NCBI RefSeq assembly: GCF_014839805.1
Contig: NC_051124.1
Location: 3,038,001-3,102,000 of the forward strand
DNA: 64,000 nt
Origin: Manduca sexta
Taxonomy: Eukaryota; Arthropoda; Insecta; Lepidoptera; Sphingidae
Direction: 5' to 3'
In this document: in pieces, positions 1 through 64,000 of the stretch
Position numbering within the stretch: the stretch's first letter is position 1
Layout of the letters: each line of letters begins with the position of its first letter
Made by a program: the position numbers and the translations under genes
Notes under the pieces: model-generated
The model's input: only the letters and a program-made list of their open reading frames with translations
Database searches by the model: none
Told to the model about the DNA's origin: nothing

Positions 1-464
1 ATTATCATTTATCAGATACAAGAAAAAGAAACAAACACTATTTTTGTATTTATATTAGATAGCCTCTTTAGGTATCCAATACAACTGAATATAATAATAT
101 ATATTACAGGAATAAAAAGAATTTATTTACATCTTGGTATGAATTTGGTTACACGCACAGAAATGGTGTAGAAATTGAACGATAGCCGACAGTAAATGTT
201 TTACGACCATCCAAGGGCCAATACACGCAACAAAATCAGCTCACTAATAAAACCGAATCGCTTCAGTCGTCTGTACGTTTGTTTTTATTGCTTATACAAT
301 GTTGACCACGGCAGGATTTATTCTGAGGTGCTTAATAAATCATTGTTGGGAACTATGTTATTTATATAGGTTTTTGAAATGTCGGAAAGAATAAGATAAA
401 GATATATAAGATATATAATGGTTTAATAGCCATTATATTGTAATATACTTGTGCCAGACAAACA
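1..464. other. AT-rich non-coding stretch, nothing recognised
   Basis: No repeat family or coding signal that I recognise, and no long open frame. Confidence 0.6.
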
Positions 465-735
465 AACTGTCCCGATGCTGGGCACGGGCCTCCTCTACTA
501 ACTGAGAGGGATTAAGCTGAGGCGTAATCCTTATCAGTCCACCACGCAGTCCTAGTGCGGGTTGGTAGACTTCACACACCCTTAAAATTCCTACAGAGAA
601 CTTCTCAGGTATGCAAGTTACCTCACGATGTTTTCCTTCACCGTTTAAGCAAGCGATAGTTCCAAAGAATACACAAATAATTTTAGAAAAGTCAAAGGTG
701 TGACTCCTTGGTATTTGAACCTACAACCAGAATCA
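465..735 (-). mobile_element. SINE-A copy, diverged, head truncated
   Basis: The left end carries the reverse complement of the SINE-A tail (GGGCACGGGCCTCCTCTACT). The conserved middle follows (TTCTCAGGTATGCAAGTTACC, then TTTCCTTCACCG), and it ends in a decayed B-box region near TTTGAACCTA. Several substitutions and a partial duplication near the tail mark an old copy. Confidence 0.8.
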
Positions 736-1112
736 GCATCCGTCAAATCATACTCAATTAATTCCCTTCCGCTTATAATTTCATATAAAATTTCCGAATC
801 AATCATAAAGTTCAATCCATAGCTATTTAATCAGGAACCCTCACCGTTATTGCATCTTCAATTAATTCACATTTTAAGCTATCAACGCAAATTTCTAACA
901 TTCATTTAAAGTTTTCAATTAAACCCCACTATCGAACCTTTAACGAATTTCCTTTCGTCTCTGACGATCGTGTCAGATATTTCTGAAATTGATGCTATTA
1001 TTGGATCTGACCTTTTTCGGATATTCTAATAACTTAAAAATCTTTTTACGTCCATTCTTGGATTAGTGAGTATTATTAATTATTGAAGTACTTTTAGTAT
1101 ACAAACACTCAC
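736..1112. other. AT-rich stretch, nothing recognised
   Basis: No motif or open frame supports a feature. Confidence 0.55.
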
Positions 1113-1302
1113 GCCTTTATACGGGGTAGGCAGAGGCGCAACTCGTGCTCCTATTACTGTGTGTATTCCATCCTATGAAGTGATAGGTGGCGAGCCTGCC
1201 GCCATATCGGACACAAATATCACTGCCCGAACCTAGGATTGAACTCGAGACCTCAGTCAGCACTGCAGTCGTACCATAATACAAATACGCCACTGAGGCA
1301 GT
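1113..1302 (-). mobile_element. Family D tRNA-derived SINE copy
   Basis: Read on the minus strand it has the family D head (GCCTCAGTGGCGTATTTGTA), a degraded B box (TCAATCCTAGG), and the tail ending in the reverse complement of GGGGTAGGCAGAGG. It shares this order with the copies at 53.9 and 63.0 kb. Confidence 0.7.
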
Positions 1303-1422
1303 ATTGCCATGTTAATCATCTCTCTTTAGTACTGCGAAGCTGAATCCATTTTTTGATGAAGGGTTTGGATAATACTTGACCAATGTGGCTTGGTGAGACG
1401 CCGTGTATGGTAAGGCAATCAA

Positions 1423-1580
1423 CAGTGGCGGAGGGTGAAATTATGTGAAAGGGAACGCAACACAACTTATCGGTTCCAATATGCATGAAAGCGGTATGAA
1501 AATCGTTCTAACGATAATTAGATTTTACGTAAAATTCGAAAGGAAACCCGGCAGGTTTATATGGACCCTTTGCCAATGGC
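1423..1580 (+). mobile_element. Family F hAT-like MITE remnant
   Basis: It begins CAGTGGCGGAGGGTGAAATT and contains GAAAATCGTTCTAACGATAA, matching in order the better-preserved copy at 16889-17042. The right end (GGACCCTTTGCCAATGG) is altered and no target duplication is visible. The 102-codon open frame starting inside it is a chance frame. Confidence 0.55.
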
Positions 1581-2429
1581 AATTAGTCCACCCAACCGGT
1601 CTGTTTTGGTTAACTAACTCAATACGATTATTGTGTATATCAGCTGACAGTGCCCTGTTTTACAAAGCTACAAGTCCTCTATGGCGTCTCTCAATTTTGG
1701 ATTCTTCAAAGACACTAATGATTTTTGTAGTCAACAAACTGATGATCAGGTAAAATTAAATCAAGCTAACCTGTCTAGTTGGGCATCATCAGATTCCATT
1801 TGTATTAAGAAGACTATTATAGCGTCATTTAGTAGTTTTGGATTATTTTTTTTCCTGTCGATGGATAGGTACAAGTCCTTTATTCGCATGCACGGGTTTT
1901 GAATTGTTCTTAGTTGGTTTTACTACTTAAAGACCAATTTAGGAACTTAAAATGAGCCAATAGTTATCAACTACTTAATTGGTTAATATAAATCAAAATG
2001 TACAAAGAGCAACGTCACGAAATTTGCTAGTATTTGCAACAATAAAACACCTTAAGCTAATAAAATTGGGTGCTTCACCGCGACCTTCGCAGCACATTTC
2101 ACTTTAAGTGTAAGTTAATGGTTAGCCATTTTTTATTTATTTTTATTGGCCATTGGCCCACCGTTTACTACAAACCATTCCAGATAATCTGACTACATGG
2201 CTATTATTCTGGTTAATAGGACTGTGTTAAACGATTGGGGGATAATTTGTTTTCCTCAAGAAATTGGTTTTCGAGGGAATGGTTGTGTAATCTTAAGTTG
2301 TTGTTAGTTGTTACCTTCTTAATTGATATATCTTTTTTGCCAGCAGTTAGAGTAGACGATACTGCTGTGTAGTATGAAGTGGATTGAACAGTTATACTGC
2401 TTGGATCTTTACAAATAACAAAATTTTAA
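1581..2429. other. AT-rich stretch, nothing recognised
   Basis: Short overlapping frames only. No protein motif, splice structure or repeat family is recognisable. Confidence 0.5.
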
Positions 2430-2600
2430 CACAATTTTTGTCAGTATGTTTGTACAGGCATTACGCAAAAACTACTGTATGGAAGTTAATGTAGTTTTCA
2501 TCGATGTATTGCTAAAGGTATAACTTATAATATAGGATCCATATTTAAAAAAAAATGCTGTATTTTTTTGGCGCGTGCGGATCAGAGGCCAAAAACTAGT
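2430..2600 (+). mobile_element. Helitron-like 3'-end remnant
   Basis: It has the phrase ATTACGCAAAAACTACTGTA, shared with 53.39-53.46 kb. It ends in a GC-rich hairpin-like GCGCGTGCGGATCAGAGGCC followed by CTAGT, the usual CTRR|T terminus of rolling-circle elements. The 5' end is not identifiable. Confidence 0.45.
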
Positions 2601-2822
2601 ATTTAATAAATAAATATCTCAAGATGACTAGCACAATATGCGCGAGACATGGAATTATAGTAATACGATTTAGGTAGTGGCATTATACCTTTACACATAT
2701 ACATATATTATCAAGTGAATAGTGGAGTAGGTTATTTGTATCAAAAACTACCTGAAAATTTCGGTTCCAAAACATTTAGATCAGATTTAAATTGATTTGC
2801 TAGTGGTATGATATATTCTTAT

Positions 2823-2861
2823 CTTCCTGGATAGCGAGCATCGTACACAAGGTTTTAAAAC
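2823..2861 (+). repeat. Family C fragment
   Basis: CTGGATAGCGAGCATCGTAC plus ACAAGGTTTTAAAACCC matches the start of family C. It is cut off by the abutting SINE-A copy. Confidence 0.6.
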
Positions 2862-2990
2862 CCTGGGCACGGGCCTCCTCTACTGAGAGGGTTTTAGGAC
2901 TTGGTCTACCACGCTGGCGCAATGCGGATTGCCAGACTTCACATACCTTCGAAATTCTTATAGAGAACTTTCATGTTATATGTTTCCTGA
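2862..2990 (-). mobile_element. SINE-A tail-half fragment
   Basis: Contains GGGCACGGGCCTCCTCTACT and the conserved GGATTGCCAGACTTCACAT segment. The head half is missing. Confidence 0.75.
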
Positions 2991-3157
2991 TAAATATTAC
3001 TTTAAATAGATGAAATCAGAAATTTATATAGGTAATGCGAAATAAAATACGTCTTGTCAATACAAGACATAACAGACCAGAGTGTCAGTACATTTTATTT
3101 TTTATAATTGTGACATTACATATAATTCGACTAATCTATGATCTAACATTTCCTCAT

Positions 3158-3315
3158 GATCATCATCGTCATCAGCCGCAGGATGTCCACTGCTGAACAT
3201 GGGCCTCCCCCAAAGATTTCCAGATCGCCCTATTGTAAACGGCCCGCATCCAGCGACGTCTTGCGAGTTTTATGAGGATGTCTGTCCAACTCTTGGGTGG
3301 ACGTCCGGCGCTGCG
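3158..3315 (-). pseudogene. RTE-type LINE reverse transcriptase, C-terminal fragment
   Basis: On the minus strand, 3315 down to a TGA at 3174-3172 is an uninterrupted 47-codon frame. It reads through SWTDILIKLARRRWMRAVY and ends AHVQQWTSCG before the stop. This W-x-x-L-x-x-x-A-x-R-R-W-x-R-A and V-Q-Q-W-T pattern is typical of the C-terminus of lepidopteran LINE endonuclease-reverse transcriptases. The stop is followed by a TGA/GATGAT-rich tail, as in RTE elements. Everything upstream (endonuclease and catalytic RT motifs) is absent, so it is a 5'-truncated dead insertion. The clade assignment rests on the tail style and remembered family patterns and is moderate. Confidence 0.75.
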
Positions 3316-3475
3316 TTTGCCTCATGATATTTCCCTTCATCGTTAAAACAAGCGATAATTTACAAAGAATACACACATAACTTTAGAAAAGTCAGAGGTT
3401 TGTTGTACCTCGTACATTGAACTTTTTTATTTATTTATTTACAGACATTCTTCTCGCCTGTCCGTTCCACGCCAT
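3316..3475 (-). mobile_element. SINE-A head-half remnant with internal insertion
   Basis: Matches the SINE-A middle (CCCTTCATCGTTAAAACAAG, ACAAAGAATACACACATAAC) and then GTCCGTTCCACGCC from the tRNA-like head. A TTTATTTATTTATTTA stretch interrupts the B-box part. It abuts the LINE fragment to its left. Confidence 0.65.
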
Positions 3476-4079
3476 ATTGGGTTTGTATTATATTTGTATT
3501 ATGACTTTCTTCCTATAAAAAGCCGCGATAAACCCGAAAAATTGCTTTATTTCAATGTTTAACATTCGCGTAAACATAAGGAATCATCACTCAAGAATTC
3601 ATACAACTATAATATTCATTTCCTTCGTATATTTGTTTATCCTATTATGAAATTTTGTCAATATATACCTTTAGTAAATAAATATGAGTAATATATAAAC
3701 TATGTTATTCTGCGTGGACTTGAGTACAAAAATTATATTAGTCTGTACAAATAAAGAAATAACGATAAAGTATAAAGGAGACCTTGAGGAAAAATCAACT
3801 CAATGCTGATACAAGTTGAGCCGTCGCTTCCACGGGCTTTTACTGTGTCGTGTGAATAAAGCTTAAAATCGTATAAAATATACTTTTGTATTATGAAACT
3901 AACAATCTCAGTAAAGGTTTTTGGGAATGTGCTACATAATGCTGTATGTTATTGAAAAAATATGAAAGCTTCCATGATTGTATTTTTTTAGCAAACCGTA
4001 TGAAAGACATATTTTTTTACGTGATTTAAAAATTGAAAGGTACAAAGTAATTGTAAAGAATTATTGTAGAGTTGATTGT
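3476..4079. other. AT-rich stretch with a short family E fragment
   Basis: GCCGCGATAAACCCG followed by CATTCGCGTAAACATAAGGA (about 3520-3585) resembles the tail of family E near 25.6 kb. The rest shows nothing. Confidence 0.4.
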
Positions 4080-4200
4080 AGGATATATTTTATATCCACC
4101 CGGATAGCGACCACCGTACACAAGAACTTAAAACACGCCATAGTGACCCACGTAAGTGTGTCGTGTTCTGGGTTCAGCCTATGTATAACTTTCAGAATTG
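4080..4200 (+). repeat. Family C copy, 5' half
   Basis: AGGATATATTTTATATCCAC is followed by GGATAGCGACCACCGTACAC and the GTGTGTCGTGTTCTGG segment, in the same order as 40.2 kb. The 3' half is replaced by unrelated sequence. Confidence 0.75.
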
Positions 4201-4495
4201 TAGCCTCTGTTCGGAAAATTATAACCTTCGCCATTAGCCCCGAGGTACCATTGTTGAACGGATCAAGTATTTTATTTAATAGGCTTTCTCATGAAGCTGG
4301 GAGCAACAGTCATTCCCAATATGAGAGTGCAATTATAGGAGCGAACTTGTGTAAACATTGCAAAATAAATTCGCACGCTCACGTGCGGCAGTCAATATGA
4401 AATTAAAATAATATTATTAATTAATTCGCAATATAATAATCACAACAGAGGGTAGCGAATGGTGAAATTTGCCAAAATGTAACCCGACACGATAA
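4201..4495. other. Nothing recognised
   Basis: A 140-codon frame crosses from the family C copy into this stretch but has no protein-like features. I consider it accidental. Confidence 0.5.
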
Positions 4496-4800
4496 GCGGC
4501 GATAGCCTAGTTGGTTGTGGGACGGACTGGCGAGACGAATGTCCGCAGGTTCAAATCCCAAGGGCACACACTTCTGAAAAAATATGTGTGTATTCTATGT
4601 GATTTATCGCTTGCTTTAACGGAAAACGTAGTGAAGAAACCTGCATATCTAAGAAATTCTCTGAATAAATTTTCGAGGGTGTGTGAAGTCTACCAATCTG
4701 CACTGGGCCAGCGTGGTGGACTAAGGCCTAAACCCTCTCAGTAGTAGTCGAGGCCCGTGCCCAACAGTGGGTCATTATATAATACAGAGCTGATATTATT
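4496..4800 (+). mobile_element. SINE-A, full-length copy
   Basis: This is the clearest head-to-tail copy. The head is tRNA-like, with an A box TAGCCTAGTTGG at 4503-4514 and a B box GGTTCAAATCC at 4548-4558, spaced as in a pol III internal promoter. It is followed by the unique SINE body (GTGAAGTCTACCAATCTGCA) and the CCGTGCCCAACAGTGGG tail motif, ending in GCTGATATTATTATTA. It would be transcribed by RNA polymerase III and mobilised by a LINE. The 77-codon frame inside it is not a gene. Confidence 0.88.
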
Positions 4801-5461
4801 ATTACATATTATTATAATCCGACGCAACTTATAGGTACTAATATACATTAATGCAGTCTGCAAATCGTTCTAATGATAATAAGATTCTACATTCGCCATT
4901 GCATCCTAATCAATAAGTTCATAGTCTATCAGTGGGATATGACACCCATTTGTTCTCTATAAGCGTTGATAATTTTAGAGACATTATCAGTACTTATAAA
5001 AAATTGGCAAAGTATTAGTTAAAACACAAATTCACTCGATCAGCTGTAAGTCAAAGCCCGCCATTTTGCCTTTTAATAAGGTTTAAACAAGGAAACGGTG
5101 ATGTTTTTGACAGTTATTTGAGCAATTTTTTTATCTCTTAAAACAAGTTTATAAGTAAGACTGACCCCGATTATCTTTAACTCATTATCGATAGCTAAAG
5201 TTCAAAAGATATAGATAAAATAACGATATTGTTATATCTGAAAATTGTCTCATACCGCCCGCTTAAACCTACAACGGCCTAACATAAATTCGGCAAAGGT
5301 ATATTTTATGAAACATAAAAATCCTCATACGTGAAAATTGTTCGGATGTCGCACCGTCTCACGAAAAGGAAATAACGTGTAATAAAATTTGAATACATAT
5401 AAATCATTGTACCCATTGATGTAAGGTCTCACGATCTGAGATTCAATATCATTTTTTGTAG
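4801..5461. other. Mostly unrecognised, with a family F fragment
   Basis: About 4828-4905 (GCAGTCTGCAAATCGTTCTA, ATGATAATAAGATTCTACAT) matches the centre of family F. The remainder shows nothing. Confidence 0.45.
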
Positions 5462-5702
5462 CATTGTATGACGAGAACAGCTAGCCGTTCGTCTGATGGT
5501 AAGCGATATGACCGCCCATAAATAATAGAAACACCATTCAACACCTTTAATTATAAATTATTGTTTGGTGTTCGACTGCGCTCGCTATCCTGAAACATGA
5601 GATGTTAAGTTTTATTATGTCCAGTAGGTACACTAGCTACAATTTCCTCCCAACCGAAACACAACAGTGACTTGGCAGTAGATATGAAAGTCATACCACA
5701 AG
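5462..5702 (+). repeat. Family B copy
   Basis: Starts near GACGAGAACAGCTAGCCGTT and continues through CACCATTCAACACC and CGCTCGCTATCCTGA to the TTATGTCCAGTAGGTACACT segment. It ends early in an ACACAACAGTGACTTGGCAG region. Confidence 0.75.
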
Positions 5703-5756
5703 TATTCTTTTTACAAAATAATATGAGGTCACCACGATATCGCGGTACTAAAACCA

Positions 5757-6068
5757 TAATAATATCAGTCCTGTATTATATACTTGACCACTGCTGAGCA
5801 CGGGCCTCCTCTACTACTGAGAGGGATTAGACCTTAGTCCACCACGTTGGCCTAGTGCGGATTGGTAAACTTCACACACCTTCGAAATTCCTATAGAGAA
5901 CTTCTCAGATGTGCAGGTTTCCTCACGATGTTTTCCTTCACCGTTAAAGCGAACGATAAATTCACAAAGAATGATTTTTTATTAAAGTCAGAGGTGTGTG
6001 CCCTTGGGATTTGAACCTGCGGACATTCGTCTCGGCAGTCCGTTCCACACCCAACTAAGCTATCGCCA
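5757..6068 (-). mobile_element. SINE-A, near full-length copy
   Basis: The tail (AATATCAGTCCTGTATTATA) is at left and the tRNA-like head at right, with GGATTTGAACC (B box reverse complement) and CCAACTAAGCTATCGCC (A box region). A short deletion and substitution disrupt the ACACACAT segment near 5970. Confidence 0.87.
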
Positions 6069-6183
6069 CTTCTAAAACCATACTGGTTTACTAATCAAAT
6101 CAAATTAATAATTTATTCATTAAATAGACCTTTGCGGACATTTTTCCACGTCATCTGTAAATACTTATAATTATCTCAGTACG

Positions 6184-6240
6184 GTCCGACTGCTGGGCAC
6201 TGGTCTCCTCTCCTACTGAGAGAGATTAGGCCTTTAGTCA
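6184..6240 (-). mobile_element. SINE-A tail fragment
   Basis: ACTGCTGGGCACTGGTCTCC then GAGAGATTAGGCC. Only about 57 bp remain. Confidence 0.65.
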
Positions 6241-6569
6241 TTATCCTGTAGTTCTACACCTAATCCCTAAAAAGTACATTGCTAATTTTTGGGGTTAGGT
6301 ATGTTACCGGTGGCTTGGTGATTCGAGTTTGTCCTTATTCCTAGTATCTAGCTAACATCATAACTTTTAACATCCCGTCAAAATATATAATTCGAGAATA
6401 AAGAATGATTACGCTATAAACCTCAGTTTTATTTTTCTGTTTTTTTATTACTAATTTAGTGCCAGTAACGTGCATGCGTGAAAATATTTTTTACTATAAA
6501 AGTGATGCCGTTGCGACGAACTCTCTTAGAGTAGCTACAGTGTATTACGGCGTGTTAATTCAAGGTGGT
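6241..6569. other. Nothing recognised
   Basis: AT-rich, no motif or frame of note. Confidence 0.5.
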
Positions 6570-6768
6570 AAAACTCGCCATAGTGGCCCATGTAAGTGTG
6601 TCGCGTTCTGAGATCAATCTTTGTAGGTACCTACATCCGGTTTTAACAGGCCGGCATAATTGTGTCGACTGGTGAGGGGTAATCACTTCTCAAGTCGACA
6701 TTCTATTTGAGACCCCACTCCACTTATCGTCAGGCGCAGCGGGGTGACTTTGCGCAAATATGTATGAA
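6570..6768 (+). repeat. Family C copy, 3' half
   Basis: Contains ACTCGCCATAGTGGCCCATG, CAGGCCGGCATAATTGTGTC and CCCCACTCCACTTATCGTCA in family order, ending at TGACTTTGCGCAAATATGTA. Confidence 0.8.
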
Positions 6769-7400
6769 AAAAAATCTTGGCAATAAGTACACTCAGTTAC
6801 AAAAGTAGCTCAATAAATTCAAAACTTCAAATCGCCTTAACACGTTAATGAATTATTTTTTTTCTTTATGCGAAGTAAAGCAAAACCGTTTGAGTTTATA
6901 TTTTTAAAAAATAATGTTAAAAGTATAAAAATTTACAAGCGATTTGAATTTGTTCAGCTACTTGTGTGGATGTCTGTACATCGGTACATGAATGATAATG
7001 TAAAATATAATTTTCCTTCACCGCTATGAGGATATCTATCTTAAATTCATTAACTATCATACAAAATTTTCAAAATACTATTACGTGTCCTTTAAATTCA
7101 ATATTAATTCCCTTCGTAGACACTCACTGTGAGATCATGTTCTGAGAATACATTAGTTCCACATTCGTTAGATAAACGATACGCTTCTAACAAGATAATG
7201 GCCCATATACGTTAAGCTAACACACCCAAAAACTAATTAATGGAATAATCTTCACATTTTCGTGCCAACATACAATTATTCTCGAGCCTCGTTAGTGCAG
7301 AAAAAAAACATTTGCATATTAAAAACATTGAAACAGAACAATACGCGAGTAGAAAATAATATGTTAAGTTTTCCAGCTTTTAAATCATAGAATCGTACAT
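6769..7400. other. AT-rich stretch, nothing recognised
   Basis: No family or coding signal. Confidence 0.5.
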
Positions 7401-7424
7401 TGTTACTCGTAGCGTTTTATGTAG

Positions 7425-7798
7425 TCTGTAGTTAGAGCGCTCGTAGAGCTACAGTCTAACACTGGCGATCGCGAGCGACGGCCGACTGAGTCTCCACGAA
7501 CGCGCCCGAAGTTTCCGCGACTTGTGTTCCATTTTCAAAAGTATTTATGGGTTTATTTTTTTCGTTGTCACCAGTGCGAAAGTTAAACTTTTAAATTTCG
7601 AATGTAAAATGTTTAAAATGAATGTAACGTAATAAAACTTGAGTTCATCTAAATTCAGTGCAAGTGTTAACGAGACGAGTGATATTAAACTTTGCGGAAG
7701 ATAAGTACGTGTCGGTTGAAAAGTTTTGTGTTAATTTAATTACTGAGTGCAAGATCTCTTTACTTAAGTGCTGGTTCGTGTATTTTCTCTACGTATTC
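7425..7798 (+). promoter_or_regulatory. Candidate promoter region and non-coding first exon of an unseen gene
   Basis: About 7430-7520 is conspicuously CpG-rich for this window (AGAGCGCTCG, GGCGATCGCGAGCGACGGCC, ACGAACGCGCCCG). Downstream, TTCAGTG at 7654-7660 fits the arthropod initiator TCAGT, with A at 7657. An AATAAAA block lies about 26 bp upstream, in TATA position. At 7799 the sequence reads GTAAGT, a consensus 5' splice donor. If this is a transcription unit, the first exon would be about 7657-7798 and untranslated, because the ATGs here are quickly closed. No repeat family in the window covers it. No later exon is recognisable, so the gene is unidentified. This is inference from motif arrangement only, and all these motifs occur by chance. 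Confidence 0.35.
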
Positions 7799-8716
7799 GT
7801 AAGTGTTTGAAAGTTATAATTCATACGTCTCATAACTATTTTAATTCACTATCATTTAGTTCATTAATACTTCGAATCATTAATATGTTTAATAACTACT
7901 TTATTCCCTATCATTGAGTTTTAATATACTTCGAAGTTATGTATACTGCGTGTCGTGTAATTTTGAATGAGAAATGATTTTTGAATGTTTTTTTTTCATT
8001 TATAGCGTACTTAAATAATTCGATTGATGATGATTTTAGTTATCTACTATTTCCAGCACTGTCAAAATATTTGAAAATATAATTTATTGTTATAATTTGC
8101 ATGTTATGCAATCATTGTATTATAAAATATTTATAAATATTATGACATGTAACTGTTTATAACAATATTCTATGATTTCGTTACATTTTCTTAATACCAG
8201 ACTATCTACTTTGATACCTAGAATAATAATCTATTACTTCGTAATATTCTCTAAATTCCAGCATATTAACTTTACTACCTGGAATTAAGCTTTGATCGAT
8301 AAAGGCATAATCGAATATTTTTTTATGAATATAAAAAAAAAAGATACCCATTACTCATTGAGATTCAATCCCAGGGAAGACTGAAATATACCGTGTTTTC
8401 GTTTAAACAATCAAAATATTAAAACGAATAAAAATAACGATACGTTTGCAAGACCAATTTAATATTAATAAATGCTTTAAGCACCCCATTATAAAATCAC
8501 AAACAGTTAAACAATAAATTATTACTTAGTAAATTGTGCACCTGCACGATTTGATTTCTATTATAAAATCAAAATTATTACTATTGTATTATGATTTTAC
8601 TGTCATAATCACTAAGTGTTGCTCGCGGTTTCGGCCCCGTGAAATCCTTTCTTGTTTTAAAAATCCCTTGAAGCTATTCTTAATACAACGTGTGATATGC
8701 CAGCGTCATCTTTATA
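7799..8716. other. AT-rich stretch, possible intron start
   Basis: Strongly AT-rich with no repeat or coding motif, apart from a GCTCGCGGTTTCGGCCCCGT fragment near 8620. That fragment recalls the element tail at 10028. Confidence 0.45.
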
Positions 8717-8732
8717 ATAATAATAATAATAA

Positions 8733-9025
8733 TATCAGCCCTGTATTATATACTTGCCCACTGCTGAGCACGGGCCTCCTCTACTACTGAGAGGGATTAG
8801 GCCATAGTCCACCACGCTGGCCTAGTGCGGATTGGTAGACTTCACACACCTTCGAAATTCCTATAGAAAACTTTTCAGATGTGCAGGTTTCCTCACGATG
8901 TTTTCCTTCACCGTTAAAGCGAACGATAAATTCACAAAGAATACACACATATTTTTTTTAGAAAAGTCAGAGGTGTGTGTCCTTGGGATTTGAACCTGCG
9001 GACATTCGTCTTGGCAGTCCGTTCC
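8733..9025 (-). mobile_element. SINE-A copy lacking the A box
   Basis: The tail sits against a TAA microsatellite (8717-8733), and the body matches the copy at 5757 closely. It ends after GGATTTGAACCTGCGGACAT and CAGTCCGTTCC, so the first tRNA-like bases are missing. Confidence 0.86.
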
Positions 9026-9084
9026 TTCTTTATAATAATCAGATTTAAATAGTCAGTTATTTTCCATGTGAGCAAATTAACGGG

Positions 9085-9380
9085 ATGAACAGGTGTACTG
9101 GTGGCAGGTTTCTCATATGTGAGAGTCCTGGGTACCACCGCAATGTCTATTTCTGCCGCCAGCAGTGTGTAGTCACTGTTGTGTTCTAGTTTGAAAGACA
9201 ATGCGGCCAGTGTAACTACTGGACATAATAAGAACATCTCATGTCTCAGGATGGCGAGCGCAGTGGAATACAAAATAATACTTTGTAATTCAAGGTGTTC
9301 GATGGTGTTTCTATTGTTTATGGGCGGTCTTATCGCTTACCATCAGGCGAACGGAAAGCTCGTCTCGTCAATCAAAGTTA
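9085..9380 (-). repeat. Family B copy
   Basis: Reverse orientation: TCTCATATGTGAGAGTCCTG, GGTACCACCGCAATGTC, CAGTGTAACTACTGGACATA, ATGGCGAGCGCAGTGGAATA, CTTACCATCAGGCGAACGG. It is close to complete, and the open frames on either strand here are artefacts of the repeat. Confidence 0.83.
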
Positions 9381-9389
9381 AAACAAAGT

Positions 9390-9526
9390 AGCCTATATGT
9401 TAATCTCGGACAGGGTGTACTAATGTGCCAAATTTCATCAAAATTCATTTAGTTGTTTCTGCGTTTACTTCTAACAAACATCCAAACATCTTCACAAACT
9501 TTTGCATTTATGATATTAGTAATAAC
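9390..9526 (+). mobile_element. LINE- or Helitron-type 3' tail remnant
   Basis: AAATTTCATCAAAATTCATT, GTTTCTGCGTTTACTTCTAA and CAAACTTTTGCATTTATGAT match the widespread lepidopteran element tail also seen at 10028-10240 and 13160-13345. Class uncertain. Confidence 0.5.
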
Positions 9527-9599
9527 ATATTTTTAAGTAAGTTAATAAGAAGTGATGAATACATTTACGAAATACATTTTTAAGTTATATTTACGCGAA

Positions 9600-9800
9600 T
9601 GTTAGACATTGAAATCAAACTATTTTGCGGATTTTATGATTTTAAAATGTTGTATAATTGTAAAATGTGGGTAGATATTGTAACTCAGACTTTTCGGGTT
9701 ACCAGCATATCAGTCTGTCCCGTGACCACAAAGGCTGCCGTTTTCGAAACGTTGGGAGAAAATTATAATATAATAAAACAACGATAAAATTCCGTAAAAT
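9600..9800 (+). repeat. Family E copy
   Basis: Shares GTAAAATGTGGGTAGATATTG, TTTTCGAAACGTTGGGAGAA and ATTATAATATAATAAAACA with 25430-25660 in the same order. The class of element is unknown to me. Confidence 0.5.
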
Positions 9801-10027
9801 AATTTAATTTCAATATTTTTAGGTTAACACGCTCGCTTTCAATTTCCGCTATTCTGAAAGTTGCGCGATCATTGGAATTCCTCAATAAATACATATGAAA
9901 GTATTCTGGTACATGTTTAATAACGATTAAAATTTTAATTTATAATTAAATAGTATCCATGTTTAATGATGTTCATCAACCAGGCCTGAAATGAGCATTA
10001 ATATTCCTGTTTTAAGCTATATTTTCA

Positions 10028-10240
10028 CTAGCTTTCGCTCGCGGTTTCATCCATGTGAAAGTTTTTTCCGGAATAAAAGTCCCGCTATATATTTTCCTGG
10101 GGTAGAAAGTAGTCTATGTCTTTCCCAGGATCTCAAACCATCGCTATACTAAATTTCATCAAAATCCGTCGAGTATTTTTTGAGTTTATCGGGCTATGAT
10201 AGACATATAGATACAGTAGGGAACTTTGTTTTATAATACA
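10028..10240 (+). mobile_element. Element tail remnant (same class as 9390)
   Basis: CACTAGCTTTCGCTCGCGGT, AAAGTAGTCTATGTCTTTCC, ACTAAATTTCATCAAAATCC and GGGAACTTTGTTTTATAATA form the common order. CTAG at its left edge may be a Helitron CTRR end read in reverse. Confidence 0.5.
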
Positions 10241-10396
10241 TTTTTAGAACTTGTTAATAAAACCAATTCAGTCATATATTATTGTTGCGCAACTTTAACC
10301 GTTTACGCAGCGCACGCAACGGAAGTTCTTAATAGGAATAAATTTTCTCCGTTTTTCCAACATTTTCCATTGATGCTCATTCCGCTGATTATCATT

Positions 10397-10571
10397 GTAG
10401 CCAGTGTAACTACTGGACATAATGAGTCTTAACACCTCATGTCTCAGGATGGCGAGCGCATTGGAATACCAAACAACACTGCAATTTAAGGTGTTGGACG
10501 GACTTTCTACTGTTTATTAGCGGTCATATCGCTTACCATCAAGCTAACGGCAAGCTCGTCTTATCATTCAG
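10397..10571 (-). repeat. Family B fragment
   Basis: CCAGTGTAACTACTGGACAT, ATGGCGAGCGCATTGGAATA and TTACCATCAAGCTAACGGCA. The outer third is missing. Confidence 0.78.
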
Positions 10572-10604
10572 GCAGCAATAAATAAAAAACAGTAGTTTTT
10601 GAGA

Positions 10605-10655
10605 TTAGCGCGTTCAAAGAATCAAACTCATCAGCTTTATATAATAGTATAGATT
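10605..10655 (-). mobile_element. Helitron 5'-end fragment
   Basis: Read on the minus strand it starts TCTATACTATTATATAAAGC and continues TGATGAGTTTG, matching the first bases of the Helitron at 22617. Only about 50 bp remain. Confidence 0.5.
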
Positions 10656-11065
10656 ACTGCTTGTTTATTAGAAAATTGTGGATTCGTTAGAAAGAATTTT
10701 AACGTCAGAGTATGTTAATTAATAAATTCTTTTCAATTTTATTTCACCATAAAATTGTTTAATTTGTAATTGAAGATTTATGAACTTTGAATTTTATTGA
10801 ATTCTTTGAATTCCAATTGGATTCCCAATATCAATATTTTTATACACTTTAATATAATTGCAATATTTTTGTGGTTTATAAATCTACAACATAATAGAAT
10901 ATACAAAGATTAGGCATAATAATATTTGGTAAACCTTTGCCGATCTAATTTTAAGACTTCTTGCTATAATGGTTTATGTATTTTTAACTTGTTCAGATGA
11001 TAATAGTTTAGCGAGTGAAATGGGCTTACCTATTTTTAAATCGTTTTTATAATATAAATAATATA
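10656..11065. other. AT-rich stretch, nothing recognised
   Basis: No supporting signal on either strand. Confidence 0.5.
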
Positions 11066-11307
11066 ACATCAGCCCTGTATTATATACTATCCCACTGCTG
11101 GGCACGGGCCTCCTATACTACTAAGAGAGATTAGATCTTAGTCCACCACGCTGGCCCAGTGTGGATTGGTAGACTTCAAACAATTTTTTTCAAATTCGTA
11201 TAGAGAATTTCTCAGGTATGCAAGTTTCCTCGCGATGTTTTCCTTTACCATTACAGTAAGCAATGTCACAAAGAATATACACATAATTTTAGAAAACTAG
11301 ACAATCG
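11066..11307 (-). mobile_element. SINE-A copy, head truncated
   Basis: CATCAGCCCTGTATTATATA tail, GGGCACGGGCCTCC, GATTGGTAGACTTC and ATGTTTTCCTTTACC. It ends before the B box. Confidence 0.8.
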
Positions 11308-11738
11308 TCGCTTATAATCTTTGACTTGACGATAATATATTTTTATAGAAAACAACTATAATTTTTTGTGTCAATTCAACATGTTTGCCGATTAATGTTG
11401 TCCTCGCCAGCTTATGGTAGCTCCTTAGTACAGCTATAAAGGTTCTTTACAACAAAAAAACATTAAAATCAGGCTAGTGGCGATACATATTATAGTCACC
11501 AAATTATTTAAATTTTTGTCTTATTATGTACTTAATTAAGTAGAAATTATAATTTGAATAAATTTGTTTGTACTTGACAGGGTCTCAAACTATTTCGATA
11601 TCGAATTTCATGAGTATCGGTACATTGATTTAGTAGCGATTGCGCAACAGAAACACAGTTATTTTCTCTTTTTTTTAGTATGGCTAAGTATTCATGTTAT
11701 TTTTTTCAATTTGGTATATTTTTGCACCTTTTTTACAC
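11308..11738. other. AT-rich stretch, nothing recognised
   Basis: Contains one 70-codon hydrophobic frame (11564-11776) that runs into the hairpin below and has no supporting context. Confidence 0.45.
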
Positions 11739-11797
11739 CACAATTTTGGTGTATAGGTATACTACTATGTCATTAATACCTATACACCAAAATTGTG
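11739..11797. repeat. Perfect 22-bp inverted repeat (hairpin)
   Basis: CACAATTTTGGTGTATAGGT plus AT at 11739-11760 is the exact reverse complement of 11776-11797, with a 15-nt loop. It could be a small foldback element or a stem-loop RNA. No flanking duplication was identified. Confidence 0.7.
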
Positions 11798-12104
11798 TTA
11801 TAATTGTAACAATAATATTATACTACACGTGTAGGTATATATAATACAACCTTCTCCTTTTTTGAAGCCGGTAAAAATATACAAATTCATAGTCCAAGAT
11901 AAAACGGGAGGCTTTTAACTTTCGAATATGAAATATGCTAGAAAAAGTAATATCTATTTGCGTGGGCCAATCTAATCTCGCAGGGTAATAAATCAGAGTA
12001 GTGACGTCACGTTTCATAGTGTCGTTATTGCTGTTTGATGACGTAAGCATTATTTACACGGGAGAATGACACCCATGGCCTATGAAATCTGTTATGATTT
12101 AATA

Positions 12105-12265
12105 TACAGGGTCACTTTGAGATGCGTGAATAAAAAAAAACACATAATCGTATTTATCTCTGCTAAGATTGTGTCAAAAATCATCCATGAATAAAAAATA
12201 TTTTCACCTAAAATCCCAGTTTCACTTTTTGTGTTTTTTGATAATTTTGTAATTTAGTGCGAATA
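12105..12265 (+). mobile_element. TA-type MITE, left portion only
   Basis: Starts TACAGGGTCACTTTGAGATG and runs through GTGTCAAAAATCATCCATGA, TATTTTCACCTAAAATCCCA and GTAATTTAGTGCGAATA. This is the same order as the complete element at 57590-57995. The right end is missing. Confidence 0.6.
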
Positions 12266-12295
12266 TATAATAATAAAAAATATATACAATCGTTA

Positions 12296-12440
12296 GTCGA
12301 CACAATTATGCTTACCTTTTGGAACCGGATATACAGGCTGATCCCGGACACACTTACGTGGGCCACTATCGCGGTTTTTAACACCATGTGTACGGTGTTC
12401 GCTATACGGGCGGATATAAAATCCTACCACCAGCAAAAGT
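12296..12440 (-). repeat. Family C copy
   Basis: Reverse orientation: GTCGACACAATTATGCTTAC, GGAACCGGATATACAGGCTG, TGTGTACGGTGTTCGCTATA and CGGGCGGATATAAAATCC. Confidence 0.75.
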
Positions 12441-13139
12441 ATACGCTAATCAATATTCTTTACCCAAAAAAACTTCAGTACTTAATGTATTTATAATTAA
12501 TGGATACAATATCACTTTAAATCAATTTATGCGAATCTGATATATATAAAGCCAATTACAGAGATTAACGCTTCAAACAGGTCGTAGGGTAAGGCTAGGC
12601 GGTGTAGCCGCCGAGATCAAGACCTCCAGACCCTGACCCACCTTTAAGCAATCCTGTGATACTAACAAAGCATCTCCAATCAAAAAGTTTAAGCGAGGTC
12701 CTTTTTCCCGCCCGGGTCTTTGGTAAGTGAGTTAAACACTGGACCTTGGGGGATTTTTATTGTTTTACACCTGGACCTTTGTTAACTACTAGTGACATGG
12801 GAATTTATGATTCTTGTCTCAACGGGCACTGCCTCTCATTAGCTATTATATCTTTGTCTCATTATGACAAGGTTGTATGCTATATGATATGAAAATTGAA
12901 TTATATATACCACAGGATTTTACTTTTCTTTAATGAAAATTTTAATTAACCCGATAAATATGGGAGCCATGAATTTGTCTTTTCTAGTATTAACCAACAT
13001 GACAATTTTTAATCTCTTTTTGCGAAGTAATAATTAACTTAGTACTTTGTATTGATCGAGCGATATGTAAATCGCTTCAAGCCTAGTAATTGCTTTGTCC
13101 AAAGCATAATAATGTCAACTGCACGGGCGGAGTTACACA
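12441..13139. other. Nothing recognised
   Basis: Includes a moderately GC-richer patch (12580-12780) without protein-like frames. Confidence 0.45.
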
Positions 13140-13159
13140 AAACAGAGGTGTGCTAACTA

Positions 13160-13345
13160 ATGTATAATACTAATAGCTTTGTCCCGCGACTCCGCCGACA
13201 TGAAAATGTTTTTTTTTGGGATAAAAAGCCCATAGCTCTCAGCAGTAATGTAGCTGCGTATTAGTAAAAAAAAAAAAACAATGCGTTCAGTAGTTCCTTA
13301 GATTCGCGCAAAAACAAAGACTATTCAGTTTTATATATTAGCAAA
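13160..13345 (+). mobile_element. Element tail remnant (same class as 9390)
   Basis: CTTTGTCCCGCGACTCCGCC, TTTGGGATAAAAAGCCCATA and GCGTTCAGTAGTTCCTTAGA are the familiar phrases of this repeat tail, interrupted by a poly-A run. Confidence 0.5.
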
Positions 13346-15280
13346 CATTACATTATTATTTGTTTCCGAGATGTTTTTTATTTTCTCGACTGCTTTAGTT
13401 TGACAGATAAGGTACCTGAAGAAACTTGGAACAATAAATTGTTCCAGTATTTCACCGGGAAACTTTACTTATTTTTTCCTATGAGGAAAAGAAATCTTTT
13501 TATGTGGTAAAGTCGTGATGAGGAAAGTATTGTACGTGTAGTATGAATGGGGATGATTTCCAAAATAACTTGAAGTTATAAAGTTTTCTGTTGCATTTTG
13601 TGAGTAGAATGATTATAATGGAATAGCACATCCATTTATTGACATAGTATTAGCTTTTCTAATTAAAGGTTATTAAAACTTAAATTTAAATAAGGTAAGG
13701 TAACCGTTTATGGCCCACATCATTTTAAAATATTCATAAAATTGTTTCATAAAGAATCAATGAGACATACCTTTGATTAAGTTATAATATTGTGTCAAAG
13801 GATTCTCTTATTATTTCTTAATAAAACAATTACAATATTTTAATAATAAAAATAATACAAAAACAATACTATATGTTTATTAATTTCATAATAAATGAAT
13901 TTAAAAAATCGTCTGAAGGAAATTATAATATAAATACCGCGATAAAATCCAAAAAATAGTGTCATTTCGATAAAAAGGTATATTTTAGTATTTCAACACA
14001 AAAAAATTAAAACGTGGATGGTGGGCCATTTCAGGTATCGGGCTCCGGTCATACTACCTTACTATTATAATTGTTTTATTCTGGCACGTCTGTCATATTA
14101 CAGCGAAGACTAAATAAGGTGCCCTACTTTAGATGTTGTGGTATAAGGCTCAGAATTTACCATTACTTTAATATTCATGTGATTAGTTATCAATGTTTGA
14201 TTACCTTGATTGTTTGAAACAATAACAATCGTAGCCCTATACAGTGGAGTTACTTTGCCGTGCAAGACTTAAGAAAAGACCCTGTTGATAAGACAGTTGT
14301 GTAGGTTCTGTGTCAAAAGAAACTACGATATCTAAGTCAAGTTCAAGGTGCTGCCGTAGTGGTCACTTATCACAGCCTTGATCGTCTCAAGTATAGGCTT
14401 TACCTTGTTCATTACTTACTAAAAGAGATATAACAGAGTTCGATTATTATTAAAAACAAATATTTTACTTATAAGTAGGGGCTCTTGTTCATTACTTTTG
14501 AAAAATTATCACAATAGTGTCGATTACTGTTGAAAAAAAACATTTTAGTAATAAGTGCGATAAATGTGAAAGTTTTTGAAGAAATGTTTGTAAAAAGTAA
14601 AATTATAACCCGTAAATGCATTTGAATGAATTTTTTACATAGATATATCAAATCCTGACTTTTTTTCTGGATAAACTGATAATGGAACTTATACTTATTC
14701 TAGGAAAGTTATTATACATAGACAGTGCCGCGAACAAAAACTAGTCAATAAAGACTTCTTCGCACCAGCTGTTATACAGGTGGATTTTTCAGATGGGGTA
14801 ACAAGGGCAGCTACCTTAACCGCTGAAGCTACAAGAAAACTTTCCTAGGACACTGTCCATAAATTTTTAAAATCATTAAAATCTCAATTCCCAGATTTTG
14901 GAAAATACAACAGTTAACAAAAATAGGCAATTTATGCAATAATTCTTTTGATGTCAATCGATCCCAATGACTATAACGCTATGGAACTATTAGAGGTTTG
15001 AATACATTTAAGGTCAAAATTCCAAAATTCTGTCCATACATTTTAAAGTTAAAGCGACTGCGATGCGCTTTCAACATTTACAAAAAAATGTTATTAAGAA
15101 AGTTTATATGAAAAGGTATTTTTGTATCTTAGCTTCACTTATGTTATGTTTTGTTCACTTCTATTATAATAAGAAGTTATGTTTTAAAGTACCTAATCTA
15201 ACAATTATTTCTATAGCCACTAAGTAGTTATTTATTAGTTACCCATCTTAATTTTAATAATTTAGTATTCTGATTTATAG
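13346..15280. other. Long AT-rich stretch without recognisable genes
   Basis: A short family E fragment (AATTATAATATAAATACCGC, about 13918-13985) is the only familiar sequence. No frame here shows a domain. Confidence 0.45.
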
Positions 15281-15570
15281 CTTGTATTAACAACTGTCCC
15301 ACTGCTGAGCACGGGCCTCTTATACTATTCAGAGGTTAGATAATAGTCCGCCATCTTGGTATAATGAGGATTGGTAAACTTCCCATTCCCTCAAATATCT
15401 AAGGTACGTAGGTTTCTTTACAATATTTTCCTTCATTGTTAAAGCAAGCGATAATTCATAAAGAATACATAAATAATCTTAGAAAAGTCAGAGATGTGTG
15501 CCCTTGGCTATTAAACCTGTGGACATTCGTCTCGGCATTCCGTTGCACTCTCAACTATGCTGTCGTCGCT
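15281..15570 (-). mobile_element. SINE-A, diverged near full-length copy
   Basis: Tail GCTGAGCACGGGCCTCTTAT, body ATATTTTCCTTCATTGTTAA and CATAAAGAATACATAAATAA, head GGACATTCGTCTCGGCATTC and CAACTATGCTGTCGTCGC. The B box is mutated to ATTAAACCTG. Confidence 0.82.
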
Positions 15571-16089
15571 TACTTAATCTTAATCTTAATAATATTTTAT
15601 TTCCATCATAACTATAAAAATGACAAAATCAAATAGGGCAAAAACTAAACTCACAATGAAAGGTGATCACGAAACACGACAAGCGAACTCTGAAATTGGG
15701 CCCATATATCTGTCAAATCGCTTTGGTATTAATAACACGCGATACCGTCTGATTTTGACACAAAACTGATGGTTTCATTCTAAATAAAAACAATCGCACA
15801 TCACGCTTTTACCTCCGAGGGGGTACGTAGTGATGCAACTAGGGAATCATCACTTTTTTATTATATACACAATAAGTTCGTATATTGTTTAGTATTCCGT
15901 TCCTTTAATTTAACCTTTGTTCCTAAGACGCAGTTAAGATATACTCTGTCGTTGATGGCCTAAAAAACAGGCTATGCCTAGTTTGGGTACCCTTAAGAAT
16001 TCTAGTATTAAGAATCTCAGTTTCATATTAATTTGTTTTAAGTATTTAGAATTAAGTCACATCTGATATTTCAATAAAGAATTTCAATA
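15571..16089. other. Nothing recognised
   Basis: No repeat family or coding support. Confidence 0.45.
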
Positions 16090-16257
16090 TCGCTATGTGT
16101 GTTCCATCCCATGATGTGATAGAGAGGAAACTGTTCATATCGTGCATAAAATCCAGACTTTGGGTTGATACTGCGCAAAACATACCCGCAGGTTTCAAAC
16201 CTGCGACTTCAGAGCGGTGTTTTACCGCCCACGCAACATACCTACGACACCAAGGCA
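16090..16257 (-). mobile_element. Family D SINE copy
   Basis: Minus strand: head CTTGGTGTCGTAGGTATGTT, a B box reading GTTTGAAACCTGC, then the tail with the reverse complement of TGTGTGTTCCATCCCATGAT. Overlapping 68- and 81-codon frames are shadows of it. Confidence 0.65.
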
Positions 16258-16888
16258 TTCTTTAATTTCATCCTATGTACCCATAACAAAATAGTAGAGA
16301 AAGATTTGGTTTACTGCATGACCTCGATCGGTACCATCAATATTGAAAACAAACGAAAAGTAAATTGTCAAACAGGAGAGACGGGAGTGGAAATTTATTT
16401 CACCGTTTGAAAGCAATAGCAAACTGTCAATAGGGGACCGGCTTATGCTTGATTTTGTACATTATTCTATATGTAATGGTTAATAATACGAAAAAGAAAC
16501 ACTCAACAACTGCATAAAAATTGGTTAAAGAATGAGCGAGTAATTCATATTTAAAATATTGTAATGTGCAGAAGTGGGCGCGATGTGGGGATATCGCTTC
16601 ATCTCTTTCTTTCGCACGCGTCGTAATACCCTATGACGTCACATGTGGGTATTTCGTCTCTTTTCTGTTTCTTGTTAATTATCCCTTCTACCGAAATTCA
16701 AAGACTTATAACTTGTTGATTTTTTACCGGATTTTAATAATTCCTTCAGTGTTATAATTTATATTATGTAAATATTTGATAATAGTAAAGATAAAAAATG
16801 GGTCCGGTACTCTATTTACGTAAGTTTGCCTTGATATTATCTTATACTAGGCGGCTTTAGATAATAATAAATCTAATACATAAGGCAT
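16258..16888. other. Nothing recognised
   Basis: The only frame of note, 16566-16757, has no recognisable domain. Confidence 0.45.
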
Positions 16889-17042
16889 CAGTGGAGAAGG
16901 GTCCATATAACTCGATTCCTACCATCCTTTATGTAGAATTTAGATTCTAATTATCATTAGAACGATTTGCAGACTGCATCCATGCATAGTACCTACATGT
17001 TGTGTCTGGTTCCCTTTAGAAAAATTTCGCCTGTCGCCACTG
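16889..17042 (-). mobile_element. Family F hAT-like MITE (best copy)
   Basis: Starts CAGTGGAG and ends CGCCACTG, so the terminal bases are inverted. It is flanked by TAAGGCAT (16881-16888) and GAGGGCAT (17043-17050), which agree at 6 of 8 positions, as expected for a decayed 8-bp hAT target duplication. The interior matches the copies at 1423 and 4828. It has no coding capacity. Confidence 0.6.
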
Positions 17043-17049
17043 GAGGGCA

Positions 17050-17240
17050 TGATATAGCCTAGTTGCAAATAAAATGGTCAACCGAGACGAATATTCCCGT
17101 TCAAAACTCAAGACACACATGACTTTTCGAACTTACGTGTGTTAGTCAATTATTGTTCCCTATAATGACAAAAAACATCATGAAGAAACCTACATATTTA
17201 AGAGTTCTTCACAAGAATTATATTATTAACAGGGCTCTTA
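17050..17240 (+). mobile_element. SINE-A head-half, strongly decayed
   Basis: GATATAGCCTAGTTGC (A box), GAGACGAATATTCCC, CATCATGAAGAAACCTACAT and TTAAGAGTTCTTC follow SINE-A order. It is truncated before the tail. Confidence 0.65.
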
Positions 17241-17571
17241 TCTTATAAAAGTGTGAGCTCATCTTGGTCACCTTTAGGTAATCCACTTATTTATGGCATA
17301 AAAATCTTTAACACTGTCATTAGAAAGTTCATTATCTACTACGAAGATTACCTAAATACTGCTAAACTATTACGATCTAGACACATTAAAGATATTATTG
17401 CGTGTTATAAAAACGATAAGAACGAACACCATAAAAAGGACATATTCGTGTATGAAATACATTGGAATGTAGATGGAAAATAGCTGTGGCTGAATGTGAC
17501 TTTGTCTGTAACCGATATTTTGTTGACTGTATTTACATACATCATTTACATATAATTTTTGTTTATTGCTT
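17241..17571. other. Nothing recognised
   Basis: Contains a 76-codon frame (17253-17483), lysine- and isoleucine-rich, with no family resemblance. Confidence 0.4.
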
Positions 17572-17863
17572 TGAATGACGAGACGAGCTTGCCGTCCGCC
17601 TGATGCTAAGCGATACGACCGCCCATAAACAGCAAAATACCATCCAACATCTTGAATTACAAAGTATTGTTGGGTATTCTACTGCGCTCGCCATCCTGAG
17701 ACATGAGATGTTAAGTCTTATTATGTCCAGTAGTTACACTGGCTACAATGTCCTTCTAACCGGATCCCAACAGTGACTACACACTGCTGCTTGGCGGCAG
17801 AAATAGACATTGCGGTGGTACCTACCCAGGCGGACTCTCACATATGAGAGACCTACCACCAAT
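17572..17863 (+). repeat. Family B copy, near complete
   Basis: GACGAGACGAGCTTGCCGTC through ATTGCGGTGGTACCTACCCA (about 17811-17830) to CACATATGAGAGACCTACCA. Its uninterrupted GGTGGTACCTACCCAGG is the intact form of the site into which Copia inserted at 31.2 kb. Confidence 0.87.
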
Positions 17864-17929
17864 AACACAACAGTGACTACAAGTGGCAGCAGAAATAGTT
17901 CTGCTGCCACTTGTAGTCACTGTTGTGTT
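17864..17929. repeat. Perfect palindrome with 31-bp arms
   Basis: 17864-17894 is the exact reverse complement of 17899-17929, separated by ATAG. It forms the junction between two family B copies in opposite orientation. The arm sequence (ACACAACAGTGACTACAAGT) is family B sequence. Confidence 0.9.
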
Positions 17930-18090
17930 CTGGTTTAAAGAAAATTGGGGCCAGTGTAACTATTGGACATAATAAGACTTCACATCTCATGTCTTAGGAT
18001 GGCGAGCACAGTGAAATACCATAAATACTTTGTAATTCAAGCTGTTGGGTGGTGTTTCTACTGTTTATGGGCTGTTGTATCGTTGTAACT
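17930..18090 (-). repeat. Family B copy in inverted orientation
   Basis: CCAGTGTAACTATTGGACAT, CACATCTCATGTCTTAGGAT, GGCGAGCACAGTGAAATACC and TTTCTACTGTTTATGGGCTG, facing the copy at 17572. Confidence 0.83.
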
Positions 18091-18929
18091 CTTTTACATC
18101 GGTTACCAAGTGTCTACAATTATTGTTTGAACATAATGCTTCTGCATACATGAATGATGAGTCATCTTAAAACTTATGTGTAATCGTTTTCAAAAAGGTT
18201 TTCTTGTTTACCGAAGCTGTTACTTTATCCGTGAACTTGATATTTATCTTAAGATTCTAATATGCCTCGGTGGCGCTTTAGAGAGGAGGAGCGAGGAGAA
18301 GAGGAGCTTACCGTTCCCCTATGGTATGACATAAAAAGCAATCAATAATAGAAAGCAATGGCTTGGTGACATTCAATACGTTCATTACCCTAACAAATTA
18401 TTGGCCAATACTGACTACAATTTCGTTCAAACCAGAATACGATGGTAGCATAATACTGCTTGACGGCAGAAATGGACGATGATATTCCTCGCATAGAATT
18501 GCATTTCTTTCTAAGCGCAATTTACCCTGAGATATTTGATATGCAGTATTCATAATTAACTTAAGAGCTTTACATGTGGTTCCTGAATCTGATCCCTAGG
18601 GATTATATTCTATTACCCGGATAATGTCTGTTACGTATTGCCTCGTGCGGCTTATTTATTGTTATTGATTACTCGCTCGAGAAGATAGCACTTCGAGTAA
18701 CAACTAAGATGCAGCGTAGACGGACGATGTTTTTAGAGTCAGATTTTTTATGAACGTATCCAGTTTTGATCAGTCCTACATCAAATAATGTGTTTTTTTT
18801 TTGTCGTCTATAAATGTAGGTACAGTTACCCTCAAATTGTACACGCGAATTAACATTAAATAACTATTATAAAGTGATGAATATTGATATTATTATTTTT
18901 TTTTTATCTTTTTTACGTACGCCCTAAAC
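18091..18929. other. Mostly unrecognised, with a decayed family B trace
   Basis: About 18300-18500 (GAGCTTACCGTTCCCCTATG, ATACTGCTTGACGGCAGAAA) resembles family B at low identity. Confidence 0.4.
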
Positions 18930-19100
18930 TGCCCTTTCGACTATTTTTATCATCTCCATCCAATGGTTGTCTGGTAGAGATCGCCTCGAGTGATAACACC
19001 GCCATTTGTACCACCAGTGTAATCTTTTCCACCGTCTGTATACAAATTTGTCTTCTTTTTTTTACATTTTCGGTGTCCAAAAAGTTTTAAATAAATATGT
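18930..19100 (+). mobile_element. Jockey-like LINE 3' untranslated remnant
   Basis: GGTTGTCTGGTAGAGATCGC, AGTGATAACACCGCCATTTG and TACCACCAGTGTAATC form the GG-T-TGTCTGG-AGAGATCGC style of 3' UTR familiar from lepidopteran LINEs. A related TTGACTGGTAGAGAATGCC lies at 36.36 kb. Confidence 0.5.
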
Positions 19101-19205
19101 CTTCCTGACTGGTATACGTTAATTTGGAGCTGGTTCGTAAGGTGATTTGCCTGTAAATTCTGTCAAGGGATAGCAGATTAATTAATCATTTTTATGAGCT
19201 CAAAA

Positions 19206-19490
19206 GTTTCAAAAGCGAGTAAGAAGTGGAATTGACTGCCAATGTCCACAGGTTCAAAAATCAAGAGCACACACTCTGACTTTTCCAGTCATGTGGGTAT
19301 TCTTTTTGAATTATCGATTGCTTTAACAGTGAAGAAAAACATTGTGGGGAAACAGGCATAAGTTTTATTACTGAAGTTTGCCAGTCGGCACTAGGTTAGT
19401 GTGGAGGACTAAGGCCTAATCCCTCTCAGTAGTAGAGGAGGCACGTACCCAACAGTGAAACAGTATTTAATACAAGGCTGATATTATTAT
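19206..19490 (+). mobile_element. SINE-A copy, diverged
   Basis: GAATTGACTGCCAATGTCCA, CAGGTTCAAAAATC (B box remnant), AAGGCCTAATCCCTCTCAGT and GGCTGATATTATTATA. Confidence 0.82.
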
Positions 19491-20242
19491 AAATATGTAA
19501 TTCCCCAAAAGCTGTCTGTTTGTATATTGTGATCGATTTTCTTAAAATCTAATTAACGGATTTTTGTATTGTTTTTACCAAAAGAGTGCAATTCTTGAGA
19601 AAGGTTTACGTACAGTACATTACGGTTTTATGTTAATTTACAGAAAAATAACGATTACTGTTGAAGAGGTCGCGTGATTGTAAAAATGTCGTGGGTCGGG
19701 AATTACGCGGAAAAGACTTTGTGACATACTGATTTCCACTTCAATTTTTTTTTTTTAGTTATTAGGGATCACCAACAGAATTTACAATATTACCTACGAA
19801 TAACTAAACAAAAAGAAACATCTGGACTAATTGCACTTCTAATAACAGGCAAACACAACATGCTCAAGGTTAGAAAAAAAATTTAAGCATATAAAAATAA
19901 AAAAGAGAAATAGTTCAAGTCAAAACTTCGTATAAGGTGTTTAAGATACGCTGATTGTATTTGACGTCATGGACACTCTGAATTTTCGTGTCATATTAAT
20001 CTATCGACACGTCCAACTCAGAATCATTAACTGATTTTTTTACGTTTGGTTGTGATCGAGAAGCAGTCTTACAAATACACACCGATTTATTAACATTAGA
20101 ATTAGGGTTGTCACTGAAACTTAAACTATTATATTTATATTATGGTAAAAAAAAATTGTTTTCAGTGTGTGTTTCAAAATTCAGTGAAAGAATCAGGTGA
20201 CTTTTAAAGACTTTTTTGCGTGGCCAAAAAAAAACATTATCG
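19491..20242. other. Nothing recognised
   Basis: AT-rich, several homopolymer runs. Confidence 0.45.
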
Positions 20243-20471
20243 CTACCATCACTGGGGGTGTGTGGAACGGTTTTTTTGGTTTCCCTGGTCTTACAGCCTA
20301 GACATTCGGGTGTACAACATCATCTGAGCGACCTTTGAACTGAGTCCTTAGCCCCTGTGTACCGCACTACGGCATACCAACCAAAACCCTCGGTAGTCTT
20401 CTTCGCCGTATACGGGACGGCCCCGGGGTATCTTGTTGCACTAAGATAGCTGCTCAGAACCGTCCCTGACT
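20243..20471. repeat. GC-rich island of unknown class with weak inverted ends
   Basis: The left edge GGAACGGTTTT and the right edge AGAACCGTCCC are imperfect inverted matches. The interior (CCCTGTGTACCGCACTACGG, GTATACGGGACGGCCCCGGG) is much richer in GC than its flanks. It is probably a transposable-element remnant, but I do not recognise the family. Confidence 0.35.
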
Positions 20472-20778
20472 TTTTATAACCTTAACTTTAGCAATAATTA
20501 GAATAAAATAAGGACACCTAAAGTTAAGCATTAATATTTCATCTTTACTTAAATATTTCTGTATTTGCTTTTCGAGAAGCAATCAGTTATTTCATTCCAA
20601 AACTTATCAGGCCTTCATCCCCGAAGAGTTACGCAAAGACGCAACAAGACTGTAAGTTCGCCAAGCTTATATCCCTAGCTTATATCTTATATTGATAGAA
20701 GTTTATTGATTATACTACATTTTAAACGGCTTAATCGGCTTCTATAATCTGGCTGTTGCGTATATAAAAATACCTATA
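20472..20778. other. Nothing recognised
   Basis: No repeat or coding support. Confidence 0.45.
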
Positions 20779-20786
20779 GTTAGGGG

Positions 20787-21060
20787 CAGGGGCGTAGCAA
20801 GGTAACTAAAGGCCCTGAAGCAAAAAAAAAACTAGGGCCCCGACTATTTAAAATCCTTTGTTCCGTATTCTTCGTATTCCGAATTCGACGTAGGTACTCC
20901 AGATTTGTCATTATCCAGATTCTTCGTAATACAGTCGATTCCGTAATAAAATTAAAAACCAAATACAATTTATAGTTTGTAAGTCAGAGTCTGAGGGGCC
21001 CCCTGAGCGCAAGGGTTCAGGGGTACTGCCTCGTCTAGCCCTCCGATAGCTACGCCACTA
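20787..21060. mobile_element. hAT-type MITE with perfect 8-bp target duplication
   Basis: The ends are CAGGGGCGTAGC and GCTACGCCACTA (inverted). GTTAGGGG flanks it on both sides (20779-20786 and 21061-21068). An 8-bp duplication plus CAGGGG termini are hAT hallmarks. Purine-rich GGCCC blocks near both ends are subterminal. At 274 bp it cannot encode a transposase, so it is non-autonomous. The 62-codon minus-strand frame inside is spurious. Confidence 0.8.
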
Positions 21061-21068
21061 GTTAGGGG

Positions 21069-22616
21069 GCTTTATTCCGTCTACGGGGGCTAATCCGTCT
21101 TTTTACAATCACGGGCGTTCTAATTGAAGGATAACTTTGATAGCCGTATAAGTAAATAGAGGATTTTTTTCTCTTTTAGATATATGGAATAAAAGCGTGA
21201 CGGCTGTATCATAATTGCATTTTGAAGCGAACAGACGTGTTTCATTAAGTGGCAGCCCTAAGAGGTAACGCAAAAACATTTCCAAGGCTAAAGTAAAGTG
21301 TGTTTTGATAAACAAGATTACCGCGTTTTTTGGTGTGAGCTCTGCGAAATGTGGAGGTAATAAACCGTGCAGTTAAATGCTTTGAGAGTAGCGGCCGGCA
21401 TTACGAAAGCAACTGTTAGTTTTGCAGTTTGAGCTTTATATTCGCATCGGGATTTGCTGGAACGAGCCGATATGGTATCCATATAATATAATTATAATGT
21501 ACTTATGTACATTATAATTATGATAGTTTTATTAGAAGAAGGGAAAATCTTTAAATCTCTAGTATGAAGAATAGTGTAGGGCGTAATTGAATACTTTTGT
21601 GATTAGATTAGTAATTAAGATTACATTCGCATCAATTGCAAAGGTTAATCGAGATTACGCTAATTAGTAATCGTAATTATATGATTGTGAGTGCTTCTTA
21701 TATTTTAGGTTTGAAATTGAGTTACCTTAAAATTTAATTATACAATAAACTAAAGTGTTTCGTCTAAAATCAGATATTTGGAGTTTTCCGATAGTCCAAT
21801 AATTTTAACTAAGAGTATGGCGTTAAAAACCTGATTACTAAAATACATTCGAACAGTGTGTGGCATGTTGGGTATAATTTCTTGTGTTATTTCAACTTCT
21901 CGCCATACGAAAATAGATGGTTGATTACCATCTATTTTCACAGTAATCGTAATCAAAAAAGTAATCGATTACTAACTAAAATTAGAAAACTATAATTAAT
22001 AATACAATTACAAATTATAAACAGAATTGTAGTCGAATTTTGCAATTACTTTCTCGAGTGACTTGTAATCGTAATTCCAATTTTATTTTGTAATGGATGA
22101 TTTAAAAAATTATATTAGTAATTATATTTTTGTAATCATAATTTATAATCGATTTCTTTTTTTGATTAAGGTTACTTGTTACCTATCTATGTATAAATAT
22201 GTTTAGAAAGTGACATAAAACAAGAAATTATACATAAAATTTTATGTCAAACACTAGAAGCGGGTACCAAAAACATTTTACAAACGGAAATGATATAGCT
22301 ATCGTTTTAAATAAAAATGTGGTAGCACAAACGAAAACTTAAATAAATCTTTGATGGTTCACGATGCATAGTATCGAGCAATAAGTTTAGTATCAAATTA
22401 ACCGTATAAACGACTGTTTGCTACCGGTGTTTGTAAGAAAACTCATTCTCAAACGGACCGGAAAATGTCAGTAAAGTTTATTGGTAACAAAGTCCTTTGG
22501 GGTTAGGAAGCCACGATACTTCCGCAAGGAAAGCAAGCACTTTTCAACTCTAATTATGTACAAGTTTATTGACTATAGCTTTAAGGGTTGAGTTAATTTT
22601 CTCAGATATACTGTAA
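21069..22616. other. AT-rich stretch with GTAATC/GATTAC-rich blocks
   Basis: 21600-21690 and 21930-22180 are full of TAATCG, GATTAC and TAATTA words. A 15-bp hairpin (GTAC core) lies at 21488-21521. No gene is apparent. Confidence 0.4.
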
Positions 22617-23368
22617 TCTATACTATTATATAAAGCTGAAGAGTTTGTTTGTTTGTTTGAACGCGCTAATCTCAGGAACTACCGGTTCAAACTGAAAAAA
22701 TCTTTTTGCGTTGGATAGCCCTTTATTCGTGGAGTGCTATAGGCTATATATCATCACGCTATACTTAAAAGGAGCGGAGCAGTAATGGCTAATCTCAGGA
22801 ACTACCGGTCCAAACTGAAAAAATATTTTTGCGTTGGATAGCCCTTTGTTTGTGGAGTGCTATAGGCTATATATCATCACGCTATACCCAATAGGAGCGG
22901 AGCAGTAATGGCTAATCTCAGGAACTACCGATTCGAACTGAAAAAATCTTTTTGTGTTGAATAGCCCTTTGTTTGTGGAGTGCTCTTAGTTATATATCAC
23001 CACGCTATGACCAATAGGAGCGGAGCAGTAATGAAACATGTTGCAAAAACGGGGACAATTTATTAGTTTTGAGAGCTTCCGTTGCGTGCGCTGCGTCAAC
23101 GGTTAAAGTTATGCAACAATGATGTATGACGGGATTGTTCCTCTTAAAAAGTTCTAAAAAATATATTATAAAACAAAGTCCCCCGCTGCATCTGTCTGCC
23201 TGAACGTGTTGAACTCAAAAACTACCCAACGTATTAAGATGAAATTTGGTATGGAGAAAGTTTCAGACCCCGGGAAGAACATAGGCTCCCGGGAAACTAC
23301 TATTTTCATAACGAAAAACTTTAGCCTGAAAAACTTTATAACGCGGGCGGAGCCGCGGGAAAAGCTAG
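22617..23368 (+). mobile_element. Non-autonomous Helitron (752 bp)
   Basis: The 5' end is TCTATACTATTATATAAAGC, preceded by A. The 3' end is a GC-rich hairpin region GCGGGCGGAGCCGCGGG followed by AAAAGCTAG and then T, so the element sits between A and T with no target duplication. These are the TC...CTRR features of rolling-circle transposons. It has no Rep/helicase coding. Inside lie three tandem units, described separately, and a second module (CCCCCGCTGCATCTGTCTGC) also present at 39.26 kb. Confidence 0.65.
22665..23033 (+). repeat. Three tandem 123-bp units inside the Helitron
   Basis: Units start GCTAATCTCAGGAACTACCG at 22665, 22788 and 22911, each exactly 123 bp. Each contains TGGATAGCCCTTT or a close variant and ends in AGGAGCGGAGCAGTAATG. 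The third unit is the most diverged (TGTTGAATAGCCC). Confidence 0.9.
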
Positions 23369-24429
23369 TTTTTAATAAGATTTTCATCTTGGAATACATT
23401 TATGGTAAGAAAAATTTTGAAATTTGTTTTTTATTGTTATTTCTTTTATGTGTACTCGTGCTGGTGTCATATTTGTTTTTATAATTTCCTTATTTTGTTT
23501 GTATTTGTTTGTGTCATGGTGTTGTATGAATAAATGATTTGTATCTATTTGTAAATTTACTATTATTTTGTATAATTACGTTACTAGTAAGTTTGGTGTT
23601 GAGGAAGCATAAAAGTTCATGCAAGTATTTTGTCTACCTAGAAACACAATTACGATATAAACATTTTAAAAATTGATCCTCCGATTCGTATGAAATAGTC
23701 CGCACATGTACCACTAATACAAATGAAAAACTTAATTTAACTATTTTTGATTGTCGTGTCATACGTTTGTTAGCTTGACAAGGGTTGGCTTATACAAACA
23801 CAACGGACTTTTGGGTGAGCGCTTTAGGCGTTCGCAACCCTTGAAAAATTAAGTTACCATGCCGAAGGCAGCCTACTAATGGGTTGTTAACCACGGCTCA
23901 GGATGGTCACTTGGAGAGGATGAGACATATGATTATGCGATTTTTGTATTAAATACCTACTTATACCTTTAAAGGAGAATTCTTGTCCGTTTTTCTCTGG
24001 TGAAAACAGCTTTTCGAACTGGTGGTAGAAATTTTACTGAATCTAAATGTATTTCAAAATTACAGATTTAAATAAATTATTTATTTCATGACTTGTTAAT
24101 ATGTCACCAAACAATGCATATCCTTTTTATTTAAGGAACTAGTCTAATTTGGTAATATTAGTATTCACAAGTTAGCGATAGTAAGTGATGTAGTGTCAGT
24201 TCCTGCTTGGCTATCATTGAAAAAGAGGGTCGTTATAAGTTTAAGGTGTCTATGTGTGTGTCTGTGTATCTGTATATTTGTCTGTGGCTTATAGCTCTTT
24301 AATACAAATGCACTGATTTTGATACTTTTTTAAGTGGTTTTGATACCAGTATTAAGATAATAAATTTACTCAGTATCAACTACATAAGAATTATACGATA
24401 AATGATTGGGGACAAGTGATATTGGGTTT
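23369..24429. other. Mostly unrecognised
   Basis: 23805-23925 (TTAGGCGTTCGCAACCCTTG, CATGCCGAAGGCAGCCTACT) shares AGGCGTTCGCAACCCTT with 61.75 kb and is probably repeat-derived. A GT-rich simple stretch lies at 24240-24290. Confidence 0.4.
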
Positions 24430-24583
24430 TTTCTACTCAGTATCAGCCCGGAGTCTGGAAACGTGCCCGGTCAATGGAAATAGACCCGCCCCCTGTAACA
24501 TAGGACTTAGCATAGCGAAATTTGGGTGTATTACACCTCTGTCTCCCCCGGAAATAGAAAAAGGCGTGATGCTACATATGTAT
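24430..24583 (+). mobile_element. Family D SINE tail half
   Basis: CAGTATCAGCCCGGAGTCTG, TGTAACATAGGACTTAGCAT and ACCTCTGTCTCCCCCGGAAA parallel the 3' part of the copy at 53.9 kb. Confidence 0.65.
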
Positions 24584-24878
24584 AAATAACTTTTATCCCA
24601 CACCTAGATACATACTATCTCGTACGAACTGACAAAAAATTTAATTATCAATTCGCAGTATGTAATTATGTATACTCTGACCGCATGCTTAAAACAGTAA
24701 ATTGCCTCTCAAATCCAATTCGGTTTGAAGTGTTGACAGTAAACAGAAAGAATTCGTCCATTCGGAAGGACCACTTGTACTCAAGCTAAGACGTTTCGAC
24801 ATTTTTAATATCGTACCTTTTGCGAGCTTTATCAGAATATGACGTCTGAAGTTAAAAATAAACAAGCATAAGATAGCA

Positions 24879-25215
24879 TGATAGCCTAGTTGGAAATGGA
24901 ATAGACTGCTGAGACGAATGATAAGGCAAACCCAAGGCAAATAACGCTGATATTGCAAAGTTATGTATGTCTTGTTTCTTGAAAACATCGCGGGGAAACC
25001 TACTTATAGAATTCTCCAAGGAATTTTGAAGGTTAGCGAAGTCTGCCGGCATTAGGCTAGCAGGCTGGACTAAGACCTAATAATGTAGTAGTTTTGAATA
25101 TAAAGAAGTCAGCCCGCTAGGCAGGTGGGGTAGACTAAGGCCTAAAACTGTAGGACAAGAGGCCCGTGTCCAGCAGTGGGTAGTATATAATACAGTACTG
25201 ATATTATTAATAGCA
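24879..25215 (+). mobile_element. SINE-A copy with internal rearrangement
   Basis: A box TGATAGCCTAGTTGG, body ACATCGCGGGGAAACCTACT, then the GGACTAAGGCCTAA-like segment appears twice (about 25067 and 25132) before the GCCCGTGTCCAGCAGTGGG tail. The B box is deleted. Confidence 0.8.
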
Positions 25216-25429
25216 CAAAAAAAATGTCTGCTACCTATCACAAGATTTATTTCACAAAAATGCTAATATACTGATGGTCATGTTTGTTTGTTTGGACGAT
25301 TCGATGTTTGTTGAAAGGAAGTGACGGAACCGCAGAATCTTCGCTTGATAGATTTGGATGATTTTGGCAGACATACCCATACACATACATTCAAGGATAA
25401 ACAAGCTACTTAAAATCAGAAATAAAACT

Positions 25430-25660
25430 ATTTTACGGATTTTATTGCGTCTCTTTTAATTACTTTTAGTCCCGATGTAACGAAAACGTTTTTTTGTTTA
25501 ATTGTAAAATTTAGGTAGATATTGTAATGTTGACTTTATAGATAAGCAATATCAAAATCGGCCCCGTGACTTGAAGGCTAGTCTTCGAAACGTCGGAAGA
25601 AAAATATAATTAAAAAAATCGTGTTTCGCATAAACGTAAGAAATGATTATACTTGAAAAC
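25430..25660 (+). repeat. Family E copy
   Basis: TTTAGGTAGATATTGTAATG, GTCTTCGAAACGTCGGAAGA and GTTTCGCATAAACGTAAGAA match 9600-9800 and 3520-3585. Confidence 0.55.
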
Positions 25661-26043
25661 TGTACAGAAATGAAATAATTAATTTGAATCTATTATTTAG
25701 ATTCAGTCAAGTTATATGTCAAATTATATCTACCCTTCCAGAACTTTTTACTTCTTCCAGGATAGGACTTTCTATTGAGTATAAACAAGAAATCTAATCG
25801 CAAACTAGGTGTCTAATAGCACAAACATGAAGAATATTCTTGTACAGCCAGCCACAATAATAATTCGACAAATCCAAAACTTAAAACTGCATATACTTTG
25901 ATTTCGTTACCAATTTTCTTCGCCGTCAAGTTAAAAAAATATATTTTATTTGAAATAACGTTCAATTTTCAATGTGTAAGTAATATTTTGTAGTTTCAAT
26001 TCTGTAATTTATTTTATTAATTTCTGTCATAGTATGTTATAAA
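25661..26043. other. Nothing recognised
   Basis: AT-rich. Confidence 0.5.
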
Positions 26044-26249
26044 TCTTTATATTATAAAGAGGAAAAGTTTGTGAGTTTCTTTGTTTAGGTTTGTAATGGT
26101 TAATCTCTGGAACTACTGAAACGATTTTGAAAATTCTTTCATTGATAGGAAGCTACATTACTCGTAAGTGCTAGTGGCTACTGTTTATCCCAGAGAAATA
26201 TTTATCCCTGAAAAAAAAAACACGCGGTCGGAGCCGCGGGCAAAAACTA
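26044..26249 (+). mobile_element. Short Helitron-like element
   Basis: Begins TCTTTATATTATAAAGAGGA and ends CACGCGGTCGGAGCCGCGGG then CAAAAACTAC, a mutated form of the AAAAGCTAGT terminus at 23368. The middle (GGTTAATCTCTGGAACTACT) parallels the 123-bp unit. Confidence 0.55.
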
Positions 26250-28783
26250 CAATTAATAAATAAATGATGATACAATGTTTCTGAAGGCATTTCTTCTTCT
26301 TTAAAGCGACAACACGAATCTGACTTAAACTTAAAAAAAAAATTACAATCATATTTTATTTTTCATCTATTCCGCTATTTTCCCACCTGATTGTACATTT
26401 GATAGCGGATTATACAGGCTCTCAATCAATGCCAAAAATAGCGCAATGATGGATCATACCGAACAGGTGGCGATGCTTCCTGCCAATCCACGAGATTCGT
26501 AATAAGATTCGCATGAGCCAGATGGTTTATGTTAACGTCAAGATTTATGTTCTTTGAAACTCATCGGGAATTGCATTGTGGTTTCCTTTGGGTTGTTAGC
26601 GAGGGCTAAATGTGATTAATATGGTTTTGGATTTAATTTAAATTTAAATAAGCGGTTTTCTGCCTGTTCCTAATAAGCAATAGACTCGACGCCTATCACA
26701 TCATGGAACGGAATACACATGGCGAAAAGTGAGTGGTATATCTGTTGGTTTCTTTGAAAGACATTGTGGTTGGTAAGAGGACATATGCTTGTGATTCTCA
26801 TGTTGGTGAGAAATCTGTAAACTCTAGTTACTATTGAGATTATTGGCATTGTGAAACAATATCTAATATATTTAAATAGCGAGAGCAGTGTACTGCGTCA
26901 TAGTGATATTAAAATCAATCTCTTTTTTTTCAACCAAAAAACACTTAATACACGACTCTATTATGTCGCAGATACCTGAATCGACTGCGACCCTCTGCTA
27001 CGTCTGTATTGCCAACATTCTAGTTCGATCGCAGTATTATCCACCCACTCATACATTCATTCCGAGTTTATTACGTACAGTGAATCGTGATGGATACATT
27101 TCAGAATCGTTCCATTCACATTCTTTTATCAAAAATATTTTTCATCTACCTTTATGGCTTATGGGGACTGCATTCCTTTTTCGAACGATTGCACAAAAAA
27201 GATTTTATAGAATTCTTTTTTCAAATATTTTCAAAACTATTTTATACATCGAATAATTGGAGAAGCTGCCAGTGTGGATTTTAGTGTGCATTATTAATAT
27301 TAAGATTACAATGTACAAAAATGCATCGCGCTTTTCCTCTTGGACATAAGCGGCAAATTAAATACAATAATTTCTAAACCGTTAATCCCTTAAACAATTC
27401 AGAAATAAGACCTAGAATCACAATTATAATTCGGACCGATTCGATACAGTACCCGCAAATAAAAGAAAAAAATAATTCAGCGTATAGCAGAAAAAGTAAC
27501 GTTTGTTTTCCCTCCAGCGAGTTTATTCGTCGGCACTCGAACGGCTGACTTTTATTGTCATAGCAGCATGTTAGTATAAACAGATGGATATAAACTTACA
27601 AGTAATAGGACTTATTTATTTTCGGTGGTAGTATACTTGTAATAAACGCGTGTGTTGTGGGAGGTTGTGGGATTGTCAAAAGTCTGGACTTTTGTAGAGG
27701 TTATGATCATATTTAAGGTTGGTTAGTTAGACATGTATCGCAGTTATAATCCCACTATTTTGGTGACGGTCCGCATCAGACCTTTCACGAAATAAACATT
27801 TTACAAGAATCTTGATATTTACTCTTATTAATTTTGGGATAAATGTTAATCTAAATCATTAACTATACTATATACTATTTATTGAAACGGCAGATTTTTA
27901 TAAAACAATTTCTATAAATCTTTGTCTTCAAACACTCAATCCACGAAAATACATCACCTTATATTTTTGATGTTTTAAAAAAAAAGTAACATCGTTCCTT
28001 TTTTGAAATTGAAATTTAAAAAGCTGTCCCACTCCACTGGCATTCAGCTAGCTGTAGCCTGGTTGGATGGCAATGTCATGGTTGACTGACTAGATGGCAT
28101 AGCTTTGGCTGGCTAGCTGGCTTATCGTTGAATGGTTACAGTAAGAGTATTATTTAATTAAAACGTATTTCATGGTTTATTTATAACTGCTTAAAGTTTT
28201 AAAAATCTTCACAGACCTCCACATTTGTAAAATAACAGAATGCATAGTATGGAGCATTATAAATGCGCTGATGTGTTGACGTGTTTTTTTATCGTCTCGC
28301 TCTCGGCTCGTACTGACTTGTATATTACAAAATGTCCAAACTAACCTAGAAAATCAAATCTCCGGAACTAGCTACTTTGGTGCATTTCTCTACGGAGTGT
28401 TTTATTTAGTCAAGTAACGATTACTCGATACGCCCTTGTCGTACAATATATAATCCGTATTATAAAACAATAGCAAGAAACTTCAGAATTAGGCAACACC
28501 AATAAATTATCAATTCAGCCTCGAATTTATTGCTTGTCCAGACTTAGTTATTCTTTACTTACCTATTCGAACTAGTATATTATTTTTTCCTTAAATAGCT
28601 GATTTGACGACGTGACTACAACGTTTACATGAAATAATGTAAGTGACAGTAATTGCCACGTACAGCGCGTGGAGGGCGAACTGAAATAGATTCGATACAT
28701 TTTTGTTTACTTTTAGCTATAAATATATTGAACGAGTTTTACTTTCATTGATTAAATTCCACATATTGTCGGTATTTACCAAT
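26250..28783. other. Long AT-rich stretch without supported genes
   Basis: Contains a family D scrap at 26693-26735 (GAACGGAATACACATGGCGA), a 122-codon frame at 26888-27256 with no domain I recognise, and a GGCTGGCTAGCTGGC simple patch near 28100. Confidence 0.4.
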
Positions 28784-29473
28784 CAATGGGGCAGCTTGCT
28801 AGAAAGAGGCCCTATATCAAAATTTTTAGGGGCTCTTCAGGGCAGTGCGAAATTTTTGGAACCCACTTAGTTTAATGTAGGTGTACTGTCTGCTTGTTCT
28901 TATGAATGTAGTGTTCACAACAAAGGCACTAACTATAATTCTGTGGTTCACTACAACACCCAGTTACATGCGCAGGCGCCTGTCCTAGGTCCACCGACTG
29001 TCTGCTCCCGATTAACATATTGACGGCTACCCTCTACTGGTGTACGTGAAGCAATGTATAGTGTCTATTAAATATATACAAATAGTAGTATTTGTATCTA
29101 TTTAATAGACACTATACATTGCAGTGTCGACTGCCGTGCTAAGCACAAAAGCGGTATGTCAGAGTAATCTTATTTCGAGACAATCGAAGTTGTGTAAATA
29201 TAGTTTTATAGTTTTGTATGTAAAAATGAGATAGAGAAACTCTTTAAAGGTTTTTTTAACAAGTTCTAAACAAGTTACCGTTATTTGGGTAAGTTCATTA
29301 GATGGGTATTTCTTTGAGCTATCTGACGACATAAAAATCAAGATTTTTATTTTTTTTAGATACCGCTGTTCGGCTTACCACGGCAGTACAGTAGGTATAG
29401 GCCAAGAGGGGCCCCTAAGGCTCAGGGGCCTCGTAACCCTGGCACAGTTGATACGACGGTAGCTATGCCCCTG
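28784..29473. mobile_element. hAT-type non-autonomous element (690 bp)
   Basis: The right end reads GGTAGCTATGCCCCTG. The left end CAATGGGGCAGCTTGCTAG is its decayed inverted partner. The flanks TTACCAAT (28776-28783) and GTACCGAT (29474-29481) agree at 6 of 8 bases, as expected for an old hAT target duplication. GGCCC-rich subterminal sequence resembles the MITE at 20787. No transposase frame is visible. Confidence 0.55.
29051..29122. repeat. Near-perfect 34-bp inverted repeat
   Basis: 29051-29084 pairs with 29089-29122 with one mismatch and a 4-nt loop (GTAG). It lies inside the hAT-type element. Confidence 0.88.
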
Positions 29474-29709
29474 GTACCGATCTACATAAAATGTTATAGT
29501 ATTGTATAGTTCAAAGGACACGTCATTTGCCAGAAGATTGGTGAGGGATTATCGACCTTAAACGAAAGGCATAAAGATTAAGCAGAGGAGAGTACTTACC
29601 TATTTGTGCCTCTAAATTTCGCTCATTATACGAGAAACAGTTGTTATTTGATAAAGGTTTGCCGAGGGCTGAGAAAATAAGTATAGCGAGGACAATTTTT
29701 ATTTATTCT
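29474..29709. other. Nothing recognised
   Basis: No repeat or coding support. Confidence 0.5.
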
Positions 29710-29860
29710 TTTGACTTCGCTAACTAACGACAAAGGAAAAGATTGTGAGGAAACCTATGTCATTAAGAGTTGTTTATTAGAATATCAAGGTTATACCTGT
29801 GTGAAGTCTGGAAAATCGCACTAGGCCAGCGTGATGGACTCACGCCTAACCCTCTCAATT
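29710..29860 (+). mobile_element. SINE-A fragment, head and tail truncated
   Basis: GAAAAGATTGTGAGGAAACC, GTGTGAAGTCTGGAAAATCG and CACTAGGCCAGCGTGATGGA. It abuts an opposite-strand copy. Confidence 0.78.
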
Positions 29861-30166
29861 TGTGACCTACTGCTGGGCACGGGCCTCCTCTTGTACTGAG
29901 AGGAATTAATTAGGCTTTAGTTCACCACGCTGGCCTCGTGCGGATTGGTAGATTTCACCCACCCTCTATTTTTTTATAGAGAACTTCCCAGGTATGCAGG
30001 TTCCCTCACGATGTTTTCCTTCACCGTTAAAGAAAGCGATAAAGCACAAAGAATACACACATAATTTTAGAGTAGTCAATGGTGTGTGCAGTGTGTCCAT
30101 GGGTTTTGAATCTGCGGACATACGTCTCGGCTGTCCGTTTTGCAACCAACTACTACGGCCGCCTTT
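29861..30166 (-). mobile_element. SINE-A, near full-length copy
   Basis: Tail ACTGCTGGGCACGGGCCTCC, body CTCACGATGTTTTCCTTCAC, head GGTTTTGAATCTGCGGACAT and GCAACCAACTACTACGGCCG. The two frames on opposite strands (29966-30182) are shadows. Confidence 0.85.
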
Positions 30167-30464
30167 CACAGCGACCTACTAATTTAAATTTATCAATTCA
30201 CAAGTGAATTTTAATGTATTATATCGAAATCAATGTTTACGTTTGCAGTTATGATTGATAAAAAATAATTTATCATGTTCTGTTTTTTCCTGATGAAATA
30301 TCATAAATTGGTTTCCAAACTCGTTATCGTGTGAAATATTATATTTAGATGTTACATTGAATATATTTTTACTAAACACAAACAAAATCAAGTTTCGTCA
30401 TATTGATTTTACAGTATCGTTTCGTTTCTGCTGCATGAAAGTTTGACACACTCACCTTTATAGT
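30167..30464. other. Nothing recognised
   Basis: AT-rich. Confidence 0.5.
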
Positions 30465-30560
30465 CAAAGAGGTAGGCAGAGGCATAACTAGTGCACCCAA
30501 TTTTCGCCGTGCATTTTCCTTCCTATGATATGATAAGGGGCTTAGTCTCAACGGCTTGTC
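30465..30560 (-). mobile_element. Family D SINE tail fragment
   Basis: AGAGGTAGGCAGAGGCATAA, GCACCCAATTTTCGCCGTGC and CCTTCCTATGATATGATAAG. Confidence 0.65.
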
Positions 30561-30954
30561 AAGTCATTATTAAAAGAATAGACAAAAACGCTGAAAAGCT
30601 CCATCTGTTTTCGTTCCAAATGACTATTTTTCAAGACATATTTTACATGTCATGTTGACGTTTACACACGTTATATCAACACGTCTCGTAGTTCAAAGAG
30701 AGTTTGCGGTTCTGCCGAGTTCATATTGAGAAAAAGGAATGTAAAGCTATATTTATAGGTAATAAAAAGAACGATGTTTTCAATGTTATTTTTTAACTCA
30801 TTCATTATACAAATCTTGTATGATCAAACTCAAACGAATGGACACGGTTATAGGAAGATTATCCATATTAATTACTTTGAAAAACATATTATTTTATAAA
30901 GTAAGACTAAGTGATTGCAATGCATATGATAGTAAGCGCGATGTCTCTTTTTTA

Positions 30955-31209
30955 TTGCTTTGAATGACGAGAAGAGATTGCCGTTCGCCCGATGGTAAGC
31001 GATACGATAGCCTATAAACAGTAGAAACACCGTCCAACATCTTGAATTACAAAGTATTGTTTGATATTCCAATGCGCTCGCCATCCTGAGACATGAGATG
31101 TTAAATCTTATTATGTCCAGTGGTTACATTGGCTACACTGTCCTTTAAACTGGAACACAACAGCGACTCCATGCTACTTGGCGGCAGAAATAAACATTGC
31201 GGTGGTACC
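30955..31209 (+). repeat. Family B copy, left part, interrupted by Copia
   Basis: GATTGCCGTTCGCCCGATGG to ATTGCGGTGGTACC. The repeat resumes after the Copia element at 35677 with TACCCAGGCAGCC. Confidence 0.88.
31205..31209 (+). repeat. Copia target-site duplication, left (GTACC)
   Basis: Directly abuts the TG of the LTR. The partner is at 35672-35676. Confidence 0.92.
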
Positions 31210-31385
31210 TGTTGTAAATATGGTATATGTTCTTAGTAATTAAATAAAGTTAGTAAAAAGATGTTATTGACATGAGTGTTTATTTCGGACTAAAGAGAAG
31301 TAACTATGGCAAACAAAATACAATTAGTTCTAAAAATAGAACATATAAAAATAATAAGTCACGACGAAGGTTACAATCTCCAACA
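31210..31385 (-). repeat. Copia 3' LTR, copy 1 (176 bp)
   Basis: Matches 35495-35671 almost throughout. It differs from it at three sites near the TGGTATATGTTCTTAGTAATT segment and by one A in a homopolymer. Confidence 0.95.
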
Positions 31386-31394
31386 GCCGCCCTT
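31386..31394 (-). other. Putative polypurine tract
   Basis: Minus-strand AAGGGCGGC directly precedes the 3' LTR. This is the expected plus-strand primer position, though one C in each half makes it imperfect. Confidence 0.5.
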
Positions 31395-31431
31395 AATCGC
31401 AGTTGTGACAGAAACAAAACAAATAAAATAA

Positions 31432-32687
31432 TTAAGTTTCTAAACCTAAGTTAACTACACATCGTTTGTGTGCTAGAGGTCCGAGGGCCTTCGTTAGTAC
31501 ATCAGCAGGCATATCGTTACTTTTATATATTCTAACTTAACAATATTATTAGATACCTTTTCCTAATAAAGTGAAACCTAGTATCTATATGCTTCGTCCT
31601 GCTGTGGTGTACAGGATTTCGAACAAGATTAATGGCACTTTGGCTGTCAGAAGCTAAGTTAACTGAACAAAGTATACCTGTTATCTCGTATATAAACCGA
31701 CGTAAGTAACACGCTTCCTTCGTGGCAGACGCTAATGCCATATATTCTGACTCGGCCGAACTTAACGCAACAGTAGGTTGCTTCTTGGATTCCCATGATA
31801 CTGGACCTCCACTTAACTTGTAAACATAACCGGTGTATGACCTTCTGTCGATTGGACAGTTTGCCCAGTCTGCGTCACAAAAACCTTTAAAGGTTCTCTA
31901 TTCTTCCTGTAAACCAATGAATAGTTTAGGGTACCTTTTAGGTATTGCAGAATCCTTTTAGCAGCATTCCAGTGTTCTTTAGTAAAACACGTATTAAATT
32001 GACTTAAATAGCTCGTGGCGTAAGCGATGTCTGGTCGTGTGTTTACCGCTAGATACATGAGGCATCCTATTAAGTTTTGATAAGGATAAGACTCACCGAC
32101 TTGACCATCCGTTCTTTTTCCATATTCTTTTTAATTAATGGAGTATCCACGGCCTTACAATCCTTCATATTAAATTTTTCTAATATAGAAAGAATATAAT
32201 TTCGCTGGTTCAACCTTATACTCTCGGAATCACTTTCAACTTGTAGTCCCAAATAACATTTCAGTATTCCGAGATCTTTTAATGAAAAATATTTCGACAA
32301 ATCATTCTTGACAGTGTCAAATGTCAAATCAGAATTAAAGAAGACTATTATGTCATCAACAAAGATTCCTAATATTACAAGTTCTTTACCAAAAGTTTAG
32401 TATACACACAAGGTTCGGAAGGAGTTCCTATGAAACCTATTTTAGAAAGCGTTTCATTTAACTTTTTATTCCAAGCTCGCGGTGCCTGTTTAAGACCGTA
32501 AAGAGATTTCTTCAATAAACAAACTGGTTTCTTTACCCTTTTCAATAAAACCAAGAGGTTGCTCCATGAAAACTTCTTCTTCTAAATCTCCGTTAAGGAA
32601 AGCTGTATCGACATCTAAGTGCTTCATTCTCAACTTCATATCTGCAGCTATCGCAAACAACGTGCGGAGGGAAGAATGACGAATCAC
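31432..32687 (-). pseudogene. pol: Copia pol: reverse transcriptase and RNase H, copy 1, frameshifted
   Basis: This is the C-terminal half of the polyprotein, copying RNA to DNA and degrading the RNA template in virus-like particles. The RT fragment starting at 32687 has the copia motif LDVDTAFLNGDLEEE, in which the Asp after LDV is a catalytic carboxylate. The frame breaks near 32500, so the F-V-D-D active-site box, visible in copy 2, falls in another frame here. Later pieces at 32327-32070 and 32058-31813 carry DLGILKCYLGLQ and AVNTRPDIAYATSYLSQF, characteristic of copia RT ends. RNase H begins about 31741 with MALASATKEACYLRRF and has ASDSQSAI and HIDTRFHFIR. A frameshift follows, and the last residues (NDMPADVLTKALG and onward) lie in another frame and stop at TAA 31434-31432. 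Disrupted as assembled. Confidence 0.9.
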
Positions 32688-32710
32688 TGGTGCGAACGTC
32701 TCGTTGTAGT

Positions 32711-33982
32711 CTACACTTTCAACTTGATGAAAACCTTTGACGACGAGTCTCGCTTTATACTTGATAATATTACCATAAGCATCCCTTTTAATTTTGTAAA
32801 TCCATTTACATGGTATAACCTTTTGTTAGGTCTATCTACTAAATTCCATGTATGGAGTTTCCTTAAGGAACTATACTCATCAACCATAGCATGTTGCCAC
32901 TTATCAGCATCATCGGCATGAGTAGCTTCGTAATATGTCGTAGGTTCATTAGAATCTACCATTGACGTATTGTAAGCTTTATAAAAATTTGTTGTTTTTC
33001 TGTCTCTGGAAGGGTATCTGCGCTCAGGGTGCGATTCCTGTTCCAAATTCGCTGTCACTTCTTCCACACTAGGCATCCTTAAGTCACTGAGAGACTCTCG
33101 CTCTTCCAGAGTCACTGACTCTTTTGCACTTTCTAGATTTACTGGTAAAGTTGCTTCAGCCGCCGGGCTGATACTCTCATCACAGTCATAGAATTGACAG
33201 TCATGATCAAACTCAGACTCAATCTCTTTTAGCTCATCAAATAACAATATAGATTTTGCCTGTGCGACAGATTGCTTCTGCTTTAGCGCTGTAAAGCAAT
33301 TTTCAAAAAAGGTTGCATCTCTGGATATAATAACTTTTCGTGGGTTAGCAGGATCCCTAAAAATATAAGTGCCTGGATTTTCAGAATAACCGACGAAAAT
33401 TGCTTCCTGTGCCTTGACATCTAATTTCTTCCTGTGACACGAAGGTATATGGACTAGAGCTCTACAACCAAATACTTTTAGATGGCTAAGATCACCTTTT
33501 CGTCCATACCATTTGTCATAAGGAATTTGTCCACCTAAGGCTCGATGAGGAGACCTATTCTTAAGGTAAATGGCAACTTGGAATGCATCTTCCCAGAATG
33601 CTTTCGGTAGTGAACTTTCAGCTAGCAACGTTCTTGCCTTTTCTGTAACCGAACGATGGGTGCGTTCCGCTACTCCAACTTGCTGAGGACTATAAGGCGT
33701 CGTTGTTTGATGTTCTATACCTTTTGAAGCAAGATAATCAACAAACTCTTTATTCACGAACTCCTTACCTCCATCAGTCCTAATTGCTTTAATTGTTTTA
33801 TCTAACTGATTTTCAACAAAACATTGAAACACACAAAATATATCTTTGACTTCTGTTTTAGAAGAAATAAAATAAGCAAACACTTTTCGCGTATAATCGT
33901 CTACTATTGTCAACATATATCTATTTCCTTGAAAAGAAGTTGTAGACACCGGTCCCATCAAATCCATATGGATCAGTTCCAA
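32711..33982 (-). pseudogene. pol: Copia integrase core, linker and RT N-terminus, copy 1
   Basis: An uninterrupted 424-codon frame. The DDE integrase core lies within the first 150 residues: Asp in HMDLMGP (residue 7), Asp in RTDGGKEF (70), and Glu in VAERTHRS (106). The 35 residues between the second and third acids fit the D,D(35)E integrase rule. A VFGCRALVHIP segment and the long hydrophilic linker before RT are typical of copia. It joins the 3'-processed cDNA to the host genome. The frame opens with TTG only because a one-base frameshift separates it from the upstream zinc-finger part. The last 30 residues are off-frame after a further shift near 32820. Confidence 0.94.
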
Positions 33983-34197
33983 AGGGAAGTAGCCCTATTA
34001 AACGCTAACCTTTTGAAAGGTTTTCTTGCTTGTTTACCTTCCACGCAAGCGATACAACTAGTTTTATCTACTCCTGTATACTTTATACCTACCTTGTGAT
34101 TTTTCAGTTGGTTCATGCCTATACGACACAAATGTCCTAACCTCTTATGCCAAATTTGATAACTATCCTGACAGCCAGAGTGCACATCTTGTGTCAA
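33973..34197 (-). pseudogene. pol: Copia GAG-pre-integrase zinc-binding domain, copy 1
   Basis: The fragment has IWHKRLGHL followed 30 residues later by CIACVEGKQ. This is the H-H-C-C zinc site that starts retroviral-type integrases and helps multimerisation and DNA binding. It is one frame off both neighbours. The upstream break is in a T-run (about 34195) and the downstream break in a C-run (about 33990). Both breaks are present in copy 2 as well. Confidence 0.88.
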
Positions 34198-34237
34198 AAA
34201 TTATCCGCCACATTCTCGGAAACATTTACAGTACCAT

Positions 34238-35392
34238 CTAAAACGTACAGTCCACCACAGGGCGAGGCATGAGCAACAGATTCACCTGTAAAATTAAAAG
34301 TATCAGATTTATAAAAGTTACATCCATTTTTATCAAAACACAAATAAAACCCTTTTCAACAGTTTTATATACAGATAACAAACTAGCTTTCAAATCTGGT
34401 ATATAAGCAACATCACTAATATTGTTGACCACGTTCTCGGGCGTGTTTATTGAAATATTTCCAATTCCGCAGCACTTAATCTGTTCTCCATTTGCGACAG
34501 TAACAGTACCTTGATTCTGTATCGAGATATTCTGAAACCAGTCCCGTCTAGAAGTCATGTGTCTAGTACAACCTGAATCTACATAAATTATGTCCTTTCT
34601 TGGGTTTCCAGAAGTATTAAGACTTGTAAATATCGTATCATTGGTATTTACCGCATTGCCTTTCTCCTTCTTGTTTCTCTGTGGACAGTCTGGTCTCTTA
34701 TGTCCAGGTGTCTTGCACTCATAACAAACTATATTCTTCTTCATTGACTTAGGCTTCTTCTTCGCATGAAAGACAGAGTCTAATGATGTAGCCACATCTT
34801 TGGACATTTCATTAAGCAGTTTTGTTTTCACCAACTCTGTAGTCACGTCTACATTGCAATTTTCTAAAGCCATAATGAGAGGTTCATACCTTGGAGTTAG
34901 ACCTCCCAAAAGTATTGCAGCAATAGACTTGTCCTCTATGACTACATCAATATCCGCAAGATCCTGTGCGGTTGACATAACTGCGTTAATATATAGTTCA
35001 ATATTTTTGAACTCTGATAGACTCAACCTGTACAGTCTACGCTCCAAAATAATCTTCGTCCTATTCCCTTATCTTCAAAGGCTTTTTGCAAACAAGTCCA
35101 TGCCTCAGATGCAGTTTTCGCACATCTTATATGGGTTATCGCTGCACCTTCTACTGATAAGCATATCTTTGCTAATGCCTTTGCGTCTTTGCGTACCTTT
35201 GTAGAGGCAGGGGTTGTGTCTCCATCTCGGTATCCACTAATTGTTTCCCATAAATCCTCATGGATAAGGTAATTTCGCATCTTGAACTTCCAAGTCGGAT
35301 ATCCATCTTTTATCCTCAAACAAGGAAATGGAAAAGATGTGATCGACGCAGGAATTTTTCATACTCGAAACATCTCCAGATTCATGTGACAT
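34238..35392 (-). pseudogene. gag: Copia Gag and protease, copy 1, frameshifted
   Basis: Gag forms the particle and packages element RNA. An in-frame ATG at 35392 (MSHESGDVSSMK) is out of frame with the conserved Gag beginning DGYPTWKFKMRNYLI at about 35319, so one base is missing or extra there. A second frameshift lies near 35040 (A-run, five A in copy 2 and four here). The next frame (35047 onward) carries the C-C-H-C zinc knuckle CYECKTPGHKRPDC and about 35 residues later the aspartic protease motif YVDSGCTRHM. It then breaks at an A-run near 34344 that is intact in copy 2. Knuckle-to-protease order and spacing are standard for copia. Confidence 0.9.
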
Positions 35393-35476
35393 TTTCAGAC
35401 TATTACTATTTCCTAGTCACACAAAAAATATATTCAACTTTATTTTACTAAATAACGTGAAAAAACTAAGAACTAA

Positions 35477-35494
35477 GCGTTCGTGCTGATAACG
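35477..35494 (-). other. Copia primer-binding site, copy 1, internal tRNA-Ile-like
   Basis: Directly next to the 5' LTR. On the plus strand it reads TCGTGCTGATAAC (35481-35493) and then a one-base spacer before the LTR. From memory this equals nucleotides 27-39 of eukaryotic tRNA-Ile(AAU), anticodon stem and loop, except G for A at position 34. No match to a tRNA 3' acceptor end is seen. Confidence 0.6.
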
Positions 35495-35671
35495 TGTTGT
35501 AAATATGGTATGTGTTCTTGGCAATTAAATAAAGTTAGTAAAAAGATGTTATTGACATGAGTGTTTATTTCGGACTAAAGAGAAGTAACTATGGCAAACA
35601 AAATACAATTAGTTCTAAAAATAGAACATATAAAAAATAATAAGTCACGACGAAGGTTACAATCTCCAACA
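35495..35671 (-). repeat. Copia 5' LTR, copy 1 (177 bp)
   Basis: Starts TGTTGTAAATATGGTATGTG and ends CTCCAACA. The promoter for element transcription lies on the minus strand. It carries three transitions near its left end that are absent from the other three LTR sequences in the window. Confidence 0.95.
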
Positions 35672-35676
35672 GTACC
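35672..35676 (+). repeat. Copia target-site duplication, right (GTACC)
   Basis: Identical to 31205-31209. Confidence 0.92.
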
Positions 35677-35929
35677 TACCCAGGCAGCCTCCTACCAGTA
35701 AATGTCTGACAGAGTTTCGAAAGGCAACATATGTCTATCTAAAACCATTCGAGACAATCATGCCTACTGAACGGTTCGGCGGAAGCATCCAGGATTATAG
35801 GCAGAATAGAACACGAGCGAAGGCAAACTATTCTAAAGTCTGAGCTGCGGAAAGTTGGCGAATGGTGCGGGCGGTAATGGCTTTAACTATCAAGCTAGGG
35901 CTTCACATGTCAGCACGCGTGGGTCTTTA
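35677..35929 (+). repeat. Family B copy, part right of Copia
   Basis: TACCCAGGCAGCCTCCTACC continues the repeat interrupted at 31209. ATCCAGGATTATAGGCAGAA nearby recurs in reverse near 51.4 kb, so the family is longer than the common 300-bp core. Confidence 0.65.
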
Positions 35930-36445
35930 GTCATTATTCGAATATACATTAATAATAACGACTTAATTTACCTCTAGTAATCTCTTCTCCTTAAATACCC
36001 AACTCATAGCTCTGACTTTACTCACTGTTCTTTCGCTGTCCAATCTATTCTTCTATGGAATTCCCAACCGAAATCAGATCGTCGACCACTCGGTTTGCCT
36101 TCAAAAGAGAGTTCGACAGTTACTGAATGAAGCGGAATAGTCACCACCTTAACTTATAATATTACATTATATTCTTGTGTATGTATGTGTATTTATATGT
36201 TTATGTAATTATAATGTGTATTTTATGTATTTTGATAGTTACAATGTTACTTATATCGTATTTATAGTTATAATAGGTATTTTATATATTTATCTTCTTT
36301 CTCAGTGTCATATTACCGTGTAGCACCTACCATGATTATCTCTGCACCACCGTAAGGTTGACTGGTAGAGAATGCCTATGGTATTAAGTTTGCCTGTATA
36401 CATTTGTATATGAAGTGCTAATAAATAAAATAAATAAATAAAAAG
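35930..36445 (+). mobile_element. LINE 3' end with RT C-terminal remnant and A-rich tail, copy 1
   Basis: About 36010-36140 decodes in shifting frames to pieces such as FAVQSILLWNSQP and TTRFAFKREFDSY. These resemble the C-termini of Jockey/CR1-like reverse transcriptases. An AT-rich 3' UTR follows, with TTGACTGGTAGAGAATGCC, and the element ends in AATAAATAAAATAAATAAAT. It is 5'-truncated. Confidence 0.6.
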
Positions 36446-37330
36446 GGGCTTATTTGGGAGTATTTAAATAGCCTTATTAGTGATTCTACCCATGTTAAAA
36501 ACAATCCATATTACATTCCTGCTGCTTACTATGCTTTAAAAAAGGCATATAATATAACAATTCAGATTATGTTCTATCTGTATCCTAAATTTACTCCAAA
36601 ATTGTTCAATAATACCTCATTTACTTCTAACAAGCCTCTAGAGAATATCTTTACAATCTTATGCATCTGTAATATTAAGATCCGGAGATGACAAGATTGT
36701 TCGTCATTGAACTGGTACCTTTTTAGGGCACACGCCATAGATCTCTGAGCGGTGGTTGTATCGCGATAAAAAGTTGTATTTATAGTCAAATTTAAATTTT
36801 ATTTCTTCAACCGTTGTATAAATATATAAAATAAAACCAGATAAAGCGTCTTGAGTGGTTCATGAACTATAAAATCGTATAATGCATAAGCCGATGCCAA
36901 AAGTAATAAACCCTACATAAAAGGAGTGCGCAATGACGTCATCGCGGCTGCAATTATAATATATTTACAAATATAGATATATAATAACTTTGTGAATGTG
37001 TTTCTAGGGAGATAATCTTTGAAACTACTACGAACTTACGGCAAAGTTCTAAGCTGGATTTTGAACCTTATGCTGTGAACTAAGAGTGTAATCTTGGGAA
37101 CTTTCTTTCACGCTACAACAAAAGTCTCTTAAGCTCGTGTTTGAATGTAATTTTAATATAATGAGGCTTTAGATCATACTGAGTGTTTATTTTGCTTCAA
37201 GGAAGAGCACACTGCTAGGATTTGTCAAATACTGAACACAATGTTTATTTTTTTTATTTTTATACTTCAAACGCTTCTGACCTTTTATTTTGTATACAAA
37301 GCATAGAATTTTAATGACGGTAATAAAAAT
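36446..37330. other. AT-rich stretch, nothing recognised
   Basis: Includes CAATGACGTCATCGCGGCTG near 36930 (a CRE-like TGACGTCA). Repeated as 46760-47646 in the second block. Confidence 0.45.
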
Positions 37331-37340
37331 AAAAAAAAAA
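37331..37340 (-). terminator. Pol III-type T-run after the tRNA-like gene, copy 1
   Basis: Ten T on the minus strand begin directly after the discriminator base. Confidence 0.6.
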
Positions 37341-37421
37341 CAGCTCGTGAGGGATTTGAACCCCCGACCTCCACTTATAGGCATTTCTAGATGGGTGCTC
37401 TTACCGCTGAGCTAACGAGCC
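37341..37421 (-). tRNA. tRNA-like gene with aberrant anticodon arm, copy 1
   Basis: On the minus strand, 81 nt begin GGCTCGT and end ACGAGCT plus G, forming a 7-bp acceptor stem with one G-U. The D arm is GCTC-AGCGGTAA-GAGC (A box TTAGCTCAGCGG), and the T arm GGGGG-TTCAAAT-CCCTC gives a consensus-like B box GGTTCAAATCCC. Between D arm and variable loop lie 25 nt instead of 17, and I cannot fold a good 5-bp anticodon stem with a 7-nt loop. An intron placed after position 37 leaves two stem mismatches. So the ends look functional but amino-acid identity cannot be assigned. It may be a tRNA pseudogene or tRNA-derived RNA. Only one CCA-less copy per block. Confidence 0.6.
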
Positions 37422-39258
37422 TGTTGCGCAATTGACATAATAACAGACCATTATAATATACAATGGATGACGTCATCATAAATGATTAATATTACTTTTA
37501 GAGCTCCATAATTTTGTCTGTATGCTCGGATGTTTTTACCTAAAAGGACCGTCGCATATATGATTGAATTCAGTGAAGAGATTTTTTACTGTCACACTAT
37601 TATCGACGTTGTCTTCATTGAAATAATATTCAAAATCAATTAACACAACAATATTTTTTTTGCCCTTATGATAGATCGAAAAAGCGATTGAGATTATTTA
37701 TTGAAAATGGCCATACAGAATAGTTTTTAATTAATAAAAATAAAGGAACGTGGTATGTAGATGAGACCAGGTTTTATAATTGCGCAGTCGCAATTTTTGT
37801 TTATATCATGTTAATGACTAAGCTATGACGAGTTGAAATATTCATAAATTCTGAATATAATGGGTACAACACGTAGCAACTTCCCACCGAGGCAATTCTT
37901 GTACGCTCGCTCTTCATACCGAATGTAGGTACCCTATGAACAAGGAGGACATTTACAACGGCTCTAGACATACTGTCCAGTGTGTATACCTCATAAACTA
38001 CAGTTGAGGCCTGAGGACTCTCGAATATTTCCTGGCCTCCCTTCCGCTTATTTTGAGAAGGTTCCACTCCGTGCCGGGTTCATATTTTTTATGAGTGTAT
38101 GCCACTTTATTTCCGCCGCCCCGTGTAGCTAGGTTTATGTATGTATGTTTCTAAAATACTTAATAATGTTCCATTTGTTTGTATTATGGAAGGCACTAAA
38201 GTTAAATAAACGAATGGTTAATTAAATTAAGTGAGCGTGCTCTTAAATCTGCCGCCTCTTAGAGGCTGCCGCCCATAGGCCGCAGCCTATACGGCCTATT
38301 TACAAATTTAGGACTGGTTCCACTAGTGTTGACGGCGTCCGATAATAAAAACATGTGTTTATGGGCGGGCGGTCGTATCGTTTACCATCAGGCGAACGTC
38401 ATGCGTCATCATTCAATTGTAAAAAACCTATCGAAATATAATTCGCCCGATAAAAGCGTGGAGCTTGGAAGTTGTGAAAAGGGTTGAATTTCAACAAAAT
38501 AATATTGAGCCGGTAATAATATCCTTAATCCGACTTCCGAGGAGTTTGTAAATTTACCTTTTCATAACTTCCTCGACTCAAACAATAATCCAAAATAACA
38601 AAATGAATTATCATATTTTTGTTATTAAAACTCTGTTTAAATTTTTCTTTGTGAGAAACTTTTACGTTTTAAATTATGACTGATATTTCTTGTTTTTTTT
38701 GTAAATGTGAAATAGATTAGAGGATGGTAACTGCAGAGAGAGTCATAATCCCGTAGCAGCCATGTTTCATTTATTTTTATACGGCCTGCAAAGATAATTT
38801 AGTTATGGTGCCACGAGCCTCAACGTTACTTCATTGACCTACTTACGTTTCTAAAACTTTATTATTTAACGTGTTATTTATTTTAATATAAGGTATTCAC
38901 AAATTCATTGAGGTGAGTTTTTATTTAGACGAAAAGTATTCAGCTCAAGTGTTTTTTTTTTTTTTTACTTTTAATGAAAGTTCCCATATTAGATGTGCCA
39001 TTTGGAAAAGTTCAGCGGGCCGCATGCAATAGCGCCGCGGGTCGCATGTACGCGCTCTGCGGCCTGCAGATTTGGTGTAGCTGTCCTAGAGCATGCACCA
39101 TGATGTAATTTCTTTGAAACAATAAATATATATTTCTGCTTTATTTCCTTTAAGTTGGTATAATTATAAATTTGAAATATTGTGATGGTATTCTATTTTA
39201 ATTCTCAACTAAATAAATAAGGATAATTAAAAATAAGTCGAGCATAACTATCTTCACA
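37422..39258. other. Mostly unrecognised, with small repeat scraps
   Basis: 38226-38345 is a GC-richer patch (CTGCCGCCTCTTAGAGGCTG). 38359-38412 is a family B scrap (CGTATCGTTTACCATCAGGC). 38995-39070 is another GC-rich patch (GGGCCGCATGCAATAGCGCC). No gene is supported. Confidence 0.45.
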
Positions 39259-39400
39259 TATTATAAAACAAAAACCGCCGCTGCGTCTGTCTGAACTCGA
39301 TAAACTCAAAAACCGAACGCATTTCGATGAAATTTTGTATGGAGAAAGTCGGATACCCTGGAAAGAACATATACTTTTTTATTTCGTGATAACTAATACG
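39259..39400 (+). mobile_element. Helitron-internal module fragment, copy 1
   Basis: AACCGCCGCTGCGTCTGTCTG-type start, AAATTTTGTATGGAGAAAGT and GGAAAGAACATATAC parallel 23163-23290 of the large Helitron. Confidence 0.5.
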
Positions 39401-39689
39401 CGTGCCAAACTGAGAGCATAGGCTTATATAACACAAATAATATGCAAGATCCTGTACCATAGATTGAGGAAAATGTATTTTTATGACTGCATAATAGCAT
39501 TCAGGCCCGGTAATGATAAGGCGGCCATGTGCGGTCAGTTAACGCCACAGGAATAATTTGATCCGCTCTTATGTGTCATTATCGATTGAATGACGTCAAA
39601 CGGAATCAAAATGTACAGCATATTGCAATGACATCGGTATGGTTTGATAGTATTATGTTCAGAAATGTAGATAAATATAGCGTAACTCC

Positions 39690-39972
39690 AGTCCTACTGC
39701 TGGGCACAGGCCTCCTCTACTATCGAGAGGGATTATGTCTTAGTCCACCACGCTGGCCTAGTGCGGATTGGCAGACTTCCCACATCTTCGAAATTCCTAT
39801 AGAGAACTTCTCAGATGTGCAGCTTTCCTCACGATTTGTTAAAGCGAACGATAAATTCACAAAGAATACACACATGATTTTAGAAAAGTCAGAGGTGTGT
39901 GCCCTTGGAATTTGAACCTGCGGACATTCGTCTTGGCAGTCCGTTCCACAACCAACTAGGCTATCACCGCTT
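39690..39972 (-). mobile_element. SINE-A copy in block 1
   Basis: Tail CTACTGCTGGGCACAGGCCT, head GAATTTGAACCTGCGGACAT and CAACCAACTAGGCTATCACC. A deletion removes TTTTCCTTCACC near 39835. The 114-codon frame across it is a shadow. Confidence 0.87.
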
Positions 39973-40174
39973 TAATTTAATCATTATTATGATTGGTTAA
40001 TTTTTGTTGGCGATCCTAATCGATAACTATGGATTAAACGAAAGCTAGTAGATTAATTTATCAATTATGAGAATCAACATAAGTCTTTAGTATTTATTCA
40101 TGTGATTGACCCATGGCTGTCAATTGTTTAGAGATATAATCGATAAGATCATTCGATTCCGTAAACATTGCTGG

Positions 40175-40386
40175 TGGTAGGATATATTTTATATCAGCCC
40201 GGATAGCGACCACCGTATACAAGGTGTTAAAACCCGCCATAGTGATCCACGGAAGTGTGTTGCATTTTGAGATTAGCCTGTGTATTGCTGTTTCAACAGG
40301 CAGGCATAATTGTAACGATTGTCGAAGGGCAATCATGTCTCGGCAGTCGAGTAGGGGTGCAGTCGCTTTGCCATGCGCATATAAAA
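40175..40386 (+). repeat. Family C copy in block 1
   Basis: The most complete forward copy: GTAGGATATATTTTATATCA, GGATAGCGACCACCGTATAC, CCGCCATAGTGATCCACGGA, CAGGCAGGCATAATTGTAAC and GTGCAGTCGCTTTGCCATGC. Confidence 0.82.
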
Positions 40387-40829
40387 AATTAAAATATAAA
40401 GTATTTTTGCGTAATGTGCAGCTGTCTTTGTTTTAATGAAGCTAGAATGATTGAAGCTACTGGACATTATGGATAGCAAGATGCAAAACTCAGGGTACCT
40501 TTAAATGATATTGCTTTAGTAGCAGAGGCGGCCTTTAGGGGAGAAAAACCGGGCAACTGAACGGGTGGCTACGCTGCAACTGTCGTGTTCACAAGGCACG
40601 TCGCTTATAAGGGCCTCGCGCGGTGACTTGGAGGACCTTTTTTTCGTTCTTACTGACAAAAGTATTAAAACCGTTTTATATAAAAATATTTTACTTAATA
40701 TTTTTAAAATTTAGAATTCTTACATTTTACATTTTCTAACTATTATGTCCATGACAACATTTTAAAACACAACGAATTTTTAATTGAATGCCGTCACGTG
40801 TCACATACAAGCAAAGTCTAGTCTAGAGA
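40387..40829. other. Unrecognised, partly GC-rich
   Basis: 40520-40640 (GCAGAGGCGGCCTTTAGGGG, AGGGCCTCGCGCGGTGACTT) is GC-rich and probably element-derived. Present again at 50840-50960. Confidence 0.4.
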
Positions 40830-41329
40830 NNNNNNNNNNNNNNNNNNNNNNNNNNNNNNNNNNNNNNNNNNNNNNNNNNNNNNNNNNNNNNNNNNNNNNN
40901 NNNNNNNNNNNNNNNNNNNNNNNNNNNNNNNNNNNNNNNNNNNNNNNNNNNNNNNNNNNNNNNNNNNNNNNNNNNNNNNNNNNNNNNNNNNNNNNNNNNN
41001 NNNNNNNNNNNNNNNNNNNNNNNNNNNNNNNNNNNNNNNNNNNNNNNNNNNNNNNNNNNNNNNNNNNNNNNNNNNNNNNNNNNNNNNNNNNNNNNNNNNN
41101 NNNNNNNNNNNNNNNNNNNNNNNNNNNNNNNNNNNNNNNNNNNNNNNNNNNNNNNNNNNNNNNNNNNNNNNNNNNNNNNNNNNNNNNNNNNNNNNNNNNN
41201 NNNNNNNNNNNNNNNNNNNNNNNNNNNNNNNNNNNNNNNNNNNNNNNNNNNNNNNNNNNNNNNNNNNNNNNNNNNNNNNNNNNNNNNNNNNNNNNNNNNN
41301 NNNNNNNNNNNNNNNNNNNNNNNNNNNNN
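40830..41329. other. Assembly gap, 500 N
   Basis: Exactly 500 undetermined bases, a placeholder length used in scaffolding. The open frames drawn across it are meaningless. Confidence 0.98.
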
Positions 41330-41514
41330 AACACCGTCCAACATCTTGAATTTACAAAGTATTGTTTGATATTCCAATGCGCTCGCCATCCTGAGACATG
41401 ATGTTAAAATCTTATTATGTCCAGTGGTTACATTGGCTACACTGTCCCTTTAAACTGGAACACAACAGCGACTCCATGCTACTTGGCGGCAGAAATAAAC
41501 ATTGCGGTGGTACC
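41330..41514 (+). repeat. Family B left part before Copia, copy 2
   Basis: Equivalent of 31026-31209, truncated on the left by the gap. GTACC at 41510-41514 is the target duplication. Confidence 0.88.
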
Positions 41515-41691
41515 TGTTGTAAATATGGTATATGTTCTTAGTAATTAAATAAAGTTAGTAAAAAGATGTTATTGACATGAGTGTTTATTTCGGACTAAAG
41601 AGAAGTAACTATGGAAAACAAAATACAATTAGTTCTAAAATTATAACATATAAAAAAGAATAAGTCACGACGAAGGTTACCACCTCCAACA
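41515..41691 (-). repeat. Copia 3' LTR, copy 2
   Basis: 177 bp. Carries clustered differences (ATGGAAAACA, AAAATTATAACAT, TTACCACCTCC) absent from the other LTRs, close to the contig end. Confidence 0.93.
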
Positions 41692-41737
41692 GCCGCCCTT
41701 AATCGCAGTTGTCACAGAAACAACATAACTAAAAGAC

Positions 41738-42995
41738 TTAAGTTTCTAAACCCAAGTTAACTACACATCGTGTGGGTGCTAGAGGTCCGAGGGCCTTCGT
41801 TAGTACATCAGCAGGCATATCGTTACTTTTATATATTCTAACTTAACAATATTATTAGATACCTTTTCCCTAATAAAGTGAAACCTAGTATCTATATGCT
41901 TCGTCCTGCTGTGGTGTACAGGATTTCGAACAAGATTAATGGCACTTTGGCTGTCAGAAGCTAAGTTAACTGAACAAAGTATACCTGTTATCTCGTATAT
42001 AAACCGACGTAAGTAACACGCTTCCTTCGTGGCAGACGCTAATGCCATATATTCTGACTCGGCCGAACTTAACGCAACAGTAGGTTGCTTCTTGGATTCC
42101 CATGATACTGGACCTCCACTTAACTTGTAAACATAACCGGTGTATGACCTTCTGTCGATTGGACAGTTTGCCCAGTCTGCGTCACAAAACCCTTTAAAGG
42201 TTCTCTATTCTTCCTGTAAACCAATGAATAGTTTAGGGTACCTTTTAGGTATTGCAGAATCCTTTTAGCAGCATTCCAGTGTTCTTTAGTAAAACACGTA
42301 TTAAATTGACTTAAATAGCTCGTGGCGTAAGCGATGTCTGGTCGTGTGTTTACCGCTAGATACATGAGGCATCCTATTAAGTTTTGATAAGGATAAGACT
42401 CACCGACTTGACCATCCATTCTTTTTCCATATTCTTTTAATTAATGGAGTATCCACGGCCTTACAATCCTTCATATTAAATTTTTCTAATATAGAAAGAA
42501 TATAATTTCGCTGTTCATCCTTATACTCTCGGAATCACTTTCAACTTGTAGTCCCAAATAACATTTCAGTATTCCGAGATCTTTTAATGAAAAATATTTC
42601 GACAAATCATTCTTGACAGTGTCAAATGTCAAATCAGAATTAAAGAAGACTATTATGTCATCAACAAAGATTCCTAATATTACAAGTTCTTTACCAAAAA
42701 GTTTAGTATACACACAAGGTTCGGAAGGAGTTCCTATGAAACCTATTTTAGAAAGCGTTTCATTTAACTTTTTATTCCAAGCTCGCGGTGCCTGTTTAAG
42801 ACCGTAAAGAGATTTCTTCAATAAACAAACTTTGTTTTCTTTACCCTTTTCAATAAAACCAAGAGGTTGCTCCATGAAAACTTCTTCTTCTAAATCTCCG
42901 TTAAGGAAAGCTGTATCGACATCTAAGTGCTTCATTCTCAACTTCATATCTGCAGCTATCGCAAACAACGTGCGGAGGGAAGAATGACGAATCAC
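41738..42995 (-). pseudogene. pol: Copia RT and RNase H, copy 2
   Basis: RT is better preserved than in copy 1. One frame (42995-42486) contains LDVDTAFLNGDLEEE, the KKSLYGLKQAPRAWNKK segment and the active-site box GIFVDDIIVFF (F-V-D-D in place of the commoner Y-V-D-D). After a frameshift near 42515, the RT tail (42419-42120) and the RNase H frame (42048-41800, ASDSQSAI, HIDTRFHFIRE) follow. The end of the true C-terminus again lies in another frame, stopping at 41740-41738. Confidence 0.9.
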
Positions 42996-43018
42996 TGGTG
43001 CGAACGTCTCGTTGTAGT

Positions 43019-44288
43019 CTACACTTTCAACTTGATGAAAACCTTTGACGACGAGTCTCGCTTTATACTTGATAATATTACCATAAGCATCCCTTTTAAT
43101 TTTGTAAATCCATTTACATGGTATAACCTTTTGTTAGGTCTATCTACTAAATTCCATGTATGGAGTTTCCTTAAGGAACTATACTCATCAACCATAGCAT
43201 GTTGCCACTTATCAGCATCATCGGCATGAGTAGCTTCGTAATATGTCGTAGGTTCATTAGAATCTACCATTGACGTATTGTAAGCTTTATAAAAATTTGT
43301 TGTTTTTCTGTCTCTGGAAGGGTATCTGCGCTCAGGGTGCGATTCCTGTTCCAAATTCGCTGTCACTTCTTCCACACTAGGCATCCTTAAGTCACTGAGA
43401 GACTCTCGCTCTTCCAGAGTCACTGACTCTTTTGCACTTTCTAGATTTACTGGTAAAGTTGCTTCAGCCGCCGGGCTGATACTCTCATCACAGTCATAGA
43501 ATTGACAGTCATGATCAAACTCAGACTCAATCTCTTTTGCTCATCAAATAACAATATAGATTTTGCCTGTGCGACAGATTGCTTCTGCTTTAGCGCTGTA
43601 AAGCAATTTTCAAAAAGGTTGCATCTCTGGATATAATAACTTTTCGTGGGTTAGCAGGATCCCTAAAAATATAAGTGCCTGGATTTTCAGAATAACCGAC
43701 GAAAATTGCTTCCTGTGCCTTGACATCTAATTTCTTCCTGTGACACGAAGGTATATGGACTAGAGCTCTACAACCAAATACTTTTAGATGGCTAAGATCA
43801 CCTTTTCGTCCATACCATTTGTCATAAGGAATTTGTCCACCTAAGGCTCGATGAGGAGACCTATTCTTAAGGTAAATGGCAACTTGGAATGCATCTTCCC
43901 AGAATGCTTTCGGTAGTGAACTTTCAGCTAGCAACGTTCTTGCCTTTTCTGTAACCGAACGATGGGTGCGTTCCGCTACTCCAACTTGCTGAGGACTATA
44001 AGGCGTCGTTGTTTGATGTTCTATACCTTTTGAAGCAAGATAATCAACAAACTCTTTATTCACGAACTCCTTACCTCCATCAGTCCTAATTGCTTTAATT
44101 GTTTTATCTAACTGATTTTCAACAAAACATTGAAACACACAAAATATATCTTTGACTTCTGTTTTAGAAGAAATAAAATAAGCAAACACTTTTCGCGTAT
44201 AATCGTCTACTATTGTCAACATATATCTATTTCCTTGAAAAGAAGTTGTAGACACCGGTCCCATCAAATCCATATGGATCAGTTCCAA
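43019..44288 (-). pseudogene. pol: Copia integrase and linker, copy 2
   Basis: The integrase core (44288-43590) has the same three acidic residues as copy 1. It is cut at 43610, where an A-run is one base shorter, and again at 43540, where an A of TTTTAGCTC is missing. The linker resumes at 43423-43019. Copy 1 is open through both positions, so these two breaks are private to this copy. Confidence 0.92.
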
Positions 44289-44503
44289 AGGGAAGTAGCC
44301 CTATTAAACGCTAACCTTTTGAAAGGTTTTCTTGCTTGTTTACCTTCCACGCAAGCGATACAACTAGTTTTATCTACTCCTGTATACTTTATACCTACCT
44401 TGTGATTTTTCAGTTGGTTCATGCCTATACGACACAAATGTCCTAACCTCTTATGCCAAATTTGATAACTATCCTGACAGCCAGAGTGCACATCTTGTGT
44501 CAA
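44279..44503 (-). pseudogene. pol: Copia GAG-pre-integrase domain, copy 2
   Basis: Identical in translation to 33973-34197 (WHKRLGHL, CIACVEGKQ), with the same breaks on both sides. Confidence 0.88.
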
Positions 44504-45701
44504 AAATTATCCGCCACATTCTCGGAAACATTTACAGTACCATCTAAAACGTACAGTCCACCACAGGGCGAGGCATGAGCAACAGATTCACCTGTAAAAT
44601 TAAAAGTATCAGATTTATAAAAGTTACATCCATTTTTATCAAAAACACAAATAAAACCCTTTTCAACAGTTTTATATACAGATAACAAACTAGCTTTCAA
44701 ATCTGGTATATAAGCAACATCACTAATATTGTTGACCACGTTCTCGGGCGTGTTTATTGAAATATTTCCAATTCCGCAGCACTTAATCTGTTCTCCATTT
44801 GCGACAGTAACAGTACCTTGATTCTGTATCGAGATATTCTAAAACCAGTCCCGTCTAGAAGTCATGTGTCTAGTACAACCTGAATCTACATAAATTATGT
44901 CCTTTCTTGGGTTTCCAGAAGTATTAAGACTTGTAAATATCGTATCATTGGTATTTACCGCATTGCCTTTCTCCTTCTTGTTTCTCTGTGGACAGTCTGG
45001 TCTCTTATGTCCAGGTGTCTTGCACTCATAACAAACTATATTCTTCTTCATTGACTTAGGCTTCTTCTTCGCATGAAAGACAGAGTCTAATGATGTAGCC
45101 ACATCTTTGGACATTTCATTAAGCAGTTTTGTTTTCACCAACTCTGTAGTCACGTCTACATTGCAATTTTCTAAAGCCATAATGAGAGGTTCATACCTTG
45201 GAGTTAGACCTCCCAAAAGTATTGCAGCAATAGACTTGTCCTCTATGACTACATCAATATCCGCAAGATCCTGTGCGGTTGACATAACTGCGTTAATATA
45301 TAGTTCAATATTTTTGAACTCTGATAGACTCAACCTGTACAGTCTACGCTCCAAAAATAATCTTCGTCCTATTCCCTTATCTTCAAAGGCTTTTTGCAAA
45401 CAAGTCCATGCCTCAGATGCAGTTTTCGCACATCTTATATGGGTTATCGCTGCACCTTCTACTGATAAGCATATCTTTGCTAATGCCTTTGCGTCTTTGC
45501 GTACCTTTGTAGAGGCAGGGGTTGTGTCTCCATCTCGGTATCCACTAATTGTTTCCCATAAATCCTCATGGATAAGGTAATTTCGCATCTTGAACTTCCA
45601 AGTCGGATATCCATCTTTTATCCTCAAACAAGGAAATGGAAAAGATGTGATCGACGCAGGGAATTTTTCATACTCGAAACATCTCCAGATTCATGTGACA
45701 T
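44500..45701 (-). pseudogene. gag: Copia Gag and protease, copy 2
   Basis: Gag is open for 263 codons from about 45627 to 44839, spanning the site that is frameshifted in copy 1. It includes the zinc knuckle CYECKTPGHKRPDC and YVDSGCTRHM. It then ends at a substitution near 44841, where CAG (Gln) of copy 1 is TAG. The downstream protease remainder (44739-44500) is open. The N-terminal ATG at 45701 is out of frame here too, but with a different base count from copy 1. Confidence 0.9.
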
Positions 45702-45783
45702 TTTCAGACTATTACTATTTCCTAGTCACACAAAAATATATTCAACTTTATTTTACTAAATAACGTGAAAAACTAAGAACTAA

Positions 45784-45801
45784 GCGTTCGTGCTGATAAC
45801 G
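45784..45801 (-). other. Copia primer-binding site, copy 2
   Basis: Same sequence as 35477-35494. Confidence 0.6.
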
Positions 45802-45978
45802 TGTTGTAAATATGGTATATGTTCTTAGTAATTAAATAAAGTTAGTAAAAAGATGTTATTGACATGAGTGTTTATTTCGGACTAAAGAGAAGTAACTATG
45901 GCAAACAAAATACAATTAGTTCTAAAAATAGAACATATAAAAAATAATAAGTCACGACGAAGGTTACAATCTCCAACA
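45802..45978 (-). repeat. Copia 5' LTR, copy 2
   Basis: 177 bp. At the three sites where 35495-35671 is unusual it agrees with the 3' LTRs. Confidence 0.95.
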
Positions 45979-45983
45979 GTACC

Positions 45984-46759
45984 TACCCAGGCAGCCTCCT
46001 ACCAGTAAATGTCTGACAGAGTTTCGAAAGGCAACATATGTCTATCTAAAACCATTCGAGACAATCATGCCTACTGAACGGTTCGGCGGAAGCATCCAGG
46101 ATTATAGGCAGAATAGAACACGAGCGAAGGCAAACTATTCTAAAGTCTGAGCTGCGGAAAAGTTGGCGAATGGTGCGGGCGGTAATGGCTTTAACTATCA
46201 AGCTAGGGCTTCACATGTCAGCACGCGTGGGTCTTTAGTCATTATTCGAATATACATTAATAATAACGACTTAATTTACCTCTAGTAATCTCTTCTCCTT
46301 AAATACCCAACTCATAGCTCTGACTTTACTCACTGTTCTTTCGCTGTCCAATCTATTCTTCTATGGAATTCCCAACCGAAATCAGATCGTCGACCACTCG
46401 GTTTGCCTTCAAAAAGAGAGTTCGACAGTTACTGCTGAATGAAGCGGAATAGTCACCACCTTAACTTATAATATTACATTATATTCTTATGTATATATGT
46501 ATATTTATATGTTTATGTAATTATAATGTGTATTTTATGTATTTTGATAGTTACAATGTTACTTATATCGTATTTATAGTTATAATAGGTATTTTATATA
46601 TTTATCTTCTTTCTCAGTGTCATATTACCGTGTAGCACCTACCATGATTATCTCTGCACCACCGTAAGGTTGACTGGTAGAGAATGCCTATGGTATTAAG
46701 TTTGCCTGTATACATTTGTATATGAAGTGCTAATAAATAAAATAAATAAATAAAAAAGG
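45984..46759 (+). mobile_element. Family B right part and LINE 3' end, copy 2
   Basis: Equivalent of 35677-36445, with a CTG insertion near 46433 and a longer A-run near 46413. Confidence 0.6.
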
Positions 46760-47647
46760 GGCTTATTTGGGAGTATTTAAATAGCCTTATTAGTGATTCT
46801 ACCCATGTTAAAAACAATCCATATTACATTCCTGCTGCTTACTATGCTTTAAAAAAGGCATATAATATAACAATTCAGATTATGTTCTATCTGTATCCTA
46901 AATTTACTCCAAAATTGTTCAATAATACCTCATTTACTTCTAACAAGCCTCTAGAGAATATCTTTACAATCTTATGCATCTGTAATATTAAGATCCGGAG
47001 ATGACAAGATTGTTCGTCATTGAACTGGTACCTTTTTAGGGCACACGCCATAGATCTCTGAGCGGTGGTTGTATCGCGATAAAAAGTTGTATTTATAGTC
47101 AAATTTAAATTTTATTTCTTCAACCGTTGTATAAATATATAAAATAAAACCAGATAAAGCGTCTTGAGTGGTTCATGAACTATAAAATCGTATAATGCAT
47201 AAGCCGATGCCAAAAGTAATAAACCCTACATAAAAAGGAGTGCGCAATGACGTCATCGCGGCTGCAATTATAATATATTTACAAATATAGATATATAATA
47301 ACTTTGTGAATGTGTTTCTAGGGAGATAATCTTTGAAACTACTTCACGAACTTACGGCAAAGTTCTAAGCTGGATTTTGAACCTTATGCTGTGAACTAAG
47401 AGTGTAATCTTGGGAACTTTCTTTCACGCTACAACAAAAGTCTCTTAAGCTCGTGTTTGAATGTAATTTTAATATAATGAGGCTTTAGATCATACTGAGT
47501 GTTTATTTTGCTTCAAGGAAGAGCACACTGCTAGGATTTGTCAAATACTGAACACAATGTTTATTTTTTTTATTTTTATACTTCAAACGCTTCTGACCTT
47601 TTATTTTGTATACAAAGCATAGAATTTTAATGACGGTAATAAAAATA

Positions 47648-47657
47648 AAAAAAAAAA
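47648..47657 (-). terminator. Pol III-type T-run, copy 2
   Basis: T-run directly after the tRNA-like gene, one base longer than in copy 1. Confidence 0.55.
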
Positions 47658-47738
47658 CAGCTCGTGAGGGATTTGAACCCCCGACCTCCACTTATAGGCA
47701 TTTCTAGATGGGTGCTCTTACCGCTGAGCTAACGAGCC
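47658..47738 (-). tRNA. tRNA-like gene, copy 2
   Basis: All 81 bases equal 37341-37421, including the unusual anticodon region, so that oddity is not a single-read error. Confidence 0.6.
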
Positions 47739-49581
47739 TGTTGCGCAATTGACATAATAACAGACCATTATAATATACAATGGATGACGTCATCATAAAT
47801 GATTAATATTACTTTTAGAGCTCCATAATTTTGTCTGTATGCTCGGATGTTTTTATCTAAAAGGACCGTCGCATATATGATTGAATTCAGTGAAGAGATT
47901 TTTTTACTGTCACACTATTATCGACGTTGTCTTCATTGAAATAATATTCAAAATCAATTAACACAACAATATTTTTTTTGCCCTTATGATAGATCGAAAA
48001 AGCGATTGAGATTATTTATTGAAAATGGCCATACAGAATAGTTTTTAATTAATAAAAATAAAGGAACGTGGTATGTAGATGAGACCAGGTTTTATAATTG
48101 CGCAGTCGCAATTTTTGTTTATATCATGTTAATGACTAAGCTATGACGAGTTGAAATATTCATAAATTCTGAATATAATGGGTACAACACGTAGCAACTT
48201 CCCACCGAGGCAATTCTTGTACGCTCGCTCTTCATACCGAATGTAGGTACCCCTATGAACAAGGGGACATTTACAACGGCTCTAGACATACTGTCCAGTG
48301 TGTATACCTCATGGTTGTAACTACAGTTGAGGCCTGAGGACTCTCGAATATTTCCTGGCCTCCCTTCCGCTTATTTTGAGAAGGTTCCACTCCGTGCCGG
48401 GTTCATATTTTTTATGAGTGTATGCCACTTTATTTCCGCCGCCCCGTGTAGCTAGGTTTATGTATGTATGTTTCTAAAATACTTAATAATGTTCCATTTG
48501 TTTGTATTATGGAAGGCACTAAAGTTAAATAAACGAATGGTTAATTAAATTAAGTGAGCGTGCTCTTAAATCTGCCGCCTCTTAGAGGCTGCCGCCCATA
48601 GGCCGCAGCCTATACGGCCTATTTACAAATTTAGGACTGGTTCCACTAGTGTTGACGGCGTCCGATAATAAAAAAAAACATGTAGTTTATGGGCGGTCGT
48701 ATCGTTTACCATCAGGCGAACGTCATGCGTCATCATTCAATTGTAAAAAACCTATCGAAATATAATTCGCCCGATAAAAGCGTGGAGCTTGGAAGTTGTG
48801 AAAAGGGTTGAATTTCAACAAAATAATATTGAGCCGGTAATAATATCCTTAATCCGACTTCCGAGGAGTTTGTAAATTTACCTTTTCATAACTTCCTCGA
48901 CTCAAACAATAATCCAAAATAACAAAATGAATTATCATATTTTTGTTATTAAAACTCTGTTTAAATTTTTCTTTGTGAGAAACTTTTACGTTTTAAATTA
49001 TGACTGATATTTCTTGTTTTTTTTGTAAATGTGAAATAGATTAGAGGATGGTAACTGCAGAGAGAGGTCATAATCCCGTAGCAGCCATGTTTCATTTATT
49101 TTTATACGGCCTGCAAAGATAATTTAGTTATGGTGCCACGAGCCTCAACGTTACTTCATTGACCTACTTACGTTTCTAAAAACTTTATTATTTAACGTGT
49201 TATTTATTTTAATATAAGGTATTCACAATTCATTGAGTGAGTTTATTAGACGAAAAGTATTCAGCTCAAGTGTTTTTTTTTTTTTTTACTTTTAATGAAA
49301 GTTCCCATATTAGATGTGCCATTTGGAAAAGTTCAGCGGGCCGCATGCAATAGCGCCGCGGGTCGCATGTACGCGCTCTGCGGCCTGCAGATTTGGTGTA
49401 GCTGTCCTAGAGCATGCACCATGATGTAATTTCTTTTGAAACAATAAATATATATTTCTGCTTTATTTCCTTTAAGTTGGTATAATTATAAATTTGAAAT
49501 ATTGTGATGGTATTCTATTTTAATTCTCAACTAAATAAATAAGGATAATTAAGAAATAAGTCGAGCATAACTATCTTCACA
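47739..49581. other. Unrecognised, equivalent of 37422-39258
   Basis: Several block-specific indels (near 48250, 48312, 48670 and 49225). No gene is supported. Confidence 0.45.
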
Positions 49582-49723
49582 TATTATAAAACAAAAACCG
49601 CCGCTGCGTCTGTCTGAACTCGATAAACTCAAAAACCGAACGCATTTCGATGAAATTTTGTATGGAGAAAGTCGGATACCCTGGAAAGAACATATACTTT
49701 TTTATTTCGTGATAACTAATACG
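49582..49723 (+). mobile_element. Helitron-internal module fragment, copy 2
   Basis: Equivalent of 39259-39400. Confidence 0.5.
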
Positions 49724-50012
49724 CGTGCCAAACTGAGAGCATAGGCTTATATAACACAAATAATATGCAAGATCCTGTACCATAGATTGAGGAAAATGTA
49801 TTTTTATGACTGCATAATAGCATTCAGGCCCGGTAATGATAAGGCGGCCATGTGCGGTCAGTTAACGCCACAGGAATAATTTGATCCGCTCTTATGTGTC
49901 ATTATCGATTGAATGACGTCAAACGGAATCAAAATGTACAGCATATTGCAATGACATCGGTATGGTTTGATAGTATTATGTTCAGAAATGTAGATAAATA
50001 TAGCGTAACTCC

Positions 50013-50295
50013 AGTCCTACTGCTGGGCACAGGCCTCCTCTACTATCGAGAGGGATTATGTCTTAGTCCACCACGCTGGCCTAGTGCGGATTGGCAGACT
50101 TCCCACATCTTCGAAATTCCTATAGAGAACTTCTCAGATGTGCAGCTTTCCTCACGATTTGTTAAAGCGAACGATAAATTCACAAAGAATACACACATGA
50201 TTTTAGAAAAGTCAGAGGTGTGTGCCCTTGGAATTTGAACCTGCGGACATTCGTCTTGGCAGTCCGTTCCACAACCAACTAGGCTATCACCGCTT
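50013..50295 (-). mobile_element. SINE-A copy in block 2
   Basis: Equivalent of 39690-39972. Confidence 0.87.
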
Positions 50296-50497
50296 TAATT
50301 TAATCATTATTATGATTGGTTAATTTTTGTTGGCGATCCTAATCGATAACTATGGATTAAACGAAAGCTAGTAGATTAATTTATCAATTATGAGAATCAA
50401 CATAAGTCTTTAGTATTTATTCATGTGATTGACCCATGGCTGTCAATTGTTTAGAGATATAATCGATAAGATCATTCGATTCCGTAAACATTGCTGG

Positions 50498-50709
50498 TGG
50501 TAGGATATATTTTATATCAGCCCGGATAGCGACCACCGTATACAAGGTGTTAAAACCCGCCATAGTGATCCACGGAAGTGTGTTGCATTTTGAGATTAGC
50601 CTGTGTATTGCTGTTTCAACAGGCAGGCATAATTGTAACGATTGTCGAAGGGCAATCATGTCTCGGCAGTCGAGTAGGGGTGCAGTCGCTTTGCCATGCG
50701 CATATAAAA
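50498..50709 (+). repeat. Family C copy in block 2
   Basis: Equivalent of 40175-40386. Confidence 0.82.
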
Positions 50710-51254
50710 AATTAAAATATAAAGTATTTTTGCGTAATGTGCAGCTGTCTTTGTTTTAATGAAGCTAGAATGATTGAAGCTACTGGACATTATGGATAGC
50801 AAGATGCAAAACTCAGGGTACCTTTAAATGATATTGCTTTAGTAGCAGAGGCGGCCTTTAGGGGAGAAAAACCGGGCAACTGAACGGGTGGCTACGCTGC
50901 AACTGTCGTGTTCACAAGGCACGTCGCTTATAAGGGCCTCGCGCGGTGACTTGGAGGACCTTTTTTTCGTTCTTACTGACAAAAGTATTAAAACCGTTTT
51001 ATATAAAAATATTTTACTTAATATTTTTAAAATTTAGAATTCTTACATTTTACATTTTCTAACTATTATGTCCATGACAACATTTTAAAACACAACGAAT
51101 TTTTAATTGAATGCCGTCACGTGTCACATACAAGCAAAGTCTAGTCTAGAGAGGTATAAAATCCTGCGGTAGACTAGACTTAATTGTATTGTGCACTTTG
51201 CGGTGCCTGATAAAAACAAAATTGCTCTGACCGTGTTCTGCTGGCTGGAAAATT

Positions 51255-51420
51255 GATCGTATGCGAGAATCCGTCTGGGTAGACCACCGCAATATCTGTT
51301 TCTGCTGCTGAGTTTCGTTCAAGCACAACTGTTCTTTGTTGCACCATCAGGCTTTGGAATAGTTGTCATGGGCGTGTATTCCCTTCTCCCTATAATCCTG
51401 GGACCTTCCGATACAGCCTG
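51255..51420 (-). repeat. Family B distal part, decayed
   Basis: GCGAGAATCCGTCTGGGTAG, ACCGCAATATCTGTTTCTGC and CCCTATAATCCTGGGACC are the reverse of the outer family B sequence at 31.2 and 35.8 kb. Confidence 0.55.
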
Positions 51421-52439
51421 AAAAAACATCTTAGTAGGCCAGTATGATTGTGTCGAATGGCATGAGATAGCTCTATTAGTCTATCTAGACGACATCGCGT
51501 GTACTATTAAATGCAGTGCATCTGTTAGTACGCGCGATCTAGATTAAATAAAAATTAGTTTTATAATAACAGATTAGGTCCTAGTTTGACGAGCGCAGCA
51601 TGATGAACGATAAACAGGAAGCGTGCAAACTCCTAATAAAACAAACTCGTCTAATAATTCACAAAAAAGAAGCCTAAACTTAAAATCTTACGTTCGTAAG
51701 ATCAATTTTATAGTGTCATGAAACTGAAAGAGTACGTGTAGCAGAATTTCATTATACCCGCGACCAGTGTCGTATGTCAGGCAAACTGTCCATTAAACTT
51801 GACAGGATGAGCGTAGGCTCGCCGCACGCACAATTTGGCGTTAATAACGCGGCTATTTTCAGCTAATGAATATATAGCAATACTAGTTAACAGCTAAATG
51901 GAGGTGATCTTGACGGAAAGACGTGTGGTGTACCTAACAGTGGTATATCTATTGAATATGGTGATGAGTTCATTGATATTTTATTATAATTAGCTATAAG
52001 CAAGATTGCTATTCGCTTTTTTGCTTGAATGCTAATATCTGGAACTACTGATTAAATTTAAAAGATGTGTTCTTTTATAGAAATTACAATCCTCTAAACG
52101 ATGATCTGAACATTTAAAAACTTGATTATTAGTATTGGTATAAAGATCAGTCAAGCTTTTATGTTACATAGCCATCTTCCATCAAAAGACACGGTACCTC
52201 ATATACTAAAAATAATATCTATTTTAATTCCGGACGTTGGTTCGTTTTAATCCGGTAACAGATAAGGATTCCCGGTACGTAATGCGGCCACTTTGTTACT
52301 GTCGGGGAATAATGGGAACTAACCCAGATCCAATCAATGAACGAAGGCGATTTTTGAAACAAGTGAATGACGAGTCGTGCAAGCCGATGGATTGTAAGCA
52401 AGATTTACTAATACTAACACTATACAAAACTTTGAATTA
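51421..52439. other. Nothing recognised
   Basis: No repeat or coding support. Confidence 0.4.
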
Positions 52440-52640
52440 TAAAATACTGTATGACGCAGCATGTATGTGTGGGCTGACTATTAGAAGACCGCGGAATAAA
52501 GTGGTGATGGATCAGTGTGAAGTGAATAGAAAAAAAATTAAAGTTATGCTTAGATGGTTTGGACATTTGAAGAAGCCAAGATTTGCACATAGAAGGCTTA
52601 TAATGAAGATATAGATATAAGGTGAGTGCGAATGGAAGAG
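52440..52640 (+). pseudogene. LINE reverse transcriptase C-terminal remnant
   Basis: The second half of a 125-codon frame (52237-52614) reads KIKVMLRWFGHLKK after a run beginning GLTIRR. L-R-W-x-G-H is the signature near the C-terminus of many insect LINE reverse transcriptases. The N-terminal part of the frame does not look related. It is a short truncated relic, clade not determined. Confidence 0.5.
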
Positions 52641-53389
52641 CCCGAAGGGGTCGACCGCTCCGAATGTTCAAATGTCAGATATCTGACTTTATTGCCAATG
52701 GCCAGGTCAAAAATTCCCCAAACTTGCCGGAACGTATCAAAATTTGATGAAAGTGGAAGCAAAAGAAATGTGTGAGAATTGAGCAAAATGGCCATTCATA
52801 TTCTTTGCATACCTTACCCTTACGAGACAGAGACGTGATGTATGCATGTATGCATGTGTATTCTTCATCTGAGACAATCTACTTACAGTGTATTTCTCTT
52901 ACACTGTGCAATTATAAAGATTACGTATTAACGAAAATAAAACTAGATTTTAGATTTTTCGCAATTTTATATTCTTTTATTTGCTCCCGACGTTTCGAGA
53001 ACTTGGCTTTAAGGTCACAGGGCGGACTGAGGAGTTGGTTGACTGAGAAGTCCACGTTGCAATATAAGTGTATATTTATTATAAGAACACTTTTATAATG
53101 AAACTCCATTGTACTCGGCTCCGCTGCCGTGAAAGTTCTTACCCGAGTAAAAGCCCTATTATGCTCTCAACAAAAACAAAATATAGCATATAGTATATTA
53201 ATAAAGTACTTCGCTCCATCAAAGGTGTTTTTAATAAAATCTCATATGAGAAAATTGAAATGAGCATCGGTTAATGGCACCCAAATTAATAAGATTCTAG
53301 TAACGAGATGCTACCACCAGAAACCATAGTAATTGACAATAATTTATATTGCAACTGAATAAATTTGAGTACAATATGTATTCATACTT
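52641..53389. other. Mostly unrecognised
   Basis: 52985-53040 (CCCGACGTTTCGAGAACTTG) and 53104-53230 (GGCTCCGCTGCCGTGAAAGT) are element-tail scraps. No gene is supported. Confidence 0.4.
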
Positions 53390-53462
53390 TTTTTTAAAGA
53401 TTTTTGTCTGTACACGCATCACGCAAAAGCTACTTGATGGAATTTGATGCAGTTATCATTAA
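53390..53462 (+). mobile_element. Older Helitron-like remnant
   Basis: TACACGCATCACGCAAAAGC and GAATTTGATGCAGTTATCAT match 2440-2505. It is interrupted by the element that follows. Confidence 0.45.
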
Positions 53463-53758
53463 CTAGCGACCCGCCCCGGCTTCGCACGGGTGCAATGGTG
53501 ATACTAAATACACTACAGAAAAACTGTGAACGTTGTATATAAAAACATAGCGGCCCGCTCTGGCTTCGCACGGGTATAACATAACAAAATAACAGTATTT
53601 CTCCACTATTTAATGGATGTTATTATTATACATATAAACCTTCCTCTTGAATCACTCTATCTATTAAAAAAAACTGCATCAAAATCCGTTGCGTAGTTTT
53701 AAAGATTTAAGCATACATAGGGACAGAGAAAGCGACTTTGTTTTATGCTATGTAGTGA
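53463..53758 (-). mobile_element. Compact non-autonomous Helitron (296 bp)
   Basis: Minus strand: starts TCACTACATAGCATAAAACA after an A, continues TCGCTTTCTCTGTCCCTATG, and ends GCGAAGCCGGGGCGGGTCGC then TAG, with CTAG at 53466-53463 followed by T. TC...CTAG between A and T is the rolling-circle signature. The terminal ACCCGTGCGAAGCC hairpin region appears twice (53473-53490 and 53557-53574). I recall this sequence type as widespread across insects. Confidence 0.7.
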
Positions 53759-53880
53759 TGCTAGTATAACTTAAAATATAGTTCTCCATTTTATTTCGAA
53801 AAATATAAAGCTGTGAGCAAAAGTTATTTAATAATATAATAAATCATGTGCGAGAATCGTGCAATATTACTTTTCAATAG

Positions 53881-54105
53881 ACTACCTCGGTGGCATAGTT
53901 GTATTACGACTATCGTGGTTCGAATCCATGGGAAATTTCGTGGTCAAGAGAAATGATATTCAGTTTTTCTAGTCAGTCTATAGTCTGGAAATGTACCACT
54001 AAATGACAAAAGACTCACTCCATATTACATGGGACCTAACATAGCTTGCGAAATGTGGGTGTTTTACATCTCTGCCCTTCCTTGGGGGATAAAGTATAAC
54101 GTGTT
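53881..54105 (+). mobile_element. Family D SINE, full head
   Basis: A box TGGCATAGTTG at 53891-53901 and perfect B box GGTTCGAATCC at 53917-53927 show tRNA derivation. The body is AGTCTATAGTCTGGAAATGT and ATTACATGGGACCTAACATA, and the tail TCTGCCCTTCCTTGGGGGAT. Confidence 0.78.
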
Positions 54106-54840
54106 TTGTATTGTCACTATTTCTCATTCATCTATATTGTTGACCTGGTTATCTTGAGTCCCTAAATACCCAAAAACTTCGACTGACACTTTAGCAAAAT
54201 AAATCCTCCCTCATTTAGCATTCTCACTTACCGCATTAAAGTCGGAGCTTTGCGAATGGGTCAGTTTTAAAACTGATTAATTATTTCTCTTAAATTTTCT
54301 TTAAATGCTGTAAACAGCGACCACATGACCGACGATTTTCACGTTTGCGGTTTGAATACGATTAATCGTTTCGCTCGATCTTTCGATTCTTTAAATTCAA
54401 CCAAATTTCTATTACATGCGCGCATAAATATTTAGTGTGCAAAAAGAATTTTAAATCAATAACTGCATTGCATATTTGATAAATTCATTTCTCGAAAATT
54501 AGTAACAAGTTCACGTTAGGGGCTGATATTTCTGGAATAACTAAATTTTCCTTATTAGCTATGTATGATGAAATGCATTTCCATGGCACCAATGAGGCTA
54601 TTCCCAAAGTTTCATTATCACTGTTTGCTATTAATTACTCAAAATGCAATTTCAAATCCATTTATCATTGCGTATAATACTTACTTTGCATAACCAAGTT
54701 AGTTACTACCTTTACCTGTGAATAAGCGATTGAATAATTCACTTTCCCGCTGCTTGCCGAACAATTGTGCTAATACGATGTCGCATCGCATCACCATACG
54801 ATATCGTGTCACGACTTAATAAAAGTTTATCTAAGTAAAT
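54106..54840. other. Nothing recognised
   Basis: No repeat or coding support. Confidence 0.45.
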
Positions 54841-55195
54841 TTCACTTAATGTAGTTATTTATTTTATTTAACTACACCAGTATGTATTTATATATATATT
54901 TTAAATATGTTATCTATTCTTATATGTTATCTATTCTTATATGTTTATACATGTATTTATTTGTTATTTTAAGTGTTTTTTTAATATTTTAGTTTAACTT
55001 TTTCTATCTTAAAACCTGTCTTGTATACAATAACTCCTTTTTTTCCTCTGTCTACACACTACGGTTGTTTGAAATAATTTACATCAAGTGATTAATTAAT
55101 ACCCCAATTGTACTCTAGTAGGAGACTGTATTATGACATGTTATTTTTTTCGTGATGTGTAAATGTTTGCAATAAAGCGTTATAAATAAATAAAT
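54841..55195 (+). mobile_element. Probable LINE 3' untranslated region
   Basis: AT-rich, with TGTCTACACACTACGGTTGT, GATGTGTAAATGTTTGCAATAA and an ending AAAGCGTTATAAATAAATAAAT. The polyadenylation-like signal and A-rich tail suggest a LINE 3' end. A two-fold ATGTTATCTATTCTTAT repeat lies at 54906-54941. Confidence 0.45.
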
Positions 55196-55724
55196 ATTCT
55201 TAACGCTTTTACTAAGCATCACCATACGATATCATAGTGTAGCACAACACATCGAAATGTTCCAAACGTAATTTTACGAAACGAAATACTATTGCGTATT
55301 TCTACTTATGATCACTGCTTCATATTCATTCGGGTACAAAAAGTACCCTCATAGTAATAAGTTTAACTATATCTGTCTAATATAACAATTTCTCTCAAAA
55401 CGTGATTGCCTCATTTCCTCTTCCAGCCCTTATAATAGGTAACTCGCTAGTCGCTACTGACATTTGTATAATGCATTTAACCTCAGATTGCCAAGTTACA
55501 AGTACCACTACCTCCGACAAACCGAAAAGTTTTAATTAACGAGCGAAAACGAAGCCAAATCGACATTTCGGAGTTTCGGAATACAAGTCGCGTGGAATTC
55601 GTAATGGAAAAACTATCTTTGATTACGCTCTATCGAGTTTGGAATGGTGTTAGTTTATTTTTTATTTATTTACACTTTGTACACGTATGTTAGTTCAAAT
55701 TTCAAAAGGCAAACCTTCGATTTT
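55196..55724. other. Nothing recognised
   Basis: No repeat or coding support. Confidence 0.45.
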
Positions 55725-55960
55725 TCAAAAATTATGAATGTATTCTTTGTGAATTATCGCTTACTTTAACGGTGAAGGGAAACATCGCGAGGAAATCTGC
55801 ATACCTGAGAAGTTCTCTATAGGAATTTCGAGGTTGTGTGAAGTCTACCAATCCGCACTAGGCCAGCGTGGTAGACTAAGGGTTAATCCCTCTCAGTAGT
55901 AGAGGAGGTCCGTGCCCAACAATGGGACCTTATATAATACATGGCTGATAATATAATTTT
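55725..55960 (+). mobile_element. SINE-A copy, head truncated
   Basis: ATCGCTTACTTTAACGGTGA, CTGAGAAGTTCTCTATAGGA, ACCAATCCGCACTAGGCCAG and GGTCCGTGCCCAACAATGGG. Confidence 0.85.
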
Positions 55961-57587
55961 TTTTTACACCTGGTATGTAGGCGGACAGTGTTATTGACTT
56001 TTTTTTGTGTTATAATTTCAATGATCTCCCGTATGCGAGTTTCTTTTGATAGGTAGCATCGAATATTTCCTACGTCAAATTACTGTACTATAACGTTGCG
56101 TTCTAAAAAGTAATTATGCCAATATATTATCGTGCTATGCTACGCTTCTTCCGCTTTAGTTGATCGCAACACTTCCATCAGGCGAGCGGTATTCGTCTTA
56201 ACTTTCATTTTTAATGTTAAAAATAAAAAAAAAATCAATAAAATATTAAATTAACTATTATTTTTGCAGCGAGGTGAACATTTAGGTCAGACAAGTTATA
56301 ACTGGCACTTTAATACTTACCTATAATGTTATAAGTTCCTTAATGAAAGACCTACATCGAAAACAGTTTATACTTTACCAGGTTAATTTTTTTGTCTGTT
56401 TGTCTAGTCATAATCTATTTGTATGTCAAACCACATTTAATTCCGTTCAGCGGTTTCTGAGTTTATATTTAACAAACTTACTTTATAAAATTAGGATTGG
56501 AAGTGTTCGTGAACGAGTATTTACCATTAAAATTTGCGGGTTTTATGCTACATAAAAAAGGAGAATGCAAGCAGCAATTTCTGTTGCATTATACCATTTA
56601 TTTTTCTACACACACATAGGAATAATAAAAAAATATATAAAAAAAACCACACATACATTTAACAATATTAGGCATATAACTGATTTGTTGACATCGTTCA
56701 TTGTTATATTTTCAACTGTATCAAAATTATTTAAGATCGAAATTTTGTTTTGTTATAATTCGCGCGTGGGTTTTCGCCGCATTGGTTGACCTTTAAGACC
56801 TTTCCTCAAACAAACGGCCTCCAGCGGTCGTTCCTTACATTAACGGAGTAAAATTCCGTTCGTGAACATCCAATGATTTATGAATATTTCAAAAAGAAAT
56901 CTTGGCTCGTTTTTAACTTAACTAACAAAATGTTACTGATTAAATTGTCTAATAGTGTTGGTAGCAAATAATGTAATGTGCGCTTTAGGAAAATATGCAC
57001 CGAATCAATAATTTTAGTGGCATTTTCATTATGAATTTAATAAAATAATATGCACATTATAAAAAAAATATATAGTTTTTTATATGTATTATAAATTTCG
57101 AATAGATAGAAGCTTCTATAAATATTATTAGCGCGTTTTTTGCTGAAGATTCCTCACAGATAAGTTTTTCAAAGTTAAACAGTAATTTGTATATTTGTGG
57201 CAATGTTTTTATTTTAGCATGATTTTTGTTAGTTTAAATTGGCTTATAACGTTATTTTCATGAGCAAAACCTCACTCTGTAAACACGAAACTTAATATTT
57301 CATGAAGACCTCTTCATATTTTTTCTGGCTCCGCAAAGTTAACCATCAACAAACACAATCACAACTCGATGTTGGTTGACGAGAAACTTAATACTTATCA
57401 GGTTTTTGCCGAGGCACTGCCCGCTGGAAGACCTTTCGATAAATTTTTCAATGTATTTTAGATCGTAATTAAAAAGAAGATGTTTTAATCCAGCACGTAA
57501 CTGTGTGTAAAATATCATAGAAATCAGTTCAACGTTAGATATATATTCGAACATGTAATCATCTTCTTGTTTATTTATGTAAGACTT
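55961..57587. other. AT-rich stretch, nothing recognised
   Basis: Short frames (for example 56343-56555 and 56565-56789) lack any domain. Confidence 0.45.
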
Positions 57588-57589
57588 TA

Positions 57590-57995
57590 TACAGGGTCAT
57601 TTTGACATTGCGGTACTAAATGAAACCACATACTCGTCTTCACCTTTGCTGACATTGTGCCAAAAATCATCCATTAATAACAAATATTTTCACCAAAAAT
57701 CCTGGTTTTAGTTTTCCTATTTTTTTTATCATTTTGTATTTTAATGCGAATAAGGCGTGTGCTCCAGTGTATTTCTGACTGAAAGTATGAAGTTGATGCC
57801 GCGAGGAATTATCTTAGAATAGTTAGTGGCATTAGGGCGCGTAAAATTAAAATTACTTTTTATAAAGATTTATTTTGTTCGAAACTTACATTTTTTATTC
57901 TACATCTACGGCTCAAGTAACTTACTGTAAAGTGTTATTTTCAAGTAGATAAGTATGTGATTTAATTTAGTAATGCAATTTCAAATCACCCTGTA
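57590..57995 (+). mobile_element. TA-flanked MITE (406 bp) with about 32-bp inverted ends
   Basis: The left end is TACAGGGTCATTTTGACATT and the right end, in reverse, TACAGGGTGATTTGAAATTG. Both continue into ...TACTAAAT. TA precedes (57588-57589) and follows (57996-57997), the Tc1/mariner-type target. A left-half relative is at 12105. Non-coding. Confidence 0.75.
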
Positions 57996-57997
57996 TA

Positions 57998-58606
57998 CAG
58001 AGAAGTATATAAGCGGATTTTTTTTCTACTAGTCGACCTTAAGCTGGCGCAGAGATAAAAATTATTATAACGTAGAACTGGTAGGACCTTAATAGATTAA
58101 AGTTACCATCCGACCCAAATACCCAATTTTCTAAATATCCTCGGTCAGCAAAAAATCCTATCTATAAGTATTGGATAAACTTGCCTCAAGGTCTCTGCGG
58201 GATCAGGCTAAAACCGGAAAAATCACACTCCATTTATCATTATACTTCGTAGATACTATATAGTAAGTTAGAATTATTATACTCTGACCCTATTTCACTC
58301 TAGCTTATCTAAGTTGAAGTGGAGAAGTGTTTTTTCCGCGAATATTTAAACTTCTAAATGAGTTGTCCCAGCCTACTGTAAATCTGTGGACCTATTGCTA
58401 CACATTTTATTTTTATGATCAGTCATTTTTAAATTGGATTCCTCGTATTTCTCCAAAAATTTAGACTTTATAAAATCAGAATCCATTTTTTATATTTAGA
58501 AAATATATTAATCGTTATTTTTGGATGTAAAAATAAAGGAATCACAAAATCTGTTTATGATCATTAAAGTTTAACGCCACTGAGTACGGCGATAGTTTGT
58601 GAGCTT
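57998..58606. other. Nothing recognised
   Basis: No repeat or coding support. Confidence 0.45.
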
Positions 58607-58850
58607 TTATTTTATACGTGCAAAGTGCTGCACCTGATGGTAAGTGGAGTGGGGGCTGACGGAATGTCGACTGATAAGACATGATTACCCCTTGGCAATC
58701 GATACAATTATGCCGGCCTGTTGGAACCGGATATACACAGGCTGATCTCAGATCGTGACAAACTTCCGTGGGCCAATATGGAGGGTGTGAACACATTGTG
58801 TACGGTTTTCGCTATCCGGGCAGATATAAAATATATCCTACCACGAGTAA
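58607..58850 (-). repeat. Family C copy, near complete
   Basis: GCACCTGATGGTAAGTGGAG, TTATGCCGGCCTGTTGGAAC, GGATATACACAGGCTGATCT and TTCGCTATCCGGGCAGATAT. The 84-codon minus-strand frame is contained in it. Confidence 0.83.
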
Positions 58851-58974
58851 ATGTTAAAGTAGGTACTGGTTAAGTTGGTCTTAATAGTAATTATTTTTAA
58901 TGCTTGTTGCCTTAATGAGCAAAATATAATATGTTTTCCCTCGTACGCTAGAACCCGTTATTTCGTACCGCATT

Positions 58975-59060
58975 ATGCAAGCAAAACACGCTCCAATGCT
59001 TGCACAATGCTGCTTCTGAGCAGAAATAAACATTGTGGTGTATCGTACACCCTCGCATAC
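58975..59060 (-). repeat. Family B-like scrap
   Basis: CTGCTTCTGAGCAGAAATAA and CATTGTGGTGTATCGTACAC resemble the middle of family B at low identity. Orientation is uncertain. Confidence 0.35.
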
Positions 59061-59788
59061 TAGATACCTGCCTATGTGAATATCAGCCAAGGTATATAGC
59101 AGTGGCAAAGCGTCCATACAATCTGATTCCTATCGGCTTCTCTTTTAGGTTTATTTATGTTTGACTTAGTTTTTATTTTGTATTAAATTGGCTGTAATAT
59201 ACTAAGGCAAAATTTTTGTACCAGGGGTTACCGTTTGAAGAATTACACTCTTCGTCACTGGTATGTAGTGATGTCCCATCTTGCGCAAACACGTAATTAC
59301 ATTAACGGTAAGATTTGATTCTTACTTATGTAAAATTTGAAACACAGATTAAACACTATTTAGATTAATTATCTATTAATATTGTTTATGTGTAAGTCTA
59401 TTATTGTTCCCTAGCTAAATATAAAACATAGTTACACAAAATCTTAAAACTCGCATCACCAGCTAAAAATTGTAAAAACTTGTACAATTGTAAAAAGTAA
59501 TTAATGTAACGTTGAATTTTCGGATGAAAAAACAAAGAATCATTATAAAACTTTCCTTATCAGAATCCAATTTCAGACAAATTTTAATCGGAAGTTTTAC
59601 AGATTTTTGGATACATTTTAATATATAATATAATAAATTTATTATTGATAAATGAATACCTCTCCACGATTAATCATCATTGTTTGTTTAAAAATAACAT
59701 CAACGTAATTTATTCACTCTCAATATTGATTATAAAAGGATTTGAACTTAATTTCTATGGTTCTAAAGGTTGTTTTTCCTTTTTAAGG
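59061..59788. other. Nothing recognised
   Basis: No repeat or coding support. Confidence 0.45.
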
Positions 59789-59915
59789 GTACGAAAAAGT
59801 GACTTTACTGCAACTGATGGTATATGGAGTGGTATCCACATTGTCGACTGACGAGAGACTACCTGATTGACCACTCGCCAGTCAACACGATTATGCCGAC
59901 CTCATCCGAAGGAAG
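59789..59915 (-). repeat. Family C fragment
   Basis: GTGACTTTACTGCAACTGAT, TGTCGACTGACGAGAGACTA and ACACGATTATGCCGACCTCA. Confidence 0.7.
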
Positions 59916-60440
59916 ATAACTTACTGAATCATCAATACATAAAAACAATATGTACGTCACATAAGATTTGTTTCGTTGCCGCCAAGAAAATGAAGTAAGA
60001 AACATACAAATATTTTTTTAACCACGATATTAGACGCAACTTTTAGTTTAAGCTTCTTAATTAAAAATAGGTTCAAAGCATTTTCCACTGGCTGCATAAG
60101 CTAAAGGGCCTTTGCCTTTTTGCATTTCAAAAACCACAAGCAGTATTATTTCGTTTTAAACACCTTCGTTACTAGTATCAACTTTGTTACTGCATTCTTT
60201 GTCCCAAACATGATCTAAAAGAGCTTTAAACTCGCGAGCAACAATTTGCTTTGAAGGTAAGCGACCTTCTATATGTCGAGAAGGGAAGAATTTCAAAATA
60301 TTTGTATAATATATTTTCTATTGAATTCTAGGTGCATTAAAGTAAGTGTTAGGTTTCTCATACAAGTAAGTTCTGCAAGTGTGAAAGTATTGTGTTGTGG
60401 TTAGAAGAAAATTGCAAATAATTGCGTTTTTTTTTATTTC
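59916..60440. other. Nothing recognised
   Basis: No repeat or coding support. Confidence 0.45.
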
Positions 60441-60680
60441 TTTGAATGACGAGACGAGCTTGCCGTTCGCCTTGATAATTACAAAGTATTGTTTGGTATT
60501 CCACTACGCTCGCCATCCTGAGACATGAGATGTTAAGTCTTATTATGTCCAGTAGTTACGCTGGCTACAATGTTCCTCAAATCGGACCACGACAGTGACT
60601 AACAGGCCCGCATAATCGTTTCAACTATCGAGGAGTAATCACTCCAGGTGCAGTGGAGTCACTGGGTCGTGTATAAAAAT
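60441..60680 (+). repeat. Chimeric family B / family C copy
   Basis: Family B runs from GACGAGACGAGCTTGCCGTT (with an internal deletion after CGCCTTGA) to CGACAGTGACTAACAG. At about 60601 it switches into family C (CAGGCCCGCATAATCGTTTC, CCAGGTGCAGTGGAGTCACT). Confidence 0.7.
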
Positions 60681-61429
60681 AATATAGTTCTGTTATACAC
60701 ACTTACCTACCCCTTTAAGATTACATGCTATCTATGAGCTAAAGCCGACGGAAAAACTCAAAAATAATCCAAGTCTGCTTCGTAATCATACAAAAATAAT
60801 ATCAAGATATACTAAATTCCGAAGTATAACTTCGCAGGGTATTGAGAATGTTCATAATAGACAGATCTTAATAAACCTCAGTTGAAAGGGATTGGAGTAC
60901 GACGTGATGAACAGAGGTGAATATTAAGAGGGTTCAAGGTCATTTTCGGTCTTACCAAAAGATCTTTAGCTATTTGATTATGTTGGAATTGATTGTGGTC
61001 GAAATTCTATCTATTATGTCTTGCATAAGGCAATAGGATATGAGACCAGTCAACAACGTGATGAAAATGCGATAGAAATTGTTGAAACAAAAGAAAAGGT
61101 ATTTGCAGTTACTTAAAGAGTTAAATAATATATTTTTATACTCAATCACGAATAAATAATTTGCTTGTAAGTTTAAGTTGCAAAAACCCTCATTACTGTG
61201 TTTTATTGGGTTTTCTTCGTGACAGTAAAATTAATTTACCAAGTTTTGTAAACAACTTGTGTTGTAAAACCTTATCCATTGCCTCACAAAAATATGTTAA
61301 CTTAGACTCAGTTTAGGAGTTTATTTCTTCATGAAATTTTTTACGAAGTTTGAGAACATTTCAAAAGTTTTTACGAGTTATTGGAAAACTAGAGTGAATT
61401 ATCGCAACATATGTAGTTGAAAGGTCATA
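60681..61429. other. Nothing recognised
   Basis: No repeat or coding support. Confidence 0.45.
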
Positions 61430-61505
61430 AGGTGTACAACCCGTCATATTGGCCCACGTAAGTGTATGCCGTTGTGTGTGTGGGTGTGTGTCAGCCTGTG
61501 TATAT
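61430..61505 (+). repeat. Family C scrap with GT-rich expansion
   Basis: ACCCGTCATATTGGCCCACG and TCAGCCTGTGTATATC flank a GTGTGTGTGGGTGTGTGT stretch where other copies have CGCGTTCTGAGA. Confidence 0.6.
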
Positions 61506-61533
61506 CATTGATCTATCGTATTCGAATCTTGAG

Positions 61534-61727
61534 TGGTGATAGCCTAGTTGGGTGTGGAAGGGACTACCGAGACGAATTTCCGCAGGCGCAACCCCTATTC
61601 TCAAGGGCACACACCTCTGACTTTATTAATATTATGTGTATATACTTTGAGAATTATCGCTTGCTTTAACGCTGAAGGAAAACATCGTAAGGAGACCTGC
61701 GTACCATAGAAATTCTCTATAGGAAAC
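61534..61727 (+). mobile_element. SINE-A, head half
   Basis: A box GTGATAGCCTAGTTGGGTGT, altered B box CAGGCGCAACCCC, body TATCGCTTGCTTTAACGCTG. It ends at TTCTCTATAGGA. Confidence 0.82.
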
Positions 61728-61865
61728 CGCTCGCAAACTTTGAATTTAGGCGTTCGCAACCCTTTAATAAGCTACTTTCTTTCCTGGGAAAATATACTTA
61801 TAGCGAGAATTTTATCCCAGAAAAACCTTTTTCACGCGGACGGAGCCGTAAGCAATAGATAGTTA
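61728..61865 (+). mobile_element. Helitron-like 3' scrap
   Basis: TTAGGCGTTCGCAACCCTTT, AGAATTTTATCCCAGAAAAA and CACGCGGACGGAGCCGTAAG followed by CAATAGATAGT, a degraded terminus. Confidence 0.45.
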
Positions 61866-62369
61866 CAGATAAGTATAGGAACTTCGGGTTATTTAAAGCG
61901 CATTCGGGATGCTATTGACGCACGCGTTCACTATTCCTTTCCGAGGCAATTTAAATTTACATGTACTCTGCATGCATAAACAGTTTGAACACTTACGTAT
62001 TCACGCGCGTACAATATACATATAACCTTATATGGCTACCCTAAACGGTAGGTAAAAATGCTCTTTTCAGTTATATTCGTTGCAGTCTAGGTACTTAGAT
62101 ATAGCTGCTTTCATATTCCTCATATGTTACAGTCCCTGGTATAGCAATAATTGCAGAATAAGTTTTGTACCCAATATGGAATACAGAACTTCACGTTATA
62201 CAGTTACTTTGCGAGTTACGTCTAGACTTCGGTGACTTCAACATGAAATTGTTTGGTGTTAGAAAAAGACAAAACTGTACCTACCAAGACGCAGTGCGTA
62301 TGATCATCATCTAGTATTAAGTCGTGGCTTTACATGCTCACAAAACTCTTATATACAAGTACAACTTCT
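61866..62369. other. Nothing recognised
   Basis: No repeat or coding support. Confidence 0.45.
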
Positions 62370-62490
62370 CGAGTATATAGGTATCCTCGCGATGTTTTTT
62401 TTCACCGTTGAAAGAAGCGACAATTCACAAAGAATACTGACATAACTTTAGAAATGTCAGAGGTGCGTGCCCTTGGGTTTTGAACTTACT
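62370..62490 (-). mobile_element. SINE-A middle fragment
   Basis: CTCGCGATGTTTTTTTTCAC, ACAATTCACAAAGAATACTG and GCCCTTGGGTTTTGAAC. Confidence 0.75.
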
Positions 62491-62682
62491 TATAGTAAGA
62501 AATCGTTTCTTTTACTCCGAACTTCCTAGGGGTTCAACTAACGTACTGGCGCCAACGAACGAACAAACAACCCCTCGTGACTTTAATTCCAGCGTCAACA
62601 ACTTGATGGATGATATTTATCTTAATAACGCTTCTCGTCTCTTGAATTGTGTCAAAATGTACGAAAAGATTTCTTTTTATTT

Positions 62683-62885
62683 TCGTATACAGATACGACA
62701 TAGTGCATCTGATGGTAAGTGGAGTGGGGTCCAAAAGAATGTCGACTGACGAGAGATGATTATCCCTCGACAGGCAACATAATTATACCGGCCTGTTGAA
62801 ACCAGATATATAGGACGTAGAATACAATAGATAAGCCAATTACGAGCCACCGCAGATTATAATAGATATAAAATATAACCTAACC
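62683..62885 (-). repeat. Family C copy
   Basis: GTGCATCTGATGGTAAGTGG, AATGTCGACTGACGAGAGAT and TATACCGGCCTGTTGAAACC, then decays into ATATAAAATATAACC. Confidence 0.75.
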
Positions 62886-62956
62886 AGCACTTGGTACGGG
62901 ACACTGAAGTAATCAAGTACTACTAAAATTGCTATGATTGAATGTATTCATGTTCT

Positions 62957-63190
62957 CGGTACGCTTTGGTGGCGTAATTGCATTGCGTGCGCGGTACGAC
63001 ACCGGTCTGAGGTTTTGCATTCGAATCCAATGTCGGATTGGGTTTAGGTACTCAGTGCCAGCCGGGAGTCTGAAATTTGTCCTCAATATGGTGATAAGCT
63101 TATATCACTCATGGGAGAAAACATACATGGGGAAAAGTGGGTGCCATGGTTGCACTTCTGCCTACCCTTTTAGGGATAAAGGCGTTTTAA
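62957..63190 (+). mobile_element. Family D SINE, full-length
   Basis: The head has an A-box-like TGGCGTAATTGCATTGCG and a B box region TTTTGCATTCGAATCC (63013-63028). The body CAGTGCCAGCCGGGAGTCTG and tail TTCTGCCTACCCTTTTAGGG complete it. The 95-codon frame is within it. Confidence 0.78.
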
Positions 63191-63569
63191 TTTCTAAGTT
63201 TGTTCTGTTGAATTTAGTTGTGTAACAGATCGAACAGATACGACCGATATATTCAGAAAATCGGTAACAAAAGTCTTGAGCTTGCATGGTGATGTCAGTT
63301 CGTGGCAGTTGGCTAGGAAAACCATCTCCGTTCCGCAATTTAAATTAATAGAATTGCTTTCCAGCTTGCTAGATTTCTAGAATTACATTAGAGGTGAAGA
63401 AGAAATTGTTTATTTTTGTAACGATATTAAAAATGAAATAGTAACAAATACAATAGATTCATGTTGCTCCAACAAGATCTTGTATTTGGCTACATTTAAC
63501 AGAACGTTGTTAGTTGAGCAATTGATGTAGGTGCACAAGGCCGTGCGTATTTGTATCCAAGTTTCTGGC
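63191..63569. other. Nothing recognised
   Basis: No repeat or coding support. Confidence 0.45.
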
Positions 63570-63745
63570 TGTGTAGGTATTAATGCGGTTTCAATCTCTG
63601 CCGCTAAGTAACATTATGCTAGTTCTTTGAAGGATATGACAGTGTAATCAATGGACTTTATAAGAGTTAAAATGTCTTAGGCGAAAGCAGTATAATATGC
63701 TTTATAATTCAAATTTCGGGTTGTGTTGCTTCTGCTGAAGGTACT
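63570..63745 (-). repeat. Family B, strongly decayed copy
   Basis: TGCGGTTTCAATCTCTGCCG, AGGATATGACAGTGTAATCA and TATGCTTTATAATTCAAATT follow family B order at low identity. Confidence 0.45.
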
Positions 63746-64000
63746 AGTAAATACAGTGTCAGTATCACTTTGTCTCCTTCATGTTTGAAAGTAATCTAAC
63801 CCATGTATAAAAAACAGGGATTGATTGTAATAGGTTCTATGAATATAATATCGAAAGTTTACAAAACACGCTGCAGTGGATTTCAATTTGATTGGTTGTT
63901 GTACGGTTTGCTAAACCCATACCAGAAATATCTAGTGCCATTGTTTTATTTCAGCGACTATTTACTAATTGGCTCAAATCCAATCAATCTTTATTACAAA
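63746..64000. other. Nothing recognised
   Basis: AT-rich. Confidence 0.5.

Follow-up and report, generated by a model that had tools for sequence, protein, structure and literature searches.

Near-identical 9.8-kb blocks on either side of a 500-N gap in the Manduca sexta assembly: a probable uncollapsed overlap between neighbouring contigs

Introduction

Neighbouring contigs of the same chromosome can overlap right up to their ends and thereby mimic a segmental duplication, an error class that Kelley and Salzberg described in 2010 as the 'duplicated overlapping contig' (PMC2864568). According to Table 1 of that study, 5,698 of 5,947 such overlaps in chicken, 13,159 of 13,571 in chimpanzee, 1,094 of 1,366 in cow and 8 of 22 in dog were judged to be mis-assembled—a judgement made there by mate pairs, with the remaining overlaps having either consistent pairs or too few data. 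The low figure for the dog assembly indicates that the mis-assembly rate depends on the assembly, and it weighs against an overlap reading of the locus reported here. A later account of false duplications (PMC9516828) counts a gap separating the copies among the marks of such an error. The authors of purge_dups (PMC7203741) address suffix–prefix overlaps retained between primary contigs and state that, to their knowledge, long-range scaffolders do not handle overlaps of this kind. Among insects, overlapping contigs in the Hi-C scaffolds of the Aedes aegypti assembly AaegL5 were described as undercollapsed heterozygosity (PMC6421076), and a report on a beetle genome mentions contigs separated by 500 Ns once scaffolded with 3D-DNA (PMC10320752).

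Here, we analysed a stretch of 64,000 nucleotides of M. sexta DNA (C10:3038001-3102000, hereafter the window), with searches extending over the 470 Mb and 4056 sequences of the assembly. The window contains a pair of blocks that shares features with each of the systems above. As in the cases of Kelley and Salzberg (PMC2864568), neighbours on one chromosome match up to their contig ends; on end overlap and adjacency, mate pairs aside, the pair is classed here as a putative member of their error class. Unlike the overlaps described there, which were mostly shorter than 2 kb, the present one extends over 9.8 kb and is dominated by one-letter indels. The locus likewise parallels the false duplications of PMC9516828, with a near-identical pair on one scaffold and a gap between the copies, and the targets of purge_dups, in that a suffix–prefix overlap appears to have been retained between primary contigs; in contrast to the heterozygous overlaps discussed in PMC7203741, few of the differences found here look like heterozygous sites. 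Finally, the arrangement is similar to that in AaegL5, where adjacent insect contigs overlapped in chromosome-length scaffolds, except that the AaegL5 overlaps were merged (PMC6421076).

Results and discussion

Two blocks abut a single assembly gap

The window has a single run of Ns, a strandless 500-N spacer (40830-41329) that is abutted directly by both contigs and is all that separates them on the chromosome. To its left, copy 1 of the block (31026-40829, forward strand) forms the suffix of contig A; to its right, copy 2 (41330-51152, forward strand) forms the prefix of contig B, which spans C10:3079330-3233017. The pair was delimited by blastn and global alignment. By blastn, the two copies are 99.157% identical across 9841 columns, with 28 mismatches and 39 gap openings, and the match leaves 0 bases to spare on either side of the gap—so that the description in a first-pass annotation of the window, two 9.8-kb near-identical blocks meeting at a 500-N gap, holds to the base. 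A match of 9.8 kb at 99% cannot be due to chance. The outer border of copy 1 falls within a dispersed repeat (30948-31210, matching 17558-17823 at 88%), and a position of this kind fits an arbitrary contig start.

An assembly-wide search with a 1-kb piece of the block (36500-37500) returned full-length matches at the two blocks only. The 23 other rows were all of 106 bp or less, with 22 of them falling over the tRNA-like gene described below, and neither a third copy nor an unplaced haplotig of this piece was found in the assembly; this part of the block is therefore no dispersed repeat. The flanks were searched in the same manner. Neither the left flank (26000-29700, 3.7 kb) nor the right flank (51200-54900, 3.7 kb) recurs in full elsewhere in the assembly: the left one matched through a dispersed repeat of ~260 bp and a few short weak matches, the right one through a dispersed repeat of ~300 bp and two short weak matches. 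The latter result bears out the earlier claim that copy 2 runs past the end of copy 1 into unique sequence, short repeats apart.

These searches bear on the possibility of a mis-join, in which contigs that are not neighbours, from two loci sharing a 9.8-kb repeat, would have been brought together. Wrong joins may occur in this assembly, as a contig tail beside the next gap is also found on C14 (see below). However, the tested piece of the block is present in full at the two blocks only, and it would be strange if two separate loci happened to match over 9.8 kb up to the very end of both contigs—making a mis-join extremely unlikely. Another possibility is that at least 9.8 kb, including the tRNA-like gene and the Copia insertion, were truly and very recently duplicated in tandem; contig A would then stop within the first unit and contig B start within the second, with the junction hidden in the gap. 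The dovetail shape of the pair is by itself not decisive, since it also fits a tandem duplication that has lost its middle in the gap; the shared insertion with its target duplication and the high identity are equally compatible with such an event. No unit-to-unit junction is seen in the window sequence; a join of this type would fall inside the N gap.

A shared Copia insertion and a tRNA-like gene

Both blocks carry the same Copia-type LTR retrotransposon on the reverse strand, located at 31210-35671 in copy 1 (LTRs at 31210-31385 and 35495-35671) and at 41515-45978 in copy 2 (LTRs at 41515-41691 and 45802-45978). In both copies, the LTR ends read TGTTG...CAACA and a target duplication, GTACC, lies outside each LTR—at 31205-31209 and 35672-35676 in copy 1, and at 41510-41514 and 45979-45983 in copy 2. 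On the element strand, the coordinates place a Copia-type gag first, followed by integrase and then an RVT_2 reverse transcriptase; the Pfam families matched within the element were PF14223 and PF22936, then PF00665 and PF25597, in copy 1 and PF07727 in copy 2, with no Pfam match for the 121-aa piece nearest the left LTR. The TG...CA ends, the short target duplication and this domain order identify the insertion as a Ty1/Copia LTR retrotransposon. Among 30 matches of the element gag protein, the best-named ones were from Lepidoptera, and weaker ones included a dragonfly, a fungus gnat and a leaf beetle; judged by this mobile element, the DNA would probably come from a moth or butterfly.

The first-pass annotation regarded the common insertion and target duplication as showing that one locus had been counted twice. 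Their presence in both blocks, including GTACC, was confirmed, but they do not prove a single locus: a recent tandem duplication would carry the insertion too, so the shared element speaks for common descent of the blocks only. Further information came from a comparison of the whole element with three other copies of the family, which are 43 to 74 events apart and one of which (L034) aligned only partly, the polarity of single sites being approximate. Over the 35 differences between the blocks, copy 2 was the odd one in 22 and copy 1 in 10, with 3 being unclear. At 8 further events, both blocks have a common state that differs from all three family copies, which supports a single insertion event. 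When the four LTRs were compared with each other, the left LTR of copy 2 deviated at six substitutions, the right LTR of copy 1 at three substitutions and the left LTR of copy 1 at one gap.

The blocks also contain a tRNA-like gene on the reverse strand (37341-37421 in copy 1 and 47658-47738 in copy 2), with identical letters in the two copies. A scan of the stop-free frames of at least 62 aa, narrowed from 163 to 119 by omitting the Copia stretch and most of copy 2, yielded no convincing host gene crossing the overlap: the best E value was 0.014 for the 114 of 119 frames compared with Pfam, the other 5 being those in the end of copy 2.

The differences between the copies are mostly error-like

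In a gap-aware global alignment, copies 1 and 2 differ by 25 substitutions and 41 indel events; they agree throughout the opening 23 bases and the closing 1599. The indels add or drop one kind of letter in 35 of 41 cases, in agreement with the earlier description of the differences as mainly homopolymer indels plus some substitutions. With runs counted in copy 2, one-letter indels strike 16 of ~64 runs of at least 5 letters, as against 4 of ~5085 single bases. Copy 1 is the shorter one in 23 of the 35 one-letter indels; a bias towards shorter runs in this copy was considered and is not firm (p = 0.09).

The substitutions are unevenly placed. Twelve of the 25 lie within 160 bp, at 285-445 bp from the tip of contig B (41615-41775, no strand; equivalent to 31310-31469 in copy 1), and in 20000 random draws no stretch of 160 bp ever received 12 of the 25 substitutions. 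The first 285 bp of contig B show indels and 0 substitutions in the global alignment, hence there is no smooth gradient of divergence towards the contig end. We then compared the region around the cluster with other loci of the genome. For the copy 2 stretch (41515-41799), 40 loci including itself were scored of 623 candidates, the copy 1 locus being absent from the list; the 39 others all showed 94-95% identity and none of them carries the tip version. For the corresponding copy 1 stretch (31210-31493), 40 loci including itself were scored of 650 candidates, with a 41st row representing a partial match; 15 of the 39 others equalled the full score, and all 39 appear as 100% in the rounded table. 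On the basis of the 40 of 623 candidates scored, the cluster looks private to contig B. An origin of the cluster from another Copia copy, through gene conversion or mis-polishing, was also considered and is not supported by these scored loci.

Outside the tip cluster, 13 substitutions remain in about 9.35 kb, and 3 of these are isolated, with the nearest other difference over 20 bp away. The isolated substitutions, together with indels of 3 to 5 bases, may represent real variation; as a whole, the divergence between the blocks is mostly error-like, consisting of one-letter indels, clustered substitutions and a private version of the tip. In this respect, the differences resemble the error-driven homotype kind of PMC9516828, in which the types are defined by depth and k-mers.

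Such a pattern is relevant to a heterotype false duplication, a sub-case of contig overlap in which one allele closes contig A and the other opens contig B. According to PMC9516828, false duplication in the assemblies studied there arose mainly from this type, and in the present pair the indels of 3 to 5 bases and the isolated substitutions could be allelic. Several observations argue in the opposite direction—the isolated substitutions are only 3 in number, the closing 1599 bases show no difference, the cluster near the tip looks private and no alternative copy of the tested flanks occurs in the assembly—and we consider a heterotype origin of the pair possible but rather doubtful. As judged from the two consensus sequences, the small number of isolated substitutions leans towards consensus error at the contig ends, or towards nearly identical haplotypes, over clearly divergent ones. 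If the blocks are indeed an overlap, contig ends that stem from one haplotype, or from two nearly identical ones, and were kept apart by error would be the favoured and moderately probable case, with two clearly distinct haplotypes as the less probable one. Regarding the earlier suggestion of 'two haplotypes or unpolished ends', our results lean towards its second half: consensus error gains support, while two haplotypes are less supported, given the private cluster and the few isolated changes.

Near-identical repeats coincide with gaps in 314 kb of the scaffold

As a control, we read 314 kb of the same scaffold (C10:3038001-3352000), which contain two 500-N gaps and one lone N. Seven self-matches longer than 500 bp were detected, five of them at 81.9-91.5% identity and two above 97%. 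The second of the latter joins 3211231-3218427 with 3233518-3240717 at 99.78% identity, next to the second 500-N gap (C10:3233018-3233517). In both matches above 97%, the right copy begins at the first base past a gap—that is, at 2 of 2 gaps—and inside the contigs of the 314 kb no self-match longer than 500 bp and above 92% was found that does not touch a gap. A single substitution and 11 one-letter indels separate the pair at the second gap; runs of at least 5 contain 10 of the indels, and the eleventh lies with the substitution within the last 15 bases of the match. Differences of this sort might be what two consensus sequences of the same DNA look like in this assembly.

The coincidence of long near-identical repeats with gaps, the error-like differences and the published base rates favour an overlap over a duplication. 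A tandem duplication is correspondingly difficult to reconcile with long near-identical repeats that, in these 314 kb, never occur within a contig, with a pair at the next gap separated by the same kind of one-letter indels, and with the rates given for overlapping neighbour contigs in PMC2864568; we therefore regard it as improbable. The uncollapsed overlap put forward in the first-pass annotation is, in turn, supported by the gap-linked self-matches, the single-copy tested flanks and the one-letter indels.

Both the small number of gaps, two, and the lack of a clean dovetail at the second one weigh against an overlap. Unlike that of the block pair, the match at the second gap stops 14.6 kb short of the end of its contig. 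A 4-kb piece of this tail recurs once in near-identical form, on C14, where the match starts at C14:3253958 (equivalent to C10:3218422), within a few bases of the switch point. To the left of 3253958, C14 continues free of Ns and matches nothing in the 314 kb, and the first 1.56 kb of the C14 match are only 96.5% identical. We infer that this contig end was joined to C14 sequence by mistake and that its true continuation is the next contig; a real copy on both chromosomes is a possible alternative.

Proposed origin of the block pair and implications for users of the assembly

Considering the sequence evidence as a whole, the apparent duplication is very likely an assembly error, namely an uncollapsed suffix–prefix overlap of neighbouring contigs by which one 9.8-kb locus was doubled. 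Under this explanation, the locus would have been assembled twice, once as the suffix of contig A and once as the prefix of contig B. The assembler would have left the two ends unmerged, probably owing to consensus disagreement—homopolymer lengths in many places and the divergent tip of contig B—and the scaffolder would have lined up the contigs one after the other across a fixed spacer of 500 Ns, leaving the overlap uncollapsed. The true sequence would then run from the left flank through a single block, with one Copia insertion and one tRNA-like gene, into the right flank; we infer the single chromosomal copy, the reason for non-merging and the scaffolding step alike.

In our assessment, the doubled block is an ordinary assembly artefact that belongs to a known kind of error and is biologically ordinary, and the suspicion first raised from the sequence was correct. 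For users of the assembly, the consequence is that the tRNA-like gene, the Copia insertion and the surrounding DNA are counted twice. The next gap on the same scaffold presents a further gap-linked near-identical repeat together with a contig tail that is also found on C14. Wherever a 500-N gap adjoins an apparent tandem duplication or change in copy number in this assembly, read support should come first.

The next 500-N gap on the contig (C10:3233018-3233517 of NC_051124.1) is also adjoined by a near-identical repeat, a second gap-linked pair of 7.2 kb and 99.78% identity located at C10:3211231-3218427 and C10:3233518-3240717, within the stretches L019-L022. The pair contains minus-strand reading frames between 221 and 615 aa long, and one of these frames gave weak matches to P-loop/STAND-like NTPases (best E 2.7e-05, NPHP3_N). 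The final 14.6 kb of contig B (C10:3218428-3233017), the contig to the right of the window's gap, looks like part of C14, another sequence of the same assembly; the match starts at C14:3253958 (stretch L037), the point where the second pair ceases matching. A 4-kb piece of this tail has one other near-identical copy, located on C14; either contig B is chimeric, or the two chromosomes genuinely share a copy of this sequence.

Judged by its LTR, the family of the Copia-type element in copy 1 (31210-35671) is young or recently active: the 284 bp of left LTR and inner edge recur with full identity at 15 of the 39 other places scored, out of 650 candidates. Both blocks carry a minus-strand tRNA-like gene (37341-37421 and 47658-47738; Rfam tRNA, 48.9 bits), for which ARAGORN could assign no anticodon; its relatives (85-90%) are grouped on C2, a further sequence of the assembly, around 5.9 Mb. 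Elsewhere in the window, a tandem array at 22665-23033 comprises three 123-bp units with 91% matches.
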